64,000 nucleotides of DNA, taken from positions 109,592 through 173,591 of the forward strand of contig JAFPWS010000026.1 in NCBI GenBank assembly GCA_017412705.1, in the 5' to 3' direction. Positions 1 to 64,000 of the stretch are shown here, one piece after another. The translations under genes and the position numbers were made by a program. The stretch's first letter is position 1. The number at the start of each line of letters is the position of its first letter. The notes under the pieces were generated by a model, which saw only the letters and a list, made by a program, of their open reading frames with translations, was not told the origin of the DNA and did not search any database. This DNA is from Prevotella sp. (GTDB lineage: Bacteria > Bacteroidota > Bacteroidia > Bacteroidales > Bacteroidaceae).

Positions 1-537
1 ACCCTCCAGGTCCTTTACCTTTGCCTTCAGCTTGTCTTCCTCAGCACGGGTTTCTTCCATAATCTCGTCCAGTTCGCTCTTCTTGGCCTCCAGGGCCTGA
101 CGGCGGTCATCGATAACCTCCTGGCTCTGAGCCAGCTCAGCTTTCTTCTCCTCAATACGAGCAGTAGCCTCCTTGATTTTCTTGTTGCAGAGCTCAATTT
201 CCAGCGACTGGAACTCAATCTCCTTCGACAGCGTGTCGTACTCGCGATTGTTCTTCACCTCGTTCAGCTGATTCTTGTAGCGCTCCACGCTGGCCTTGGC
301 AGTCTCAATCTCGCCCTTCTTCAGGGTGATGGCTTGCTCAAACTCAGCTATCTCGCGCTGAATCTTGTCGATACGGGTGGTCAGACCCTCGATTTCGTCC
401 TCGAGGTCCTGTACTTCCAGAGGCAGTTCGCCTCTCAAGGCACGCTTCTCGTCAATTCCCGAGAGCGTGGTCTGCAGCTGATAGAGGGTCTTCAGACGCT
501 CCTCAACCGGCATCTCCATTGGATCTTTCTTTGCCAT
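1..537 (-). CDS. Zinc-ribbon coiled-coil protein, C-terminal part outside window
   Basis: 179 codons are open from the ATG at 537 to the window edge, so the C-terminus is missing. The visible part begins MAKKDPMEMPVEERLKTLY and is almost entirely charged heptad coiled coil rich in E, K and L. Bacteroidetes proteins of this kind end in a C4 zinc ribbon, which would lie off the left edge. It is followed on the same strand by the Nif3-like gene, whose stop lies 3 bases away; this pairing is common in the phylum and suggests one transcript starting upstream of the Nif3 gene. The molecular role is not known from the sequence; the family has been linked to nucleic acid or ribosome binding. Naming rests on the coiled coil and the neighbour. 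Confidence 0.75.
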   Translation of the reverse strand, partial: MAKKDPMEMPVEERLKTLYQLQTTLSGIDEKRALRGELPLEVQDLEDEIEGLTTRIDKIQREIAEFEQAITLKKGEIETAKASVERYKNQLNEVKNNREYDTLSKEIEFQSLEIELCNKKIKEATARIEEKKAELAQSQEVIDDRRQALEAKKSELDEIMEETRAEEDKLKAKVKDLEG

Positions 538-540
538 AAC

Positions 541-1326
541 TTAAATGTATTTTATAGGATTTGTATTCGTCTCTGCTATCTCTGTGCGCACTCCAGGACA
601 CTCCCGCTGAATGATGTCGCGGAAGATTTCCGAGGTGTACTGCTCGCTCTGATAATGACCAATGACACAGATCTGCACCTGCTGCTCGTGGTCGAAGTAT
701 ACGTGGTAGTGCATCTCGCCCGTGATAAAAGCGTCAGCCCCTTCCCGCATTGCGTCGTCCAACAGGAAATCGCCTGCTCCACCACAGATGGCCACCTTCC
801 TGACAGGTCGTGCCAGCAACTCATTGCACATGGCACACTCCACCTGGAAGCGCTCCTTCACCAGCTGGATGAAGTCCTTGGCAGCCATTGGCTGGGGCAA
901 TTCCCCTACTACGCCACTACCGGCCTCTACGCCATCCACCTGCTTCTGGGCGAAGAAACGCCCATTCACCAGGCCCAGCTTCTCTGCAATCTTCCAGTTG
1001 ACGCCATTCATGGCATTGTCCATGTTGGTATGCATAGATGCCACCACTATGTCGTTCTTGATGGCCTTGATGACGCAACGCTGCACGTAGTCGCCTCCGC
1101 TGACCTGCTTCAGTCCGCGGAACAGCAACGGATGGTGGCTCACAATGAGGTTGCAGCCTTTCCGAACGGCCTCGTCAACAATCTGCTCGTTGACGTCCAG
1201 ACACAATAATGCCCCTGAAACCTCCGCCTCTGTCAGTCCTACCTGCAGGCCAGCATTATCCCAGCTTTCCTGCAAGGGCAGAGGCGCGAACTGTTCAAGG
1301 GCGCTAAGCACTTGTCGTATTTTCAC
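541..1326 (-). CDS. Nif3-like dinuclear metal-centre protein
   Basis: 261 residues. The family forms hexameric toroids with two metals per subunit; its substrate is uncertain (GTP cyclohydrolase I type 2 is a frequent label). Metal-ligand motifs are visible: SHHP near residue 64, MHTNMDN near residue 98 and the C-terminal GHYQSEQ. At about 260 residues this is the short form, without the PII-like insert that lengthens many Bacteroidetes homologues to roughly 360. It lies directly upstream of the zinc-ribbon gene and the two are probably cotranscribed. A TACCTTTG box on the minus strand at 1352-1359 supports this start. Confidence 0.88.
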   Translation of the reverse strand: MKIRQVLSALEQFAPLPLQESWDNAGLQVGLTEAEVSGALLCLDVNEQIVDEAVRKGCNLIVSHHPLLFRGLKQVSGGDYVQRCVIKAIKNDIVVASMHTNMDNAMNGVNWKIAEKLGLVNGRFFAQKQVDGVEAGSGVVGELPQPMAAKDFIQLVKERFQVECAMCNELLARPVRKVAICGGAGDFLLDDAMREGADAFITGEMHYHVYFDHEQQVQICVIGHYQSEQYTSEIFRDIIQRECPGVRTEIAETNTNPIKYI

Positions 1327-1351
1327 GCTTCTATATGTTTATTTCAGCTTG

Positions 1352-1359
1352 CAAAGGTA
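1352..1359 (-). promoter_or_regulatory. -7 promoter box of the nif3-like gene
   Basis: TACCTTTG on the minus strand, 26 bases before the start codon; matches the Bacteroidetes -7 consensus TAnnTTTG. Confidence 0.7.
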
Positions 1360-1407
1360 CGAAAAAACGGCGAATAACCCGCAATCCGCGAGTTTTTTTA
1401 TGTTTTT

Positions 1408-2838
1408 TTATTCTTCTCCGTCCTTCTTGTGACAGTAGCTGGTACCGTCGAAACAATGCGTACAGACACACTCCTTAGGCAGGCCGATAGAGTCTATCAA
1501 GTCCTCCAGCGAAGCGAACTTCACGCTGGTCAGGCCCAGCCTGTGGGCTATCTCGTCCACCATGCGCTGGTACTCCGGCGTACCCGTCTGGGCATATTTC
1601 TCCAGGTTCTTCTTGTCGTCTCCCTCAAAGTCCTTGATGATGCGGCGTGTGATGAGCTCCATGTCTGTCTTCGACGTGGTGAATCCGATGAACGGACATC
1701 CATAGACCAATGGCGGACACGAGATGCGGACATGCACCTCCTTGGCGCCATATTCGAAGAACGTGCGGACATTGTCGCGCAGCTGGGTGCCACGAACGAT
1801 AGAGTCGTCGCAGAACACGATGCGCTGGTCCTTCAAGATAGCCGGATTGGGAATCAACTTCATCTTGGCCACCAGGTCGCGGCGTATCTGATTGCCAGGG
1901 GTAAACGAGCGGGGCCATGTTGGTGTATACTTCACCACGGCACGCTTGTAGGCTATATTCTTGCCGTGCGAGTAGCCCAGGGCCATGCCCACTCCCGAGT
2001 CAGGAATGCCACACACCAGGTCAGCCTCCAGCTCCTGGTCCTTCTCGCCCATCAGGCGGCCATTCTTCTCGCGTACATATTCTGTATTAATGCCCTCATA
2101 GTCACTGGCAGGGAATCCGTAGTAAACCCAGAGGAACGAACATATCTGACAACGCGAAAGGGGTTTCTGCATCACTTCCACCCCATCGGCACGCAGACGG
2201 ACAATCTCGCCAGGACCCAGGTCGCGCACCACCTGATAGTCCAGATTGGGGAAACTCGTTGTCTCGCTCGATACCGCATAGGCACCCTCCTTCTGACCAA
2301 TCACGACGGGCGTTCGTCCTAAGAAGTCGCGGGCAGCAATGACACCATCCTCCGTCAGAATCAGCATAGAGCACGAGCCCTCTATCTTCTGGTACACCTT
2401 GTTGATGCCCTCCACAAACGTGTCGCCCATGTTGATGAGCAGGGCCACCAGCTCCGTCTGGTTGATGTTGTTGGCAGACATCTCGCTCAGGTGCATGCGC
2501 TGTTTCAGCAGGTCGTCAGCTATCTCGCGCAGGTTGTTAATCTTGGCCACAGTAACCACAGCATAGCGCCCCAGGTGCGAGTTGACAATGATGGGCTGAG
2601 GGTCTGTATCGCTGATGACACCCAGTCCCTGACATCCTTTAAACTGGTCCAGTTCGTCCTCGAAACGCGAACGGAAATACTGGCGCTCCAACGAGTGAAT
2701 GGAGCGGTGGAAGCCGCTTTCCTCGTCGAAAGTCACCAATCCGGCGCGTTTTGTACCTAAGTGCGAGTTGTAGTCGGTCCCGTAAAACAAGTCGTTTACG
2801 CAGTCCTTTTTCGAGATTGTGCCAAAGAAGCCACCCAT
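1408..2838 (-). CDS. PurF-family protein lacking the glutaminase nucleophile
   Basis: 476 residues, similar throughout to amidophosphoribosyltransferase (class II glutamine amidotransferase domain, then type I phosphoribosyltransferase). The PRPP-binding loop is intact near residues 340-354 (VFCDDSIVRGTQL). The N-terminus is MGGFFGTI, where PurF enzymes carry MCGI; the catalytic Cys that becomes residue 1 after Met removal is therefore Gly, and the Ntn glutaminase should be dead. The C-terminus carries a Cys-rich tail (CVCTHCFDGTSYCH). It may use free ammonia or another amine donor, or may be regulatory. It is a single gene with its own promoter (2870-2877), away from purine genes. Confidence 0.85.
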   Translation of the reverse strand: MGGFFGTISKKDCVNDLFYGTDYNSHLGTKRAGLVTFDEESGFHRSIHSLERQYFRSRFEDELDQFKGCQGLGVISDTDPQPIIVNSHLGRYAVVTVAKINNLREIADDLLKQRMHLSEMSANNINQTELVALLINMGDTFVEGINKVYQKIEGSCSMLILTEDGVIAARDFLGRTPVVIGQKEGAYAVSSETTSFPNLDYQVVRDLGPGEIVRLRADGVEVMQKPLSRCQICSFLWVYYGFPASDYEGINTEYVREKNGRLMGEKDQELEADLVCGIPDSGVGMALGYSHGKNIAYKRAVVKYTPTWPRSFTPGNQIRRDLVAKMKLIPNPAILKDQRIVFCDDSIVRGTQLRDNVRTFFEYGAKEVHVRISCPPLVYGCPFIGFTTSKTDMELITRRIIKDFEGDDKKNLEKYAQTGTPEYQRMVDEIAHRLGLTSVKFASLEDLIDSIGLPKECVCTHCFDGTSYCHKKDGEE

Positions 2839-2869
2839 AATCTTTTCCTATTATTATCCTTTGAGGCTG

Positions 2870-2877
2870 CAAAATTA
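2870..2877 (-). promoter_or_regulatory. -7 promoter box of the PurF-like gene
   Basis: TAATTTTG on the minus strand, 31 bases before the ATG at 2838. Confidence 0.65.
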
Positions 2878-2978
2878 CAAAAAAATCAGCAAACACTTGC
2901 AGTCTTTACCATTTTTTTTCATCTTCCCCAAATGTTTCTTGCCCGTCGTCAAGAAGCAGACTGGTAGCGGACGTTAAA

Positions 2979-3038
2979 TCGTATTACGAGTGAAGGGCCT
3001 TCGTATTACGAGTGAAGGGTGCTCAGTCGTAATACGAT
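2979..3038. repeat. Short direct and inverted repeat cluster
   Basis: The 19-mer TCGTATTACGAGTGAAGGG occurs at 2979-2997 and exactly again at 3001-3019. The palindromic core returns inverted as TCGTAATACGAT at 3027-3038. It lies between the PurF-like gene and the 3' end of the membrane-protein gene. It could form a hairpin in either transcript; there is no clear T-run. Confidence 0.7.
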
Positions 3039-3068
3039 TGGGGGTTAGGTACCTGTTGAGTAAAAAGA

Positions 3069-3443
3069 TCACTTCCTGGCACGCGTGAAAAGGTAGATGG
3101 CCAGAAGGAGGGCGAGGGCGACGAGAAGCAGGAGAATGAGCAGGTAGAAGAGGGCTTGCAGAACGGTGAGTGTGTCGACAATGAGGCCCATGAGGAGTGC
3201 GAAGGCCAGAAGGATGAGCAGCAGGCGCCATTGGGAGAGCAGGGGGCGGAAGGCTCTGTCGAGTGCATGGAGCAGGAAGGGGCGCAGGGCTTCTGCCTCT
3301 GTGGCTCCGTTGCCCAGCAGGTACTCGAAGAGCGAGTTGTGGTCGCGACGGTCCTTGGCATAGGCATTCACGCCACGCAGCCAAGCGTAGTAGGCCTTCC
3401 ACAAGAGGACGGAGAGGACGACGAGCAGATAGAACACCTTCAT
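3069..3443 (-). CDS. Small two- to three-helix membrane protein, unknown
   Basis: 124 residues. An N-terminal hydrophobic segment (about 4-22) is followed by a charged stretch (about 24-70) and two closely spaced hydrophobic helices (about 73-92 and 95-118). The tail is RARK, so the C-terminus is probably cytoplasmic. The start overlaps the stop of the upstream ABC ATPase gene by 4 bases (ATGA), which implies translational coupling and a joint role, possibly as its membrane partner. It is shorter than known ABC permeases and I recognise no family. Confidence 0.7.
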   Translation of the reverse strand: MKVFYLLVVLSVLLWKAYYAWLRGVNAYAKDRRDHNSLFEYLLGNGATEAEALRPFLLHALDRAFRPLLSQWRLLLILLAFALLMGLIVDTLTVLQALFYLLILLLLVALALLLAIYLFTRARK

Positions 3444-3904
3444 AGCCGGACTTGATTTTGCAGGATTCGTGAATTGACTGCCAGCACGGCAGCCCCTCGC
3501 TGGGTGGCTTGTCGCAACAGCCGGTCGATGGCCTGAAGGTCGTCTTCGCTGACGGGCTGAGCCGGCTCGTCGACGATGAGCAACGACTTGTCCGACTCGA
3601 CAGCCTTGCGAAGCAGCGACAGATAGCTGGTGTCCAACTTGTTGTAACCCTCTGGAACTGAGAGGTGTTGTGGGACGTAGGCCATCTGGCGGCGGAAGTA
3701 GGGGGCCGACCTAGGTGTCAGCAGTTCGCCATCGATGCTGATATGGCCCCCGTCGATGGGTATCAGGCCCAGAACTGCCCTCAGCAACGTGGTCTTGCCC
3801 GAGCCTTGCGAGCCCGAGAGACCAACCATCTGTCCGTCGGCGACTGTCAGCGACAGGGAGCGAATCCGCTGGCCTATGGTCACATTGTGCAGTTCTAACA
3901 TCAT
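3440..3904 (-). CDS. Degenerate ABC-type ATPase lacking the signature motif
   Basis: 154 residues from the ATG at 3904 (a second ATG follows at 3901). I chose this start because the -7 box TATCTTTG at 3915-3922 lies just upstream and would leave a longer ORF untranscribed. Walker A (GSQGSGKTT), the Q-loop (AYVPQ) and Walker B (LLIVDEP) are present. Only about 35 residues separate Q-loop and Walker B; the helical subdomain with LSGGQ is missing, and the position of the switch histidine reads AVNSRI. A normal dimer sandwich could not form without the signature motif. The downstream membrane protein overlaps by 4 bases. It may be a regulatory ATPase or a remnant, though the frame is intact. Confidence 0.75.
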   Translation of the reverse strand: MMLELHNVTIGQRIRSLSLTVADGQMVGLSGSQGSGKTTLLRAVLGLIPIDGGHISIDGELLTPRSAPYFRRQMAYVPQHLSVPEGYNKLDTSYLSLLRKAVESDKSLLIVDEPAQPVSEDDLQAIDRLLRQATQRGAAVLAVNSRILQNQVRL

Positions 3905-3914
3905 ATTTTGAGTG

Positions 3915-3922
3915 CAAAGATA
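3915..3922 (-). promoter_or_regulatory. -7 promoter box of the short ABC ATPase operon
   Basis: TATCTTTG on the minus strand, 10 bases before the first ATG, giving an almost leaderless mRNA. Confidence 0.65.
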
Positions 3923-3943
3923 CAAAAAACTATTAACTTTCAC

Positions 3944-4214
3944 TCTTAACTCTCGACTTTTTTACACCTTTGCCAACAAGTTGGCGAACTTACTCCGCCT
4001 CAGAAATGCTATAAGCAGCCTATAGTATGGCTAAGGGCAGCTTAGGAGTTGGCTAATGCATGGTTCATCATTCTTTATCCTAACTTTTCGCCATTATCGT
4101 AAAGCGACTTATCCTTAGGCCATGCCAGGCCGGCGTTGGCTGATCCGACATACGCTAAAATGTTAAATATTGTACTTTTTCGCAGCTACGCCAAAAGATT
4201 TCGTTCTTATTTCG
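3944..4214. other. Intergenic stretch without a supported gene
   Basis: Lies between the divergent promoters of the ABC ATPase and the thioesterase. It holds a few imperfect dyads around 4010-4050 but no convincing ORF or RNA. Confidence 0.5.
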
Positions 4215-4222
4215 TATCTTTG
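4215..4222 (+). promoter_or_regulatory. -7 promoter box of the thioesterase gene
   Basis: TATCTTTG, 30 bases upstream of the ATG at 4253; it excludes the longer upstream reading. Confidence 0.65.
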
Positions 4223-4252
4223 CAGCCGATTTCCACAATTTTGACTTGCAAG

Positions 4253-4681
4253 ATGACAGAGGAAAGAAATAACGATTATCGCAATGTGGTGCCGCTTCAG
4301 ATACGTTTCAACGATGTTGACAAGTTCGGGCACGTGAACAATACCATATATTTTCAGTTCTACGACTCTGGCAAGACCGACTATGTCTCCACCGTGTGCA
4401 AAGGCTTTGACTGGGATCGGTATGCTATTTTTGTGGTAAAGATAGAGGTGGAGTTTTTTGCCCAGATAAAGGGCGCAGACAGAATTGCCGTCCGCACCCG
4501 TACAGTAGTGCTCGGCAACAAGAGTTTCCGTCTGGAACAGGAAATATTCGACATCGACACGCAGGAAGTGAAGAGCCGCTGTCTGTCGATATTGGTGCTG
4601 TATGACCTGGAGCAAAAGCTGTCCATACCGTTCCCAGATGAATGGCGCCAAGCCATCAGAGACTATGACGGTATTCTATAA
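4253..4681 (+). CDS. Hotdog-fold acyl-CoA thioesterase
   Basis: 142 residues. The N-terminal motif FNDVDKFGHVNNTIYFQFY is the 4-hydroxybenzoyl-CoA thioesterase/YbgC signature, with the catalytic Asp followed by GHVN. It should hydrolyse an acyl-CoA or acyl-ACP in the cytoplasm; the acyl group cannot be read from sequence. An in-frame ATG at 4136 would add 39 residues, but the promoter at 4215-4222 and the family's start pattern favour 4253. It is a single gene followed by the left inverted repeat of the VirE module. Confidence 0.85.
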   Translation: MTEERNNDYRNVVPLQIRFNDVDKFGHVNNTIYFQFYDSGKTDYVSTVCKGFDWDRYAIFVVKIEVEFFAQIKGADRIAVRTRTVVLGNKSFRLEQEIFDIDTQEVKSRCLSILVLYDLEQKLSIPFPDEWRQAIRDYDGIL

Positions 4682-4754
4682 GCCAGGCAGCGACCATCAG
4701 CCAGCCTTTACCCAGCTTAGAGTATGTGAAAACCACCAGTATGTGAGAATAAGC

Positions 4755-4857
4755 AAAAAAATAGTGCTACTGGTGCTACCGAGGATTGTAAACCACTGAT
4801 TATCAGCGTAGGGACGGGTGCACGAAATCATGAAAATGGTGCTACCGAGGTGCTACT
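4755..4857 (+). repeat. Left arm of ~103-bp inverted repeat
   Basis: Aligns without gaps to the reverse complement of 7350-7452 with about 16 differences by eye. Conserved blocks include TGCTACTGGTGCTACCGAGG, GACGGGTGCACGAAA and GAAAATGGTGCTACCGA. The GGTGCTACCGA motif occurs twice within the arm. Confidence 0.85.
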
Positions 4858-4884
4858 CAGTAGCACCATCTGGCGATTTTCGTA

Positions 4885-7011
4885 CTACTGCGAGTCCTTT
4901 ATGCCCAGTTTCAGGTAGTATCCTCTGACACCGTTGATGGCTCCTTTGGGCCAGCGGAGTGCCTTGATGGCCGCAGAGAGTGCCTTCAGGCTGGGCACAT
5001 CCTTGGTGCTCAGGTGTTTGGAAAGCTCCTGCTGGATGTCCACCAGCCGCCACAGATTTTGTCTTGTGTGCTCGGTGGTGGGCTCGAAAATGCCGGGCAA
5101 TACCCCCTCCGACGACGATTCCTCCATATACGGCTGGTTGTGCTCGCGGATGATGTGCTCATCCTCGGAGGTGAACCAGTAGAGGCAGTCGGGTCTCTTC
5201 AGTTCTGCGACGGCCTGGGCGTACATCTGCTTGTAAGGCACGCGCTCCGACATGTCAATCTCGCCCTTCACCTCGATGCAGAGATAGCGGCGGTTGCCCT
5301 CTGCCGACGAGAGCGGCGTGGGGTCGTTGGTGGTGGCGATGAACGAGCAGAGGCGCTGGGTCATCGTGTACTCCGACGAGCGCATCTTGCGCGTCTGCAC
5401 GTCCTTCTCCGTCAGGAGCCGCTTCACCTTGGCCTGCTCACGGTCCGTCTTGGCGTTGAACTCGTCGATGCATACGAGCCACATGCGGCCCAGTACGCGC
5501 TCCACCTGCTCGGCATTCTGCATCTTGATGTCGTCCATGTAGTATTCGCGCATCGACGGCGGGAGGATGTTCTTGCAGAAGACGGACTTCTTGATGCCCT
5601 CGCCACCGATGAGCATCGGCACCATCGAGTTGCCGTAGTCGCGGTTGATGTTCATGGCCTGTGCCACCATCGCCAGGAACCAGCGGTGGAAGTATTTGGG
5701 CCACAGCTCGTAGTCGGTGGGCAGTCGGCGGGCGAAGTCCTCGATGTAGTTGGCCTTGCGGTCCCAGTCGCCACAACCGGCAAGGAACTCGTGTACGGGG
5801 TTGTACTCCTTGATGTGCGCACTCTCTATGTAGATGCGGATGTCGTTCATCCAGCTCTCGCCGCCCTCCTTCATCTGCTCCACCACGATGCTTTTCAGCT
5901 GACGGTCTGTCAGCGGCTGCCACTGCCTGAAGGTCAGGTTGTTGGGCCGGAACTCCGTCTGCTGTTTCACCGCGTTGTAGCGCAGCTGGTAGCGACGGGC
6001 GAAGAAGTTCTCTATGAAGCGGATAATGCGCTCCTTCTCGTTCATCTGCGAGAGCGTCCTCCCGTTGTAGGGCTTGTCGTAGGTTGTGCGGAACACCTTG
6101 CGGATGAGGTCGTCGCCCAGCGGCTTGAAACGGTGGTCCCACGACGTGCGGGTGATGCAGGCCTCTTCCTCCAGCCCTGCCTTGTGGCAGTAGGTTGCCA
6201 GGAGTGCCAGTGCGTGGTCCGGATTGCCGGCGCACTCGTCGACCGCTTTCTTCATGCAGGTATAGAACTCCAGTTTGTAACGCTCCTGCTCGTCGGAGTC
6301 GGGATACCACACCACGGTGCCGTCGTCGTCAGCACGTGTGCCGTTGTAGGGCTGCAGCACGCCCGCTTCATCATGTATGACGGGCAGCTCCTGTGCCCGG
6401 GGGTTGTAGTACAGTTTGGGGTCGTGAGCCAGACGACAGCCCTCCACTATCGACGGCTCGTCCACGATGAGGTTGCACTGCACCAGGGCCGTGTACATAC
6501 GTGCCGCCGTCTGCTGGGCATCTTTCAGGAAGGTGAGGTAGGCGGGAGTGTCGAGGCTCATGCCCTTGCCCTTGCCGCAAACCCAGGGAGTCGCACCGCC
6601 GCTGTAGGCACAGCGCACCACCACCTTCAGCGTCACGCCGCTTGCGCCGGCAAAGGCCAGCATGGTGTAAGGCACTTGCGACACGAGCTGCTTCATTTCG
6701 TTAACGCCCTGCATACCCTTGGGGCAGGGGATGTTGAGCAGCAGGAGCCGGGTGAACGTGTTGGGATGTTCCAGCCCGCCCTTCCCGAAGGTGGCAGAGA
6801 ACAGCAGATACGGCAGGCGGTCCGTGTCCTTCAGCTGGTAGCGGGGCATGCCCTGCTCCATCATCAGCCGCAACTGAAGGGTTGCCCTGCGTATCGTCTC
6901 CGTAGCCACCTTGCTGTCCTCGGAGCGCATGCGCTCCACAATGGCTTCCAGTTCTGTAGACACTGGTGAACCAAACTCTCCGTAACGGGTTTTTAGCTTA
7001 GTAATCTTCAT
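4885..7011 (-). CDS. VirE-family primase/helicase-like protein (BT4734 type)
   Basis: 708 residues. The N-terminal third resembles the BT4734/BF3469 domain found ahead of virulence-associated E proteins. The central part is an SF3-like ATPase with a Walker A variant (GGEGIKKS, about residue 468) and Walker B (VCIDEF). The C-terminus has the predicted winged-helix tail of the family. VirE proteins occur on plasmids, phages and islands, usually as replication or primase-like factors; no biochemical role is settled for this branch. The gene stands alone, with promoter TATCTTTG at 7051-7058, iterons 250-315 bases upstream of the ATG, and inverted repeats on both sides. Confidence 0.82.
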   Translation of the reverse strand: MKITKLKTRYGEFGSPVSTELEAIVERMRSEDSKVATETIRRATLQLRLMMEQGMPRYQLKDTDRLPYLLFSATFGKGGLEHPNTFTRLLLLNIPCPKGMQGVNEMKQLVSQVPYTMLAFAGASGVTLKVVVRCAYSGGATPWVCGKGKGMSLDTPAYLTFLKDAQQTAARMYTALVQCNLIVDEPSIVEGCRLAHDPKLYYNPRAQELPVIHDEAGVLQPYNGTRADDDGTVVWYPDSDEQERYKLEFYTCMKKAVDECAGNPDHALALLATYCHKAGLEEEACITRTSWDHRFKPLGDDLIRKVFRTTYDKPYNGRTLSQMNEKERIIRFIENFFARRYQLRYNAVKQQTEFRPNNLTFRQWQPLTDRQLKSIVVEQMKEGGESWMNDIRIYIESAHIKEYNPVHEFLAGCGDWDRKANYIEDFARRLPTDYELWPKYFHRWFLAMVAQAMNINRDYGNSMVPMLIGGEGIKKSVFCKNILPPSMREYYMDDIKMQNAEQVERVLGRMWLVCIDEFNAKTDREQAKVKRLLTEKDVQTRKMRSSEYTMTQRLCSFIATTNDPTPLSSAEGNRRYLCIEVKGEIDMSERVPYKQMYAQAVAELKRPDCLYWFTSEDEHIIREHNQPYMEESSSEGVLPGIFEPTTEHTRQNLWRLVDIQQELSKHLSTKDVPSLKALSAAIKALRWPKGAINGVRGYYLKLGIKDSQ

Positions 7012-7050
7012 GTGTATTTGTTGCTTTATTCTTTATGTCAATCTATTGTG

Positions 7051-7058
7051 CAAAGATA
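7051..7058 (-). promoter_or_regulatory. -7 promoter box of the VirE-family gene
   Basis: TATCTTTG on the minus strand, 39 bases before the ATG at 7011. Confidence 0.65.
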
Positions 7059-7259
7059 CGAAAAAATAAGGGAAAATGCAAGGAAACAGTCCATTTTTTT
7101 CAATGAAAGGACACTTTCTGGTGAAAGAAACGTCATCTTCCGCTCGTTCAAATGGTTTCTCCGACTCGTTCAAACGGAACCAGAAAAGGGATGGAGACGT
7201 AACAAATAGCGTCAAACCACTATTCAAACAGGTATTGAGCGCCTGGCTAAGAAACTTTT

Positions 7260-7325
7260 GCCTATAGGCAAAACATCTTGCGCCTATAGTCAAAATACCT
7301 TTCGCCTATATGCGAAATGGCTTGT
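7260..7325. repeat. Three 22-bp iterons upstream of the VirE-family gene
   Basis: Exact 22-base period at 7260-7281, 7282-7303 and 7304-7325. Each unit starts GCCTATA and continues with a variable (g/t)(g/t)c-aaaa block. Each also centres on a dyad: TTTTGCCTATAGGCAAAA (7256-7273) is a perfect 18-bp palindrome and TTTCGCCTATATGCGAAA (7300-7317) has 6-bp arms. Such arrays bind initiators or repressors. Confidence 0.85.
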
Positions 7326-7349
7326 TGAAATTTCTTATAGTAGCACTAC

Positions 7350-7452
7350 AGTAGCACTTCGGTAGCACCATTTTCACCCTTTCGTGCACCCGTCTTTACG
7401 CTGAAAACCAGCATATTGCAATCCTCGGTAGCACCAGTAGCACCATTTTTTG
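7350..7452 (-). repeat. Right arm of ~103-bp inverted repeat
   Basis: Reverse complement of the arm at 4755-4857. It carries the same GGTGCTACCGA motif twice and the GACGGGTGCACGAAA block, and lies about 340 bases upstream of the VirE-family start codon. Confidence 0.85.
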
Positions 7453-7673
7453 TTTGTTGCATATTTTCTCCTTTACCAATGCTACATCTTGTTTTATCCA
7501 CAAGTCTACACATTCTTTTACAATGTTTTTTCCTGAAACAGAAATATCATCCAATTTTATAGGAGCATATAATTTAGAACTCAAATGTAAGTTACTCACA
7601 AAAGATGCCAGGGGATTGTCTTTTACCCCCTGGCATACATCTCCTTAGCTTGTGCCAACGATTATCGTCGCTC

Positions 7674-8708
7674 TCATTCTTTAGTTTTATTCTTATAAGC
7701 TGCAACTCTCACGGCAGCATTGGCCTTGATATTATAGTAATACAGCGGATAATCGTTCTCGTGGAAGCTGGCTGGACCGAAGAGAGGGAACGTCTCTGGG
7801 GCTACGGCCTTGGTCGTGGTGATGATGACACCTCTCTTCAGGTCGATCTTGGCATCAGCAGCGTGTGGATAGTCCTCAGGCAATCCCGTCTCCTCGTTGA
7901 AGATGTAGCCGCCCAGGCTTTCCTCCGCCGATGCGTAAGTCTCGTCACGCTTCCAGTTGATGGGATTGATACTGATGGCACCCGGCATGACAACAATGTT
8001 GTTCTCGTTGCCGGCCGCCTCAGTATTGTACGATATAATCACGCCAGTGTCGTCGGCTCCCTCTGCAAACTTGAGATGCGGGTTGTCTTTGAGATAATCC
8101 TCGGTGATGGAAAAACCAATTACGTAGGCTGCGATCATGCGCTTCAGATACTCAGGGTGCGCCTTCATGTATTCTGCCAGGACAAAGCTCTGCATGATGG
8201 AGCCCTGCGAGTGTCCTGCCAGGATGAAGGGGCGTCCGCCATTGAGGTGCTCAAAATAGTAGTCGAGGGCTGCAAACACATCTGTCTTTGGAACAGAGTT
8301 GAAGGCAGCTTCACGATCTTCCATAGACATTTTGGCCAAAGCGGCCATGTTGCACTGCCTGTAGAAGGGAGTATAGACATTAGCGACATCCTCAAAGGCG
8401 GTTCCCTGTACGAGATAGGTTCGCATAGCCGGCAGGCGCATGGCCGGTTCGTTGATGTCGGCAAATACGGGTGCGTCCTCGGAATCATCGACATACTCCG
8501 TCGGATAGACATAGAAGCAGTCGACATCCTTGGTTGCATCAGGTTGGTGCATCCAGTTGTCCTCGTCGCTGTAGTCTACGGCCTTCACCGTCTCATCTCC
8601 GGGGTTCGCAGGAACCGGGTTGTTGTCCTTGCTGCTGCATGAAGTGAGCACCGTTGTCGTGCCGCAAGTCAGGATGGCGGCAAGCATCCACTTTTTCGTT
8701 TTTCTCAT
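7674..8708 (-). CDS. DUF3089 alpha/beta-hydrolase lipoprotein
   Basis: 344 residues from the ATG at 8708. The N-terminus MRKTKKWMLAAILTCG leads to the lipobox LTSC, so it is a lipoprotein. The typical DUF3089 opening CFYVYPTEYV follows, then the nucleophile elbow LAGHSQGS (GxSxG). The family is annotated as lipase-like; the substrate is unknown. The longer upstream reading is rejected because it has no signal peptide and the promoter TACCTTTG at 8752-8759 lies inside it. Monocistronic; the neighbouring AraC gene runs in the same direction 170 bases upstream. Confidence 0.85.
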   Translation of the reverse strand: MRKTKKWMLAAILTCGTTTVLTSCSSKDNNPVPANPGDETVKAVDYSDEDNWMHQPDATKDVDCFYVYPTEYVDDSEDAPVFADINEPAMRLPAMRTYLVQGTAFEDVANVYTPFYRQCNMAALAKMSMEDREAAFNSVPKTDVFAALDYYFEHLNGGRPFILAGHSQGSIMQSFVLAEYMKAHPEYLKRMIAAYVIGFSITEDYLKDNPHLKFAEGADDTGVIISYNTEAAGNENNIVVMPGAISINPINWKRDETYASAEESLGGYIFNEETGLPEDYPHAADAKIDLKRGVIITTTKAVAPETFPLFGPASFHENDYPLYYYNIKANAAVRVAAYKNKTKE

Positions 8709-8751
8709 GATTAAATACTTTTTGGGGTAACAACTTAACTGAAATTGCCTG

Positions 8752-8759
8752 CAAAGGTA
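8752..8759 (-). promoter_or_regulatory. -7 promoter box of the DUF3089 gene
   Basis: TACCTTTG on the minus strand, 43 bases before the ATG at 8708. Confidence 0.65.
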
Positions 8760-8879
8760 GCAAGTCCTTCCCAAAAAGGAATCACGGCCCACTTCCTGAG
8801 CCGTGATTCTTGCTGATTTCGTCACTTTATTTGCTGATTTCGTCAATTGAGGGTTTGCAGCTTTGACCTTCTTACAAAG

Positions 8880-9959
8880 CTACTCACGCTCAGCGGCCTT
8901 CATCCAGGCTGTCACCGTCAGGCCCGTCTTACGTTTGAAAGCATCACGAAAAGTGTTGTAACTACGGTAGCCACTTTCCAGTGCCAACTGCTGAGCGGTG
9001 AATGAACACTGAGCTCCGACTGCCTTATGGTAGAGACTGATGAAATGATTGATTCGCAGGTCGTTGATATAGGCATTATAATTCATGTCGAGACTGGAGA
9101 AATATTGACTGAGATAGAAGCGGTTGGTGCCAATAGCTTTGGCCAGTTGGAGAATGGTCAGGTCGTACTGCAGGTAGAGCTGTGTGTCTATGCAGTGCTT
9201 CTGCAGCAATGCATGGAGGTCATGGGGTCTTGAGGTTTTAAGGTTATCAGATTCTGAAACCTTCTGGACGGCCAGGGCGCTCAGTGTCTCTACTCGCCAG
9301 AGGAGGTAGCAGATTAGTACGACATAGACAGCCACCATAACGTACACATAAGCCAGACCTTCATTGGTAAACTCATAGATAACGAATAGCAGCAAAATGA
9401 TGACCAGCACCACGAAACTCTGCCACACCTCCTTGTGCTCCAGGTCGGCATAGTTGTCGTGCAGCCAGTGGCCGTACCGCCTCACCTCGCGAACCATATA
9501 TATTATTAAGCCAATGGTCACTGGCAGGGCATAGGCATATATCATCGGATAAAGGGCATCGCTGCGACTGGCAACGCATGCCACCATTCCCAAGGCTGCT
9601 GGTGCCGTCATCACGGCAATGGGCCACAGCGGTCGCCTGCGGTCTTGCAGCATAGCAAACAATATGGCTATCGCCAAAGGTGCAAGTGTCACACTCTCAA
9701 GCAATCCGCCTATAAGGTCGGTCATCTTAATATCATCGCTTGACTCAAGGAAAATGATCTGCATATACCACACGTTATTCAGAGCGATGAAAGCAAAGAA
9801 TACTCCCGTCAACCGTCGCAGGCATATAGGCGGTGTAATCTCTGGGGCAATGGCGTTGGCCCGGCGTAACAACAGATAGCAACTTGCCATCATGGCCATA
9901 ACCGTCACACCTCCATAAAAAATGGCTAAAAGCGTATCGCCCCGTATTTGATCGTACAT
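8880..9959 (-). CDS. Membrane-anchored AraC-family regulator
   Basis: 359 residues from the ATG at 9959. About six hydrophobic helices fill residues 10-230, followed by a C-terminal AraC/XylS double helix-turn-helix (LTILQLAKAIGTNRFYLSQYF, then ALESGYRSYNTFRDAFKRKTG). Such 7TM-type regulators may sense a membrane or periplasmic signal. The start is chosen over an ATG at 10034 because the -7 box TATATTTG sits at 9984-9991. The neighbouring DUF3089 lipase gene is a plausible but unproven target. Confidence 0.82.
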   Translation of the reverse strand: MYDQIRGDTLLAIFYGGVTVMAMMASCYLLLRRANAIAPEITPPICLRRLTGVFFAFIALNNVWYMQIIFLESSDDIKMTDLIGGLLESVTLAPLAIAILFAMLQDRRRPLWPIAVMTAPAALGMVACVASRSDALYPMIYAYALPVTIGLIIYMVREVRRYGHWLHDNYADLEHKEVWQSFVVLVIILLLFVIYEFTNEGLAYVYVMVAVYVVLICYLLWRVETLSALAVQKVSESDNLKTSRPHDLHALLQKHCIDTQLYLQYDLTILQLAKAIGTNRFYLSQYFSSLDMNYNAYINDLRINHFISLYHKAVGAQCSFTAQQLALESGYRSYNTFRDAFKRKTGLTVTAWMKAAERE

Positions 9960-9983
9960 GTCACCCGAGTTTAATTTATTGTG

Positions 9984-9991
9984 CAAATATA
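9984..9991 (-). promoter_or_regulatory. -7 promoter box of the AraC-family gene
   Basis: TATATTTG on the minus strand, 24 bases before the ATG at 9959. Confidence 0.6.
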
Positions 9992-10060
9992 CGGCAATCA
10001 GCTGACATGACCAAATGTTTTCGGCAAAAGTCACTTCGTTTACAAGAAAAAGGGATAGGC

Positions 10061-11047
10061 TTAGAGTCTAATTCCCTTCTGAATCTCAGTTTGTCCCAAT
10101 CCCAATTGTTCCCTGAACCATTTGTCTATTGGCATGCCATTTATGTGCAGGAAAAGAAAACGTTTCTCATCCCTTATCACCTGTGCTGTGACATTATTGG
10201 CAAGTGAATTGCGTCTGTACTCAGTGGAATGCAGCCACCCGCTATAATTGATGCGCTGTCCGTGTAGAAGTTTGTCGGTCTGTTCCATGTTGAAGCCACA
10301 CTCCAAACACTCACGCTCCATATTGAGGAAACGCTTGAAGCTCGGGAACCATCTATAAGCCTTGTCTAAGAGTCGCTTCAAGTTGCTCACCTCCTTCTGG
10401 TGTTGCTCATTAGTACGATTAAGTTCTCTTGTGTGGTTGTCCTTCAACTTCTGCATATCGGTGTGCAGCCTTTCAATCTGCTCATTCAGATCTTCAACCT
10501 CCCTCTGCAGTTGGGCGTTCTCTTTCTCCAGTCGGTTCACCTTGTTGCCGCCAAGAAGAGAATTCACTCCGTTAAGTACGCTGGTGGCAGTCTTCGTGGC
10601 GGAGTTCTTGCATAGGCAAGCGACCAAGTTCGAGCGGGCACGGCTCATGACCTCATCAGCGCACAGACGAGGAGCAGGGGCTTTCGTCCTATATCTCTTC
10701 TTGGCGGTCTGTTCCTGGTACCCTCCACGATGTTATCAACATCGCGGACTCCTCCCTTCTGTTTCTTACGCTCAGTCTGCACGATGGGGACGATGGTGGC
10801 ATGGATATGTGTTGTTTCCTCGTCCATATGCAGCACAGCCGAAACTACATTATCAGTTCCATAGGTCTTACGGAGCCAGTCAATGTTATCCTTGCACCAT
10901 TCATCCAGTCTGCCCCTCTGCTCTATTTGCTCCATATCGGCATGGGTGCCAGTGAGGACAATGCGGATGGTCTGTACCTGATTCTTGCCATTCTTACGCC
11001 TGAGTCCTGCCGTATCAAGGCAGTGCTGGTTTGATATTTCGTTTCGC
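10061..11047 (-). pseudogene. Decayed MobV/Pre-type relaxase
   Basis: The remnant reads in two frames. Upstream (to about 10720) is the middle of a Mob/Pre relaxase: RRKNGKNQVQTIRIVLTGTH, GRLDEWCKDN, and the metal-binding motif VLHMDEETTHIHATIVPIV. A frameshift near 10720 moves the homology to a second frame (AKKRYRTKAPAPRLCADEVM), continuing into a coiled coil and the usual C-terminal region down to 10061. The N-terminal ~50 residues with the first relaxase motif are missing; an in-frame stop lies upstream near 11120. It is what remains of a mobilizable element; repeat R1 begins about 110 bases further on. Confidence 0.82.
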
Positions 11048-11158
11048 TTGTCTCTTGTTCCTATCTGTGTTCGGCCACTGCCGACGGTCTTGGCCGGGTG
11101 TCCAGAGGGGTGCCGCTCGACCTACGGTCGCTTGCAAGGCAAGAACTGTGCAAAGGGA

Positions 11159-11300
11159 TTCCAAAGTGTTAAAAGTTTAGGTCGGCTATGACAATCGGCA
11201 CCTTGCATATGCCAAAAGCCACCACTTTCTTTGTTTCTGAGAGCGGTTGACAGGGTTACGATTTGGCAACCTAACTCTTGCCGCAATCTTCCCAGATTTG
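11159..11300 (+). repeat. 142-bp direct repeat, copy R1
   Basis: Matches 19829-19970 in the same orientation with about 4 differences in 142 bases. Each copy is followed about 100 bases later by the 84-bp promoter-bearing repeat, so both look like the same terminus of one element family. R1 follows the relaxase remnant; R2 follows the integrase. Confidence 0.9.
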
Positions 11301-11401
11301 CGTAGAGCCTACCTACCGCCTTACTTCGTTTTTCCTCGAAATGCCTTTGTCTATGCACTTTGTTGCGTTAATTCTCCAAAATTACTTCTCAAAATCAACC
11401 T

Positions 11402-11500
11402 TTTTTCGTAACTTTGGCTTCACCGAACTTACTCGGCACTCGGAAATGAAAAGAAAAGCAAACTTTCCTTTTGCATTTCTCTCGTTTTTTCGTAACTTTG
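11402..11500 (+). repeat. 84-bp promoter-bearing repeat, left copy plus partial next unit
   Basis: One complete unit begins with the T-run and CGTAACTTTGG and ends ...GCATTTCTCTCG; the next unit starts again with CGTAACTTTGG. GTAACTTTGG sites lie at 11408-11417 and 11492-11501, 84 bases apart. The same unit occurs twice at 20069-20236. Confidence 0.88.
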
Positions 11501-11700
11501 GAAGAAATCTCAAACTTTCTTTGTTTATCGGAGGTTTGAGAGATAACGCGATTTTCGAGGTTACGAACTGGAAACCTTCTGATTTCCGCATTCTGCCGCG
11601 ATATGCGTATTGTTAGACCACTCGACGCTGAGCCACCAGCCTGTTTCAATGGCTCTTTGTCGGGGGCAAAGGTAATGCATTTATTTGAAACTGCCAAATA

Positions 11701-12318
11701 TTAAGCAGGATTTTTACGGGGCTGCAAGTCCATGAGGTCGAAAAACATCAATCGGGTGTTCTGGGGTACAACGGCTTTGTCCTTTCGGGTACTCCTTGAT
11801 TCTTCCTCTTCGGATGCAAACAAGTAAGTAAATCCGTTCTTCTCATAATATGATAATGCGTCTGGTGCATTACGAGCGTCAACTATCAAGAAGCGATAAC
11901 CTGTCTTGCCGCCAGTACCCAACCATCGCTTGATAAAGTTCATAAGGGCAGTGCCAATGCCTTGATGTGCCATTGCCTTATTGACTGCCAATCGTCCTAT
12001 CAAGATGCCAGGATAGCGTTTAAGCCGTTTCTCACTGAGGTCATTTTCTTCACGGAATGCCTCTTGCTTTCGGTTTGAGAGATCTGTCATGCGCAGACTG
12101 TCGTTGGAAACAGAGAAAGCACAGGCAATCTGCTGGAGATTACTCTTGGGACGAAACGCATAAGAACGGCTTACCATCCGTTGGGTATATCCAATAGCAT
12201 CCTTCTGGAAGTACTCGTCAAGGTCATCTATACCACAAGAAAAATGCTCGCACTCTGCGAGCACCTCTTCTGTCAGTTCTGTGAACTTAAACTTGCTCAA
12301 TAATTCGTCATCTGTCAT
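11701..12318 (-). CDS. GNAT acetyltransferase, probable toxin
   Basis: 205 residues. The acetyl-CoA loop AHQGIGTALMNF and the preceding strand IGRLAVNKA are the GNAT core. The C-terminal SYYEKNGF is typical of the superfamily. It is preceded by a 55-codon gene whose stop overlaps this start by 4 bases, the layout of TacAT-type systems in which GNAT toxins acetylate aminoacyl-tRNA. At about 205 residues it is somewhat longer than classical TacT (about 165), with an insert around residues 75-100. The toxin role is inferred from pairing; it could be an ordinary acetyltransferase. Confidence 0.78.
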   Translation of the reverse strand: MTDDELLSKFKFTELTEEVLAECEHFSCGIDDLDEYFQKDAIGYTQRMVSRSYAFRPKSNLQQIACAFSVSNDSLRMTDLSNRKQEAFREENDLSEKRLKRYPGILIGRLAVNKAMAHQGIGTALMNFIKRWLGTGGKTGYRFLIVDARNAPDALSYYEKNGFTYLFASEEEESRSTRKDKAVVPQNTRLMFFDLMDLQPRKNPA

Positions 12319-12482
12319 AGCGGCATTCCTGATTCTTTCATCATTTTGATATATGCACGCTCTTCTTCCTCATTATATATGACGATGTGGCGTGGGTTGC
12401 GCTCACGCTCTTCTGCACGCTCTATGAATGCCCTTGCGGCTTCACCGTGCAATGTTGGGATAATCTTTACTGGTGTTGCCAT
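12315..12482 (-). CDS. Small antitoxin-like partner of the GNAT protein
   Basis: 55 residues from the ATG at 12482, beginning MATPVKIIPTLHGEAARAF, then a charged helical stretch and YIKMMKESGMPL. A start 10 codons upstream is possible but is less typical. I see no clear ribbon-helix-helix, so the antitoxin call rests on its size, its 4-base overlap with the GNAT gene and its upstream position. Promoter TAATTTTG lies at 12510-12517 on the minus strand, divergent from the RNA promoter at 12633-12640. Confidence 0.65.
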   Translation of the reverse strand: MATPVKIIPTLHGEAARAFIERAEERERNPRHIVIYNEEEERAYIKMMKESGMPL

Positions 12483-12509
12483 ATTATTACTTCCTTTTGA
12501 TTCTCGCTG

Positions 12510-12517
12510 CAAAATTA
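12510..12517 (-). promoter_or_regulatory. -7 promoter box of the GNAT toxin-antitoxin operon
   Basis: TAATTTTG on the minus strand, 27 bases before the antitoxin ATG. Confidence 0.6.
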
Positions 12518-12632
12518 GTCAAAATTCTCCAAAGTTGCAAGGAATTGGCAAGATTTCAGCCAAAAAGAAAGAAAATCGAGCCGATTTTTGCAGAAATTTG
12601 TTCAAATTGCCATCAGATTCGAGAAAAATCAC

Positions 12633-12640
12633 TATCTTTG
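12633..12640 (+). promoter_or_regulatory. -7 promoter box ahead of the structured RNA and WG operon
   Basis: TATCTTTG; transcription would begin near 12646-12648, about 280 bases before the first codon of the operon. Confidence 0.65.
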
Positions 12641-12645
12641 CAGCG

Positions 12646-12925
12646 GTTTCGGGGAGAAATCCGGAGCCGGTGATGCATTAGCTTATTATTTCGCACTTTA
12701 CCAAAGACGCCTAGGAAACCTCTTCTGGAATAGTTCGATTTAAGAAGCAGAGGGAAGGCCAAGTTGCGGCACTCCCAATCTGACGAAGAAGCTATGCCTC
12801 CACGCTATATGGCGTGGTTGCATTCTTATATGTCAGATAGGGGTTCCAATTTCCTAGGCGCGCCCCTCAGGTAAAGTGCATAAGGATGGCCACGCCATTC
12901 TTTATGCCTATGCTTCTGCATTTAA
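12646..12925 (+). ncRNA. Structured RNA or leader of unknown class
   Basis: About 280 bases with no credible ORF and several nested exact pairings. GCACTTTACC 12693-12702 pairs with 12870-12879 (10/10). CGCCTAGGAAA 12708-12718 pairs with 12850-12860 (11/11). ATCTGAC 12778-12784 pairs with 12832-12838. CCACGC 12800-12805 pairs with 12812-12817, extended by ATGC/GCAT. CCTCT 12719-12723 pairs with AGAGG 12749-12753. A closing ATGCA/TGCAT helix (12673/12916) and a hairpin at 12879-12905 complete it. No T-run terminator follows, so it may be the 5' leader of the operon starting at 12930. It does not fit tmRNA, RNase P, SRP or a B12 riboswitch; 6S was considered unlikely because it branches. Confidence 0.65.
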
Positions 12926-12929
12926 CTAG

Positions 12930-14456
12930 ATGGATATGGAAATAAAAGAAGTACCCAAAGAGAATGCCTTTATGGTGGCTATGTATTCGTTTATTCCTTT
13001 AGATGAGATTAAACGGAAATACAAGCATGCTTTTGTGGATATAGAGCCGACAAAACCATCTAATCTAATCAAGTACACCAAAGCGAGATATTCCAAAATC
13101 GAGTTGATAGAATCCGATAAAGTTTCTAAATCTGACAAAGATTGCAAATGGAAGAAGGTTGAAATGGAAAATGTGGATATACCCGAATTCCATTTTAACT
13201 ACAGATACAAACAGAAGGACTATGAGCGATTTGTCTCTCTCAGGTTTTGGATTGTCTGGTTCTCCTCCTCTTTGAATCGGAAAGGAAGATATTATCTTGT
13301 TGCAAGTACATGCATTGACAAGGCATTTACACATCAGTTTCCCGAGCGCCCTCTCAACAATGATGATATATGTACCTTACAAGACATTATACATTTGAAA
13401 CAATCTTTTTATGGTGGTGACGAGAAGAGCGAATTATACTATCTGAATGAGAAAGATGAACATGTTTCCATTTTAAATAAATTGGATGAGGTAATAAAGG
13501 AGATTACAGGGAAAGAATCAGAAGGGAAATATGGTCGCCATTACGCACTGGATGTATTTGGTGTAGATATCCAATCAAAAGACTCTATTGATAATTTTGA
13601 AACTTTAAAAAAAGCTTTCAGCAAAGCCTATTATAGCAAAGATACAAAGTCATATGACGAAGTTGTTGTTGACTATGACAAACTGGTTTATGGCCTTATC
13701 TATGGTAATGAGAACAGCGATGTTCTACCATCGGAAACAACGAAAGAAGCATTGAAAGGAGGTTTCTCAAATAACAAATCTGAGAAATTGTTTGCTGGTC
13801 ATAAAACTATGGTATATTTGCATACGCACCATCCATACCAATGGGAGCCTGAAAAAGAAAATAAGACAAAATCCATTAACAGTGACATTGATAGTATAAG
13901 TGGTAATTTCCTGCTTTATGACATCTGCTTAGTGATGGAGGCTAAGTTCAAGCTGAAGACTATTCAAAAAAATTTAAGCAAAGAACATCCTTCAGATATA
14001 AAAGGAGCCTTATCAGCAATGTCTGGTTACCTAAATGTAAATCCTTATCACTTAGGAGAATATGGAAAGAGAACCAAGTACATTTACCGAACTATGGGTG
14101 TAAAAGACTTGTGGGAGATCGTTATGACACAGGGGAATTTGAGTTCAAGTGCTAAAGAAATAGAGTTGAATGAACATCTAAGTCATAGAGTTTATGCATT
14201 AACAGCTATTACAGTGGTTATTGGTACCTTAAGCCTTATAGTTAGCATCTTATGTTGCAACAATTCAAATAATTCATCAGATATGTGTAACTGTTATTTC
14301 GGAGGCGCAGAGTTTCAAGGAGGTTGCTGTGCCGTTATAGGCTGTCTGCTATTTATAGTGTTGGCAGCAAGTGTTATCACGATGGCCGTCTATCAGGTCA
14401 AGTCGTTCTATAAGCTCAACAAAATTGAGGAAGAAATTAAGAAAATGAATAAATGA
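12930..14456 (+). CDS. Unknown protein with two C-terminal membrane helices
   Basis: 508 residues, no family recognised. Residues 1-420 look soluble and charged. There is a His-rich segment LHTHHPYQWEPEK near residue 293. Two hydrophobic helices lie at about 423-445 and 470-495, separated by a short Cys-rich loop (CCNNS, MCNCYFGG, GGCCA). A short charged tail follows. A tail-anchored hairpin would place the large domain in the cytoplasm. First gene of the five-gene cluster, 18 bases ahead of the next. Codon use is far more AT-rich than the flanking host genes. A second ATG two codons in is also possible as start. Confidence 0.75.
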   Translation: MDMEIKEVPKENAFMVAMYSFIPLDEIKRKYKHAFVDIEPTKPSNLIKYTKARYSKIELIESDKVSKSDKDCKWKKVEMENVDIPEFHFNYRYKQKDYERFVSLRFWIVWFSSSLNRKGRYYLVASTCIDKAFTHQFPERPLNNDDICTLQDIIHLKQSFYGGDEKSELYYLNEKDEHVSILNKLDEVIKEITGKESEGKYGRHYALDVFGVDIQSKDSIDNFETLKKAFSKAYYSKDTKSYDEVVVDYDKLVYGLIYGNENSDVLPSETTKEALKGGFSNNKSEKLFAGHKTMVYLHTHHPYQWEPEKENKTKSINSDIDSISGNFLLYDICLVMEAKFKLKTIQKNLSKEHPSDIKGALSAMSGYLNVNPYHLGEYGKRTKYIYRTMGVKDLWEIVMTQGNLSSSAKEIELNEHLSHRVYALTAITVVIGTLSLIVSILCCNNSNNSSDMCNCYFGGAEFQGGCCAVIGCLLFIVLAASVITMAVYQVKSFYKLNKIEEEIKKMNK

Positions 14457-14474
14457 TTTTATAGGATTGTAAAT

Positions 14475-15884
14475 ATGAAACAAACTACTTTTATTAGTGC
14501 TATAGTGACCTTATTATTATTGTCAAATTCTCTATTCTGTGTTGACGCATATAGTCAAGTCCGATGGGAAGGACATTATAAAGGAAAGCATTGGAGGATT
14601 ATGGGCATTCCTGCAGGTACTTTAGAAATTGATGGAAAAGTCATATTAACTCCTCGAGATTATCAAACAATATACCAATATGAGATTGGTAATGAAGTAT
14701 ATTTTTATGCAACAGGAAATAACATTCATGATCCTGATCATTATGAGATCTTTAATATTGATGGTGAAAGAATAATTCCATATAAGTTCTGTTGGAGAGA
14801 TATTCTTCAAGTTGGCGATGCTTACTTTTTCGTAATTAGAAGATATTCATTAGATAGCCCCGGAGATTTATTTACATCAAAGGGAAAGCTTCTTGTCTCA
14901 AATTATCAAGGAGAAGTGTTGTCTAAGTATATCAAACGTATAACAGATAGTAAATATGGGGAGCTGTTCCTTGTTAAAGCCAAAGATGAATATAATAAAA
15001 TCAAGCAAGGTCTTTTTACAACGTCAGGTGACTGTATAATCCCTGTAAAATATAAAAGTATTAATTGGACTACTGATGACGATGATAATATCGCCAAATT
15101 CGAAGTGACTAATGACAATGATTACATTGGCATCATGGATAGGGACAAAAATTGGATTGTTCCACTGAGCAAGCAATTTACGAAAGTTACACCATCTGAA
15201 ATATCAGGAAAGAAATACTTCCTTTGTATGAAAAAAGGCTATTGGGGATTGTATGATACACAATTCAATGAAGTGATAGCTCCTGACTTCGAGGGGTTGG
15301 AGGTTCTTGATGAAATTAATTTCATTAAGTTTAGGCTTAACGGTTTTTGGGGGGTAATGACTCTCCAAACTAGCACAAACACAACAAAAACAATCATTCC
15401 GACAACCCGCGGCTATACAAGTATTGGCAGATATATTAAGAGCCAAAAACGCTTTACATACACAATGAATGGTTATAAAGGAGAATGCAACCACTTAGGG
15501 CAACAAGTTTCCAAAATCAAAGTTGCAACGCCTAAACCTTCAACGACTATAGCCTCATCATACGGTTCGTCATCTTCTTCATCAAGCAAATCCTCTTCCA
15601 GTTCATCCTCTTCTTCTACAGCATCATCAAGTAGCAGTTCAAGTAGTAACAATTCCGGGAATAAAACTACAACCGTCGTAGTAGAGCATCATCGCGATCC
15701 TATACCTGTTCAAGAGTGGGTGCAGTGTACTGCTTGCTGGGGATCCGGAACATGTCCAAATTGTGCAGGGTCTGGAACTAAATACATAGGAGATAATTTG
15801 AGAAGGTGCTGGCGTTGCGGCGGACGAGGTAAGTGCTCTAGTTGTTCTGGCCAAGGTGGCCGATATTACACAGTATATAAGTAA
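14475..15884 (+). CDS. Secreted WG-repeat protein with Ser-rich linker and DnaJ-like zinc module
   Basis: 469 residues. A signal peptide (about 1-28, ending DAYSQ) precedes WG/KWG-type beta repeats (YWGLYDTQFNEVIAPDF, FWGVMT, IMDRDKNWIVPL) over about residues 35-340. A low-complexity serine linker (about 358-395) leads to the conserved TTTVVVEHHRDPIPVQEW. The end carries four CxxC pairs (CTAC, CPNC, CWRC, CSSC) with G-x-G spacing as in the DnaJ zinc finger, and terminates YYTVYK. The last ~80 residues recur in the gene at 16531. Probably periplasmic or surface exposed; function unknown. Confidence 0.82.
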   Translation: MKQTTFISAIVTLLLLSNSLFCVDAYSQVRWEGHYKGKHWRIMGIPAGTLEIDGKVILTPRDYQTIYQYEIGNEVYFYATGNNIHDPDHYEIFNIDGERIIPYKFCWRDILQVGDAYFFVIRRYSLDSPGDLFTSKGKLLVSNYQGEVLSKYIKRITDSKYGELFLVKAKDEYNKIKQGLFTTSGDCIIPVKYKSINWTTDDDDNIAKFEVTNDNDYIGIMDRDKNWIVPLSKQFTKVTPSEISGKKYFLCMKKGYWGLYDTQFNEVIAPDFEGLEVLDEINFIKFRLNGFWGVMTLQTSTNTTKTIIPTTRGYTSIGRYIKSQKRFTYTMNGYKGECNHLGQQVSKIKVATPKPSTTIASSYGSSSSSSSKSSSSSSSSSTASSSSSSSSNNSGNKTTTVVVEHHRDPIPVQEWVQCTACWGSGTCPNCAGSGTKYIGDNLRRCWRCGGRGKCSSCSGQGGRYYTVYK

Positions 15885-15913
15885 AGGTCATGTCATATAT
15901 TTGATTTCAAAAT

Positions 15914-16459
15914 ATGGAGTATTTGATTATTATCAGAATTGATGTTCTTGGATGGAGTTCTGTAAAGATTAAGAACCAGCTAGTAAGAGCGATTGAATCT
16001 TCAAGCAATATTCATCAATTTCATTTCGAATTTGTACGACATGGAAGATTTCTTCAGCCGAAATTTTACCGCAGGACAAAGAAAGAAGTGATAGAGGTGT
16101 TTATCAGCCGACAGGTAAAGCAATGCTATAAGGAGTTTGCAAAGATACATGGGGTGGAGAAGAAGGATGCTCCCAAGACTTCTAAATACAAGGAGAAAAA
16201 GGGTAGTTATATACAAGAACTCCTTCTAAAGCTGCCTGATATCATTACAGAGGTTTTAGCCGTTGAATTTCTGACATATTTGGCTAATAAGTTGAAAAAA
16301 GAATTTGAAAAACTTATAAAAGAAAAGTCTCATAAAAAGAAAGATAACAACAATGATGGTGGAAAGCAAACTCCAAAACAAAATGAGACGAAAACTACAA
16401 TCCAAGTAAAAATCGGCAAATTGATTGTTGAGGATATCACAATAATTGTAGATATTTAA
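15914..16459 (+). CDS. Unknown basic protein of the WG cluster
   Basis: 181 residues, no signal peptide. An N-terminal beta/alpha segment (MEYLIIIRIDVLGWSSVKIK) is followed by a basic region, a hydrophobic helix (about 115-135, LLLKLPDIITEVLAVEFLTY), a Lys/Asn-rich linker and a C-terminal alternating Ile/Val strand ending VEDITIIVDI. The alternating C-terminal strand resembles the end of the 142-residue protein at 17614, suggesting the two contact the same partner. It lies 29 bases after the first WG-repeat gene. Confidence 0.65.
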   Translation: MEYLIIIRIDVLGWSSVKIKNQLVRAIESSSNIHQFHFEFVRHGRFLQPKFYRRTKKEVIEVFISRQVKQCYKEFAKIHGVEKKDAPKTSKYKEKKGSYIQELLLKLPDIITEVLAVEFLTYLANKLKKEFEKLIKEKSHKKKDNNNDGGKQTPKQNETKTTIQVKIGKLIVEDITIIVDI

Positions 16460-16530
16460 TTAATTACGTGACAAGAGATAGAATAAATATGTTAATGTTG
16501 TAAACGACAAATCTTTAAAGGTATAAGATT

Positions 16531-17604
16531 ATGAAACAGAAACTATTCTTGATGGTGATGATATTGGGAATGTGCAGCATCAACGCGAGTGCGCAAACAA
16601 AGAAATGGACGACAGACAAGAAAAAAAACTCTGTTGTAGAGGTAACAAAATCGCGAGAAGTGGGTCGTGATGGGTATATTTGGTATAAATTAAAGAAAGG
16701 GAAATTATATGGTGCTCAAAATATTGAGGGAAAAATAGTAATACCAGTAAGGTATTCTATGGTTGATTATAGATGTGATGATAGATATGGGTCACACTGG
16801 TTTTGTGTAGGTGATGGAGACTTTGAAGGAGCTTATACAATAGAAGGAGACTATGTAGTTACTACTGATAAGCACTATGTTGATGTCATTCTTTTTGGAA
16901 ATAATGGTCGCTTTGCTTGGGTGGTTAAAACGAATCAAGGAGCTTGGGGATTATTAGATGTAAAAGGAAATATTGTAGTTTCACCTCAGTTTTCTGGAGG
17001 ATACAGTGGTAATGTTCCTACGATAGGATGTGCTTTGGGTGAGAACTGCATTCTCGTAACTCATAAGAACATGGAAGGCGCATGTGATTTAAATGGAAAA
17101 CTGATTATTGAGCCCAAATATTCATCTTGTTTCTTTTCTGGTAATTGTTTTAAAGTCAAAACATCAGAATCTAGCAGTTTCCAAGACATAAATATTGATT
17201 TACCGTCATCGATACGATATGATTACGTCCCATTTGGTGGAATGTACTTTGATTTCAAAGAACGCCCATATATTAGAGTTTCTTCTTCAGGTTCTTCATC
17301 TAATTCATCATCTTCGCCGGGTTCATCTTCTAGTAGTAATTTAAGCGGAAATAGTAACTCTGGAAACAATACAACAACTGTAGTGGTAGAACATCATCGT
17401 GACCCTGTACCTGTACAGGAATGGCAGTCGTGTACAAATTGCTGGGGCGAAGGAAAAGTTATGTGTCTCGGGGCGTGTGGAGGAACTGGAACATACTACG
17501 TCGGGGACAGACTACGTATATGCAGCAGTTGCAATGGTTCAGGAAAAAAGATATGCCCTTACTGCTCAGGACAAGGTGGAAAATATTATACTGTCTATAA
17601 ATAA
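16531..17604 (+). CDS. Second secreted WG-repeat/zinc-module protein
   Basis: 357 residues, paralogue of the protein at 14475. The signal peptide ends NASAQ (about residue 22). WG-type repeats are visible (AWGLLDVKGNIVVSPQF, GACDLNGKLIIEPKYS). A Ser-rich linker (about 252-283) precedes the shared TTTVVVEHHRDPVPVQEW and a zinc module with CTNC, CLGAC, CSSC and CPYC, ending YYTVYK. One Cys pair is CxxxC instead of CxxC. Repeat regions differ strongly between the paralogues while the C-terminal module is well conserved, so recognition varies and the tail is fixed. The 71-base gap upstream is the largest in the cluster. Confidence 0.82.
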   Translation: MKQKLFLMVMILGMCSINASAQTKKWTTDKKKNSVVEVTKSREVGRDGYIWYKLKKGKLYGAQNIEGKIVIPVRYSMVDYRCDDRYGSHWFCVGDGDFEGAYTIEGDYVVTTDKHYVDVILFGNNGRFAWVVKTNQGAWGLLDVKGNIVVSPQFSGGYSGNVPTIGCALGENCILVTHKNMEGACDLNGKLIIEPKYSSCFFSGNCFKVKTSESSSFQDINIDLPSSIRYDYVPFGGMYFDFKERPYIRVSSSGSSSNSSSSPGSSSSSNLSGNSNSGNNTTTVVVEHHRDPVPVQEWQSCTNCWGEGKVMCLGACGGTGTYYVGDRLRICSSCNGSGKKICPYCSGQGGKYYTVYK

Positions 17605-17613
17605 TAGTGAGTT

Positions 17614-18042
17614 ATGCCAAAAATGAAAATTAAGAAAGGAGAAAAGGAGGTAAAGCCTGTTTCTAATGAAAGTTGGGATATAGAGCCAATAGAAAATGTT
17701 GATGGACTTCAACAAGTTATAGAGCAATACTCATCAGAAATACAAAAAGGCATGAGAAAGAAAGGGGCGTCCTCGGATGATAATAAACCCAAAAGAAGTT
17801 ACAAGGCATCAGTTCAGCTATCAAATGAAACTGAGATAAGAGACTTCTTTGAGGAACTCATAAGTTTTCTTGGAAAGATTCCGCCCTTAATTCAAGTCAG
17901 AAAAAATGAGACAACGATTAATGTCGACAATGGAAATAATATGTATTCTGATGATCCGAACAATCCACCAGAATCTGGCGGGCCTAATTATCAGATAAAC
18001 AATGTGGTAAATATTGATATTAACATCAATGTCAAAAAATAA
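17614..18042 (+). CDS. Unknown small acidic/basic protein of the WG cluster
   Basis: 142 residues, no signal or membrane segment. It starts with a Lys-rich stretch, has a helical core (about 75-100, FFEELISFLGKIPPLIQ), then a Pro/Asn/Gly-rich linker and ends in alternating Asn-Ile/Val residues (INNVVNIDININVKK). Nine bases separate it from the preceding gene, so it is cotranscribed. Similar tail logic to the 181-residue protein, but no overall homology is evident by eye. Last gene of the cluster, followed by the 16-bp dyad at 18083-18122. Confidence 0.65.
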   Translation: MPKMKIKKGEKEVKPVSNESWDIEPIENVDGLQQVIEQYSSEIQKGMRKKGASSDDNKPKRSYKASVQLSNETEIRDFFEELISFLGKIPPLIQVRKNETTINVDNGNNMYSDDPNNPPESGGPNYQINNVVNIDININVKK

Positions 18043-18082
18043 TCCCTTGAAACAAGTTGAAGATACCGACTTCGGAGGATAA

Positions 18083-18122
18083 TCTTTTGAGTTACTCGAA
18101 ACGACTCGAGTAACTCAAAAGA
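18083..18122 (+). terminator. Perfect 16-bp dyad after the WG operon
   Basis: Arms TCTTTTGAGTTACTCG (18083-18098) and its exact complement (18107-18122) with an 8-base loop. No T-run follows, so it may be a factor-dependent terminator, an mRNA stabiliser or a protein-binding site. Confidence 0.6.
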
Positions 18123-18259
18123 CATCTTGCTATGTTCATTTGAACACAGTTTGTCATAGAGCCAAATCTCTTTCACGTAGTGGTTATGACAGTAGAATAC
18201 TGAAAAACGTTTAATCAACAAATCAGTCAATCAGTAGTTCTATCAATTATGCAATCATT

Positions 18260-18325
18260 AGATGGTACGTTGGATTGTTAGAACGTTAGTACGTTCCAAC
18301 GTTAGAGCGTTCCAACATACCATCT
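18260..18325. repeat. Nested dyad with internal 16-bp direct repeats
   Basis: Outer arms 18260-18274 and 18311-18325 match 14 of 15. Inside, AACGTTAGTACGTTCC (18282-18297) and AACGTTAGAGCGTTCC (18298-18313) are adjacent 16-mers, each itself a dyad. It lies just beyond the 3' end of the RhuM-like gene and could serve recombination, replication or termination. Confidence 0.8.
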
Positions 18326-18346
18326 TTTGCAAGAACCGTCGTTTGA

Positions 18347-18718
18347 CTAACTTATTGTACCATTGATTGCTGTCAGTATCACCTCAAAGGGCTTGTGGTT
18401 ACGCTCTATACGCTCCATCAGCTCCCTGCGGACTGCCCTTGCCTGATAGGAGTTAAGACGGAAGGCAAGCAGTATAACAACCTCCATGTTATATACGGTC
18501 ACATAAAGGTTGGCTCTCTTCTTGATTGTCCGCTCTGCTTCGTAGGGTTTCACAAGTTCCTCTTTGTAGAGGGCTTTGATGGCGTTCCTCAACTTGGGAA
18601 TGAACACTCCGAACAAGTCCACCAGATCGGACTCGCTCATCCAAATCTCTCCACTCGGTATAGTTAGTTCTGTGTACTCGCTATACTCACTCCACTTGAT
18701 GATGTTTCTCTGTTCCAT
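18347..18718 (-). CDS. Small RhuM-like protein beside the integrase
   Basis: 123 residues. The segment VYNMEVVILLAFRLNSYQARAV resembles the conserved core of RhuM/virulence-associated proteins (YNLDVIIAVGYRVNS type). An upstream helical part (MSESDLVDLFGVFIPKLRNA) may be a DNA-binding helix-turn-helix. It is much shorter than full RhuM (about 340 residues). It lies 4 bases downstream of the integrase gene on the same strand, so it is coexpressed and may act in excision or control; that role is inferred. Confidence 0.65.
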   Translation of the reverse strand: MEQRNIIKWSEYSEYTELTIPSGEIWMSESDLVDLFGVFIPKLRNAIKALYKEELVKPYEAERTIKKRANLYVTVYNMEVVILLAFRLNSYQARAVRRELMERIERNHKPFEVILTAINGTIS

Positions 18719-18722
18719 AATC

Positions 18723-19748
18723 TTACGCCATTTTGATGTTACTGAATGATGCGCTTAACTTGCTACCCAGCAGAGTCAAGTCCTCGTTCAACTTCTGCGA
18801 TGTGATGCGGGCATAAATCTGAGTTGTGACGATATTCGTATGTCCCAATACACGGCTCACACTCTCAATAGGCATGCCCTTCGACAAAGCGAGCGTGGCC
18901 CAGGAATGGCGTCCACAGTGCAGGCTTATCTGCTTCTCTATCCCACAGGCAGAGATTACCTTCTTCATTTTTTTGCAGATTGACCAATAGTTGAGTTTCC
19001 CGAACACTAACTTTTCTTCTTGCAGGTGTTTGTATCGCTCTATTATCTGCAAGGGGACATCCATCAACTTCACCTGATAGGGAACATTCGTCTTATGGCG
19101 GTGAGACACTATCCACTTGTCACCGTTGATGTCCACGATGTCATCGATGGTCAGGTTCTTCACGTCCACAAATGCCAATGCCGTCCAGCAGATAAAGACA
19201 AAAATGTCGCGTACGAAGGCAAGGTCGGCATCCTTAAACTCATGGGTCATCACCTGCTTCAGTTCTTCCTCCGTCAGGAACTCACGTTCCTTGCAATTCG
19301 GGCTGATATGGAACTGAGCAAAGGGATTTCGGGGTATCTTGCTGTTGTAATGCGCTCTCATCACGACACCCTTCAGCCACATACACGTCTGCCAGATAGT
19401 GCCGCTTGCCAGTCCTCGCTCTGTGCTGAGATAGGCAGCGAACTCCTCAATGAACTGAGGTGTCAACTCCAGCATGGACATGTCAGAACGTCGGTAATGC
19501 AGTTGTATGAACTCAGCCACATTCTTTCTGGAACGCTGCATAGCCCACAGAGTGCTGATGACCCTGTCCTTGCCTACACGCTTCTTGAAACTGGCTATAT
19601 CCTTGTCGAAGGCATTCAGCAGAGTCTCGTATTCGCTGCCTAAACCCTGATAGGCATTACGCACCATCTCGGCAGTTACGAAACCTTCCTTGTCTGACAG
19701 GTGCTGATAGTGTTTGATGAGTTGAGCCTTGATGTTATCTTTCTTCAA
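18723..19748 (-). CDS. IntDOT-like tyrosine recombinase
   Basis: 341 residues: N-terminal SAM-like core-binding domain (about 75-160) and C-terminal catalytic domain. Visible catalytic residues are HCGRHSW (His, Arg, His/Trp), LGHTN and the Tyr in TTQIYARI. The box that usually holds Arg I reads FICWTALAFVDV without Arg, as in CTnDOT IntDOT, which is active without it. The gene starts about 80 bases from repeat R2 and reads into the element. Promoter TAATTTTG lies at 19766-19773 on the minus strand. It should catalyse integration at GTANNTTTGC-type sites such as 20244-20253. Confidence 0.88.
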   Translation of the reverse strand: MKKDNIKAQLIKHYQHLSDKEGFVTAEMVRNAYQGLGSEYETLLNAFDKDIASFKKRVGKDRVISTLWAMQRSRKNVAEFIQLHYRRSDMSMLELTPQFIEEFAAYLSTERGLASGTIWQTCMWLKGVVMRAHYNSKIPRNPFAQFHISPNCKEREFLTEEELKQVMTHEFKDADLAFVRDIFVFICWTALAFVDVKNLTIDDIVDINGDKWIVSHRHKTNVPYQVKLMDVPLQIIERYKHLQEEKLVFGKLNYWSICKKMKKVISACGIEKQISLHCGRHSWATLALSKGMPIESVSRVLGHTNIVTTQIYARITSQKLNEDLTLLGSKLSASFSNIKMA

Positions 19749-19765
19749 TTTTTAAATTCGGGCTG

Positions 19766-19773
19766 CAAAATTA
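19766..19773 (-). promoter_or_regulatory. -7 promoter box of the integrase gene
   Basis: TAATTTTG on the minus strand, 17 bases before the integrase ATG. Confidence 0.6.
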
Positions 19774-19828
19774 CGATGTTTCGAGCGTTCTTCCACTACG
19801 CAAATCACGGCAGATTTAGGAAAGTCAG

Positions 19829-19970
19829 TTCCAAAGTGTTAAAAGTTTAGGTCGGCTATGACAATCGGCACCTTGCATATGCCAAAAGCCACCACTTTCT
19901 TTGTCTCTGAGAGCGGTTGACAGGGTTACGATTTGGCAACCTAACTCTTGCCGCAATCCTCCCCAATTTG
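19829..19970 (+). repeat. 142-bp direct repeat, copy R2
   Basis: Second copy of the repeat at 11159-11300, about 138 of 142 identical. It sits between the integrase promoter and the tandem 84-bp units. Confidence 0.9.
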
Positions 19971-20068
19971 CTTTCAACCCCAAATTGAACTTCCTCGTTC
20001 TTCCCCTCTTTGCCTTTATTTCAGGCCGAAATGCGTTAATCTTCCCAAATCGCTTTCTTTTTACAAGC

Positions 20069-20252
20069 TTTTTTCGTAACTTTGGCTTCACCGAACTTAC
20101 TCGGCACTCGGAAATGAAAAGAAAAGCAAACTTTCCTTTTGCATTTCTCTCGTTTTTTCGTAACTTTGGCTTCACCGAACTTACTCGGCACTCGGAAATG
20201 AAAAGAAAAGCAAACTTTCCTTTTGCATTTCTCTCGTTTTTTCGTAACTTTG
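20069..20252 (+). repeat. Tandem 84-bp promoter-bearing repeats at the element end
   Basis: Two complete units (20069-20152, 20153-20236) that appear identical, then a third beginning. GTAACTTTG falls at 20076, 20160 and 20244, exactly 84 apart. The third copy reads GTAACTTTGC and is the -7 region of the next gene. Each unit also contains an imperfect dyad (GAAATGAAAAG.../...TTTTGCATTTC). Confidence 0.9.
20245..20252 (+). promoter_or_regulatory. -7 promoter box of the agmatine deiminase gene and element end
   Basis: TAACTTTG followed by CACCC and GTG. The rlmN start at 53484 has the same arrangement (TACCTTTG, CAGCC, GTG). Confidence 0.7.
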
Positions 20253-20257
20253 CACCC

Positions 20258-21214
20258 GTGAAATTGACAACAAGACGCATGATGGCCGAGTGGGAGCCTC
20301 AAAGTTGTGTGCAGCTGACGTGGCCGCATGCAGCGACTGACTGGGCTCCTATGCTGGACGACATCATTGCTGTCTACGAGGAGATGAAGCGCGAGATAGA
20401 GAAGCGCGAGCCTGTATTGGTGGTCGACGACATTCCCCACAACGACACCTGGGCCCGTGACCACGGGTTCATTACGGTGGAGAGCCCTTTGCCAGAAGGA
20501 AAGGGGAGCCAATTGGTTCTTCTTGACTTCTGCTTCAACGGCTGGGGCGAGAAGTTTCCTGCCGAGCTGGACAACCAGATTAATCGCCAGCTGTACGACA
20601 AAGGGCTGGTGAAGGGCCTGTACGAGCCCCATCTGGACTTCGTGCTGGAGGGTGGCTCCATAGAGAGCGACGGCAAGGGTACCATCTTCACCACCCGCTG
20701 CTGTCTGACGGCTTCCCATCGCAACCAGCCTCTGACGCAGGCAGAGATAGAGGAGCGCCTGAAGCTGTGGTTAGGTGCCGAGCGAGTGGTCTGGCTGGAA
20801 CACGGAAGCCTGCTGGGCGACGACACTGACGGGCACATCGACACGCTGGTACGCATCTGTCCCGGCGACACCTTATTATATATAGGGGCTGATGCCGACC
20901 ATCCAGACCTCTACCTGATGGAGCAGGAACTGCAACAGCTTCGCACCCTGGAAGGCAGCCCTTACAGGCTGCTAAGGCTCCCTCTGCCGCATCCTATCTA
21001 CGACGAGGGCGAGCGCCTGCCCGCCACCTATGCCAACTACCTGGTGGTAAACGGGGCTGTACTGGTGCCTACCTACAACCAGCCCGACCTGGACCGGCAG
21101 GCCATGGACATCATCCGGCAGGCCTATCCTGAACGCGAGATAGTGGGCATCGACTGTCGTACCGTCATCCGCCAGCACGGCTCACTCCATTGCTGCACCA
21201 TGCAATACTATTGA
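20258..21214 (+). CDS. aguA: Agmatine deiminase (PAD_porph family)
   Basis: 318 residues from GTG 20258; ATG 20279 is the alternative. Converts agmatine to N-carbamoylputrescine and ammonia in the cytoplasm. Guanidine-group-modifying enzyme motifs are present: AEWEPQSCVQLTWPH, NDTWARDHG, VLEGGSIE, GDDTDGHIDT and the catalytic Cys in HGSLHCC near the C-terminus. The longer ORF from 19901 is rejected because it translates the 84-bp repeats. The GTG start is favoured by its spacing to the promoter. The aguB gene follows after 29 bases. Confidence 0.9.
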   Translation: MKLTTRRMMAEWEPQSCVQLTWPHAATDWAPMLDDIIAVYEEMKREIEKREPVLVVDDIPHNDTWARDHGFITVESPLPEGKGSQLVLLDFCFNGWGEKFPAELDNQINRQLYDKGLVKGLYEPHLDFVLEGGSIESDGKGTIFTTRCCLTASHRNQPLTQAEIEERLKLWLGAERVVWLEHGSLLGDDTDGHIDTLVRICPGDTLLYIGADADHPDLYLMEQELQQLRTLEGSPYRLLRLPLPHPIYDEGERLPATYANYLVVNGAVLVPTYNQPDLDRQAMDIIRQAYPEREIVGIDCRTVIRQHGSLHCCTMQYY

Positions 21215-21243
21215 ACATTAAACGATAAAGATTAGAGACATCA

Positions 21244-22098
21244 ATGAAGATAGGACTGATACAACAGCACAACACGGCCCGTCGTGACGACAACCGTCAG
21301 CGACTGGCCGAGAAGATAGCCCAACTGGCACAACAAGGTGCCGAGCTCGTCGTGCTGCAAGAGTTGCACAACGGGCTGTACTTCTGCCAGACGGAAGATG
21401 TGAACGTGTTCGACCAGGCAGAGCCCATCCCCGGACCATCGACAGAGTTTTTCGGCCAGTTGGCCAAAGAGCTGCAGGTGGTCATCGTCACCTCGCTCTT
21501 TGAGCGCCGTGCAGCAGGGCTCTATCACAATACCGCCGTGGTGTTGGAGAAAGACGGCACGATAGCCGGCAAGTATCGCAAGATGCACATCCCCGACGAC
21601 CCTGGCTACTATGAGAAGTTCTACTTCACCCCCGGCGATCTGGGATTCCAGCCCATCGACACCAGCATAGGCCGACTGGGCGTGCTTGTCTGCTGGGACC
21701 AATGGTACCCGGAGGCAGCCCGACTGATGGCATTGGCAGGAGCCCAACTGCTCATCTACCCTACAGCCATTGGCTACGACGCCAACGATACCGACGACGA
21801 GCAACAGCGTCAGCGCATGGCCTGGCAGACGGTCCAACGCGGACATGCCGTGGCCAACGGACTGCCCGTGGTGACGGTCAACCGAGTAGGGGTTGAGGAT
21901 GGCCTACCCTTCTGGGGCACATCGTTCGTGGCAGGCCCTCAGGGCGAACTGCTCTACGAGGCCCCCACCGACCAAGAGGCAACAGCCGTCGTCGAGGTCG
22001 ACCTGGAGCGTTCAGAGCAGGTGCGTCGCTGGTGGCCCTTCCTAAGAGACAGAAGAATAGAGAACTATGGAGATATAACAAAACGATACAAAGACTAA
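21244..22098 (+). CDS. aguB: N-carbamoylputrescine amidase
   Basis: 284 residues, carbon-nitrogen hydrolase (nitrilase) superfamily. The E-K-C triad is visible: Glu in VLQELHNG (about residue 40), Lys in KYRKMHIPDD (about 118) and Cys in LVCWDQWYPEAA (about 155). It hydrolyses N-carbamoylputrescine to putrescine, CO2 and ammonia, completing the agmatine route begun by the gene before it. The next gene, glutamine synthetase, begins 2 bases after the stop, so the three probably share a transcript and the released ammonia could feed glutamine synthesis. Confidence 0.93.
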   Translation: MKIGLIQQHNTARRDDNRQRLAEKIAQLAQQGAELVVLQELHNGLYFCQTEDVNVFDQAEPIPGPSTEFFGQLAKELQVVIVTSLFERRAAGLYHNTAVVLEKDGTIAGKYRKMHIPDDPGYYEKFYFTPGDLGFQPIDTSIGRLGVLVCWDQWYPEAARLMALAGAQLLIYPTAIGYDANDTDDEQQRQRMAWQTVQRGHAVANGLPVVTVNRVGVEDGLPFWGTSFVAGPQGELLYEAPTDQEATAVVEVDLERSEQVRRWWPFLRDRRIENYGDITKRYKD

Positions 22099-22099
22099 T

Positions 22100-24292
22100 A
22101 TGGCAAACAACTTAAGATTTCAGGTAGTAGAAGAAGCATTCAAGAAGCGTGCTGTCGAGGTGCAGGCCCCTGCCGAGCGCCCTTCGGAGTACTTTGGCAA
22201 ATATGTCTTCAACAAGGAGAAGATGTATCGCTACCTCCCCAAAACCGTCTATGACAAGATGATTGACGTGATGGACAATGGCGCCAGCCTGGACCGCTCG
22301 ATAGCCGATGCTGTAGCAGACGGCATGAAGAAGTGGGCTATGGAAATGGGCGTCACCCACTATACCCATTGGTTCCAGCCTCTGACCGAGGGTACTGCCG
22401 AGAAGCACGATGCCTTCGTCGAGCACGACGGCAAGGGTGGCATGATAGAGAAGTTCTCGGGCAAGCTGCTGGTTCAGCAGGAGCCTGACGCATCCTCGTT
22501 CCCCAACGGCGGTATCCGCAATACCTTCGAGGCTCGCGGCTACTCAGCATGGGACCCCACCAGCCCGGTATTCATCATTGATGACACCCTATGTATTCCC
22601 ACCATCTTCATTGCCTATACCGGTGAGGCCTTAGACTACAAGGCTCCCCTGCTGCGCTCGCTGCATGCTGTTGGCAAGGCAGCCAAGGACGTGTGCCAGT
22701 ACTTCTACAACGATGTGACGAAGGTACAGGTCAATCTGGGCTGGGAGCAGGAGTACTTCCTCGTCGACGAAGGGCTCTACTCTGCCCGTCCTGACCTGCT
22801 GATGACGGGTCGTACGCTGATGGGCCACGAGAGTGCCAAGAACCAGCAGATGGACGACCACTACTTCGGCACCATTCCCGACCGTGTGCAGGCCTTCATG
22901 AAGGATCTGGAGATTCAGGCCCTGGAGCTGGCCATCCCTGTCAAGACACGCCATAATGAGGTAGCGCCCAACCAGTTCGAGCTGGCTCCCATCTACGAGG
23001 AGTGCAACCTGGCTGTCGACCATAACATGCTGCTCATGTCGCTCATGAAGAAGGTAGCCCGCAACCACGGCTTCCGCGTCTTGCTGCACGAAAAGCCCTT
23101 CGACGGCATCAACGGCTCAGGTAAGCACAACAACTGGAGTCTCTCGGCCGATAATGGCGTCCTTCTCCATGCTCCAGGAAAAACCCCCGAGGAGAATCTC
23201 CGCTTCGTGACCTTCATCGTCGAGACGCTGATGGCCGTCTATCGTCACAACGGACTGCTGAAGGCCTCCATCATGTCGGCAACCAATGCTCACCGCCTGG
23301 GTGGCAACGAGGCTCCTCCCGCCATCATCTCATCGTTCCTGGGCACCCAGCTGACGGAGCTTCTGGACCATATCGAGCAGTCAGACAAGAACGAGCTTTT
23401 CAACCTGAAGGGCAAGCAGGGCATGGAGATTGACATTCCCCAGATTCCCGACCTCATCGTCGACAATACCGACCGCAACCGCACCTCACCCTTTGCCTTT
23501 ACCGGCAATCGCTTTGAGTTCCGTGCCCCAGGCTCCAGCGTCAACTGCGCCTCGGCCATGATAGCCCTGAATGCCTCTATGGCAGAAGCATTGAACAGCT
23601 TCAAGGAGCGTGTGGACAAGAAGATCCAGGCAGGCGAGAATCAGGTATCCGCCCTGCTGGAGGTGCTGAAGGACGACATCAAGACGTGTAAACCCATCCG
23701 TTTCGACGGCAACGGCTATAGCGACGAGTGGGTCAAGGAGGCCGAGCGTCGCGGACTGGACATCGAGCGTTCCTGCCCTGTCGTCTTTGAGCACTACCTG
23801 GACGAGTCAAGCGTCCGCATGTTCGAGTCTACCAAGGTCATGAACCGTAAGGAGCTACTGGCCCGCAACGAGGTGAAATGGGAGATGTATGTCAAGACCG
23901 TCCAGATTGAGGCTCGCGTCTTGGGCGACCTGGCCATGAACCACATCATCCCCGTTTCCACGCACTACCAGAGCCAGCTCATCAAGAACGTCCAGGGCAT
24001 GAAGGATGTGTTCTCCACCGACAAGGCCGACAGGCTGAGCAACCGTAACATGAAGCTTATCGAGGAGATTGCCGAGCGTACGGAGAAGATTGAGCAGCTG
24101 GTAGAAGAACTGACCGATGCCCGTCGCATCGCTAACCGTATCGAGAGCATCCACGAGCGGGCCATCGCCTACCACGATACCGTATGTCCCAAGATGGAAG
24201 CCATCCGTAGCGAAATCGACAAGCTGGAGATGATTGTCGAGGACGGATTGTGGACGCTGCCCAAGTATCGTGAGCTGCTGTTCATCAGATAA
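22100..24292 (+). CDS. glnN: Glutamine synthetase type III
   Basis: 730 residues, the length of GSIII enzymes common in Bacteroidetes. The family signature FPNGGIRNTFEARGYSAWDP is at about 134-153 and the catalytic core includes KTRHNEVAPNQFE and the ATP-binding loop. It makes glutamine from glutamate and ammonia with ATP and acts as a dodecamer of stacked hexamers. It lies directly behind aguB with no room for a promoter, linking ammonia assimilation to agmatine breakdown. A separate upstream promoter inside aguB cannot be excluded. Confidence 0.95.
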   Translation: MANNLRFQVVEEAFKKRAVEVQAPAERPSEYFGKYVFNKEKMYRYLPKTVYDKMIDVMDNGASLDRSIADAVADGMKKWAMEMGVTHYTHWFQPLTEGTAEKHDAFVEHDGKGGMIEKFSGKLLVQQEPDASSFPNGGIRNTFEARGYSAWDPTSPVFIIDDTLCIPTIFIAYTGEALDYKAPLLRSLHAVGKAAKDVCQYFYNDVTKVQVNLGWEQEYFLVDEGLYSARPDLLMTGRTLMGHESAKNQQMDDHYFGTIPDRVQAFMKDLEIQALELAIPVKTRHNEVAPNQFELAPIYEECNLAVDHNMLLMSLMKKVARNHGFRVLLHEKPFDGINGSGKHNNWSLSADNGVLLHAPGKTPEENLRFVTFIVETLMAVYRHNGLLKASIMSATNAHRLGGNEAPPAIISSFLGTQLTELLDHIEQSDKNELFNLKGKQGMEIDIPQIPDLIVDNTDRNRTSPFAFTGNRFEFRAPGSSVNCASAMIALNASMAEALNSFKERVDKKIQAGENQVSALLEVLKDDIKTCKPIRFDGNGYSDEWVKEAERRGLDIERSCPVVFEHYLDESSVRMFESTKVMNRKELLARNEVKWEMYVKTVQIEARVLGDLAMNHIIPVSTHYQSQLIKNVQGMKDVFSTDKADRLSNRNMKLIEEIAERTEKIEQLVEELTDARRIANRIESIHERAIAYHDTVCPKMEAIRSEIDKLEMIVEDGLWTLPKYRELLFIR

Positions 24293-24314
24293 AACAATCA
24301 GAACGTCAAGAGCT

Positions 24315-25676
24315 ATGAGACGAAGCGTTCTGATACTGCTGACCCTTGCCTTCTGCCTGACGGCCCACGCCCAGACGAAAGCCACCAAGCAGCATCGCGA
24401 GCTCATCAAACAGCATATCTATGCCGACTATAAGCAGATGTACCGCCTGCCGGAAGGCGGTGCCCTGCTCTACCCCTACCTCACTCCAGGCAGCAAGTCG
24501 TATGCTGCCGTATTATGGGACTGGGACTCATGGCTCTCCAACGTAGCCCTGCGACAGACCCTCAGCGACGTGGGAACCGAGTCCGACCGTCGGGAGGCAT
24601 TGCGCTACGAGCAAGGCTGCGTGCTCAACTATCTGGCTTACACATCCTTAGAAGACGGCTACATGCCTATGGTGGTCGATGCCGAGAGCGATCCAAACAA
24701 AATCAAGCCTGCCGACATCTATGCCACCAATATGCACAAGCCCGTCATTGCCCAGCATGCCGCCTTCATCGTGCAGCAGAACGGCGGCGACGCCACCTGG
24801 CTTCGCGAAGGCATTGCCCGTATGCAGGCTTTCATCCGCAACTACCAGGAGCACCATCGCCATCAGGCCACAGGCCTGTTCTATTGGCAGGACGACCTGG
24901 CTATTGGTGTCGACAACGACCCTTCCACCTTCTTCCGTCCCAAGGGCAGCTCAGCGTCCATCTATCTGAACTGTCTGATGTATAAGGAGTTGCGTGCCAT
25001 ATCCTATCTGGCCTCCCAGCTGGGGATGAAGGATGCAGCCCAACAATATGAAAAGGACGCCGAGGCGCTGTGCCATGCTGTCAGGGAGTACTGCTGGGAC
25101 GAGAAAGACGGCATGTACTACTCCGTCGACCTGAACCTGCTGCCCTTTACCGGTGAGCCACAGATTATCTTCGGCAAGCCCTTCGTCCTGCACGAGGGAG
25201 CACCACGCGACTATCCCTGTCTCATCCAACGCCTGGGCTCATGGTCTGGATTCATGGCCCTATGGGCTGGCATTGCTACGCCAGAACAAGCCCGTCGGAT
25301 GGTCAAGGAGAATCTGCTGGACGAGCGCACCTTCTGCGCCCCCTATGGTGTACGCACCCTCTCTAAGTTGGAGAAGATGTACAACATGCGAGCCACCCAC
25401 AACCCCAGCAACTGGCAAGGCCCTGTCTGGGGCATCAGCAACTATATGGTATTCCGTGGCCTGGCAGACTACGGTTTTCAAGAGGAGGCCCGCCAGATGG
25501 CGGAGAAGACCATTGCCCTTTTTGGCAATGACCTGTCCAAGGGCGGCGTGCTCCACGAGTACTACAATCCCGATACTGGCGAGCCCATCATCAACCCAGG
25601 GTTCCAGAACTGGAACTACCTTGTCCTCAACATGCTTGCCTGGCTGGAGGGACGTCCTGTCGTCAAGGAATTCTAA
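24315..25676 (+). CDS. Secreted GH63/trehalase-like glycoside hydrolase
   Basis: 453 residues from the ATG at 24315, which starts a clean signal peptide (MRRSVLILLTLAFCLTAHAQ). The fold is an (alpha/alpha)6 barrel of the GH63/GH37 type: WDWDSWLSNVAL, YKELRAISYLASQLG, GPVWGISNYMVFRG and INPGFQNWNYLVLNM. It probably releases glucose or mannose from an alpha-glycoside such as glucosylglycerate, mannosylglycerate or an N-glycan; the exact substrate is not readable. The longer upstream reading overlaps glnN and lacks a signal peptide. The next gene converges 2 bases beyond the stop. Confidence 0.82.
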   Translation: MRRSVLILLTLAFCLTAHAQTKATKQHRELIKQHIYADYKQMYRLPEGGALLYPYLTPGSKSYAAVLWDWDSWLSNVALRQTLSDVGTESDRREALRYEQGCVLNYLAYTSLEDGYMPMVVDAESDPNKIKPADIYATNMHKPVIAQHAAFIVQQNGGDATWLREGIARMQAFIRNYQEHHRHQATGLFYWQDDLAIGVDNDPSTFFRPKGSSASIYLNCLMYKELRAISYLASQLGMKDAAQQYEKDAEALCHAVREYCWDEKDGMYYSVDLNLLPFTGEPQIIFGKPFVLHEGAPRDYPCLIQRLGSWSGFMALWAGIATPEQARRMVKENLLDERTFCAPYGVRTLSKLEKMYNMRATHNPSNWQGPVWGISNYMVFRGLADYGFQEEARQMAEKTIALFGNDLSKGGVLHEYYNPDTGEPIINPGFQNWNYLVLNMLAWLEGRPVVKEF

Positions 25677-25678
25677 GA

Positions 25679-26245
25679 CTACTTCTCAAAGTGCTGGTAG
25701 TCCTTCAGCGACTTCCAGTTGCCACCCCAACGGAAGCCATGTTGGGTAAAGAGCCGGTAGCAGAGGTCCTGCCGGGTAATCTTATACTTGAAAGCCTTGG
25801 AGCGGTCAACATAAGGACGGCCTGTTGAAGGCTGGATAAGCAACGTGCCATCCTTCTGCCGGCGAACACACGGGTTATAGAGCGGATTGACGTCGATAGC
25901 CAGTCCCAAGGCATGCTTGGAGAGCTTCTTACTGCCGGCAATAGGACGATAGCAGTAGCACGAGGTATTGTTGGCCTGCATGGAGCGCTCGTCATCGTCG
26001 GCATATTCCGAGATGGGACGGATGCGCTCAATAGGATACTTCTGACGATACAGTTCGGCGAAGATGTCACGCAGGTCCTTGCTGATGCTCCTGTTACAGA
26101 CGAGCATTCCCTCCTGTGTCATGCCCTTGAAGTCGACATGCTGCACATAAAGGGTGTCCAATGCAGGTTGGGAAGCTGCTGTCTGGGCTGTTGCCGTGGC
26201 GGGCCACAACAACAAGAACAGGATAATGACGATGATTCCTATCAT
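25679..26245 (-). CDS. M15-family D,D/L,D-carboxypeptidase-like peptidase
   Basis: 188 residues. N-terminal signal peptide (MIGIIVIILFLLLWPATATA). The metal motif SKHALGLAIDVNP (SxHxxGxAxD) and the C-terminal DYQHFEK are the M15 zinc ligands and catalytic Glu. It should trim peptidoglycan stem peptides in the periplasm. Convergent with the glycosidase gene. Promoter TACCTTTG on the minus strand at 26275-26282. Confidence 0.87.
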   Translation of the reverse strand: MIGIIVIILFLLLWPATATAQTAASQPALDTLYVQHVDFKGMTQEGMLVCNRSISKDLRDIFAELYRQKYPIERIRPISEYADDDERSMQANNTSCYCYRPIAGSKKLSKHALGLAIDVNPLYNPCVRRQKDGTLLIQPSTGRPYVDRSKAFKYKITRQDLCYRLFTQHGFRWGGNWKSLKDYQHFEK

Positions 26246-26274
26246 TTTTACGGTCTACTATTGCGTCGTGGCTG

Positions 26275-26282
26275 CAAAGGTA
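26275..26282 (-). promoter_or_regulatory. -7 promoter box of the M15 peptidase gene
   Basis: TACCTTTG on the minus strand, 29 bases before the ATG at 26245. Confidence 0.65.
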
Positions 26283-26301
26283 CAAAATAAATCTTGAATT
26301 T

Positions 26302-26407
26302 TTTGGTTTTTCACTCGCTTATTCGTATCTTTCTCCTTTGGAGAGGATACTCCCGCTCGGAAAAACTCAAATAAATTTGGTTTTTCACTCGTTTATTCGT
26401 ATCTTTG
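26302..26407 (+). repeat. Duplicated promoter segment, 74-bp spacing
   Basis: TTTGGTTTTTCACTCG(c/t)TTATTCGTATCTTT occurs starting near 26302 and again near 26376. The first copy ends TATCTTTC, the second TATCTTTG. Only the downstream copy keeps the consensus -7 box, so the upstream one looks like a disabled duplicate. Confidence 0.85.
26400..26407 (+). promoter_or_regulatory. -7 promoter box of the CarboxypepD_reg-like gene
   Basis: TATCTTTG, 37 bases before the ATG at 26445. Confidence 0.65.
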
Positions 26408-26444
26408 CACCAACATCAATTAACAATACTAACTGGATACAACT

Positions 26445-27671
26445 ATGAGAAGACTTTTATCAACACTCCTCATGCTACTGGCATTGCTGACGCTACAGGC
26501 GCAGACCGTAGTCAGCGGCGTGGTAAAGGACCGCCAGACGGGACAGCCTCTGGCACATGTCAATATTGCTGCTGAGGGTACCGAGGTGCATACCGTCACC
26601 AACGACGACGGGCGCTTCACCTTGAAGACCGCACAACCTCCGCGCTACATCCAGCTCAGCCATATTGGCTATAAGACACGCCGTCAGCCCTTGGAGGAAG
26701 GGAAGACGGAGGGGTTGCAGATTAACTTGCTGGCCAGCACCATCAAGCTGAGCGAGGTCATTGTCTCGGCAGACGACCCGCTGAGCATCGTCAAGGCTGC
26801 CATAGACCGCATAGCCGACAACTATGCCCAACAACCTGAACTCATGCGCTGCTTCTATCGTGAGACAGCCCGCAAAGGCTCGCGATTCATCTCGGTGGCA
26901 GAGGCTGTAACTGACATGTATAAGTCTGACTATCGTCTCGGTCCGGAACGCGATGCGGTAGCCATCCTGAAAGGACGCCGGCTCATGAGCATCAAGGCCA
27001 GCGACACGCTGGGTGTCAAGATACAAGGCGGTCCCGTCATGCCCTTGATGGTCGACATTGTCAAGAACAGCGAATACGTGCTCAATCCCGAGATGCTGCC
27101 CTACTACTATTACCACATGAAAGTACCAACCATGATTGACGACCGCCTGCACTACGTGGTAAGCATGACGCCTAAGAGCTACACCTCCTTTCCGCTGATG
27201 GGCGGACTGCTATACATCGACCAGGCGACGCTGGCCATCACACGGGCCGAGCTGCAGCTGGACGTGAGCGACCGCCAGAAAGCCTCAGACTACATGCTGG
27301 TACACAAGCCCTTCGGACTACGCTTCCGTCCCAAGGAGCTGAGCGTCACCATCGTCTATGAGACCGGCGACCAGGGCATTACCCGCATGAGCTATGTACG
27401 CAACGAGATGCGCTTTAACTGCGACTGGAAGCGCAGGCTGTTCGCCTCTCCCTACACGACGGTCAGCGAGATGGTGGTGACAGACCGCCTGCAGCAGGGC
27501 CGCGACGCCATACGTCCCCGCGGACGCTCGTCGTTTGGCATCCGCGAACGTTTCTACGACAAGGTGGAATACTTTGACGACCCCGGCTTCTGGGCCGACT
27601 ACAACATCATTGAGCCGACGGAAAGCCTGGAGCATGCCATTAACAAGCTGAAGAAGAAAGTCAGGAGATAG
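26445..27671 (+). CDS. Secreted carboxypeptidase-regulatory-like domain protein
   Basis: 408 residues. Signal peptide MRRLLSTLLMLLALLTLQAQ, then a CarboxypepD_reg-like beta-sandwich (about 22-105: VVSGVVKDRQTGQPLAHVNI, LSHIGYKTR, IKLSEVIV), as in TonB-dependent receptors. The rest is an uncharacterised periplasmic domain found in similar Bacteroidetes proteins. There is no TonB-dependent barrel, so it is not a receptor itself. Function unknown. A HAD-family gene converges 3 bases after the stop. Confidence 0.78.
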   Translation: MRRLLSTLLMLLALLTLQAQTVVSGVVKDRQTGQPLAHVNIAAEGTEVHTVTNDDGRFTLKTAQPPRYIQLSHIGYKTRRQPLEEGKTEGLQINLLASTIKLSEVIVSADDPLSIVKAAIDRIADNYAQQPELMRCFYRETARKGSRFISVAEAVTDMYKSDYRLGPERDAVAILKGRRLMSIKASDTLGVKIQGGPVMPLMVDIVKNSEYVLNPEMLPYYYYHMKVPTMIDDRLHYVVSMTPKSYTSFPLMGGLLYIDQATLAITRAELQLDVSDRQKASDYMLVHKPFGLRFRPKELSVTIVYETGDQGITRMSYVRNEMRFNCDWKRRLFASPYTTVSEMVVTDRLQQGRDAIRPRGRSSFGIRERFYDKVEYFDDPGFWADYNIIEPTESLEHAINKLKKKVRR

Positions 27672-27674
27672 CCT

Positions 27675-28319
27675 TTATCCGTCCAGCAACTCCCTGGGAT
27701 GCCGGATAAAGGTAGTGGCACCATGGGCCAACAGGAAGTCACGGTCACGGAAACCCCAAAGCACACTAATACACGGCAGACCGCTATTGCAGGCCGTCTG
27801 TAAATCGACATCGCTGTCGCCCACATAGACAGCCCCCTCCTTGGTGACGCCCAGCTGACGTAACGCCTCGTCAACGGTGTCAGGAGCAGGTTTCTTGCGG
27901 ATGCCGGCAGCCTCGTGCTCCCCTATCGCCACCTCTATCTCCGGAAAGAAGTGGGTCACCAGTTCCTTGGTGGCTGCCATCATCTTGTTGCTGACTACTG
28001 CCATCCGGCATCCCTGCCGTTTCAGTTCGCACAACGCTTCCGGAATGCCGTCGTAAGGACGGGTGTTGTCGAGCGAATGCTCCATATAGTACTGTCGGAA
28101 AGCGGCAAAGACAGCCTCGAAGTCAGGGTTCTTTGCCCCGTCAGGTACCGAACGTTCCATCAGCAGGCGTACCCCGTTGCCCACAAAGGTACGAATCTCG
28201 TCCAAGGAGTGCTGCGCCATACCATATTGGTGCAGGGCATGGTTGACGGCATCGGCCAAGTCCTGCAGGGTGTCGAGCAGGGTGCCGTCGAGGTCGAAGA
28301 TGTAGGTGGTATACTTCAT
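27675..28319 (-). CDS. HAD phosphatase, phosphoglycolate-phosphatase-like
   Basis: 214 residues. HAD motif I FDLDGTLLDT at the N-terminus, motif II VVSNK (about 113) and motif III/IV KPAPDTVDEAL...YVGDSDVDLQT. The alpha-helical C1 cap places it with Gph/PgmB-type enzymes. The substrate could be phosphoglycolate or a sugar phosphate. Its start overlaps the stop of the 4-alpha-glucanotransferase gene by 4 bases (ATGA), so a role in glucan or sugar-phosphate turnover is plausible. Confidence 0.85.
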   Translation of the reverse strand: MKYTTYIFDLDGTLLDTLQDLADAVNHALHQYGMAQHSLDEIRTFVGNGVRLLMERSVPDGAKNPDFEAVFAAFRQYYMEHSLDNTRPYDGIPEALCELKRQGCRMAVVSNKMMAATKELVTHFFPEIEVAIGEHEAAGIRKKPAPDTVDEALRQLGVTKEGAVYVGDSDVDLQTACNSGLPCISVLWGFRDRDFLLAHGATTFIRHPRELLDG

Positions 28320-30946
28320 CGCTTGCTACGTTGAATCATGGTACGTACCTTATTATTATATTTAGTAGCCTGCAGCAGCTCCTCAATAGTCAGGTGCATA
28401 CGGTACTGCCAACGGTTATACGGGTCGCTGGGCACGTTGATGCGTTCTTCCTGCGGATGCTTTGAGCGCAGTTCCATATCCATCGAGAGCCAGTCCTGTA
28501 TCGACAGGATGCAAAGCATGGAAGGACAGTAGAGGTGACGGGCTATAATCTCCTCAGCCAGGTGGGCGGGCAGCTGTTCAGGAGCTCTGCCCTCCTTCTG
28601 GAGCATCGTGACATAATAGCGCTGCCGGCGCTCCGGACTCTCCTGCCACCATAGCCGCAAAGGCGACATGTCGTGAGTAGAGATGGTGGCTACCGAGCGC
28701 ATGGGATTGGCGTCCAGATGAGCAAACTCAAAGCCCTGCTGCTTCGGCATCTGCTGTATCTCGAGCGTCAGTATGCGCAACTGGTCGAGCACGGGCTCCA
28801 CGCAGTCGGGCAGCATGCCCAGATCCTCGGCACATACCAGCATCCGGCAGTCCTTCAGCACGGCAGGCAGGCGTCGTAGGGCCTGCTGTCCCCAGAAGAA
28901 GGAGTGACGCTGGTAGAAGTAGTTGTTGTAGAGTCGCAGGAAGGCATCCTTCTCCTCGCCCGAGAGTGCCTCGAAGATAGGCTCCGTCGTTGCCCCGATG
29001 CGTGGGTGATACATCTCAGCCTGATGGGGGTCTTCCACGAAGAGCACGTCGCTGATGAGCCTCATCAGACCGTCGCGAATCCACAGGCTGCTCTCGTCGC
29101 GCCGCTCGGCAAACTGCATCGCCACCTTACGTTGCGTGTCGTAGTCAGGCTGCAGGTCATACAGGCCGTAGGCCTTGCGCACCAGGAAGTTATCACGTAC
29201 GTACTGGGCATGGATGCCAAAGAGGCGCTCCACCAGCCGGTCGTTGATGAAAGGACGTGTGAACAGTTCCTTGCGGAACGGCAGTCCGAAGTATTCTATC
29301 TCGTTTACCGTCAGGGGCAATGCCGGCGAGAAGTGTCCCAGCAGGCCGTAGACAGCATTCTCGGGAATCTCCCAGATGCGGAAGAAGCCCAGCACGTGGT
29401 CTATGCGGAAGGCGTCAAAGTACTGCTGCATGTGACGGAGTCGCCGCCTCATCATCTGATACAGCTCCTCCGACCAATGATAGGTGGGGAAGCCCCAGTT
29501 CTGTCCTTGCTGCGAGAAAGTGTCTGGCGGAGCGCCCGTCTGCGAGTCGAGGTTGAAGAGTTCCGGATGCTGACAGGTCTCCACGCTGTCTCTGTTGACG
29601 CCGATGGGCAGGTCTCCCTTCAGCACGACACCTTTTTCGCGGGCATAGTCGGCAGCTGCCTTCAGCTGAGTGTGCAGCAGGTATTGCTGGAAGTAGATTT
29701 CCGAGAACTCCGATGATTCCGAGGACTCCGCGTATTCTGAGGACTCCGCGTTAGCCCTCCGGAAGGCGGCATAGGGTTTCAGCCAGTCCTCGTTGTCGGC
29801 CACGAACTGCTTGTAGCCGGCAGTCTGCATGACCGTTCTGCCCTGTTCCTCGAACAGCTCGTGCAGGTAGTCGTTCTTTACCCTGTCCACAGCCTCGTAG
29901 TCGCTATAAGGCAGGGCATTCAGCTCCTGACGCCGCCTCAGGAACTGTGTCATCCTGGCCTTGGACTTCAGCGTACCTGCCGCCTCCAGGTCCATATAAT
30001 GAGGATGGAGGGCGAAGACGCTGACAATGTTGTAGGGATAGGAGTCGTGCCAATGGCCGTCGGTTGTGGTGTCGTTGACAGGCAGCGTCTGGATGAACTT
30101 CATGCCAGCAGCCACGGCCCAGTCCACCAGTCGCTTCAGGTCGCCGAAGTCGCCCACGCCAAAGCTGTGCTCGCTACGCAGCGAGAATACGGGAACCACC
30201 ACGCCGGCAGCCCGCCACAGCTCCTCGCGCAAGCGCAGGTGGCCGCCGTGCAGCACCAGCACCTGTCCGTCAATGATTTCGAGGGGGACGGTACGGTTGT
30301 CGCCTTCCTCCCACGACAGCAGCTCGTTCGTCTCGGCGTCCACCACCACATATTTATATTCTATAGGCTGTTGCCAGCCCAGGGCGTTCACCGAGAGCAT
30401 CCACTCGCCCTGGCCGGCATAGTTCATCTTCAGGTAGCGGCTGGTGCTCCACGAGCCGATGGCGGGATGGCTTCCACATACCGCCATCACCTGTCCCGCC
30501 TTCAGCTGGGGCGCCGAGACGCGGAAGATGATGGTCCGGCGGAACAAGGGCAGCCGCATGGCCTCCACCCGCTCGTCACGACGGCCATGGACGGTAGTCA
30601 GGTAGGCGTTGGAGTAGAGATGCAACGGCAACGGACGGTCACGCCAATCGTCAGGAAACACATAGTCCTTGGAAGCGTCGAAGTGGTAGATGCGCGGTAT
30701 CATGTCCCACTCGCGCCGCAGCACCTCCTCGTCGCCATTCTCCACCTGGTAGGAGTAGACGATGTGCGACAGGGGATGATGACGGCTCATCAAGGCTGCC
30801 GTCTCTACCGTCCACAGCTCCCCGTCCTCGGTCTGCATCAGCAGGTTCTGGTGGCGCACGGTCCCGTCCTGACTGTGGAAATCGATGCTCACATGCAGGC
30901 TTTCTCCCCATGCCGTATGATAGTGTATGTTGAATTTCAGCTTCAT
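28316..30946 (-). CDS. malQ: 4-alpha-glucanotransferase with two starch-binding domains
   Basis: 876 residues. Two N-terminal CBM20-like modules (about 1-115 and 128-235; the second carries VCGSHPAIGSW) precede a GH77 domain (about 245-860). Catalytic motifs: FDAFRIDHVLGFFR (Asp nucleophile), CAEDLGMLPD (acid/base Glu) and STHDMSPLRLWW (third Asp). It transfers maltodextrin segments and releases glucose during intracellular glycogen or maltodextrin metabolism. The CBM-extended form is the usual one in Bacteroidetes. First gene of a two-gene unit with the HAD phosphatase; divergent from mltG. Confidence 0.92.
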   Translation of the reverse strand: MKLKFNIHYHTAWGESLHVSIDFHSQDGTVRHQNLLMQTEDGELWTVETAALMSRHHPLSHIVYSYQVENGDEEVLRREWDMIPRIYHFDASKDYVFPDDWRDRPLPLHLYSNAYLTTVHGRRDERVEAMRLPLFRRTIIFRVSAPQLKAGQVMAVCGSHPAIGSWSTSRYLKMNYAGQGEWMLSVNALGWQQPIEYKYVVVDAETNELLSWEEGDNRTVPLEIIDGQVLVLHGGHLRLREELWRAAGVVVPVFSLRSEHSFGVGDFGDLKRLVDWAVAAGMKFIQTLPVNDTTTDGHWHDSYPYNIVSVFALHPHYMDLEAAGTLKSKARMTQFLRRRQELNALPYSDYEAVDRVKNDYLHELFEEQGRTVMQTAGYKQFVADNEDWLKPYAAFRRANAESSEYAESSESSEFSEIYFQQYLLHTQLKAAADYAREKGVVLKGDLPIGVNRDSVETCQHPELFNLDSQTGAPPDTFSQQGQNWGFPTYHWSEELYQMMRRRLRHMQQYFDAFRIDHVLGFFRIWEIPENAVYGLLGHFSPALPLTVNEIEYFGLPFRKELFTRPFINDRLVERLFGIHAQYVRDNFLVRKAYGLYDLQPDYDTQRKVAMQFAERRDESSLWIRDGLMRLISDVLFVEDPHQAEMYHPRIGATTEPIFEALSGEEKDAFLRLYNNYFYQRHSFFWGQQALRRLPAVLKDCRMLVCAEDLGMLPDCVEPVLDQLRILTLEIQQMPKQQGFEFAHLDANPMRSVATISTHDMSPLRLWWQESPERRQRYYVTMLQKEGRAPEQLPAHLAEEIIARHLYCPSMLCILSIQDWLSMDMELRSKHPQEERINVPSDPYNRWQYRMHLTIEELLQATKYNNKVRTMIQRSKR

Positions 30947-30963
30947 TGACGTACAATTTTCTG

Positions 30964-31002
30964 CAAAGTTACGAATTATTTCCCAATTTCTTCGTATCTT
31001 TG
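30964..31002. promoter_or_regulatory. Divergent -7 boxes of malQ and mltG
   Basis: Minus strand TAACTTTG at 30964-30971, 17 bases before malQ. Plus strand TATCTTTG at 30995-31002, 10 bases before mltG. The two promoters face away from each other within 40 bases. Confidence 0.65.
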
Positions 31003-31012
31003 CAGGCGAATT

Positions 31013-32050
31013 ATGGAAAAAAAGACGAAAAACTTCAATTCGCGCATCTATCTATACATTGCCGCGGCAGGTCTGGTGTTCATCGCAGGCCTTATAGCCT
31101 ATTTCTTCCTGACGCCACTGTCGAAGGCTGAGGAGGTCCGCTACATCTACATTGACAACGACGACACGCAGGACTCCGTTTTTGCCAAGCTCGACCCCAT
31201 TGCCAACAAGGCAGCCTTGATGGGATTCACGAACCTTGTACGTCATACTGACTATAGTGAGAACATCCATACGGGCCGCTACGCCGTCAATCCCGGCGAG
31301 GGTGCCCTGACCATCTTCCGCCGGCTGAGGAATGGTGCGCAGGCTGCCATCCGCCTTACCATCCCCGAGTCACGTACCATGGACCGCCTGGCTTCCGCGC
31401 TCAGCCAGAAGCTGATGCTCGACTCCGCCACCATCGCCGATGCCCTGCTGAGCGAGGAGACCTGCCAGCACTACGGTTACGACACGGCGACGATAGCTGC
31501 CATGTTTGTCCCCAACACCTACGAAATCTATTGGAACACGAGCCTCGACACGTTCCTGGAGCGCATGCAACGGGAGCACGACCGCTTCTGGCATGGCGCC
31601 CGCGAGGCCAAGGCAGCCCAGATGCAGCTGACGCCTGCCGAGGTATGCACCCTGGCCAGCATCATCGACGAGGAGACGGCCAACAACCAGGAGAAGCCCA
31701 TGATTGCCGGCATGTACCTGAACCGTCTGGCCCATAACATGCCCCTGCAGGCCGACCCCACCATCAAGTTTGCCCTCAAGCAGTTTGAGCTGAAGCGCAT
31801 CTGGCAGAAGCTGCTCCAGACAGACTCGCCCTACAACACCTATACGAACGAGGGCCTGCCCCCAGGCCCCATCAAGATAGCCTCCATCCAAGGCATCGAC
31901 GCCGTGCTCAACCCTGCCGACCACGACTATCTCTACATGTGCGCCAAGGAAGACTTCTCGGGCACCCATAACTTTGCCGCCACCTATCAGGAACACCTGA
32001 AGAATGCGGCCAAGTACACCAAGGCACTCAACGAAAAAGGAATCAAATAA
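31013..32050 (+). CDS. mltG: Endolytic murein transglycosylase MltG
   Basis: 345 residues. An N-terminal membrane anchor (about 12-34, IAAAGLVFIAGLIAYFFL) is followed by a LysM-like region and the YceG domain. The catalytic Glu is in CTLASIIDEETANNQEKP, and MYLNRL, MPLQADPT and GLPPGPI are typical of the family. It cleaves nascent glycan strands at the inner membrane and terminates elongation. The start follows a TATCTTTG box by 10 bases. glnS follows after 13 bases and may share the transcript. Confidence 0.93.
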   Translation: MEKKTKNFNSRIYLYIAAAGLVFIAGLIAYFFLTPLSKAEEVRYIYIDNDDTQDSVFAKLDPIANKAALMGFTNLVRHTDYSENIHTGRYAVNPGEGALTIFRRLRNGAQAAIRLTIPESRTMDRLASALSQKLMLDSATIADALLSEETCQHYGYDTATIAAMFVPNTYEIYWNTSLDTFLERMQREHDRFWHGAREAKAAQMQLTPAEVCTLASIIDEETANNQEKPMIAGMYLNRLAHNMPLQADPTIKFALKQFELKRIWQKLLQTDSPYNTYTNEGLPPGPIKIASIQGIDAVLNPADHDYLYMCAKEDFSGTHNFAATYQEHLKNAAKYTKALNEKGIK

Positions 32051-32063
32051 ACAGAATCATATT

Positions 32064-33758
32064 ATGGAAGAGAAAAACATTGCGGCAAGCGAGGAGAAGA
32101 AAAGCCTCAGCTTCGTGGAACAGTTTGTGAAGGAAGACCTGGAAGCAGGCAAGAACGACGGACGTATTCAGACCCGCTTCCCACCGGAGCCCAACGGCTA
32201 TATCCACATCGGACACGCCAAGGCCATCTGCATGGACTTCGGAGTGGCTGACAAGTTTGGCGGCACGTGCAACCTGCGCTTCGACGACACCAACCCCACG
32301 AAGGAGAACACCGAGTACGTGGAGAACATCATGAGCGACATCAAGTGGCTCGGTTTCCACTGGCAGAACGTCTACTACGCCTCCGACTACTTCGACAAGC
32401 TGTGGGACTTTGCCATCTGGCTCATCGAGAAAGGCCTGGCCTACGTCGACGAGCAGACCTCCGAGCAGATAGCCGAGCAGAAAGGCACCCCCACGCAGGC
32501 AGGACGTCCCAGCCCCTTCCGCGATCGTCCCGTCGAGGAGAACCTGCGCCTGTTCCGCCAGATGAACACCCCCGAGGCTGTCGAGGGCTCCATGGTGCTG
32601 CGTGCCAAGCTCGACATGGCCAACCCCAACATGCACTTCCGCGACCCCATCATCTACCGTATCATCCAGATACCCCACCACCGTACAGGCACCAAGTGGC
32701 ACTGCTACCCCATGTACGACTTCGCCCACGGCCAGTCCGACTACTTCGAGGGCGTCACCCACTCCATCTGTACCCTTGAGTTCGTGCCCCACCGCCCCCT
32801 GTACGACAAGTTCGTCGACTTCCTGCAGGAGAAAGAGGGCCAGCAGGCCTACCGCCCGCGCCAGATAGAGTTCAACCGCCTGAACCTGACCTATACCGTC
32901 ATGTCGAAGCGTAAGCTGAAGGCGCTGGTCGACGAGCAGCTGGTCAACGGCTGGGACGACCCCCGCATGCCTACCGTCTGCGGTATGCGCCGTCGCGGCT
33001 ACTCGCCACAGAGCATCCGCAACTTCATCGACTCCATAGGCTACACCAAGTTCGACGCCCTCAACGACTATGCCCTGCTGGAGGCCAGCGTCCGCGACGA
33101 CCTGAACAAGAAGGCCTGCCGTGTGTCGGCAGTGCTCGACCCCGTCAGGCTCGTCATCACCAACTATCCCGAAGGACAGTTCGAGGACATGCAGGCCGTC
33201 AACAACCCCGAGAACGAGGCCGACGGCACACACACCATCACCTTTGGCCGCGAGCTGTGGATTGAGCGCAGCGACTTCCAGGAGGTGGCCGAGAAGAAGT
33301 TCCAGCGCCTGGCTCCCGGCAAGGAGGTACGCCTGAAGAACGCCTATATCATCAAGTGCGACGAGGAGCATCCCTGCGACAAGGATGCCGACGGCAACGT
33401 CACCACCATCTACGCCACCTACGATCCCGACACTCGTAGCGGACTGCCCGGTGCCGACCGTAAGATCAAGGGCAAGACGCTCCATTGGCTCTGCTGCCAG
33501 CATGCCGTGCCTGCCGAGGTACGCCTGTACGACCGCCTGTTCTCCGTCGAGAACCCCGGTGCCGACGAGCGCGACTTCCGCGAGCTGCTCAACCCCACCT
33601 CGCTGACAGTACTCAAGAACTGCTACGTCGAGGAGTACCTGAAGGAGAAGAAGGCTGGCGACTTCCTGCAGTTCCAGCGCATAGGCTACTTCACACCCGA
33701 CCTCGACACCACAGCCGACCATCTGGTCTTCAACAAGACCGTCGGACTGAAGAGTTGA
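32064..33758 (+). CDS. glnS: Glutaminyl-tRNA synthetase
   Basis: 564 residues from the ATG at 32064. Class I motifs: PPEPNGYIHIGHAK (HIGH) at about 38 and VMSKRK (KMSKS) at about 279. The C-terminal beta-barrel anticodon-binding domains are complete. It charges tRNA-Gln directly. A start 20 codons earlier overlaps mltG and is not supported. The gene lies 13 bases after mltG and 18 before the TPR gene, so a four-gene unit mltG-glnS-TPR-DedA is likely. Confidence 0.95.
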   Translation: MEEKNIAASEEKKSLSFVEQFVKEDLEAGKNDGRIQTRFPPEPNGYIHIGHAKAICMDFGVADKFGGTCNLRFDDTNPTKENTEYVENIMSDIKWLGFHWQNVYYASDYFDKLWDFAIWLIEKGLAYVDEQTSEQIAEQKGTPTQAGRPSPFRDRPVEENLRLFRQMNTPEAVEGSMVLRAKLDMANPNMHFRDPIIYRIIQIPHHRTGTKWHCYPMYDFAHGQSDYFEGVTHSICTLEFVPHRPLYDKFVDFLQEKEGQQAYRPRQIEFNRLNLTYTVMSKRKLKALVDEQLVNGWDDPRMPTVCGMRRRGYSPQSIRNFIDSIGYTKFDALNDYALLEASVRDDLNKKACRVSAVLDPVRLVITNYPEGQFEDMQAVNNPENEADGTHTITFGRELWIERSDFQEVAEKKFQRLAPGKEVRLKNAYIIKCDEEHPCDKDADGNVTTIYATYDPDTRSGLPGADRKIKGKTLHWLCCQHAVPAEVRLYDRLFSVENPGADERDFRELLNPTSLTVLKNCYVEEYLKEKKAGDFLQFQRIGYFTPDLDTTADHLVFNKTVGLKS

Positions 33759-33776
33759 CCGCCGGCCAAAACGCCC

Positions 33777-35198
33777 ATGAACATAGACGAGGAATACTTC
33801 AAGAGCGACGAGTTCCAGCAGCTCTTCAGCAGCTACGAATCGTCATTGGCGTCGGGGGAAAGCGTTTTCCTCGACGCTGACGACCTTGTCGACATTGCAG
33901 ACTACTACAACATGCTGGGCGAGCACGAGCAGGCCACAGCAGTGGTCGAGCAGGGACTCACGCTCTATCCCGACAACGTGCTGCTCAACGTCTTCATGGC
34001 ACGCAAGGCCCTCGACGACGGCGACATCGACGAGGCCCGGCGCATTGCCGCAAGCATCCCCGACAAGGATGCCCCCGACTACCACTACCTGCAGGCCGAA
34101 ATCCTGATAGCGCAAGACCGCACCGACGAGGCCGACCTCTACCTGCGCGACTATGGCAGGAGCGTCGAACCCGACGAGTACAACGACTTCGTCAAGGACG
34201 TGGCCAACCTCTACGTCGACTACGAGGTCAACCAGAAGGCCTTGGAGTGGATGATGCGCATCAAGGCCGACGACAGCGACGACTACAAGGAGCTCATGGG
34301 CCGCGCACTCTTCGGACTGGGCAAGTACAAGGACTCGCAACGCATCTTCAACGAGCTCATCGACCACAACCCCTTCTCCAAGCACTATTGGACGGCCCTG
34401 GCCACGGCACAATACATGGACGAGGACTACCACGCCTCCGTCACCAGTTCCGAGTACGCCATCGCCATCGACCCCACCGACCCCGACAGCCTGCTGGCCA
34501 AGGCCAACGGACTCATGAAGCTCACCAACTACGACGAAGCCATGGAGTACTACAGGCGCTTCGCCACCGTAAGCCCCGACGACCCCATAGGCCCCCTGCA
34601 CCAGGCCGCCTGTCTGGTCAACCTGGGACGCAGCCGCGAGGCCATACCCCTGCTGGAGCATGCCCTGACGCTTACCGGACCCGACGACGACGGCACGGCG
34701 CAAATCTACCAGGAGCTGGCCTTTGCCTATAGTGCCGAAGGCGAGCTGGACCGCGCCCTCGACGCCCTCGACCGCACCGAGGACCTCGAGTGCGACCATG
34801 CCGACATCCTCGTCATCCGCGGACACCTGCTGCTCAGCCACCAGCACATCGACGAGGCCGAGGAGGCCTTCAGGCAGGCCATGCTGCGCAGCAAGAGCGA
34901 CCCGAACATCATCCTGCGCATCATCGTCTCCCTCTATGACAACCGCTACGTCAAGGCGGCCTACCTGATGCTGAAGCGCTTCTACGACCTCATCGCCAGC
35001 GACGACTACGCCAGCGGCTACGCCTACCTCGCCCTCTGCTGCTGGGAGCTGCACTACGACAAGGAGTTCCTCAGCTGCCTCAAGACAGCCGTCGAGCGCA
35101 ACCCGCAGGAAACACGCCTCGTGCTGGGCTACCTGTTCCCGCAGGACATGCCCGTCGGGCAGTATTACGACTACATGAAAGAACATATCAGAAAATGA
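33777..35198 (+). CDS. Tetratricopeptide-repeat protein
   Basis: 473 residues composed of about ten TPR-type helical pairs, such as DIADYYNMLGEHEQATAVVE, ALATAQYMDEDYHASVTSSE and ELAFAYSAEGELDRALDALD. Strongly acidic, with no signal peptide, so probably a cytoplasmic scaffold. Its partner is unknown. The stop overlaps the DedA start by 4 bases (ATGA), so the two are translationally coupled. Confidence 0.83.
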   Translation: MNIDEEYFKSDEFQQLFSSYESSLASGESVFLDADDLVDIADYYNMLGEHEQATAVVEQGLTLYPDNVLLNVFMARKALDDGDIDEARRIAASIPDKDAPDYHYLQAEILIAQDRTDEADLYLRDYGRSVEPDEYNDFVKDVANLYVDYEVNQKALEWMMRIKADDSDDYKELMGRALFGLGKYKDSQRIFNELIDHNPFSKHYWTALATAQYMDEDYHASVTSSEYAIAIDPTDPDSLLAKANGLMKLTNYDEAMEYYRRFATVSPDDPIGPLHQAACLVNLGRSREAIPLLEHALTLTGPDDDGTAQIYQELAFAYSAEGELDRALDALDRTEDLECDHADILVIRGHLLLSHQHIDEAEEAFRQAMLRSKSDPNIILRIIVSLYDNRYVKAAYLMLKRFYDLIASDDYASGYAYLALCCWELHYDKEFLSCLKTAVERNPQETRLVLGYLFPQDMPVGQYYDYMKEHIRK

Positions 35199-35818
35199 AC
35201 CTCATCACCACCCTACTCTCCAACCTCAACTACGGCACCATCCTCTTCCTCATGATGCTCGAGAGCACCGTCGTCCCCGTACCCTCCGAGTTCGTCGTCA
35301 CCCCCGCCGCCTACCACGCCGCCACCGGACAGCTCGACCTGTGGCTCGTCATACTCGCAGCCACCGTCGGGGCAGACCTCGGAGCCACCATCAACTATGT
35401 CGTGGCACTCTACGTCGGCCGGCCCGTCATCTACCGCTTCGCCAACAGCCGCTGGGGCAAGATGTGCCTGCTCAGCCAGGAGAAGGTAGAGAAGTCGGAG
35501 CGCTACTTCGACGACCACGGCATCGTCGCCACCCTCACAGGACGCCTCATACCCGGCATACGCCACCTCATCTCCATCCCCGCCGGACTGGCCCGCATGA
35601 ACTACTGGAAGTTCCTGCTCTACACCACCATTGGCGCCGGCGCCTGGCACACCGTCCTCGCCGCCTTGGGCTGGTATCTGCACGCCATCGTACCCGAGGA
35701 GCAGCTCAACGACAAGATTGCCGAGTATGCCCACTACATCAAGCTCGTCATCCTCGCCCTCGTCGTCGCAGCCGTCGTCTGGCTCGTCGTCAGGCACTAC
35801 GTCCGCAAGCGCAAATAG
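35195..35818 (+). CDS. DedA-family membrane protein
   Basis: 207 residues. Family motifs are present: an amphipathic re-entrant E-S-T-V-V-P-V-P-S-E segment near residue 24, GADLGATINYVVALYVGRP, GRLIPGIRHLISIPAGLARM, and a final membrane helix (about 180-200). DedA proteins are proposed lipid-carrier or phospholipid flippases; undecaprenyl-phosphate transport is established for some members. The basic C-terminal tail is short. Last gene of the mltG-glnS-TPR unit. Confidence 0.9.
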   Translation: MNLITTLLSNLNYGTILFLMMLESTVVPVPSEFVVTPAAYHAATGQLDLWLVILAATVGADLGATINYVVALYVGRPVIYRFANSRWGKMCLLSQEKVEKSERYFDDHGIVATLTGRLIPGIRHLISIPAGLARMNYWKFLLYTTIGAGAWHTVLAALGWYLHAIVPEEQLNDKIAEYAHYIKLVILALVVAAVVWLVVRHYVRKRK

Positions 35819-35879
35819 CACCCCCTCAAATGAGCGTCATCTCAATGGTTGTAGCTATGATGGCAAACCGGACAAGCGT

Positions 35880-36176
35880 TCATCCTTCATTTATGACCTT
35901 GTATCTGCGCTGGAGAGCAACCAGCACACTACGCTCTGCCAAGGGGTTAAGCCCGCGAAACGTTGTATGCTGCTTAAGCTCGGCCAACGGCATTTCCAAA
36001 AGCAGTTTGGCTATACACTCGTCGGCAAAAGAGTTGGAAACCACATTGACACCGGTAAAGTCCAGCACGACTTTCTCGTTGTCCTTAATCAGCGACAGCA
36101 GTTTCTCGCGCAACTTCTGTCCCATGTCACGGGTACCAAAGTCCGTTCCGTATTCTATGAACTTAAATTCTACCAT
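35880..36176 (-). CDS. STAS-like (DUF4325) protein
   Basis: 98 residues. The central strand VVLDFTGVNVVSNSFADECI is the DUF4325/STAS-like core. Such proteins occur beside GHKL-type ATPases, as SpoIIAA-like partners of SpoIIAB-like kinases. Here the ATPase gene directly upstream overlaps by 7 bases but is broken, so this intact copy may be an orphan or may answer to another ATPase. The residue equivalent to the SpoIIAA phosphoserine may be one of the Ser in VVSNSF; this is inferred. Confidence 0.8.
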   Translation of the reverse strand: MVEFKFIEYGTDFGTRDMGQKLREKLLSLIKDNEKVVLDFTGVNVVSNSFADECIAKLLLEMPLAELKQHTTFRGLNPLAERSVLVALQRRYKVINEG

Positions 36177-36578
36177 AATGACTCCAATTCTTCCGTTTCA
36201 ACAAATGATTCATTGTATTCTTCAGCAGCATCGGCTCTGTGGTCAACGACCTGATTGGGGTCAATCTCTCTACCCGTTCCGATTGCCATAAAGATAAGCG
36301 TGCCCTGCCAGAAACCATTCTCTATAACAGAGGTAATGCCGTTCTCAATGATTAACTTATGACTGCCTGAATGTAGAACAAACTTCTTGCCGATACGGTC
36401 AACAAGTCTTGAGGTGGTATAAAGGCCAAAGCCCATCCCCTTACCATCTGTAATAATGAGATGTCATTGCCTTAACGACATCTCTATATACAGCGTTCAG
36501 TGTCTGTGCATCAAACACATCTATCGAAACGTTGTCCGCCCCTTTGAAATATCCGTTTATAAGGAATGCTATATCCAT
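36170..36578 (-). pseudogene. GHKL ATPase with internal deletion and frameshift
   Basis: The N-terminus (from ATG 36578: MDIAFLINGYFKGADNVSID) reads in one frame to about 36450 and stops. The C-terminal half of a GHKL ATPase (LIITDGKGMGFGLYTTSRLV, then WQGTLIFMAI) continues in another frame. The N-box region with the Mg-binding Asn and the first ATP-lid part are missing, so roughly the middle of the domain is deleted. The promoter TATCTTTG at 36612-36619 (minus) is intact, so the downstream STAS-like gene could still be expressed. Confidence 0.75.
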
Positions 36579-36611
36579 GAGACTTGATTCTCGTGACACA
36601 CTATTCTGGTG

Positions 36612-36619
36612 CAAAGATA
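36612..36619 (-). promoter_or_regulatory. -7 promoter box of the ATPase-remnant/STAS-like unit
   Basis: TATCTTTG on the minus strand, 33 bases before the ATG at 36578. Confidence 0.6.
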
Positions 36620-37025
36620 CGAAGAAAAAGCAAAATGCCAAAGAAAAGTGCGGATTATTTGCAACCATTCTTTGGCAAGGGGAATTCAGGTATAGTTTGT
36701 CGGTAGGAAACTATCAGTTTCTCAGCATGTAACTACCAGTTACTCGGTGGGAAACCCTTGCTTTGTCGGTACCAAACAAATCTATCGTCACTCCTCCACG
36801 TCGATGCAGAACTTTTCGGTGATGAGTCACCCGTCATCTGACCAATGGGGAACTGCCCAGCCAGAGCATCCCTACAAACCTTTTTAAGCGCTCTCCTGAA
36901 GGGGGTCTTGCCCCGTCCTCTGACGTATTCTGCCCGGCTTGCTGCCAGATTCCGCCCCGTCCTCTGACGGTCTCCGCCCCGTCCGCCAAGCCCTTCACAT
37001 CCGTTGGGCTGCTGTCTTAAAAGAA
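36620..37025. repeat. Gene-free stretch with short repeats
   Basis: Two small dyads, GAAACTATCAGTTTC and GTAACTACCAGTTAC, lie near 36707 and 36729. Further on, GCCCCGTCCTCTGACG occurs near 36909 and near 36953, with a third GCCCCGTCC near 36976. I see no credible gene. Confidence 0.6.
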
Positions 37026-37030
37026 AATGG

Positions 37031-37070
37031 AAAAATCCCCCCTACGCATCCACTACGCGTAGAGGGGGTT
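37031..37070 (-). terminator. Terminator of the FISUMP lipoprotein gene
   Basis: GC-rich hairpin CCCCCCTACGC/GCGTAGAGGGGG (37037-37068, one mismatch) followed on the minus strand by a run of five T (37031-37035). Confidence 0.75.
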
Positions 37071-37103
37071 TGTCTTGCCCGTTGTGGGGGCAAGGGGTAA
37101 ATC

Positions 37104-38633
37104 CTACTCGACCTGGCGAACGAGGCGCACCGAGAACCCGTAGTTGCGGCCGTCGCCCCACCCTGGATCCAGATTTTCCGAACTGAAGCACACGCGGTAG
37201 GCGTCGTTCGCGCCATTGGGCGACGACGACCAGTAGTAGCCGTAGGAGCCGGCATTGCGGACCGACGTCCCATCCCGGTAGGCCGCTGCGGGCAGGAAAA
37301 CACAGCCTTTAGCAGCAAGGGCTGCCCACTGGGCAGTAGTGCACTTGGTGGCATAAGCGCTGGTGCCATTGACGCGACCGGCAGTGGTCACCTCGGTAGA
37401 TGCGATGTCAACACCATCGGGGAACAATATCATACCGTTAACACTGGTTCCGTCGGTGTTGATGGTGGCGTGGGCGTAGCGGGCCTGCTCGGTGCCGAAC
37501 ACGGTGCCGCCAGTGGTGCGGGTGTTGAACACACACGTCCACTCGGCGCTGCTCAGTGTGCGCCATGTGTAGCCGTCGCTGATGGTGTTGCCCCAGTCTT
37601 TAAAGTCGCCGGAATATGTCCAGAAAGATGTGGAAGTATTCATACCGTAGGTGGTGGCGGAAGTACTCCAACCGAACTTGTCCCATGAATCGGCAGAGTA
37701 TGCTGTGTAGTAGTCCCACTGATTGTCGAAGAAGCTCCATGCACCAGACGTGTAACACAGGTTGCCCTGGGCAAACTTGACCTGTGTGCCGTCACTGTCG
37801 ACGGTAAACGCACCGGCCAGCAGGCCGGGGATGCTGATGGTCTTCGAGATGTTGTAAATCTTGTTGGCCCCGAGCGTCGTCGTGCCGCCGAAGGAGACGG
37901 CAGACTTCGAGCCTAACTGGAAGGTGGCGCTGCTCATGGTGGTGCCAGCAGGCATGGCGGCGACGAACTTGGCCTTTATGCCGCTGTCATCGACGGTGGT
38001 CACGCTACCCGTGCGGACGGTAGAGCCGCCGTTGGTGATGGTGATGTCGAGGGCGGTGCCGGCGGTCGTGCCGTCGGTCAGCGTCACGGTGAAGTTCAGG
38101 AACGACGTCTGCTGGTCCATCGAGAACGACTTGGCAGCGTAGGTCGATGTGGCCTTGAAGTAGCTGTACTTCTGCACGGCCTCGGCCAGTGTCGAAGCGA
38201 TGGCCGTCGTGGGGTACTCGGCAGAGGCATACGTCAGCGTCGGCATAGCGTTGCTGGTGCTGACGAGCACGGCCTGCAGCTCCAGGTTGTCGGCAGGGGT
38301 ACCCTCGCCGTTATATGTCAGGTCGCCCGCGAAGGTGGCGGTGGCTGTACCGTCACCCTCCGTCAGTGTCAGGTCGCCAGTGAGTGTGCCGTCGGCAGTG
38401 GTAATCGTCAGTTTGTCGCCCGTCTGGAACACATACTCATTCGAGCCGTTCAGCGTGGCACGCGTGGTGGTGCCGTCGCTGACGGTGGCACTATAGTGGA
38501 TGACCGTACCCTTGCCGGCGGGAGTCTCAGGCTCTGTGACGGGAGCTACGTTCTGGTCGTCGCCGCTGCAGGCGGCAAACAGCAACACGGCTGCCACGGC
38601 GGGCAGCACGCGGAATAGATTCTTCGTCTTCAT
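37104..38633 (-). CDS. Fimbrillin-like/FISUMP lipoprotein
   Basis: 509 residues from the ATG at 38633. The N-terminus MKTKNLFRVLPAVAAVLL ends in the lipobox FAAC. Residues about 40-260 are a fimbrillin-like beta region (ATLNGSNEYVFQTGDKLTI). The C-terminal ~230 residues are a Fibrobacter succinogenes major paralogous (FISUMP) domain, with YYWSSSPNGANDAYRVCFSS and the terminal GFSVRLVRQVE. It is expected on the outer surface; ligand unknown. A long leader of about 220 bases carries a 43-codon ORF, and a 17-T tract lies upstream of the -7 box. A longer reading through this leader is rejected. Confidence 0.83.
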   Translation of the reverse strand: MKTKNLFRVLPAVAAVLLFAACSGDDQNVAPVTEPETPAGKGTVIHYSATVSDGTTTRATLNGSNEYVFQTGDKLTITTADGTLTGDLTLTEGDGTATATFAGDLTYNGEGTPADNLELQAVLVSTSNAMPTLTYASAEYPTTAIASTLAEAVQKYSYFKATSTYAAKSFSMDQQTSFLNFTVTLTDGTTAGTALDITITNGGSTVRTGSVTTVDDSGIKAKFVAAMPAGTTMSSATFQLGSKSAVSFGGTTTLGANKIYNISKTISIPGLLAGAFTVDSDGTQVKFAQGNLCYTSGAWSFFDNQWDYYTAYSADSWDKFGWSTSATTYGMNTSTSFWTYSGDFKDWGNTISDGYTWRTLSSAEWTCVFNTRTTGGTVFGTEQARYAHATINTDGTSVNGMILFPDGVDIASTEVTTAGRVNGTSAYATKCTTAQWAALAAKGCVFLPAAAYRDGTSVRNAGSYGYYWSSSPNGANDAYRVCFSSENLDPGWGDGRNYGFSVRLVRQVE

Positions 38634-38673
38634 TGTCTTTGTCTTTTTTTCTTCTGTTTCTGATTCCTTTACC

Positions 38674-38805
38674 TTAATCCATGACCTCCTCTTCGGGGTT
38701 TTCTTTGAAGCCGCTCGTGGCGCTGCTGCCGCTGAGCAGTCGGTTTCTTGCTTGCAGCCCGACCACAACCATGGCCGGCTGCCGATAATCACGCTTTGTT
38801 TTCAT
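38674..38805 (-). CDS. 43-residue leader ORF ahead of the FISUMP lipoprotein
   Basis: ATG at 38805, TAA at 38674-38676. It begins MKTKRDYRQPAMVVVG, continues LQARNRLLSGSSATSG and ends ENPEEEVMD. The pattern K-x-Y-x-x-P, hydrophobic stretch, L-L-x-G-S, acidic end recurs in short Bacteroidales peptides encoded ahead of surface lipoproteins, from memory of the phylum. It lies between the promoter (38860-38867) and the lipoprotein start, in a different frame, so it is either a small product or a translational leader. Confidence 0.65.
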   Translation of the reverse strand: MKTKRDYRQPAMVVVGLQARNRLLSGSSATSGFKENPEEEVMD

Positions 38806-38859
38806 TACAGTTGAATGCTTTTATAATGTTAATAATAGAGTTCCCTTCGTTTTCGGGCG

Positions 38860-38901
38860 CAAAGGTACGCCAAAAAGCGTGAACAAAAAAAAAAAAAAAA
38901 A
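38860..38901 (-). promoter_or_regulatory. -7 box with a 17-T homopolymer upstream
   Basis: TACCTTTG at 38860-38867 on the minus strand; a run of 17 T (38885-38901) lies 17 bases upstream, over the -33 region. Tracts of this length are prone to slippage. Confidence 0.65.
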
Positions 38902-38994
38902 TGATAAAGAAAGTTAAAGGAGGCGGTTTTCTTTTGATTAAGAGGATAGCGCCTGCCGGTCAGGCTGATAGGGATGAGGCGGGGATGGCTTAAA

Positions 38995-39888
38995 TTATTT
39001 TGGTCTGAAGGAAATGCCGAAACTGATGTTCAGGCCCAGGCGACGGCCGTAGAGGTCGGGGATGCTGCGGTCGTTGCCTATGTGGTAGCGGAGCGTGGGC
39101 TGAACAAAGGCGCTGAACTGGCGGCTGAACCGGTATTCCACATCGACGCCGCCACGCAGCAGGAACTGCATAGGGGTGCCGCCCTTACAGACTTTCTCGA
39201 GCATGGCGCCTCCCAGGGCGTAAACGTCGAAGGTGCCCGGCGACGCCAGCTTGTAGTAGCCTGTCAGGGGGATGGCCAGACAGCTGTTGCGCGACGGTCC
39301 CGTGGGCAAAGAGCCGTAGGACAGTCCGCCCTCTACGGCCCAACGGTCGTTGAGCTGATAGCGTGCCAGGAGCGAATAGCGCTTGAAGCCTTGCAGGCCG
39401 GCACGGAACGACCAGGGACGACGGCCGAGGGAGTCTGCCTCGTCGTCGTCGCCGGTATATCGATGACTATAATGGCGGGGAGGCGGCGCGTCACCCTGGC
39501 CGGCACTCATCTGCTGGCCTTGGCCCCGGGGTGCGTCGTCAGGCGACACGTACATCTCGACAGTCGTGGCGGGGGCTTCCTCAACCTGAAGCTGTCGGGG
39601 ATGGTTGGAGGTGATGATGACATCGTCGAGGAAGAGGTTCACCCAACGCACGTTCTCCGTCTGGCGGCTATCGGAGGTGCTGTCGGCCAGGTTGAGGTGG
39701 GCCACGCTGCGGTTCATGGCGTTCTGCTGCTGCGCCGTCAGCGCTCGTTGGCGGGTGTCGGCCACCTGCCGCCAGAGCAGATAGCTGGCATAGCAGACGC
39801 CTGCTATGGCGGCAACGGCCAGGAGCCTGACGGCCAGAAGCAACCGACGCTGGCCACGGCGGGGGGTGTCCTCGTAGAACGTATCCAT
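38995..39888 (-). CDS. Single-anchor protein with C-terminal outer-membrane-type beta region
   Basis: 297 residues. A basic N-terminus and one membrane helix (about 16-39, LLLAVRLLAVAAIAGVCYAS) precede a polar linker (about 45-150). The C-terminal ~145 residues have alternating aromatic strands (RAGLQGFKRYSLLARYQLND, EYRFSRQFSAFVQPTLRYHI) and end in SFGISFRPK, the look of a small beta-barrel. Such proteins often sit beside sigma factors in Bacteroidetes, but none is adjacent here. Function unknown. Promoter TACCTTTG on the minus strand at 39914-39921. Confidence 0.72.
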   Translation of the reverse strand: MDTFYEDTPRRGQRRLLLAVRLLAVAAIAGVCYASYLLWRQVADTRQRALTAQQQNAMNRSVAHLNLADSTSDSRQTENVRWVNLFLDDVIITSNHPRQLQVEEAPATTVEMYVSPDDAPRGQGQQMSAGQGDAPPPRHYSHRYTGDDDEADSLGRRPWSFRAGLQGFKRYSLLARYQLNDRWAVEGGLSYGSLPTGPSRNSCLAIPLTGYYKLASPGTFDVYALGGAMLEKVCKGGTPMQFLLRGGVDVEYRFSRQFSAFVQPTLRYHIGNDRSIPDLYGRRLGLNISFGISFRPK

Positions 39889-39913
39889 CTCTCTGTTGGT
39901 ATTTTTGCGGGGT

Positions 39914-39921
39914 CAAAGGTA
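39914..39921 (-). promoter_or_regulatory. -7 promoter box of the beta-region protein gene
   Basis: TACCTTTG on the minus strand, 25 bases before the ATG at 39888. Confidence 0.6.
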
Positions 39922-40095
39922 CGCATTTCTTTGAAAATACACAAGCTTTTCGCTTTTATTCTGCTGCCGGGGGGATGTGGACGCAAAATGTTAAATCATC
40001 GTTAAACAGGAAAATCTCATCGAAGTAAAGGGGAATTATTTCTACTAATGCGATGTGATTAATCTATTTCGTTTTGCTGTTTCGTCGATAATATC

Positions 40096-40103
40096 TACCT
40101 TTG
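40096..40103 (+). promoter_or_regulatory. -7 promoter box of the TolC-MacAB-regulator operon
   Basis: TACCTTTG, about 80 bases before the ATG at 40184. The leader contains GTTGCGCTGCAACG (40121 region), a small dyad. Confidence 0.65.
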
Positions 40104-40183
40104 CATCGACAAAAACACGTTGCGCTGCAACGAAAGGGACGCCAAGGGCGTCTAATACAAGTGAACTAATATAAATAAGGTAT

Positions 40184-41515
40184 ATGAAAAAAGGACTTTT
40201 ATTTTTGGCTGTGATGGCAAGTCTGCAGGCTACGGCCCAGAAGCTGTGGACGCTGGATGACTGTCTGAACTACGCCATCGAGAACAACATTACGCTGAAG
40301 AAGTCGCAGTTGTCGAAAGAGACGGCTACGGAAACCCTGAAGCAGTCGAAGGCTGCGCTGCTGCCCTCGCTGAGCGCGTCGACGAACCAAAGCGTGGGCT
40401 ACCGTCCCTGGCAGGACAGCGGAACCATTACGGTGACAAACGGACAGGTGGACACGGACGTGAAGAAGACGTACTACAACGGCTCGTACACCATCAGCGC
40501 GCAATGGACGGTATGGAACGGCAACCAGAACCACAACCAGGTGAAACTGAACCGCGTCAGCGAGGAGCAGGCTGTGCTGACGGTGGAGCAGACGGCGAAC
40601 ACCATTCAGGAGAGCATTGCCAAACTGTATGTGCAGATACTGTATCAGACCGAGGCCATCGGGGTGAGCCGCCAGAGCTTGGAGACGAGCAGGAAGAACG
40701 AGGAGCGCGGCAAGACGATGCTGGAGGTGGGCAAGATGTCGAAGGCTGACGTAGCCCAGCTGACAGCCCAGCGTGCCACGGACGAGTACAACCTGGTGAA
40801 TGCCGAGAGCCAGCTGGCCAACTACAAGCTACAGCTGAAGCAGCTGTTGGAGCTGACGACGGAGGAGTTCGACATTGCCGTACCTGTCGCCAGCGACGAG
40901 CAGGCCTTGGAGGAGATTCCCGCCATGGCCAGCGTCTACGAAGCCGCTCTGCTGCAACGCCCTGAGATTAAGAACGCAGAGCTGAGCAAGCGGTCGGGCG
41001 ACCTGCAGCTGAAGATTGCCAAGGCGGGGTGGCTGCCCACGCTGGGCCTGACGGGCGGCGTGTCGACAAGCACGAACTCGCTGTCGGCCAATACGTGGGG
41101 CGAGCAGATGAAGACCAACGTCAACGCCTCGGCAGGCGCTACGCTGAGCATCCCCATCTTCGACCAGCGCAAGACACGGACGGCTGTCAACAAGGCGAAG
41201 ATACAGCAGCTGACGGCAGAGCTGGACCTGCAGGACAAGCAGAAGACGCTGTGGAAGACCATCGAGGGCTTCTGGCTGGACGCCCAGACCAACCAGCAGA
41301 AGTTCCGCTCGGCCCGGGAGTCGGTTGCCAGCGAGCAGGAGTCGTACAACCTGCTGTCGGAGCAGTTCCAGTTAGGACTGAAGAACATCGTGGAGCTGAT
41401 GACGGGCAAGGACAAGCTGCTGCAGGCACAGCAGAACAAGCTGCAGTCGAAGTACACGACCATCCTGAACCAGCAGCTGCTGAAGTTCTATCAGGGAGAG
41501 AAACTGAAAATTTAA
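40184..41515 (+). CDS. TolC-family outer-membrane efflux protein
   Basis: 443 residues, signal peptide MKKGLLFLAVMASLQATAQ. Two OEP (PF02321-type) repeats with long coiled-coil alpha-barrel segments are evident, for example VEQTANTIQESIAKLYVQIL and the matching KTLWKTIEGFWLDAQTNQQK. It forms the outer-membrane channel of the tripartite exporter encoded by the next three genes. Spacing to the adaptor gene is 12 bases. Confidence 0.9.
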   Translation: MKKGLLFLAVMASLQATAQKLWTLDDCLNYAIENNITLKKSQLSKETATETLKQSKAALLPSLSASTNQSVGYRPWQDSGTITVTNGQVDTDVKKTYYNGSYTISAQWTVWNGNQNHNQVKLNRVSEEQAVLTVEQTANTIQESIAKLYVQILYQTEAIGVSRQSLETSRKNEERGKTMLEVGKMSKADVAQLTAQRATDEYNLVNAESQLANYKLQLKQLLELTTEEFDIAVPVASDEQALEEIPAMASVYEAALLQRPEIKNAELSKRSGDLQLKIAKAGWLPTLGLTGGVSTSTNSLSANTWGEQMKTNVNASAGATLSIPIFDQRKTRTAVNKAKIQQLTAELDLQDKQKTLWKTIEGFWLDAQTNQQKFRSARESVASEQESYNLLSEQFQLGLKNIVELMTGKDKLLQAQQNKLQSKYTTILNQQLLKFYQGEKLKI

Positions 41516-41527
41516 ACGAAGTGAGAT

Positions 41528-42721
41528 ATGAAGAATAAGAAGATGTGGGGCATGATAGCCCTGGGTGTTGTCATACTGGCTGCCATCGTCTATTTCGCGG
41601 CTGGAGGCAAGAAAGAAGAGAAGGTGTCGTTCGAGACGGCCAAGGTTGAGAAGCAGAATATCAGCACTTCAATCACCGCCACAGGAACCATCGAGCCTGT
41701 GACCAGCGTCACCGTAGGTACGCAGGTGTCGGGCATCGTGTCGAAACTCTACGTGGACTACAACTCGGTAGTCAGGAAGGGGCAGGTCATTGCCGAGCTG
41801 GACAAGACCAACCTGACCAGCGAGTTGAAGACTGCCAAAGCCAATCTGGCCAGTGCTGAGAGTACGCTGAACTACGAGACGGCTAATTACAATAGGTATA
41901 AGACGCTTTACGACAAAGGTCTGGTGAGCGCCACCGACTACGAGAGCGCACTGCTGTCGTATCGCAAGGCGCAGGAGACGGTACACTCGTCGCGAGAGAG
42001 CGTGCAGAAGGCGCAGACCAATCTGGGCTATGCCACCATCACCAGCCCCATCGACGGCGTGGTGCTGTCGAAGAGCGTAGAGGAAGGGCAGACGGTGGCC
42101 GCCTCGTTCAACACCCCTGAACTGTTCACCATAGCACAGGACCTGACGGACATGCGCGTCATTGCCGACATCGACGAGGCCGACATTGGCGGTGTGAAGG
42201 AAGGCCAGCGCGTGACGTTCACGGTTGATGCCTTCCCTGACGATAGGTTCGAGGGAGAGGTGACACAGGTGCGCCAGGAAGCTACCACCACGAGCAATGT
42301 GGTGACCTACGAGGTTGTCATCTCGGCTCCCAATGCCGACCTGAAGCTGAAGCCCGGCCTGACAGCCAACGTCACCATCTTCACCCTCGAGAAGAATGAC
42401 GTGCTGGCCGTTCCCTCCAAGGCGCTGCGCTTCATGCCCACTGAAGCTATCCTTCAGAAAGGCCAGACCATTGAGGACGTCGAGGCTCCCACCAAAGTAT
42501 GGACATTGGAAGGCAATACCTTCAAGGCACACCAAGTAGAGACTGGCACCACCAATGGTATGGTAACGGAGCTCCTGAGCGGTGTGAACGAAGGTACTGA
42601 GGTACTGGTCGACTTCAACATCAGCGGAGGCGGCGACGAACAACAGGGCGAACAGGCGCAGAACCCCTTCATGCCGCGCCCGAGGAACAACAACAAGAAC
42701 GGTAACCAACAGAAGAAATAA
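41528..42721 (+). CDS. Periplasmic adaptor (MacA/HlyD family)
   Basis: 397 residues. An N-terminal membrane anchor (about 7-24), then a biotinyl-lipoyl-like half motif, a coiled coil (about 105-150), the second half motif and beta-barrel domains: ITATGTIEPVTSVTVGTQVS, then YATITSPIDGVVLSKSVEEG. The C-terminus is Gly/Asn/Gln-rich. It bridges the MacB-like transporter and the TolC channel. The stop overlaps the next start by 1 base. Confidence 0.9.
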   Translation: MKNKKMWGMIALGVVILAAIVYFAAGGKKEEKVSFETAKVEKQNISTSITATGTIEPVTSVTVGTQVSGIVSKLYVDYNSVVRKGQVIAELDKTNLTSELKTAKANLASAESTLNYETANYNRYKTLYDKGLVSATDYESALLSYRKAQETVHSSRESVQKAQTNLGYATITSPIDGVVLSKSVEEGQTVAASFNTPELFTIAQDLTDMRVIADIDEADIGGVKEGQRVTFTVDAFPDDRFEGEVTQVRQEATTTSNVVTYEVVISAPNADLKLKPGLTANVTIFTLEKNDVLAVPSKALRFMPTEAILQKGQTIEDVEAPTKVWTLEGNTFKAHQVETGTTNGMVTELLSGVNEGTEVLVDFNISGGGDEQQGEQAQNPFMPRPRNNNKNGNQQKK

Positions 42722-43476
42722 TGGAGGATAACAGAAAAGTAGTCATCGAGCTGCAGAACGTCAAGCGCTACTTTCAGGTAGGCTCCGAGACAGTGAAGGC
42801 CCTGCGTGGCGTCTCCTTCAAGATTTACGAAGGCGAGTTCGTCACCATTCAGGGAACCTCCGGCTCGGGCAAGTCGACGCTGCTGAACCAGCTGGGCTGT
42901 CTGGACACCCCCACCTCGGGCGAGTACTTCCTGGACGGTATCTCGGTACGCACCATGTCGAAGACGCAACGCGCCCACCTGCGCAACCAGAAGATAGGCT
43001 TCGTGTTCCAGAACTACAACCTGCTGGCCAAGACAACGGCAGTAGAGAATGTAGAGCTGCCCCTGATGTACAACTCGAAATATGATGCCCACCAGCGCCG
43101 TGCCGCAGCCGTCAAGGCCCTGCAGGCCGTGGGGCTGGGCGACCGTCTGGAGCATAAGAGCAACCAGATGTCGGGCGGACAGATGCAGCGCGTAGCCATC
43201 GCCCGCGCCTTGGTGAACGAGCCTGCCGTGCTGCTGGCCGACGAGGCTACGGGTAACTTGGACACACGCACGTCGTTCGAGATGCTGGTGCTGTTCCAGG
43301 AGCTCTACCACCAGGGCCACACCATCATCTTCGTGACGCACAATCCCGAGATTGCCGAATACTCGTCGCGCAACATCAACCTGCGCGACGGCAAGATTCG
43401 CGAGGACACCGTCAACACCAACATCAAGTCGGCAGCCGAGGCCCTGGCCGCCCTGCCCAAGCCACAAGACGACTGA
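42721..43476 (+). CDS. ABC transporter ATPase (MacB/LolD type)
   Basis: 251 residues with all ABC motifs: Walker A GTSGSGKST (about 46), Q-loop VFQNYNLL, signature MSGGQMQRVAIARAL, Walker B VLLADEATGNLD and switch His in FVTHNPEI. In E. coli MacB, ATPase and permease are fused; here they are separate genes. The C-terminal ~30 residues past the domain are unstructured. Confidence 0.93.
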   Translation: MEDNRKVVIELQNVKRYFQVGSETVKALRGVSFKIYEGEFVTIQGTSGSGKSTLLNQLGCLDTPTSGEYFLDGISVRTMSKTQRAHLRNQKIGFVFQNYNLLAKTTAVENVELPLMYNSKYDAHQRRAAAVKALQAVGLGDRLEHKSNQMSGGQMQRVAIARALVNEPAVLLADEATGNLDTRTSFEMLVLFQELYHQGHTIIFVTHNPEIAEYSSRNINLRDGKIREDTVNTNIKSAAEALAALPKPQDD

Positions 43477-43527
43477 TACCTCATAATATCGGAATATCGA
43501 TAAATCGGAATAACGGAATAACGAATT

Positions 43528-44745
43528 ATGAACATACTGAATCTATTTAAAGTCAGCTTCAAGGCTGTGGCCAACAACAAGATGCGCTCGTTCCTCTCCA
43601 TGCTGGGTATCATCATCGGTGTGGCAGCCGTCATCATCATGATGGCCATCGGACAAGGCTCGAAGGAGAGCATCCGTGCCGAGCTGTCGACGATGGGCAC
43701 CAACCTGCTGACCATCCGTCCTGGAGCCGACATGCGTGGCGGTGTGCGACAAGACCCCTCTGCCATGCAGACACTGAAGATGGCCGACTACGAGCGCATC
43801 CTACGCGAGAAGAAATTCGTCACGAAGGTATCGCCCGAGGTCACTGCCTCTGGTCAGGTCATCTATGGCAACAACAATACCAACACATCGATGTATGGCG
43901 AGTCGACCGAGTATCTCGACATCAAGCAGTGGACTATCGAGGATGGCGACTGCTTCACCGACGAGGACATCAAGAAGGCCGCGAAGGTGGTGGTGGTGGG
44001 TAAGACCATCGTCACGGAACTCTTTGGCGACAATATCGACCCCATCGGCAAGACCATCCGCTTCAAGAGCATCCCCATGCGCATCATTGGTGTGTTGAAG
44101 TCGAAGGGCTACAACTCGTGGGGCATGGACCAGGACAACGTCATCATCGCCCCCTACTCGACGGTGATGAAGCGAATCAACGCGCAGACCTACTTCTCGA
44201 GCATCGTCTGCTCGGCCATCACCGAGGAACTGTCGGATGCTGCCATCGAGGAGCTGACGCAGATACTGCGCGACAACCACAAGCTCAAGGGCGACGCCGA
44301 CGACGACTTCACCATCCGCTCGCAGGCGGAGATGATGGAGACCATGTCTTCGACCATGGACACTGTGACGCTCATCCTCGTTGTCGCCGCAGCCTTCTCG
44401 CTGCTGGTGGCAGGTATCGGCATCATGAACATCATGCTGGTATCGGTAACTGAGCGTACCAAGGAGATAGGCCTGCGCATGGCGGTAGGTGCCACAGGGC
44501 CTGTCATCTCGCTACAGTTCCTCATAGAGTCGGTACTCATCAGCGTGACGGGAGGCCTGTTAGGCATTCTGGTGGGATGCTCGGCAAGTGCCGGACTGGG
44601 AATGTTCGGCATGCCATCGAGTGTGCCGGCATGGTCTATCTACGTCTCTTTCCTCGTATGCGTCTTCATTGGCGTGCTCTTCGGCTACATCCCCGCACAG
44701 AAGGCAGCCAACATGGATCCTATAGAAGCCATCAGGCATGAATAA
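43528..44745 (+). CDS. ABC transporter permease (MacB/FtsX type)
   Basis: 405 residues. First membrane helix at about 22-42, then a MacB periplasmic core domain (about 50-245) and three C-terminal helices (about 280-305, 330-355, 368-390), with the FtsX motif MNIMLVSVTERTKEIGLRMA. It works with the preceding ATPase and adaptor to move a substrate, perhaps a peptide, lipid or macrolide-like compound, from the periplasm through TolC. The 3' end overlaps the sensor kinase gene by 8 bases. Confidence 0.92.
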   Translation: MNILNLFKVSFKAVANNKMRSFLSMLGIIIGVAAVIIMMAIGQGSKESIRAELSTMGTNLLTIRPGADMRGGVRQDPSAMQTLKMADYERILREKKFVTKVSPEVTASGQVIYGNNNTNTSMYGESTEYLDIKQWTIEDGDCFTDEDIKKAAKVVVVGKTIVTELFGDNIDPIGKTIRFKSIPMRIIGVLKSKGYNSWGMDQDNVIIAPYSTVMKRINAQTYFSSIVCSAITEELSDAAIEELTQILRDNHKLKGDADDDFTIRSQAEMMETMSSTMDTVTLILVVAAAFSLLVAGIGIMNIMLVSVTERTKEIGLRMAVGATGPVISLQFLIESVLISVTGGLLGILVGCSASAGLGMFGMPSSVPAWSIYVSFLVCVFIGVLFGYIPAQKAANMDPIEAIRHE

Positions 44746-45778
44746 ACGGGTCAGCCTCTTCCTGCATCTGGCGTTCTGGGCCTTCATGTTCCTCTCGCCG
44801 CTAAGCTACATGCGCGGTCATGGAGTGACGCTCACGCAGTATCTGATGAACTGCATGATGCCATTGCTGATGATGGTGGTGTTCTACGCCAACTACCTAT
44901 GGCTGACACCACGTCTGTTCGTGGCCGGCAAGCATCGTTACTTCCTGCTCATCAACCTGATGCTGATAGTAAGCCTGGGCATCTTCCTGCACTACTGGAT
45001 GGACCTGGCCCGCGAGATGTTCGTGCCGGCACAGTCGACGCACAAAACGCTGCCCATGGCGCTCGACGAGATATTCTTCATCCTGCGCGACATCATCAAC
45101 CTGGGAATCTTCGCCGCAGTAGCCACGGCTATAGTGCTGGCGCAACGTTGGGAGAACCACGAGAAGGCACGCCACGAAGCCGAGGCGGCACGCACGGAGG
45201 CGGAGCTGAAGACGCTGCGCAACCAGATAAACCCGCACTTCCTGCTGAACACGCTGAACAATATCTACGCCCTGACGGCCTTCGACACGCCAAAAGCCCA
45301 AGAGGCCATCCAGGAGCTGTCGAAGATGCTGCGCCACGTGCTCTACGACAACGACCAGCCCACCATACCGCTACAGAACGAGGTGGAGTTCCTGCAGAAC
45401 TACATCAACCTGATGAAGATCAGACTGCCGCAGTCGGTAGAGGTCACCAGCAAGTGGTCAACCGCCAACGGACAGTTGCCGGTAGCCCCCATGATTTTCA
45501 TCTCGTTGGTGGAGAACGCCTTCAAGCACGGCGTCAGCCCTACCGAGCCCTCGTTTATCCATATCAACCTGAAGGCTACGGAACACGAGATAGTATGCGA
45601 CATCCGGAACTCGAACCACCCCAAGGCCGCCAACGACCATAGCGGACACGGCATAGGGCTGCAGCAGGTGCAGCGCCGACTGGAACTCTCCTACCCTGAC
45701 CAGTACGTCTGGGAGAAGGGGGTGAGCGACGACGGGAAAGTATATACCTCACGTATAACCATAAAAATGAATTCTTAA
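44738..45778 (+). CDS. LytS-type sensor histidine kinase
   Basis: 346 residues. Four membrane helices (about 8-25, 35-55, 70-90, 112-132) are followed by a short coiled coil, the His_kinase domain with the phospho-accepting His in LRNQINPHFLLNTLNNIYAL, and HATPase motifs VENAFKHG and GHGIGLQQV. No large extracellular sensor domain is present, so the signal is likely within the membrane. Overlaps the permease gene by 8 bases and pairs with the LytTR regulator 12 bases downstream. Confidence 0.92.
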   Translation: MNKRVSLFLHLAFWAFMFLSPLSYMRGHGVTLTQYLMNCMMPLLMMVVFYANYLWLTPRLFVAGKHRYFLLINLMLIVSLGIFLHYWMDLAREMFVPAQSTHKTLPMALDEIFFILRDIINLGIFAAVATAIVLAQRWENHEKARHEAEAARTEAELKTLRNQINPHFLLNTLNNIYALTAFDTPKAQEAIQELSKMLRHVLYDNDQPTIPLQNEVEFLQNYINLMKIRLPQSVEVTSKWSTANGQLPVAPMIFISLVENAFKHGVSPTEPSFIHINLKATEHEIVCDIRNSNHPKAANDHSGHGIGLQQVQRRLELSYPDQYVWEKGVSDDGKVYTSRITIKMNS

Positions 45779-45790
45779 CATACCAAACAT

Positions 45791-46501
45791 ATGACTATCA
45801 ATTGCGCCATTATCGACGACGAGCCCTTGGCAGCTGGTCTGCTCAAGAGCTATGCTGAGAAAACCCCGTTCCTGCATCTCATAGGCACTTACGGCTCAGC
45901 CCTTGAAGCCATGAAGGAGCTGCGCGACAATCCCGCACAGCTGCTGTTCCTCGACATCCAGATGCCCGAGCTCTCGGGTATCGAGTTTGCCAAGATTCTG
46001 CCCCCGGAGACCAAGATCATCTTCACCACAGCCTTCCAGCAGTATGCCATAGAGGGCTACAAGGTGTCGGCCCTGGACTATCTCATGAAGCCCATCTCCT
46101 ACGACGACTTTCTGAAGGCCGCCAACAAGGCCATGGACTGGTTTACCATGTCGCAGAAACAGCAGACCTACGCCAAAGACCGCTTCATGTACGTCAAGAG
46201 CGACTACAAGCTGGTGCGTGTCGCACTGGACGAGATACTCTATATTGAAGGACTGAAGGACTACGTGCGCTTCTACCTGGCCTCTGGCGAGAAGCTCATG
46301 TCGCTCATGAACATGAAGAAGCTGGAGGAGTACCTGCCAAAGCCGGAGTTCATGCGTACACACCGCTCCTACATTGTCCACATGACCAAGGCACAAAGCA
46401 TAGACCGCTTCCGCATCGTTTTCGGACAAGAGTACATACCCATCTCCGACTCCTACAAGGACGACGTGCAGCAATACTTCGACCAGCACACGCTGGTATA
46501 G
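45791..46501 (+). CDS. LytTR-family response regulator
   Basis: 236 residues: a receiver domain (phospho-acceptor Asp in LLFLDIQMPELSG at about residue 56, conserved Thr and Lys in IFTTAFQ and YLMKPIS) and a C-terminal LytTR DNA-binding domain (KSDYKLVRVALDEILYIEGL, FMRTHRSYIVHM). Last gene of the operon; it probably controls this exporter operon in response to the kinase encoded just before it. Confidence 0.92.
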   Translation: MTINCAIIDDEPLAAGLLKSYAEKTPFLHLIGTYGSALEAMKELRDNPAQLLFLDIQMPELSGIEFAKILPPETKIIFTTAFQQYAIEGYKVSALDYLMKPISYDDFLKAANKAMDWFTMSQKQQTYAKDRFMYVKSDYKLVRVALDEILYIEGLKDYVRFYLASGEKLMSLMNMKKLEEYLPKPEFMRTHRSYIVHMTKAQSIDRFRIVFGQEYIPISDSYKDDVQQYFDQHTLV

Positions 46502-46545
46502 CAAAATTTTCATTGCTTTTTCTTTGATATTAGCCCAATTATTCG

Positions 46546-46553
46546 TACCTTCG
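46546..46553 (+). promoter_or_regulatory. -7-like box of cysE
   Basis: TACCTTCG, one base off the TAnnTTTG consensus, 23 bases before the ATG at 46577. Confidence 0.5.
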
Positions 46554-46576
46554 CAGGCGACAAAACGAAAAGGACT

Positions 46577-47527
46577 ATGGACAAGAATGGAAACAACATA
46601 CTGCTGAAGAATGTTGAACTGCTGTCGAAACTGACCGAGCAGGAGGTACGCATGATGCCCCAGATAGAGGCTCCCCTACCCTCTATAGAGCAGGTGGAGC
46701 GCATCGTCACCCTGGTGAAGAGCATCATCTTCCCAGACTACTTCAACAAGCGCCAATCGGACGAGGCTATACGCTCGTATTACATCGGCGTACACATGGA
46801 GGAGCTGAAAGGGCTGCTCACCAAGCAGATAGCCCACGGACTGCAATTCTCAGACCTATGGTCAGAGTGTAGTGCAGCAAACTGCGAAGACTGCGAGAGT
46901 ATCCAGGCCAAGCGGCAGGTATATCAGGAGGCCGAACGTCTGGCACTGGCATTCATCGACACTCTGCCTGAAATCAAGCGACTGCTCTATACCGACGTAC
47001 AGGCTATGTTCGACAACGACCCTGCCGCCCCCAACTATGGCGAGGTCATCTTCTGCTATCCGGTAGTCAACACGATGATTCACTACCGTACGGCTCATCG
47101 CCTGCATGAGCTACAGGTGCCTGTAATACCCCGCATCATTACCGAGCAGGCACACTCGCTGACAGGTATCGACATTCACCCTGGAGCCCAGATTGGCGAA
47201 TACTTTGCCATAGACCACGGTACTGGTGTCGTCATTGGCGAGACGTGCATCATAGGTAACCACGTGACGTTGTATCAAGGTGTGACGCTTGGTGCCAAGA
47301 GCTTCAAGTACGACGAGAACGGCAATATGCTGAACGTGCCTCGCCACCCCATTATCGAAGACTACGTCACGGTATACTCCAACGCCTCTATCCTGGGACG
47401 CATCACCATAGGACACCACTCGGTCATTGGCGGTAACATCTGGGTAACACACGACGTTCCGGCATACTCGCGCATCCAGCAGTCGAAGGCCGTAGAGAGT
47501 TCCTTCGAGGGTGGACTGGGGATATAA
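46577..47527 (+). CDS. cysE: Serine O-acetyltransferase
   Basis: 316 residues. An N-terminal helical domain (about 1-185) precedes left-handed beta-helix hexapeptide repeats with the SAT signature GIDIHPGAQIGEYFAIDHGTG, VVIGETCIIGNHVTLYQGVT and HPIIEDYVTVYSNASILGRI. It acetylates serine with acetyl-CoA in the first step of cysteine synthesis. Its length is at the upper end for the family because of the extended N-terminus. Monocistronic, ending in a shared terminator at 47551-47585. Confidence 0.9.
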   Translation: MDKNGNNILLKNVELLSKLTEQEVRMMPQIEAPLPSIEQVERIVTLVKSIIFPDYFNKRQSDEAIRSYYIGVHMEELKGLLTKQIAHGLQFSDLWSECSAANCEDCESIQAKRQVYQEAERLALAFIDTLPEIKRLLYTDVQAMFDNDPAAPNYGEVIFCYPVVNTMIHYRTAHRLHELQVPVIPRIITEQAHSLTGIDIHPGAQIGEYFAIDHGTGVVIGETCIIGNHVTLYQGVTLGAKSFKYDENGNMLNVPRHPIIEDYVTVYSNASILGRITIGHHSVIGGNIWVTHDVPAYSRIQQSKAVESSFEGGLGI

Positions 47528-47550
47528 AGAATTAAAGTTAAGAGTTAAGA

Positions 47551-47585
47551 AAAAAGAAGGCTTCCTTAGTTGGAAGCCTCTTTTG
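47551..47585. terminator. Bidirectional terminator between cysE and the lipoprotein gene
   Basis: Hairpin AGGCTTCC (47558-47565)/GGAAGCCT (47572-47579) with A-run before and T-run after. The lipoprotein's last codons run into it. Confidence 0.75.
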
Positions 47586-48129
47586 TTGTCTTGGTATTGG
47601 CAAACTCGCCGCTGGCATGGTAGCACTTTCCGTTAGCTCCGCGAGTGAATGCAGAGCTACGTGTCCAGTAAGACCAATCGAAACGTCCATCATAGGCCAA
47701 GTTGAAATAGATATCCTTGGACGTTCCGTCGTCCATATAGCCCCAGAAGTGACTGCCGTTGAGTCCATATTCATAGATATAGACAGGATTCCAGCTGTCT
47801 GCATAGCTGATTTGGATTTCACCTCCATAAATATCCCACTCAAACTCGCAATAGTAGTAGTCAGAATAAGGAGACATGCTATTGTAGTCTACCTCATAAC
47901 CCCAGCCACCATAGGCATTTTCACGCTCAAAATACATCGTGGTACGATACTGGTTGCCTGTCTTGCCAAAACGGTCATACAAGTAGGTCTCGATATATCC
48001 TGTCCATGTTCCTTCAAGGGTGTAGGCCTCTTCACGGTCTTCACGATCCGGGTCGTACCAGCTGTTGTCACATGCTGCAAACGTCATGGCTACCATGGCC
48101 ATCATCAGTAATGTATAAATCTTCTTCAT
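47566..48129 (-). CDS. Small lipoprotein, unknown
   Basis: 187 residues. Signal MKKIYTLLMMAMVAMTF and lipobox FAAC, so lipid-anchored. The mature part is rich in Tyr, Trp and Asp (GTWTGYIETYLYDRFGKTG, GGEIQISYADSWNPVYIYEY) and looks like a lipocalin-like or beta-sandwich fold. No named family recognised. Promoter TAACTTTG on the minus strand at 48172-48179. Convergent with cysE. Confidence 0.78.
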   Translation of the reverse strand: MKKIYTLLMMAMVAMTFAACDNSWYDPDREDREEAYTLEGTWTGYIETYLYDRFGKTGNQYRTTMYFERENAYGGWGYEVDYNSMSPYSDYYYCEFEWDIYGGEIQISYADSWNPVYIYEYGLNGSHFWGYMDDGTSKDIYFNLAYDGRFDWSYWTRSSAFTRGANGKCYHASGEFANTKTTKEASN

Positions 48130-48171
48130 AGTCGTATGGATTTTAATTTGTTCAACTTACTTTCGATGGTG

Positions 48172-48179
48172 CAAAGTTA
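48172..48179 (-). promoter_or_regulatory. -7 promoter box of the small lipoprotein gene
   Basis: TAACTTTG on the minus strand, 42 bases before the ATG at 48129. Confidence 0.6.
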
Positions 48180-48399
48180 AGCACAAAAAGCAGCTTATAC
48201 AAACTTATTTTCCTATTTTGAAGTAGGAAAATCCCTATTTTGTGGTAAAATATTCCTATTTGGCAAAAAAAATGAAGAAAAAGCTTGTCAATTCAAAATC
48301 TTTCCGTAACTTTACAACGTGAAACTAACTAACACGCGAAAAAGAGAACGATTTCTTTTCCATTATTAATACTATCATTAAAACTATCATTAAAAGAAC
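48180..48399. other. AT-rich intergenic stretch without a supported gene
   Basis: Contains a plus-strand near-promoter (CGTAACTTTACA near 48305) and small repeats of CCTATTTTG/CCTATTTGG and ACTATCATTAAAA, but no ORF of note. Confidence 0.5.
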
Positions 48400-48436
48400 G
48401 AAGCGGCGCGGTTGTGAAACCCCGCCGCTTCATTTT
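48400..48436. terminator. Hairpin beyond the AmpG-like gene
   Basis: Perfect stem GAAGCGGCG (48400-48408)/CGCCGCTTC (48423-48431). T-rich stretches lie on both strands beyond it. Confidence 0.7.
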
Positions 48437-48439
48437 TCT

Positions 48440-49741
48440 TTATTCCTCGGTTTCGTCGCCCTCTTCCTTTTTCTTGCCAAACTCAGGATCAACCTTGATG
48501 AATGCCGTCACGGCAAAGGTAATGGTACACAACGTCATGACGATGATGAAGAACGAGCGATAGCCTAAAGCATCCTTCATCCAGCCCGACAGCATGCCAG
48601 GCAGCATCAAGCCAAGATAGGAGATGGCGGTACAGAAAGCATAGTGCGAGGTTTGGAAGTTGCCCTTGCTGAAATAGAGCATATAGAGCGTCAGCGCCGT
48701 AAAGCCAACGCCATAGCCAAACTGCTCTACAAAGAGACAGCTACTGATGATGAACAGGTTGTCGGGCATGGCATAGCTCATATAGACGTAGACGATATCG
48801 GGCAGGGTTATGGCACACACCATGGGCCACAGCCAACGCTTGAAACCATCGCGGCCTGCCAGCACGCCTCCCAGGATGCCTCCCAATGTCAGACCTATGA
48901 CACCTACCGTACCGCTGGCCAAGCCAAACTCCTGAGGCGACAATCCCAGGCCGCCAGCCGAATGGGGGCGCATCAGGAAAGTCACGCTCATCTTTGTCAG
49001 CAAAGCCTCAGGGAAGCGGTAGAACAAGAGGAACAGCATGGCATAAAGCATCTCACGTGGAGGCAGCTTCTGGAAGAAGGTCTTGAAAGCCGTCACCACA
49101 CCTGTTGCCACCTCTCGAGCATTGGTCTCGTGGGGCTTGTCAGCCTCAGCACGGGGCATGATATTGGTATGATAGAGCCAGATGGCGATAAAAAGGGCTG
49201 CCAGTCCGTAGAACACGAGGCACCACGTATAAGCCATCTGATAGCGGAACATGACCTGCAAAACACCTGCGACGGGAATCAACACGCCATTGCCAAAGAT
49301 GACGGCCAGGCGGTAGAAGGTATTACGGATGCCCACGAAAAACACCTGCTGGTGGTCGTCCAGCTCCAGCATATAGTAACCGTCAGCGGCAATGTCATGC
49401 GTAGCGCTGGAGAAGGCCATCAGGAAGAAAAAGGCCATGGTGCCCTGGAACCAGAACGGCGTGTTCAAGGTAAAGGCCACGCCTGCCAACGACGAGCCCA
49501 GCAGCAGTTGCATGGTCAGCACCCACCAACGCTTGGTGCGATAGAGGTCGACAAAAGGGCTCCACAAGGGCTTGATGACCCATGGCAGACCCAGCCATCC
49601 TGTATAGAGGGCGATGTCTGTATCCGTCAATCCCAGCTGCATATACATCACAACGGCTACCGTCATGACCACTACGTTGGGCAATCCTTCTGCAATATAA
49701 AGGGTCGGTATCCACGACCAAGGGTTTCTTTGCTTTTTCAT
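48440..49741 (-). CDS. AmpG-like MFS transporter
   Basis: 433 residues, 12 predicted membrane helices. The start SWIPTLYIAEGLPNVVVM and GWLGLPWVIKPLWSPFVDLY are typical of AmpG/PAT-family carriers, which import anhydro-muropeptides or acetyl-CoA. The gene directly upstream on the same strand (2-base gap) encodes a SpoIID-containing fusion, so peptidoglycan fragment uptake and recycling is a reasonable role. Substrate not proven. The last ~20 residues are charged. Confidence 0.87.
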   Translation of the reverse strand: MKKQRNPWSWIPTLYIAEGLPNVVVMTVAVVMYMQLGLTDTDIALYTGWLGLPWVIKPLWSPFVDLYRTKRWWVLTMQLLLGSSLAGVAFTLNTPFWFQGTMAFFFLMAFSSATHDIAADGYYMLELDDHQQVFFVGIRNTFYRLAVIFGNGVLIPVAGVLQVMFRYQMAYTWCLVFYGLAALFIAIWLYHTNIMPRAEADKPHETNAREVATGVVTAFKTFFQKLPPREMLYAMLFLLFYRFPEALLTKMSVTFLMRPHSAGGLGLSPQEFGLASGTVGVIGLTLGGILGGVLAGRDGFKRWLWPMVCAITLPDIVYVYMSYAMPDNLFIISSCLFVEQFGYGVGFTALTLYMLYFSKGNFQTSHYAFCTAISYLGLMLPGMLSGWMKDALGYRSFFIIVMTLCTITFAVTAFIKVDPEFGKKKEEGDETEE

Positions 49742-49743
49742 AA

Positions 49744-52700
49744 TTAATAAATTCGTTTAATCTCTGCTCCACGATAATAGTGCAGCAGAATCTGTTCGTA
49801 AGTATATCCTTGCTGACCCATGACGGCTGCACCTATCTGGCAGAGGCCCACTCCGTGTCCCCAGCCTTTGCCGTTCAGGCGGAAACCCGTTGGCGTCTTC
49901 TCAACCTCGAAGGCCGAGCTATAGAGATGGCTCTCGCTAAGGGCACGGCGTATCTCCAACTCCTTGCCAATAGTCAAGGTCTTCTTCGTACCCACAATCT
50001 TCAGCTTCCATATACGGTCACTCTTGCCTCGCTCCAAAGGAACCAGATCCACAATTTGTCCAAAGTCGTCCTTGAGTTTCTCGGCAACGAGTTTGGAGAG
50101 CTCGTCTGTCGTATACTCTACCGTCCAACGATAGAAGTCGTTGGTTTCCAGGTCGTAGTCATTCAATACCTGCGAGAGTACTGCCTTGTCGCTGGTGTTG
50201 CAGAAGGGGTCCTCAATGCTGACAAGATAAGGTTTGGGAGAATCTTCCCAACAATACTGGAACTCTTCCGTCGCACCTCCGCAGCACTTCGAGAAGCGGG
50301 CATCGCAAATGTCATCTCCATAGCAGAGTATCTGGCCGCGGGTGTCCTTCAAGGCGCGCTCCACATTAGGGCTTGTTTGTTTGGTGATACCTTGATAGCG
50401 CTGGCAATGGTCGTCGGCACAAACGTCGAAGATGGTATGGTCCTCACGGTCGTACCAACGAATCAGTTCGTCGTCTTTCTTGATGAACGAGAAGAAGCCA
50501 TCTTTGTGTTCCTGGTTATCCTCGCGGCGCTTCATTTGCGCAAGAAGCCATGAGCGGCTGATGACCGCATGAGCCTTCAGCAGTTCCAGACCTGCCGTTG
50601 CCTTCATCTCGCTGGAGATGACTGAGGCCAGATACTGCTCGACAGGCAGCTCGTTGATGGCGGTAATCTTGTCGGCCTCAACCACCAGCCTTAGCGTGCC
50701 CAGGAAGGTCTGTGTCTCCTTGCGCTCCCAATGGAAGTTGACGCCTATGGTCACGTCGTGTAATGAGAACGAGGAATCATGCTGCTGGGGAGTAAAGGTC
50801 AGCTCGCGATACTGGCTGCCATTCCAGAGGATGCCGCCCTCCGAGAATTCTACCGTCTGTTCTCCCTCTATGGTCTCGCCCTTGGCAGCATAGGCGCCAT
50901 TCAGGGCAAAATGAATTATCTGACCGCTGACGATGCCCACCTTCACATTAGGCTGTTCCTCTTTCCTGTAGACCTGCGACTTGCGAGTCATGCCCTGCAG
51001 GCGTTCTATCACCTGCTTTACCTGCTCGTCTGTCAACGACACTTCACGCAGGATATCCAGCGCCTGTTCTGGTGTCAGCTTGCGGAAGTCCTCCTCGCGA
51101 GGAGTAATCAGAAGACCACCCATATCAACTGCTCCTGGGCTTATCATGCATTGCTCATAGCAATCGGGGCGATGCTTCTTGCGAGGCAACACTACACTCA
51201 GCAACTCGTCACCCTGACGCCATACTATCACGTTCATCATCGGCTCCGTCTTGTCTTCAGCAGGAGGCAGACAGTCATACAAGCGCTTAAAGAGACGCTC
51301 GCCCTTTGTCTGGTCGTGGCTCTTGAGGACGAAAGCTGCAGCAGGATAGTCGGCCACATGCCAGATACCCTCATCCTCGTCGTCCTTCACAATCTCCACC
51401 AAGTTGCGGCTCAGGCGTTGCCAAGCAGTCTGCAAGGGCATGATGCCACTACTGACAGTCTGCAGGTGGGCATGGTCTGGTGCCGAGGCTCCGCAATGAG
51501 GTCCATTATATAATAAGGTAATGTCAGCTTCGCGCTGCACCAGTTTGAGCATCTCGCCATACATGGGCAGTATGCGCTGCGGCTGATGCTTCAGGGTGGG
51601 CAACGTAAAATGGACGGGTAAGATGGGGAACGGATTGACCAGCAACTCGTAGTGTCCATCCACTACCCGATTCATCTGCTGCTGAGGACGATTCTCTCGG
51701 CATAGGAAGCAAGGTCTCTCGGCTATTGACTTGGCATCAATCTTGGCCCCCGTCGAACGGATACGTGCGGGGTTCCATTGCGCCATCAACGTGAAGTTGT
51801 CGCTTACCAGCTCACGGGTCTCTACATCCTCCAGGTCACGATAACGCTGGCGTACCTCATCCCACGTCTTCAGCTGACGGTTGAAGAAGCGCATCAACGA
51901 CGACTCACACAACACATCCTCACCGCCTTGCGCCATCTGCTGGCGAGCCTTCAGCTCCATGGTGCGCAGTCGGTCTTTATAAAGGTTGTTGGCATTAATC
52001 TTCTCTATTGAGAGTGCCGCGTCGGAGTTGCCCCCCCACCGTCGGCATAGATAGAGTTCGGTAAAGATGCGTCCTATACGATAGCGGCGCGAGAACATCA
52101 GTCCCAAGGCATAGTCCTCGCCATAAGAGGTATTGGGAAAGCCTATGCTGCGCAACAAGGGGGTAAAGAAGGCACGTGGCGCTCCAAGGCCATTGATGCG
52201 CAAGGCGTTGTTAGGGCCATTCTCGTTAGTCCACTCCTTGTGGTCTATCAATCCTGGCGGCAATGTATTCAACTCGAAGTCGCACATCCTATAGGAACCT
52301 ATCACCATGGCCGCCTTCTGCTTGTAGAAAGCATCGACAATGGTTTGCAAGGTCTGGGGCGACGAGTAGAGGTCGTCAGAATCCAGCTGGACGGCAAAGC
52401 GTCCACAATACGAGCTGTTGACGGCTTCGTTCCAGCAACCGCCAATACCCAGATCATATCGCTCAGGAACAATCAGGTGCAGCTTGCCGCCGCTCTTGGG
52501 CAGCAGTGCAGTCAGAATATCACCTGTCCCATCCGTTGAGTGGTTGTCCACCACTATGACGTTATACTTGAACGTTGCCTTCTGCGACAGCACACTCTCA
52601 ACAGCATCCTTGATGGTCTTGACGCGGTTGTAGACGGGAATGACTACCGAAGCCTCCACTTCGAATTCCTGCTCGGCAAAGTCCACATCCTCATATTGTG

Positions 52701-53349
52701 TCACATCTACCAGGGCACCAACCTGTCGCAGATGCGAGGTACATGCCTGCTCCATCTCTATCTGCACGGCTCTGTTGGCAGGATTCACGTAGTCGAACTG
52801 CTTCTCACCAGAGGCACGCAAGTCCAGCTCTTCCTCCGTATAGAGGTACTCGTTCAGATGGAACAGACAACCCTTACGGCTCAAGAACAACCGCAAATCG
52901 TAAACACCAGCATACTGATAGTCGCGCTCGGGGTCTGTAGTCGCATATTCATGTAGCAGCGAAGTACGAATCAGCAGCAATGAGCCAAAATCGAAGTCGT
53001 CGCGCAACGAGCCCTCCTGGTAGTCTATCACAGGATGCGCCTTGCGCTCGCCTTTCTCCATGGCATAACGGTCGGCATACACCATTACCGCTCCCGTATC
53101 GTTAGCCACCAACAACATGCGCTCCAAGGCTCCCTCGCCAATGGTCAAGGGCACGGGCTTTAATGTCAGCAACACATAGGGTGCTGTGGCACGCTCGGCC
53201 ATAGACATAATCATGCTGCTGCTCTGCAAGGGCATATTCTCCAGCAGATGAACACGTCTGACGGCGGTGCTTCGCTCCAGCTGACGGACGGTATGAGCCA
53301 CTTCGCTGGCTTCATGACAAGCCAAAAAGCAATCTATCTCTTGTTTCAT
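49744..53349 (-). CDS. Fusion of glycosyltransferase 2, DUF4922/HIT-like and SpoIID modules
   Basis: 1201 residues in one frame. About 1-490: a GT2-type region ([51 protein letters not shown]). About 490-800: a DUF4922 module with a Cys pair PCFLCREN and the HIT/GalT-like APDHAHLQ. About 840-1201: a SpoIID/LytB module ([66 protein letters not shown]). SpoIID enzymes are lytic transglycosylases acting on denuded glycan. No N-terminal signal peptide is visible, so export of the SpoIID part is a puzzle. Two bases separate it from the AmpG-like gene. Promoter TACCTTTG at 53377-53384 (minus). Confidence 0.85.
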
Positions 53350-53376
53350 ATCGGTTCATTTTAGCAATAATTGGCA

Positions 53377-53384
53377 CAAAGGTA
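53377..53384 (-). promoter_or_regulatory. -7 promoter box of the GT2-DUF4922-SpoIID/AmpG unit
   Basis: TACCTTTG on the minus strand, 27 bases before the ATG at 53349. Confidence 0.65.
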
Positions 53385-53470
53385 ACACTTTTTTCTGAAC
53401 ATGGAGACATTTTTCCTTTTAAAAGAGCTTAATTCTTTATTCTTCATTCTTCATTCTTCATTTTTGTTTG

Positions 53471-53478
53471 TACCTTTG
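53471..53478 (+). promoter_or_regulatory. -7 promoter box of rlmN
   Basis: TACCTTTG, 5 bases before the GTG start at 53484, so the mRNA should be leaderless. Confidence 0.65.
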
Positions 53479-53483
53479 CAGCC

Positions 53484-54575
53484 GTGAATGCGAAAAAACG
53501 ACTCATAGGTCTCACTCCGACTGAGCTGAAAAGCGTGGTTGGAGCTCTTGGCATGCCTGCCTTTACAGGCAAGCAACTGGCTCAATGGCTCTATGAGAAA
53601 CACGTGGGAAGCATTGCTGAGATGACGAATATCTCGAAGCAAAACCGCGAGCGCTTGGAGCTGAAATACGAAGTGGGCCTCATGCCTCCCATCGACTGCC
53701 AACGCTCTAAAGACGGCACCATCAAATACCTTTTTCCCGTAGTTACAGCTAATGGCGAAAAACCAACAGCCATTGCAACGCCACACCCTCAAGGAGAGAA
53801 CGGCCAATTCGTTGAGACGGTCTTTATTCCCGACCATGACCGTGCCACACTCTGCGTCTCGTGCCAGGTGGGTTGTAAGATGAATTGTCTTTTCTGCCAG
53901 ACGGGCAAGCAAGGATGGCAAGGCGACCTGACGGCTGCCGACATTCTGAACCAGATTCTGGCATTGCCTGAGCGTGACCAGCTAACCAACATCGTCTTTA
54001 TGGGACAAGGTGAACCTATGGATAACCTCGATGCCGTGCTACGTGCTACTGAGGTGCTGACTGCCGACTGGGGATTTGCCTGGAGTCCGAAACGCATTAC
54101 AGTCAGCAGCGTAGGCATTCGCGGCAAGCTGAAACGTTTCCTCGACGAGAGCGAGTGCCACGTGGCCATCTCCATGCACTCACCCCTCCACGAACAACGC
54201 CAACAGCTGATGCCTGCCGAGAAAGCCATGTCGCTACAAGAGACCATCGACCTGCTGCGTCAGTACGACTTCAACCACCAGCGTCGCTGCTCGTTTGAAT
54301 ACATTTGCTTTGGCGGACTTAACGACACGCCCGTCTATGGTCGCGAGATAGTCAGGCTGCTTAGCGGCCTTGAGTGTCGCGTCAACCTTATCCGATTCCA
54401 CGAGATTCCCAACGTAGACCTTCCCGCCTCTGACGAGAAACGCATGGAGGCACTACGTGACTATCTCACGGCTCATGGCGTTTTTACTACCATTCGTGCC
54501 AGCCGCGGACAGGATATCTTTGCCGCCTGCGGACTGCTCTCAACAGCTCACAAGAACAACGAAACAATACAATAA
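53484..54575 (+). CDS. rlmN: 23S rRNA A2503 / tRNA A37 C2-methyltransferase
   Basis: 363 residues, GTG start. Radical-SAM motif CQVGCKMNCLFC at about 117-128 (CxxxCxxC), GQGEP motif (FMGQGEPMDN), and a catalytic Cys near the C-terminus (FAACGLLS). It adds a methyl group to C2 of adenine 2503 in 23S rRNA and A37 in some tRNAs. The start is fixed by the near-leaderless promoter. pdxA follows after 15 bases. Confidence 0.95.
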   Translation: MNAKKRLIGLTPTELKSVVGALGMPAFTGKQLAQWLYEKHVGSIAEMTNISKQNRERLELKYEVGLMPPIDCQRSKDGTIKYLFPVVTANGEKPTAIATPHPQGENGQFVETVFIPDHDRATLCVSCQVGCKMNCLFCQTGKQGWQGDLTAADILNQILALPERDQLTNIVFMGQGEPMDNLDAVLRATEVLTADWGFAWSPKRITVSSVGIRGKLKRFLDESECHVAISMHSPLHEQRQQLMPAEKAMSLQETIDLLRQYDFNHQRRCSFEYICFGGLNDTPVYGREIVRLLSGLECRVNLIRFHEIPNVDLPASDEKRMEALRDYLTAHGVFTTIRASRGQDIFAACGLLSTAHKNNETIQ

Positions 54576-54590
54576 AGAAATATCGACACT

Positions 54591-55706
54591 ATGGAAGAAA
54601 GAAAAATTCGCGTGGCTATCACGCAAGGAGATACCAACGGTGTAGGTTACGAGGTCATTCTCAAGGCCTTTGCCGACCCTGCAATACTCGAGCTCTGCAC
54701 CCCCATCATCTATGGATCGCCCAAGATTGCCACCTACCACCGTAAGGCACTCAACCTGGAGACTAACTTCACCATCATCAACTCTGCCGAGGAGGCAAAT
54801 GAGGGTCGTCTCAACATGCTGACCTGCTTTGACGACGACGTGAAGGTGGAGCTGGGAGTCGCTTCCAAAGAGGCTGGTGCTGCAGCCCTCAAGGCACTCG
54901 ACCGGGCCATGACCGACTTCCGCAGCGGACTCTTCGACGTGCTGGTGACGGCTCCCATCAACAAGGCAACCATCCAAAGTCCTGAGTTTAGATTCCCAGG
55001 CCATACTGAGTATATCGAGACCTGCGTAGGCAACGGCCAGAAGGCTCTCATGATACTGATGAACGAGACGCTACGCGTAGCCCTCGTCACCACCCATCTG
55101 CCCATCAAGCAGGTAGCACAAGCCATCAACAAGGAGGCCATCATCGAGAAGGCCGCCATCTTCCACCAAAGCCTGAAACGCGACTTCCGTATCTCCAATC
55201 CCCGCATTGCCGTCCTGGCTCTTAATCCGCATGCTGGCGACGACGGTGTGCTGGGTACAGAGGAACAGACGGTCATCAAGCCCGCCATTGAAGAGCTGGA
55301 AGAGAAGGGCATACAGGCCTTTGGCCCCTACCCTGCCGACGGATTCTTCGGTGCACGTACCTATGAGCACTTCGACGGGGTGCTGGCCATGTATCACGAC
55401 CAAGGACTGGCACCCTTCAAGACCATCGCTGTCGAAGATGGTGTCAACTACACGGCAGGACTACCCATCATACGCACCTCGCCAGACCACGGCACAGCCT
55501 TCGATATTGCCGGACAGGGCAAGGCTGACGAGAACTCCATGCGACAGGCCATCTACACAGCTATCGACATCTATCGTAACCGCCTGAACTACGATGAACC
55601 CCTGCAGAATCCGCTGCCCAAGCTCTTCCATGAAAGGCGAGAAGATGGCGAGAAGGCACGCTTCAGCATTCCCAGGGCCAACAAGAAAACTGAGCCGGAG
55701 AATTAA
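54591..55706 (+). CDS. pdxA: 4-hydroxythreonine-4-phosphate dehydrogenase
   Basis: 371 residues. Motifs: ITQGDTNGVGYEVI at the N-terminus, APINKATIQ, FPGHTEYIE, LNPHAGDDGVLG and MYHDQGLAPFK, which carry the metal-binding His residues. It oxidises 4-phosphohydroxy-threonine with NAD(P) in the DXP-dependent vitamin B6 pathway. It is about 40 residues longer than the E. coli enzyme because of a C-terminal extension. Probably cotranscribed with rlmN. Confidence 0.93.
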   Translation: MEERKIRVAITQGDTNGVGYEVILKAFADPAILELCTPIIYGSPKIATYHRKALNLETNFTIINSAEEANEGRLNMLTCFDDDVKVELGVASKEAGAAALKALDRAMTDFRSGLFDVLVTAPINKATIQSPEFRFPGHTEYIETCVGNGQKALMILMNETLRVALVTTHLPIKQVAQAINKEAIIEKAAIFHQSLKRDFRISNPRIAVLALNPHAGDDGVLGTEEQTVIKPAIEELEEKGIQAFGPYPADGFFGARTYEHFDGVLAMYHDQGLAPFKTIAVEDGVNYTAGLPIIRTSPDHGTAFDIAGQGKADENSMRQAIYTAIDIYRNRLNYDEPLQNPLPKLFHERREDGEKARFSIPRANKKTEPEN

Positions 55707-55745
55707 TTTTCTGCCAAAGTATGCCATTATGTCAGATTTTCTTTG

Positions 55746-55770
55746 TACCTTTGCGGCCAAAATTGGCCGC
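55746..55770 (+). promoter_or_regulatory. Promoter with overlapping palindrome ahead of the sigma-54 activator gene
   Basis: TACCTTTG at 55746-55753. GCGGCCAA AA TTGGCCGC (55753-55770) is a perfect 8-bp-arm dyad covering the predicted transcription start, a position suited to a repressor or a 5' hairpin. Confidence 0.6.
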
Positions 55771-55838
55771 GAGAGAGCTTACGCCCGGCTATTGAGGCTC
55801 AGACTTCATTGCCCTCGCTTAATCGTAGCCTTGTTAAA

Positions 55839-57071
55839 ATGAAGAGTTCGGAGCTACAAAACATTAAGATGCGCTATGGCATCGTGGGCAATTGCGAAGC
55901 ATTGAACCACGCGTTGGACGTCGCCTTGCAGGTGGCGCCCACCGACCTTTCTGTACTCATTGTTGGCGAGAGTGGTGTCGGTAAGGAAATCATTCCCCAC
56001 GTCATCCACGACAACTCACCACGCCGTCGAGAGAAGTATTTTGCCATCAACTGCGGTTCCATCCCCGAGGGTACCATCGACTCTGAACTCTTTGGACATG
56101 TCAAAGGATCCTTTACTGGAGCCATCAACGACTCCCCAGGTTACTTCGGCGTTGCCAATAAAGGTACACTCTTCCTCGACGAAGTGGGCGAGCTGCCGTT
56201 GGCCACACAAGCCCGGTTGTTGCGTGTACTGGAGACAGGTGAGTACATTCCCGTAGGAGCCACAGAGGTGCGCAAGACTGACGTACGCATCGTGGCAGCT
56301 ACCAATGTCAACATACGCCAGGCCATCAGCGAGGGGCGCTTCCGCGAAGACCTCTATTACCGTCTCAACTCTATTCCCATACAGATGCCTCCCCTGCGAG
56401 AGCGTGGCGAGGACATCGTGCTGCTCTTCCGTCTCTTTGCCATGCAAATGGCAGAGAAGTACCGTATGGACAAGGTGGTGCTGACCGACGAGGCCAAGCA
56501 ACTGCTTATGCGCTACAAGTGGCCAGGCAACGTACGTCAACTGAAGAACATCACCGAGCAGATATCCATTCTCTCGCCCGAAAGGCAGATTACTGCCGAG
56601 ATGCTGGCGAAATTCATTCCGCAAGACCAGGAGACTACCCAGCTGGCCCCCATCCGGTCCGACAGCGACCACTCGTTCGAAAACGAACGCGAGATACTCT
56701 ACAAGATACTCTTCGAACTGCGCTCCAACGTCAATGACATGCGTCGCGAGATGAGCACCCTGAAGAAACAGATTGAGGACGTGCAGGTGTCAGCACCAGC
56801 AGTATCCGCCGTACCCACCACGGTACCTACGGTGCCCACCATTCCAACCATACCCTCCATTCCTACGGCATCCCTGGAAGACGCCGTGGCAGAGGAATAC
56901 ATAGAGCCCACTCCCGAGCTGGAGAACCTGAACGTCAACGACTGGAGTCGTCAGGCACTTGAGAAAGCACTTGCCCGTAACGGCGGAAACCGCAAGAAGG
57001 CAGCCCTCGAAATGGGCATCAGTGACCGCACACTATATCGCAGATTAAAACAATATGGACTGGACAAATAA
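55839..57071 (+). CDS. Sigma-54-dependent transcriptional activator without receiver domain
   Basis: 410 residues from the ATG at 55839. AAA+ domain starts near residue 20 (Walker A VGESGVGKE, sigma-54 contact loop GSFTGAI, Walker B TLFLDEVGEL). There is no receiver or GAF domain in front. A Val/Pro/Thr-rich linker (about 322-345) leads to a Fis-type helix-turn-helix (KKAALEMGISDRTLYRRL). Targets unknown; in Bacteroidetes this gene is typically found upstream of lptE, as here. The stop overlaps the lptE start by 17 bases. Confidence 0.9.
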   Translation: MKSSELQNIKMRYGIVGNCEALNHALDVALQVAPTDLSVLIVGESGVGKEIIPHVIHDNSPRRREKYFAINCGSIPEGTIDSELFGHVKGSFTGAINDSPGYFGVANKGTLFLDEVGELPLATQARLLRVLETGEYIPVGATEVRKTDVRIVAATNVNIRQAISEGRFREDLYYRLNSIPIQMPPLRERGEDIVLLFRLFAMQMAEKYRMDKVVLTDEAKQLLMRYKWPGNVRQLKNITEQISILSPERQITAEMLAKFIPQDQETTQLAPIRSDSDHSFENEREILYKILFELRSNVNDMRREMSTLKKQIEDVQVSAPAVSAVPTTVPTVPTIPTIPSIPTASLEDAVAEEYIEPTPELENLNVNDWSRQALEKALARNGGNRKKAALEMGISDRTLYRRLKQYGLDK

Positions 57072-57579
57072 ACCGATATTAAGGCTATTGGCCGTTGGCT
57101 GTTGGCTGTTGGCGGTCAGCGCATGCTCCGTGAGCTACAAATTCAACGGAGCCAGCATTGACTACAGCAAGACCAAGACCATCCAGATAGCCGAGTTCCC
57201 CATCCGCTCCACATACGTATGGGGTCCAATGGGAACCATGTTCAACAACCAGCTGAAAGACCAGTACGCCAGCCACACCAAGCTGCAGCAGGTCAAACGT
57301 AACGGCGATTTGAAACTGGAGGGTGAGATTACCCACTACGAACAGCGCAACAAGTCCGTATCGTCAGAAGGCTACTCGTCGCAAACTGAGCTCAGCATCA
57401 CCGTCAAGGTGCGTTTCACCAACAATGCCAACCACTCTGAGGATTTTGAGCGCGACTTCACGGGCAGCCGTTCATACGAGACCACCCAGTCACTCGCATC
57501 CGTACAGGAACAGCTTGTCGACGAGATTATTAAGGACATCTGCGACCAGATATTCAACGCCACCGTGGCCAACTGGTAA
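57055..57579 (+). CDS. lptE: LptE-like LPS-assembly lipoprotein
   Basis: 174 residues. Signal segment LLAVGCWLLAVSACS with lipobox VSAC, then YKFNGASIDYSKTKTIQIAEF as in Bacteroidetes LptE. It plugs and supports the LptD channel in the outer membrane. The gene begins within the end of the sigma-54 activator gene, so the two are expressed together. The call follows family resemblance and gene order. Confidence 0.82.
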   Translation: MDWTNKPILRLLAVGCWLLAVSACSVSYKFNGASIDYSKTKTIQIAEFPIRSTYVWGPMGTMFNNQLKDQYASHTKLQQVKRNGDLKLEGEITHYEQRNKSVSSEGYSSQTELSITVKVRFTNNANHSEDFERDFTGSRSYETTQSLASVQEQLVDEIIKDICDQIFNATVANW

Positions 57580-57608
57580 GAAAATAGAAAATTGAGAGAT
57601 TGAGAGAA

Positions 57609-58358
57609 ATGGAAATACAGGAACTCATACAACGCCCACAGTTGATGGACCGCAACACACTCTACGAGTTGCGCTCCACATTGGCACTGTATCCCTATTT
57701 CCAAACCGTTCGCCTGCTCATGCTCCAAAACCTCTATCTGCTGCACGACCCCTCATTCGATGAAGAGCTGCGACGCGCAGCACTCTATATCACCGACCGC
57801 AGAGTCATCTTCCAGCTGATAGAAGGAGCCCACTACCAGCTGCACGGCACACCCCAGCAGAACACGGCAAAAGGCAGTACGAACGATCGCACCGTCGACC
57901 TCATAGACAGCTTCCTCGACTCCATACCTGCCGACGACGAGCCGCAAGCAACCAAGAGACGCCCCACCCCAGCCGACGCAGCCGTCGACTACGTGGCATA
58001 CCTGCTCGATACCGAGGCCATGCAGAACGAGACACCAGCGCCACAGATGAAGAGACAAGACCTTATAGACACCTTCCTCGAGCAAGAACAAGGACGCATC
58101 ATGCTCTCAGACCTCTCGCAAGACCCCATCAATAGCCAGTATCCCGAACAGGACGACGAAGAGGAAGACGCCGTCAATGATGAAGAGTACTTTACCGAGA
58201 CCCTCGCCCGCATCTACATCAAGCAAGGGCGCTACCAGAAAGCATTCGACATCATCGAACGCCTCAACCAGCAGTTCCCTCACAAAAATGCCTATTTTGC
58301 CGACCAGATGCGATTCCTTGAGAAATTAATAATAAACAACAATAAAAACAAAAATTAA
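57609..58358 (+). CDS. Conserved unknown protein between lptE and secG
   Basis: 249 residues from the ATG at 57609 (a TTG three codons earlier is possible). Helical N-terminus (LIQRPQLMDRNTLYELRSTL, ALYPYFQTVRLLMLQNLYLL), acidic middle, and a C-terminal helical pair (YFTETLARIYIKQGRYQKAF) resembling one TPR unit. No signal peptide. The position between lptE and secG is conserved in the phylum and suggests an envelope-related role. Confidence 0.75.
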   Translation: MEIQELIQRPQLMDRNTLYELRSTLALYPYFQTVRLLMLQNLYLLHDPSFDEELRRAALYITDRRVIFQLIEGAHYQLHGTPQQNTAKGSTNDRTVDLIDSFLDSIPADDEPQATKRRPTPADAAVDYVAYLLDTEAMQNETPAPQMKRQDLIDTFLEQEQGRIMLSDLSQDPINSQYPEQDDEEEDAVNDEEYFTETLARIYIKQGRYQKAFDIIERLNQQFPHKNAYFADQMRFLEKLIINNNKNKN

Positions 58359-58373
58359 AAACAACAAAGTATT

Positions 58374-58799
58374 ATGTACACATTATTCGTAATTCTTATC
58401 GTGATTGCAGCCATACTGATGATCGGTATCGTGCTGATTCAGGAGTCGAAGGGTGGCGGTCTGTCGTCAAGCTTCGCAGGTTATAACCAAGTTGCCGGTG
58501 TCCGCAAGACCACCGACTTCATCGAGAAAGCAACCTGGGGCCTCGCTGCCGCCATGGTTCTCATCAGCGTCGCCTGCGCATGGGTAGCGCCCAATGCCAC
58601 TGCAGACCAGTCGGTGATGGAGAACATTGAGAATCCCGTCACCAATCCCAACAACCTGCCTGGCTTCGGTGCCAGCCAGCAGAAGGAAGATGCTGCTGCT
58701 CCCGCAGCTGCCACAGAAGGTGCTAAAGAAGCTGCCCCTGCAGCTGCTGAGACTCCCGCCGCAGAGGCACCCGCTGCTCCTGCAAAAGCTGCAGAATAA
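58374..58799 (+). CDS. secG: Preprotein translocase subunit SecG
   Basis: 141 residues. Two membrane helices (about 1-22 and 50-72) flank the conserved cytoplasmic loop QESKGGGLSSSFAGYNQVAG. An Ala/Pro/Glu-rich tail of ~55 residues extends beyond the usual SecG length. It aids SecYEG preprotein transport. End of the sigma-54 activator/lptE unit. Confidence 0.93.
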   Translation: MYTLFVILIVIAAILMIGIVLIQESKGGGLSSSFAGYNQVAGVRKTTDFIEKATWGLAAAMVLISVACAWVAPNATADQSVMENIENPVTNPNNLPGFGASQQKEDAAAPAAATEGAKEAAPAAAETPAAEAPAAPAKAAE

Positions 58800-58815
58800 A
58801 GATTTTCAGAAAAAA

Positions 58816-58859
58816 GTACGGGAAATATTTGGCTATGTCGATTATTTCCCGTACCTTTG
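58816..58859 (+). promoter_or_regulatory. secG terminator-like dyad overlapping the tRNA-His promoter
   Basis: GTACGGGAAATA (58816-58827) and its exact complement (58843-58854) form a 12-bp stem. The right arm runs into TACCTTTG (58852-58859), the -7 box of the tRNA gene. Confidence 0.65.
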
Positions 58860-58879
58860 CACACGCTTAACAAATCATG

Positions 58880-58922
58880 GTGCCCGTAGTTCAGTTGGTT
58901 AGAGCGTCAGATTGTGGTTCTG
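58880..58922 (+). tRNA. tRNA-His (GTG) 5' half, interrupted by integrated DNA
   Basis: GTGCCCG acceptor strand, D-arm GTTCAGTTGGTTAGAGC and anticodon arm TCAGATTGTGGTTCTG are intact, preceded by G for the His-specific -1 position. After the anticodon stem the sequence becomes CAAAGAACTGACC instead of a variable loop and T-arm, so no cloverleaf can be completed. Foreign plasmid-like DNA begins here. Confidence 0.85.
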
Positions 58923-58979
58923 CAAAGAACTGACCACTGAAAGAGCACTTTCAAAGGGTAAGCAAACACTAGAGAATAT

Positions 58980-59016
58980 CCGAGATCCCAGTAAATAAAG
59001 GGGTTCTCGGAAATTT
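58980..59016 (+). terminator. Hairpin inside the element's left end
   Basis: CCGAGA (58980-58985) pairs with TCTCGG (59005-59010), extended by CCC/GGG, followed by AAATTTTA. It could stop readthrough from the tRNA promoter. Confidence 0.5.
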
Positions 59017-59071
59017 TAGTTTAAAGGGGACGAGTTCCAACTTTTAGGTCTGAGACCAACTTTTAGAGTCG

Positions 59072-59134
59072 AAAATCGACGCAAAATCGACGCAAAATTC
59101 AAAAATCGACGCAAAATCGACGCAAAATCGACGC
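59072..59134 (+). repeat. Five copies of an 11-bp repeat before the integrase
   Basis: AAAATCGACGC at 59072, 59083, 59102, 59113 and 59124 (two adjacent, 8-base gap, three adjacent). The last ends 66 bases before the integrase ATG. Likely arm-type integrase sites, directionality-factor sites or operators. Confidence 0.85.
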
Positions 59135-59200
59135 AAAAATTTAGCGAGATTCGATACCAGATGGAAGCACCCGTAATGTAAAATTTAATTATTTAGCATT

Positions 59201-60511
59201 ATGGCAACAATTACAACTGAATTTGGAAAGGTTAGTTCCAAAAAGCAGAGAGCAGTTTACCTGCTGGTGAGAGACAAGAAGACGGTAAAGCGCATCAGTA
59301 CCGGGGTCAAGGTGGACGAGAAAGAGATTTCACCGAAGACCAAGAAGATTAAGAACTTCGAAAAGGCGCAGATTGTAGAAAAGTTGAAGATGGAACTTAT
59401 GGGCAAGATGACCGCTCTTGGCCCAGAGTACCACTACAACGAGAGCGTGGATGCAACGAAGATTGCCTCCAAGATTGTATCGAAGCAGCAGGCTGAGAGT
59501 ATTGAATTCTTCGGCTTCGCAGAGATGTGGATGTCCAGGCGCGAATCTAAGAGCATGAGAAACTACGTCTGCATGCTTCACAAGCTACAGGAGTTCCTGA
59601 AGAGAGACACCTTGGATTTCTCGGAGATCACCTACACGCTGTTGAAGGACTTCGAGAACTATCTGAGCGACTTCACAAGAGCCAAGTCGATGTATCTGGG
59701 TGAGATTCGCCACCTGTATCGCGAGGCTATGCTGGAGTACAACACCGACGAAGAGACCGTTATCAAGAACGACCCCTTCCTGCGCTACAAGACCCCAAAG
59801 CAGGTGTTGAAACTCGGTGTAAGGTCATTGAAGTTGGAGGACATCCTGAAGATTTACCATTACGATGCAGCACCAGGCAGCAGAGTCCAGATGGCCCGTG
59901 ACTGCTTTATCCTCTCGTTCTGCCTGATGGGCATGAACTCCGTGGATATGTATCTGGCAACGAAACTGGAGAAGGGAACGCTGAAATACAAGCGAGCCAA
60001 GACCAAGGATCGCCGTGCCGATGAAGCCTACATCGAGGTCAAGGTTCATCCGTTCATCAAGCCGCTGATGAAACGATACAAGGGTTCGACGCATGTATTC
60101 AACTTCTACAAGAAATACGTCGGACAAGAAAACTTCAACAACAACATCAACCGTGGCTTGAAGGAAATCGGCAAGGCCGTCGGCATCCCCAATCTCCAAT
60201 TCTACCAGGCCCGTCACACCTTTGCCACGCTGTCGAGAAACATGATGAAGTTCAGCAAGAGCGACGTTGACGAAGCCCTGAACCACGTCGGCAGCTACGG
60301 CATCGCTGATGTCTATATCACCAAGGACTTCAATATCATCAACGAGAACAACTTCAAGCTGATTGAGGAAGTATTCAAGGACGAGATTGCTGGCAAGCCG
60401 AAGACCAAACCTGTTACTGAAACCGTCCAAACGGAGGTTCAGCCAGAGGCTCCCAAGGCGAAGCGACCCTATCACAGAAAGGCTAAAACCGCTCCCGATG
60501 CGAAGAAATAG
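59201..60511 (+). CDS. Tyrosine recombinase next to tRNA-His
   Basis: 436 residues. An N-terminal arm-type DNA-binding domain (about 1-90), SAM-like core-binding domain (about 100-200) and catalytic domain. Active-site residues visible are FYQARHTFATL (Arg, His), NHVG and the Tyr in ADVYITKDF. The His of the usual HxxR is replaced by Tyr, and the Arg I box reads FCLMGMNSVDMY, both common in Bacteroidetes integrases. The tail (about 395-436) is Lys/Pro/Thr-rich. Its position 280 bases from the cut tRNA indicates it integrates there. Confidence 0.88.
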   Translation: MATITTEFGKVSSKKQRAVYLLVRDKKTVKRISTGVKVDEKEISPKTKKIKNFEKAQIVEKLKMELMGKMTALGPEYHYNESVDATKIASKIVSKQQAESIEFFGFAEMWMSRRESKSMRNYVCMLHKLQEFLKRDTLDFSEITYTLLKDFENYLSDFTRAKSMYLGEIRHLYREAMLEYNTDEETVIKNDPFLRYKTPKQVLKLGVRSLKLEDILKIYHYDAAPGSRVQMARDCFILSFCLMGMNSVDMYLATKLEKGTLKYKRAKTKDRRADEAYIEVKVHPFIKPLMKRYKGSTHVFNFYKKYVGQENFNNNINRGLKEIGKAVGIPNLQFYQARHTFATLSRNMMKFSKSDVDEALNHVGSYGIADVYITKDFNIINENNFKLIEEVFKDEIAGKPKTKPVTETVQTEVQPEAPKAKRPYHRKAKTAPDAKK

Positions 60512-60532
60512 CCGTCAACCATCCCCCGCAGA

Positions 60533-60888
60533 GTTTCACTTTGTGGGGGATTCTTCAAGTTTCAACTTGTGGGGATTCTCTCAGTTTCAATCTGTGGGAA
60601 TGCGGTTTCAGTTTGTGGGGATTCATAGTCTTTTGACGGTTTCAGTTTGTGGGTTATTCGGTTTCAACGTGTGGGGATTCTTCCCTCGGATTGCCCTGAA
60701 ACAAGGGCATTTGGCCGATTTCGATAGATTTTATTAACAGTCCATGATGGGACAGTCATCGCGCAATGCGCGTGAGGCCAAGAATTAAATAAGTTTTTTG
60801 GATGTTTTCGGTTGAGACTGCCATATTGACAGGCCCTTTTACGGCTTAGTGCGAGGGCTTCCGGGCGAGTTTCAATGTGTGGGGATTC
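60533..60888. repeat. Seven-iteron array next to the replication initiator
   Basis: Consensus GTTTCAnnnTGTGGGGATTC. Copies start at 60533, 60559, 60584, 60605, 60639, 60661 and 60869, 20-21 bases long. The first six lie within 150 bases, spaced 21-34; the seventh is 208 bases further. Together they resemble a Rep_3-type plasmid origin, located just past the 3' end of rep. A GCGCAATGCGCG dyad (60759 region) lies between. Confidence 0.88.
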
Positions 60889-60947
60889 ATACCTTTGGTA
60901 TGAAGAAAACCCACCTGCGTTTTCCTTTGCAGATGGGCTTTCCAGCG

Positions 60948-62207
60948 TTATTTTCTGTTCATATCGAGGTGTGCGGCGAGCTTCTTCGAGAGGCTTTCCA
61001 TGGCTCGTTTCATGGCCTTTTGCCGCTCTTCTTCGTCCTCCTGTCTTGGCGGTGCTGCAGCGATTGGTTCTGAAGGCGTTTCGTCAGTCTGTTCGACAGT
61101 CATTTCTTGTATCGCAGGTTCTGACGGTTGCTCCGTGCCATCGCTTTGAAACAGCGTCGGCTCCGCTTTCTCATTCTCCACCTTGGCCACTTCGTTCTTG
61201 ATGCACTTAATCACCCATCCTGTTCCCATCACCTCGCCGTTCCTCTTGCGCCGATGCCCCTGAATACGGGCCAGCACACCGATGAAGTCTGGCAACACCC
61301 TCGATGCCTTGTCGAGCAGATCCTTATGCGGATTCAACTCCAGCAGCGTGATTCCCATCCGGGTTTTCATGTAGTTGATGGCCTCTGGGTCGTGGAATCC
61401 AGCAGGCACCATCGCCAACAGGCTCTTCTTTTCCAACTCTGGGTCACGGTTTTTCGGCAGATATTGCGACCGCAGGATGAATCCCACCACCGGACTCTTC
61501 TTGTTTATGGGATTCTGCCTCACTTTCTCGTAGGTGAACGAAAACGGACACAGTTCGTCCAGCACCTTCTTCACGGGCTTCAGCACCCTCGCTTCCAGAT
61601 GGTCTATGCGGTCTTTGCCGTCGGTCTTGTAGCTGTCCTGTGGAATGGCCAGCCAGTCCTTCAACTGCTCGATGGTCATGTGGCGAGGTTTATTCTGTCC
61701 GCTCATGGCCATGTAGAACTGTAGCGAATACGTCGTCGGCAGAGCCAGGGCCTTGTTCAGTTCGAAGCGATGGTAGCCGCTCGTGAAGTCAAGTAGCACC
61801 TCCCAGATTTTGTTGTCCACCTCCACTTTGATCTCGCCAGAACCGTAGGTGTAAGTGGCATTGTTGATGAATCCGCAGACCGTATATCGCCCGTTCTCGC
61901 GATACTCGAAAGTCCTGCTCCGCAGGTTGTACAGTGCCTTTTCGATGTCTGCATGTCGCCTTTTGGTGTTCAGCATCACGTCCTGCACAGGCATGGTGAT
62001 CGTCACGTTCCGCAAGCCCACATCCAACTTACGCATGTTGTCCTTCAGCTTGATTCCATTGATGGCGTTCGATGCCCGCTCGATGATTCTCAACACCACG
62101 CGCTGCTCTATCAGCGACATCTCCTTCTGCCGCGACCAGGCATAGACAAACGATGTCAGGATGTCCTTGTTCGGAGTCTGTATGTCTATCAGTTCCCGTT
62201 TGCTCAT
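60948..62207 (-). CDS. Rep_3-family replication initiator
   Basis: 419 residues. Initiator winged-helix repeats are visible: KDILTSFVYAWSRQKEMSLIEQRVVL, YSLQFYMAMSGQNKPRHMTI and VVGFILRSQYLPK. The C-terminal ~90 residues are acidic with a charged helix. It should bind the iterons just beyond its 3' end and start replication. The start overlaps the upstream small gene's stop by 4 bases (ATGA), which couples it to the partition genes. Confidence 0.87.
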   Translation of the reverse strand: MSKRELIDIQTPNKDILTSFVYAWSRQKEMSLIEQRVVLRIIERASNAINGIKLKDNMRKLDVGLRNVTITMPVQDVMLNTKRRHADIEKALYNLRSRTFEYRENGRYTVCGFINNATYTYGSGEIKVEVDNKIWEVLLDFTSGYHRFELNKALALPTTYSLQFYMAMSGQNKPRHMTIEQLKDWLAIPQDSYKTDGKDRIDHLEARVLKPVKKVLDELCPFSFTYEKVRQNPINKKSPVVGFILRSQYLPKNRDPELEKKSLLAMVPAGFHDPEAINYMKTRMGITLLELNPHKDLLDKASRVLPDFIGVLARIQGHRRKRNGEVMGTGWVIKCIKNEVAKVENEKAEPTLFQSDGTEQPSEPAIQEMTVEQTDETPSEPIAAAPPRQEDEEERQKAMKRAMESLSKKLAAHLDMNRK

Positions 62208-62527
62208 ACCTCGTCCTCCATGCCGAACACGTCGCTGGCATTGCCTCGTTTCGCCTTCCTCACCTTGATTTCTCCGTTCTTTGCCTCATAGTTGCCGATG
62301 GCCATCCGTAGCCCAACGGCTATGATGTCCTTGATGGCCAGACCTTCGCGCTCTGCTATCGTCCTCACCTTTGCCATCTGCTCTGTGGCTATCAGCGTAC
62401 ACACGTGCTCCATCGGCTTCTTACGCTTCGCTGCACTCTGCACTTTGCGCTCTGCCTTCGACTCCATTTCTTCCTCACCCGTCAGCCCACTCACGAGCTG
62501 GCTCATATCGAAATCTTTCTTTGCCAT
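62204..62527 (-). CDS. Small DUF3408/ParB-like partition protein
   Basis: 107 residues. A charged N-terminus (MAKKDFDMSQLVSGLTGEE) is followed by a ribbon-helix-helix-like segment (PMEHVCTLIATEQMAKVRTI, AIKDIIAVGLRMAIGNY). Position between parA and rep is that of a centromere-binding protein. It may also repress the operon. The family assignment is tentative. Confidence 0.65.
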   Translation of the reverse strand: MAKKDFDMSQLVSGLTGEEEMESKAERKVQSAAKRKKPMEHVCTLIATEQMAKVRTIAEREGLAIKDIIAVGLRMAIGNYEAKNGEIKVRKAKRGNASDVFGMEDEV

Positions 62528-62548
62528 AATACTCCAGATTATTCTGTC

Positions 62549-63298
62549 CTAATTCACTTTTTCCACCAATTCACTGACAAACTCCATATAGTCCGCAGCC
62601 CCGTTGCTCTTCGGTGCATACGTCACGATGTCCTTCACCTCATACGGAGCCTCGGCCAGACTCACGTTCTTGCGAATCTTCGTCGTGAACACCTTGCTGC
62701 CCAGCGACTCGCGCAACTGACTTTCCACGCCTCGCCCCAGTTTCGTGTTCTCCCATCGTGTTATCAGGATGCCCGTCACGTGCGCCCTCTCGTTCAGTTT
62801 CTTCTGCACCATACGGATGAAGTTGTTCATCATAGCCAGACCTTTGAACGGCAGCACCTCGGCCACCAATGGGATGATGATGTCCGTCGATGCCGTCAGC
62901 GCATTCAGTGTCAACAATCCGAGCGATGGCGGGCAGTCTATCAATACGTATTCAAACTCTCCCTTCACCGGCTCCAACAGTTCCGACAATATCCTTTCCC
63001 TGGCCATTGCCGATGCCAGTTCGAGGTCTGCCATCGACAACTGCAACGATGCTGGCACCAAGAACAGATTCTCACTCAACGACACTATCGGCAACTGCTC
63101 ATTACCCGTCAGTGCCGAATACACCGTTGATTCAGGATCACCATTCAGCATGCTGCTCGTCAGATTCGCCTGGGCATCCATGTCTATCATCAGCACCCGA
63201 TGTCCCTGCGATGCCAATATTGAACCTACACTTGCAACCGTTGTTGTCTTACCTACGCCTCCCTTATGGTTGGCTACAGAAATAATCTTTGTTTCCAT
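62549..63298 (-). CDS. parA: ParA-type partition ATPase
   Basis: 249 residues. Deviant Walker A KGGVGKTT near residue 12, switch motif LMIDMDAQANLT (about 38-50), and YVLIDCPPSLGLLTLNAL. It drives plasmid segregation together with a centromere-binding protein, most likely the small gene 21 bases downstream. A TACTTTTG box lies at 63355-63362 on the minus strand. Confidence 0.93.
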   Translation of the reverse strand: METKIISVANHKGGVGKTTTVASVGSILASQGHRVLMIDMDAQANLTSSMLNGDPESTVYSALTGNEQLPIVSLSENLFLVPASLQLSMADLELASAMARERILSELLEPVKGEFEYVLIDCPPSLGLLTLNALTASTDIIIPLVAEVLPFKGLAMMNNFIRMVQKKLNERAHVTGILITRWENTKLGRGVESQLRESLGSKVFTTKIRKNVSLAEAPYEVKDIVTYAPKSNGAADYMEFVSELVEKVN

Positions 63299-63354
63299 AC
63301 CTATTTATATTATATACATATTGTTTTATTGAACTATTTATTCAAATCAATATG

Positions 63355-63362
63355 CAAAAGTA
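63355..63362 (-). promoter_or_regulatory. -7-like box of the parA operon
   Basis: TACTTTTG on the minus strand, 56 bases before the parA ATG, within a very AT-rich region. Confidence 0.5.
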
Positions 63363-63487
63363 TAAATATTATAGAATATACACAAATAATTCAATAAATA
63401 ATTAACCAAATATAACAATTATTCAATACATAGTCATATATTCTGCTATAAACATATTACAAAACTTCAATTTTTAGATTAAAAAGA

Positions 63488-63583
63488 ATATGGAAATATC
63501 CCTATTTGTATTAGAGTATTTCCATACTGAAATATATCGGTATTCTTGTATTAGCGTATTACCATATAGCTATATTATGGTAT
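63488..63583. repeat. AT-rich repeat region upstream of parA, possible centromere
   Basis: TTGTATTAG(a/c)GTATT(t/a)CCATA occurs at 63506-63526 and 63546-63566, 40 bases apart (19/21). ATGGAAATA (63490 region) and TATTTCCAT (63517 region) form inverted arms. The location ahead of parA fits a parS-like centromere or an operator. No gene is seen between 63299 and 63646. Confidence 0.6.
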
Positions 63584-63630
63584 TTCGAGTTAATTTGAAT
63601 ATCTTTAGTGATTTTATTAAAAATAATGTG

Positions 63631-63638
63631 TACCTTTG
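63631..63638 (+). promoter_or_regulatory. -7 promoter box of the small ORF pair
   Basis: TACCTTTG, 8 bases before the ATG at 63647. Confidence 0.6.
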
Positions 63639-63646
63639 CAGCATCA

Positions 63647-63796
63647 ATGTACAATAGAAGATCGATTATGAAGCAAGAATATGCAAGGGTATCAGTAGAA
63701 ATGCCCGAAAACAAAGATAAGGAATCGCTCAGTCAGGAATTGACCTACGAGGTTGAGAACAACGATATAAACGACGAATTTACCGTGAAGTTCTGA
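63647..63796 (+). CDS. 49-residue protein, unknown
   Basis: Start at ATG 63647, 8 bases after the -7 box; an ATG seven codons later (MKQEYARVSVEMPEN) is possible. Acidic (VENNDINDEF), no membrane segment or signal. It is read away from parA. The next ORF starts within its stop codon (TGATG), so they are coupled. No family recognised. Confidence 0.5.
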   Translation: MYNRRSIMKQEYARVSVEMPENKDKESLSQELTYEVENNDINDEFTVKF

Positions 63797-63882
63797 TGAT
63801 GACCATCGACACCACCAACATGTGCTCGCACCTGCAAAAGAAACTGTTTGAAGAGGATGGTGGAAAAGCCGAGCGTGTTTGA
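63796..63882 (+). pseudogene. 28-codon ORF start, probably truncated by the repeat array
   Basis: Begins MMTIDTTNMCSHLQKKLFEE and ends exactly where the 24-bp tandem repeat starts (its TGA is the first TGA of the repeat). This looks like the 5' end of a gene cut by an insertion at 63880, though a natural short peptide is possible. Confidence 0.45.
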
Positions 63883-63965
63883 CCCCCGAGGGCAAGCGAT
63901 GTTGACCCTCACGGGCAAAATATGAATGACCCTCTGCGGCAAAATAAAATTGACCCCTGAATGCG
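63880..63965. repeat. Four-copy 24-bp tandem repeat, possible insertion-sequence end
   Basis: TGACCC starts at 63880, 63903, 63927 and 63951. Units two and three share TGACCCTC(n)nCGGCAAAAT. Multiple terminal repeats of this kind are known at IS21-family ends; the transposase would lie beyond the window. Assignment is inferred. Confidence 0.55.
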
Positions 63966-63987
63966 ATTGCTATTCAGGGGCTTTTTT
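63954..63987 (+). terminator. Rho-independent terminator at the window edge
   Basis: Perfect stem CCCCTGAAT (63954-63962)/ATTCAGGGG (63972-63980) followed by CTTTTTTG. Confidence 0.8.
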
Positions 63988-64000
63988 GTAGTTTTGTGTT

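What the first reader, a model, noticed from the sequence alone, without database searches (positions are those of the whole stretch)
12646..18042. Undescribed cargo system: structured RNA plus a five-gene WG-repeat/zinc-module operon
Seen: a ~280-nt region with several exact long-range pairings, then five same-strand genes with gaps of 18, 29, 71 and 9 bases, all more AT-rich than the host. The products are a 508-residue protein with a C-terminal two-helix hairpin and Cys-rich loop, two exported WG-repeat proteins sharing a Ser-rich linker and four-CxxC tail, and two small proteins with alternating Ile/Val C-termini. Known: WG repeats are beta-rich repeat units, CxxCxGxG is the DnaJ zinc-finger pattern. 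Inferred: a self-contained envelope system, possibly defence, competition or surface sensing, carried by an integrative element.
Basis: partly seen in the sequence, partly recalled or inferred. Interest (0 to 1): 0.85.

Follow-up and report, generated by a model that had tools for sequence, protein, structure and literature searches.

The report
Shared RNA leader before defence-like operon
The folded RNA in front of this unusual gene cluster belongs to a large, apparently undescribed family of mRNA leaders that these bacteria also place in front of DNA-methylation and cell-surface genes, while a second such leader family often precedes anti-phage defence genes, so these RNAs look like shared switches for defence and accessory genes.

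Summary
In detail: five ORFs with gaps of 18, 29, 71 and 9 bases behind a ~280-nt RNA (z -6.0). The RNA is not private to the operon. A covariance model of its core matches 134 of 398 sampled genomes of the genus; the first gene's family (P1) is in 4 of 398. Across 99 chosen copies, 33 of 42 pairs show two-sided changes (707 cells against 183 in shuffles), with a covarying pseudoknot and two strands that can pair alternatively. A -7 promoter box precedes 92 of 99 copies; a gene starts within 160 nt in 86 of 95, mostly exported proteins (subfamily Ia, with this window) or R-M methyltransferases (Ib). Two other P1 loci carry a second leader family (type II), found in 62 of 151 family genomes, with mutually exclusive outer-helix and terminator-like structures, before Ssp, AbiE, TerY/kinase, Zorya-like and R-M genes among others. 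No Rfam match above gathering lay on the leaders scanned. P1 plus an exported repeat protein with a CxxC tail recurs at 6 of 6 accepted P1 loci; the small genes do not. Best reading: a mobile, possibly defence-related operon under a cis-acting structured leader, probably an attenuator. Trigger and P1's function are unknown.

The parts
12633..12640 (+). Promoter -7 box TATCTTTG of the leader RNA (TAnnTTTG consensus recalled from knowledge of Bacteroidota promoters)
   Evidence: Sequence. A TAnnTTTG box lies 55-93 nt before the RNA core in 52 of 53 (Ia) and 40 of 46 (Ib) copies, against 2.7 and 2.4 expected in mononucleotide shuffles. Transcription start inferred, not measured.
12646..12929 (+). 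Structured 5' leader RNA, type I subfamily Ia
   Evidence: z -6.04; covariation of the core across 99 copies; no Rfam match above gathering.
12691..12882 (+). Core matched by covariance model R1 (205.7 bits; the window is one of its three founding sequences)
   Evidence: Helices read from the sequence: 12693-12702/12870-12879, 12708-12718/12850-12860, 12726-12730/12844-12848, 12778-12784/12832-12838, 12800-12805/12812-12817.
12839..12867 (+). Pseudoknot AGGGG (12839-12843) with CCCCT (12863-12867)
   Evidence: 95.1% of 468 cells paired; 30 cells with two-sided change against 7.2 in shuffles, up to 12 in slid controls.
12809..12829 (+). Alternative-pairing strand A (in and beside the apical hairpin)
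   Evidence: Complementary to strand B; in both subfamilies none of 2000 permutations of partners reached the own-pair mean duplex energy.
12880..12898 (+). Alternative-pairing strand B, followed by a T-rich tract (12899-12906)
   Evidence: T per 9 nt after B averages 5.6 (Ia) and 5.4 (Ib) against 3.2 and 2.9 in the next 18 nt. The A:B form of the window RNA is 24 kcal/mol weaker than the folded core when pseudoknots are ignored.
12930..14456 (+). P1: 508-aa protein, large N-terminal part plus C-terminal hydrophobic two-helix hairpin, function unknown
   Evidence: no accepted Pfam, NCBIfam or PADLOC family and no PDB sequence relative. Matches in 4 of 301 family genomes, of which 3 accepted incl. 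own, and 4 of 398 genus genomes incl. own.
14475..15884 (+). Exported WG-repeat protein with Ser-rich linker and CxxC tail
   Evidence: export judged by eye from the N-terminus.
15914..16459 (+). Small protein, 181 aa; weak counterpart in L017 (19% identity, E 8.6e-4)
16531..17604 (+). Second exported WG-repeat protein with Ser-rich linker and CxxC tail
   Evidence: 42% identical over 166 residues to a protein of the P1 locus L018.
17614..18042 (+). Small protein, 142 aa, no family
18723..19748 (-). Tyrosine recombinase of the carrying element (Phage_integrase, SAM_5), with a 123-aa companion at 18347-18718
   Evidence: an integrase and a 30%-identical companion also precede P1 in L005.
11159..20169 (.). 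Unit flanked by direct repeats: 11159-11301 / 19829-19971 (97%) and 11396-11501 / 20064-20169 (99%), spacing about 8.67 kb
   Evidence: a third copy of the 106-nt repeat at 20148-20253, 95%.

Best explanation
The operon is a mobile cargo module whose expression is set by a cis-acting structured 5' leader. SHOWN by sequence: the RNA is a conserved, covarying fold right behind a promoter box and right ahead of a gene, in front of many unrelated genes. SHOWN: type I holds two complementary, covarying strands (A beside the apical hairpin; B after the outer helix, followed by a T-rich tract), so alternative pairings are conserved; type II has an outer helix that shares its 3' strand with a terminator-like hairpin plus T tract. 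INFERRED: the leader chooses between read-through and early termination (transcription attenuation) or, in subfamily Ib, also start-codon access through a hairpin just before the ATG. INFERRED from the genes behind the leaders (R-M methyltransferases, Ssp, AbiE, TerY/kinase, Zorya-like, surface proteins): P1 with its exported CxxC-tail partner is a conflict or defence module acting at the envelope. The signal is unknown.
For: RNA: 96.1% of 4001 cells paired, 33 of 42 pairs with two-sided change, 707 cells against 182.6 +/- 12.0 shuffled, slid controls 50-82 cells; pseudoknot; G.U 109 against A.C 35 among non-Watson-Crick cells. Position: -7 box 52/53 and 40/46; ORF of 100 aa or more starting within 160 nt downstream 44/51 and 42/44, against 2/41 and 2/30 on the mirrored side. 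Alternative pairing: own-pair mean -24.1 against -23.6 permuted (Ia) and -21.5 against -19.4 (Ib), 0 of 2000 permutations each; T tracts. Type II, 37 copies: 21 of 49 pairs with two-sided change, 188 cells against 52.7 +/- 5.9; terminator-like helix 97.3% paired; outer helix own-pair -12.8 against -5.0 permuted, and 6 or more T in the next 9 nt in 34 of 37. Cargo: Pfam over 96 first genes, 27 EcoRI_methylase, 5 N6_Mtase, 3 N6_N4_Mtase, 5 LRR_5, 4 CsgG; 37 of 51 Ia genes score as exported against 49 of 159 neighbouring ORFs. PADLOC behind type II: 154 models matched over 89 proteins against 6 over 78 control proteins; of ten hand-picked proteins nine match named defence models.
Against: No transcript, start-site or termination data. 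In a pseudoknot-free model of the window RNA the A:B form is 24 kcal/mol weaker than the folded core (-78.7 against -103.1), and B can form a short local hairpin, so A:B may be transient or no terminator in type I. Per sequence the A:B advantage is modest: own partner stronger than the median partner in 21 and weaker in 15 of 53 Ia, 27 and 10 of 46 Ib. Subfamily Ia T tracts are imperfect. Helix 2 of type I shows no G.U excess (3 G.U, 8 A.C). In type II the terminator helix has few two-sided changes (7 cells; 100 of 500 shuffles reach the number of such pairs), and the GTTGCTCGTT:AACGAGCAAC pairing shows none beyond chance (419 of 2000). Many genes behind both leaders are ordinary exported proteins. 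P1 has no recognisable domain and the operon no PADLOC match.
Confidence: 0.6

Rival explanations
1. The RNA acts in trans: a small RNA or RNA partner released from the mRNA (as with abiF RNA or other defence-associated RNAs), and the gene behind it only shares its promoter.
For: Large pseudoknotted RNA; in L018 a known abiF RNA with an Abi_2 gene lies divergently beside the P1 leader, so RNA-based defence is near; up to five copies per genome.
Against: 86 of 95 copies have an ORF starting within 160 nt in the same direction against 4 of 71 on the other side; unrelated genes follow; the T tract lies before the gene and the Ib hairpin a few bases before the ATG.
Confidence: 0.17
2. A dedicated RNA-protein machine: the RNA and P1 work together, in the manner of OLE RNA and its membrane protein partners.
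For: RNA and P1 adjacent at 3 P1 loci with type I RNA.
Against: RNA family in 134 of 398 genomes, P1 in 4 of 398; P1 of L018 and L006 has another leader, and in L005 neither leader was found.
Confidence: 0.04
3. A DNA-level element (recombination site, cruciform or transposable end) whose palindromic folds are selected as DNA, as in integron attC sites.
For: Palindromic; reverse-strand matches to the model; helix 2 lacks a G.U excess; part of the cargo resembles that of mobile islands.
Against: G.U exceeds A.C 109 to 35 overall and orientation and distance between promoter box and gene are fixed. A shared sequence at the far end of the cargo was not looked for.
Confidence: 0.08
4. On the role of the operon (compatible with a leader): P1 and its partner form a surface-sensing or glycan-related envelope system rather than defence, and the leader is a general accessory-gene regulator.
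For: Subfamily Ia genes are mostly exported by my rule; a GH13 enzyme is next to P1 in L018 (Pfam) and, by sequence resemblance, in L005 and L006.
Against: Leader families are rich in R-M and defence genes; P1 is rare and patchy.
Confidence: 0.35

Closest known systems
Attenuator-type leaders and riboswitches in general
   Same: 5' position, covarying fold, in type II a strand shared between an outer helix and a terminator-like hairpin with T tract.
   Different: No known signal; the same RNA family stands before unrelated R-M and surface genes (type I) or defence and surface genes (type II); no Rfam match above gathering.
abiF RNA (Rfam RF03085) with Abi_2 genes
   Same: Structured RNA linked to a defence gene; one lies divergently beside the P1 leader in L018.
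   Different: 37-nt model at another place in the locus; it did not match the leaders scanned.
OLE RNA with OapA-type membrane proteins (papers seen as search listing only)
   Same: Large folded RNA next to the gene of a protein with membrane helices.
   Different: The RNA-P1 linkage is exceptional (3 loci); the RNA is otherwise found with unrelated genes.
Candidate structured RNAs of human microbiomes (Fremin and Bhatt 2021, PMC8040213; passages seen)
   Same: A catalogue of 3161 candidates, many in Bacteroidetes and some directly upstream of genes; these leaders could be among them.
   Different: Its main text does not contain the words methyltransferase, restriction or lipoprotein; its supplements could not be read here.
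DnaJ central zinc domain (PF00684)
   Same: Paired CxxC with CxGxG-like spacing in the tails of the exported proteins.
   Different: 17.2 bits (window) and 18.9 bits (L006), below the 32.7-bit cut-off.

Membership tests
cis-regulatory structured leader (attenuator / riboswitch kind) | conserved secondary structure supported by covariation | tested here: met
   (A8 was aligned to the model's structure and leans to it; slid and shuffled controls given there).
cis-regulatory structured leader (attenuator / riboswitch kind) | located between promoter and start codon of a gene | tested here: met
   type I, by sequence only; start site not mapped. Type II downstream genes listed without a control.
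cis-regulatory structured leader (attenuator / riboswitch kind) | mutually exclusive structures, one a terminator or start-codon block | tested here: inconclusive
   Type II: met in sequence. Type I: covarying alternative strands and T tract, but the alternative is energetically weak.
cis-regulatory structured leader (attenuator / riboswitch kind) | a signal changes expression | not testable with these tools
   Needs experiment.
any Rfam 15 family | match at or above gathering score over the leader | tested here: not met
   Window, L017 and L018, 12 type II loci. Matches at or above gathering lay elsewhere in the loci: abiF RNA (L018, L145) and FopS (L017). Other copies were not scanned.
OLE-like RNA-membrane protein complex | RNA and membrane protein co-occur | tested here: not met
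   134 against 4 of 398 genomes.
integron attC / DNA cruciform element | structure selected as DNA, no RNA-strand bias | tested here: inconclusive
   Overall G.U 109 against A.C 35 (13 of the 35 at one pair), but helix 2 has 3 against 8.
WG-repeat proteins (PF14903) | WG_beta_rep at or above cut-off | tested here: met
   42 bits and 25.6 bits, cut-off 25.6.
DnaJ zinc domain (PF00684) | score above cut-off | tested here: not met
   17.2 bits against 32.7.
JAMM/MPN peptidase (considered for P1; motif recalled) | HxH followed by SxxD motif conserved | tested here: not met
   In six relatives only T299, H300 and P302 of that stretch are invariant; the first His of HxH is replaced in three.
known anti-phage defence system (PADLOC) | P1 operon proteins match defence models | tested here: not met
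   0 of 5 proteins at E up to 1.

The most novel reading that the evidence does not exclude
These bacteria use shared RNA sensors as the common front end of their accessory arsenal: two different ornate leader-RNA families gate R-M, Ssp, AbiE, TerY/kinase, Zorya-like and surface operons by attenuation in response to a physiological signal of attack (for example disturbed transcription or translation), leaders and modules are exchanged between lineages, and the P1 + CxxC-tail operon is a new defence system found through its leader.
Probability: 0.27. Interest if true: 0.95.

Novelty: new variant of a known kind. Interest (0 to 1): 0.82.

Why it matters
How bacteria keep costly defence and restriction genes in check until needed, and how newly acquired modules obtain regulated expression, are open questions. 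A leader RNA that recurs before unrelated R-M, defence and surface operons is a concrete candidate regulator with base-pair-level predictions, and the leader is itself a search tool: genes of unknown function behind it become candidate conflict modules. No Rfam match above gathering lay on the leader copies that were scanned.

Tried and rejected
(1) RNA as a private part of the operon: rejected by 134 against 4 of 398 genomes. (2) OLE-like complex: disfavoured on the same grounds. (3) JAMM peptidase reading of P1: HxH not conserved. (4) P1 relatives in viral contigs, plasmids and phages: none; type I DNA pattern in viral contigs: none; type II and type I leaders in plasmids, type II in phages: none; one viral contig holds the type II pattern. 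Type I was not searched in the phage collection. (5) P1 matches dropped as unrelated: G088 (871-aa ORF, E 4.6e-4) and G494 (141-aa membrane protein, E 8.9e-4). G184 (E 5.0e-4) was accepted because of its alignment and neighbours. (6) A 14-codon upstream ORF ending before P1: my notebook entry is wrong; the ATG at 12886 runs out of frame past the P1 start. In L009 and L033 the corresponding ATG is in frame with the gene. (7) Fold of P1: job failed; no structural evidence, only a PDB sequence search with no match. (8) Resemblance of the 181-aa protein to effector-associated 'constant component' proteins: recalled, not tested. (9) My notebook's 'clear score gap' between Ia and Ib is partly my selection: one search lists matches between 98 and 131 bits (for example 127, 125, 122, 121, 106, 104) that I did not fetch. 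(10) Papers: searches. Passages seen in PMC8040213 and PMC2864571; all others only as listings. None of what I saw described these leaders.

Caveats on counts: R1 was built from three Ia sequences that also count among the 99; genome searches scored only part of the first-look candidates with strict filters, so copy numbers are lower bounds. The 99 R1 copies and 40 type II loci were picked from the listed matches, not at random, and relatedness was not corrected for. The eight genomes were picked by me. Export calls come from a rule of mine that misses evident lipoproteins (L062, L075) and calls the L017 P1 exported; control ORFs are mechanical. The PADLOC comparison counts models, not proteins with hits, and many models overlap. 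Of the 40 type II loci, L156 and L161 have no listed downstream gene; of 41 extracted sequences four (L184, L186, L190, L193) were left out of A13 (37 rows).
Full report
OBSERVATION. The WG repeats are accepted Pfam matches; the DnaJ-like zinc pattern is sub-threshold. P1 and the two small proteins match no accepted family, and P1 has no relative by sequence in the PDB.

THE OPERON ELSEWHERE. P1 matches were found in 4 of 301 genomes sampled from the family: own, G041 (L002/L005), G184 (L004/L006; E 5.0e-4, accepted on alignment and neighbours) and G088 (rejected); in 2 of 393 of the order, own and one that I reject; and in 4 of 398 of the genus: own, G789, G756 (L017) and G899 (L018). At these six loci P1 is followed, directly or after one gene, by a protein with a signal-like N-terminus, repeats (WG, Sel1, or BspA-type LRR with WG), a Ser-rich linker and a tail of CxxC pairs; in L009 and L017 the tails are out of frame in the assembly. 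The small genes are not conserved: L009 has a 110-aa ORF with a hydrophobic stretch instead, L017 a 183-aa protein with a weak match (E 8.6e-4), and I noticed none in L005, L006 and L018. A GH13 enzyme lies beside P1 in L018 (Pfam), and ORFs of L005 and L006 resemble it by eye. L017 and L018 have an Abi_2 gene divergently upstream (E 3.1e-53 and 1.5e-57; AbiD by PADLOC), with an abiF RNA in L018; the window and L009 have a GNAT gene there.

THE RNA IS A FAMILY OF LEADERS. Window, L009 and L017 share the RNA with compensatory changes (8 of 85 predicted pairs in three sequences). A model of the core, R1 (189 positions), matched 134 of 398 genomes of the genus at E 0.001 or better, 30 of 151 in a family sample, 10 of 30 genera, and 2 of 198 in an order sample including the own genome. 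In eight genomes that I picked for a fuller search 5 have it, one with five matches. I aligned 99 copies and split them by score into 53 at 130 bits or more (Ia) and 46 at 98 bits or less (Ib); one search also lists intermediate scores that I did not fetch, so the split is partly one of selection. On this alignment 33 of 42 pairs change on both sides in at least one sequence, 707 cells against 182.6 +/- 12.0 in shuffles and 50-82 when partners are slid. The alignment was fitted to the model's structure and relatedness is not corrected, but the size of the effect and the variety of pair types make chance implausible. A pseudoknot not in the model covaries too. Non-Watson-Crick cells are G.U 109 times and A.C 35 times, which favours RNA over DNA, though helix 2 alone (3 against 8) does not.

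POSITION AND CARGO. A TAnnTTTG box lies before 52 of 53 Ia and 40 of 46 Ib copies, mostly 55-63 nt before the core. An ORF of 100 aa or more starts within 160 nt in 44 of 51 Ia and 42 of 44 Ib; the mirrored control is 2 of 41 and 2 of 30. First-gene products (96 scanned): 27 EcoRI_methylase, 5 N6_Mtase, 3 N6_N4_Mtase, 1 HSDR_N_2, 5 LRR_5, 4 CsgG, 4 BACON and others. By inspection the methyltransferases are in Ib. Of Ia genes 37 of 51 score as exported by my rule, against 49 of 159 neighbouring ORFs; Ib 3 of 43 against 13 of 77. The P1 of the window and of L009 does not score as exported; that of L017 does.

ALTERNATIVE PAIRING. In type I the 3' strand of the apical hairpin with the bases after it (A) and the strand after the outer helix (B) are complementary over about 16-18 nt. 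Mean duplex energies of own pairs were not reached by any of 2000 permuted pairings in Ia (-24.1 against -23.6) or Ib (-21.5 against -19.4), though sequence by sequence the own partner beats the median partner in only 21 of 53 and 27 of 46, and is weaker in 15 and 10. B is followed by a T-rich tract. In Ib a hairpin of the kind GATTGATAGT...ACTATCAATC ends a few bases before the start codon (z below -2 against mononucleotide shuffles in 24 of 40; Ia 3 of 48). Against a simple terminator model, the A:B form of the window RNA is 24 kcal/mol weaker than the folded core when pseudoknots are ignored. I regard conserved alternative complementarity as shown and termination as inferred.

TYPE II LEADERS. 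L018 and L006 have a different RNA before P1, not matched by R1 at a meaningful score. A BLAST query with the L018 copy matched 62 of 151 family genomes, 20 of 30 genera; the own genome has none. Thirty-seven aligned copies (A13) give 49 pairs, 21 with two-sided change, 188 cells against 52.7 +/- 5.9. The outer helix (columns 112-125 with 338-352; own-pair energy -12.8 against -5.0 permuted) and a terminator-like hairpin (347-351 with 373-377; 97.3% paired, 7 two-sided cells against 1.1) use the same strand, and 34 of 37 copies have six or more T in the nine bases after it. This is the classical layout of an attenuator, read from sequence only. Of ten proteins that I picked behind type II copies, nine match defence models: TerY, STK_OB, ZorA (E 6e-11), ZorB (1e-10), AbiEi, AbiEii, SspB, SspD and a type III restriction enzyme. 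Pfam over 89 such proteins gives 5 Pkinase, 5 ResIII and 2 Eco57I, but also 3 LRR_5 and 2 CsgG. PADLOC models matched at E 1e-10: 154 over the 89 proteins, 6 over 78 control proteins from the window and other loci.

WHERE THIS LEAVES THE OPERON. P1 modules carry type I leaders in three loci (window, L009, L017) and type II in two (L018, L006); in L005 neither was found. Leaders and modules thus seem exchangeable. The window's copy sits in an 8.67-kb unit between 97-99% direct repeats with a tyrosine recombinase, near a truncated Mob_Pre relaxase. Given the company of the leaders, a defence or conflict role for P1 and its exported partner is my leading guess, not far ahead of a surface or glycan role.

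NOVELTY. No match at or above gathering in Rfam 15 lay on the leaders of the window, L017, L018 and 12 type II loci, and the paper searches listed under Tried and rejected showed no description of them. I call it a new variant of a known kind: structured leaders with exclusive pairings are known; families of them shared by unrelated R-M, defence and surface operons were not described in what I saw. The check before this submission changed facts (helix 2 count, score gap, GH13 basis, L017 export call) but none that moves the odds.

Noticed in passing
L018:1390-1720, L006:5176-5502, L154-L193: Second structured leader family (type II) with a terminator-like end, in 62 of 151 family genomes, before Ssp, AbiE, TerY/kinase, Zorya-like, R-M and other genes.
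   Followed up: partly
subfamily Ib loci such as L080-L086, L090, L091, L050, a few bases before the start codon: Hairpin GATTGATAGT...ACTATCAATC before methyltransferase genes; could be an operator or a translational block.
   Followed up: partly
L009:10700-10780 and 12780-12900; L017 reverse complement 10620-11120 and 12400-12760: The CxxC tails of both exported repeat proteins appear out of frame with their N-terminal parts in each of these two genomes (4 of 4 copies looked at), but in frame in the window and L018. Assembly error and real variation cannot be told apart here.
   Followed up: no
window 11159-11501 and 19829-20169: Long direct repeats, 97-99% identical, about 8.67 kb apart, bracketing the GNAT pair, RNA, operon and integrase.
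   Followed up: partly
window 11701-12512 (-): GNAT acetyltransferase with a 65-aa partner, divergent from the leader; toxin-antitoxin-like by layout. A GNAT gene (29% identical) is at the same place in L009.
   Followed up: partly
L018:1169-1205 (-), L145:1278-1315 (-): abiF RNA (RF03085) above gathering score in loci with a type II leader.
   Followed up: no
L018:3188-4258, L005:5185-6231, L006 about 6966-8082: GH13-type enzyme beside P1 at three of six P1 loci (Pfam-tested in L018 only).
   Followed up: partly
window 10648-10935 (-): Truncated Mob_Pre relaxase (profile positions 99-150 of 196), followed by a coiled-coil ORF.
   Followed up: no
L071:776-1705 (+): Gene behind an Ia leader resembling, by eye only, a PAPS-reductase/DndC-type protein; the leader subfamilies may not divide as cleanly by cargo as stated.
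   Followed up: no
L017:19492-19557 (+): BTncRNA_FopS (RF04319) small RNA.
   Followed up: no
L194:10114-10136 (-): The only viral contig with the type II pattern; ORFs nearby on the other strand resemble ATPases and a helicase by eye.
   Followed up: no
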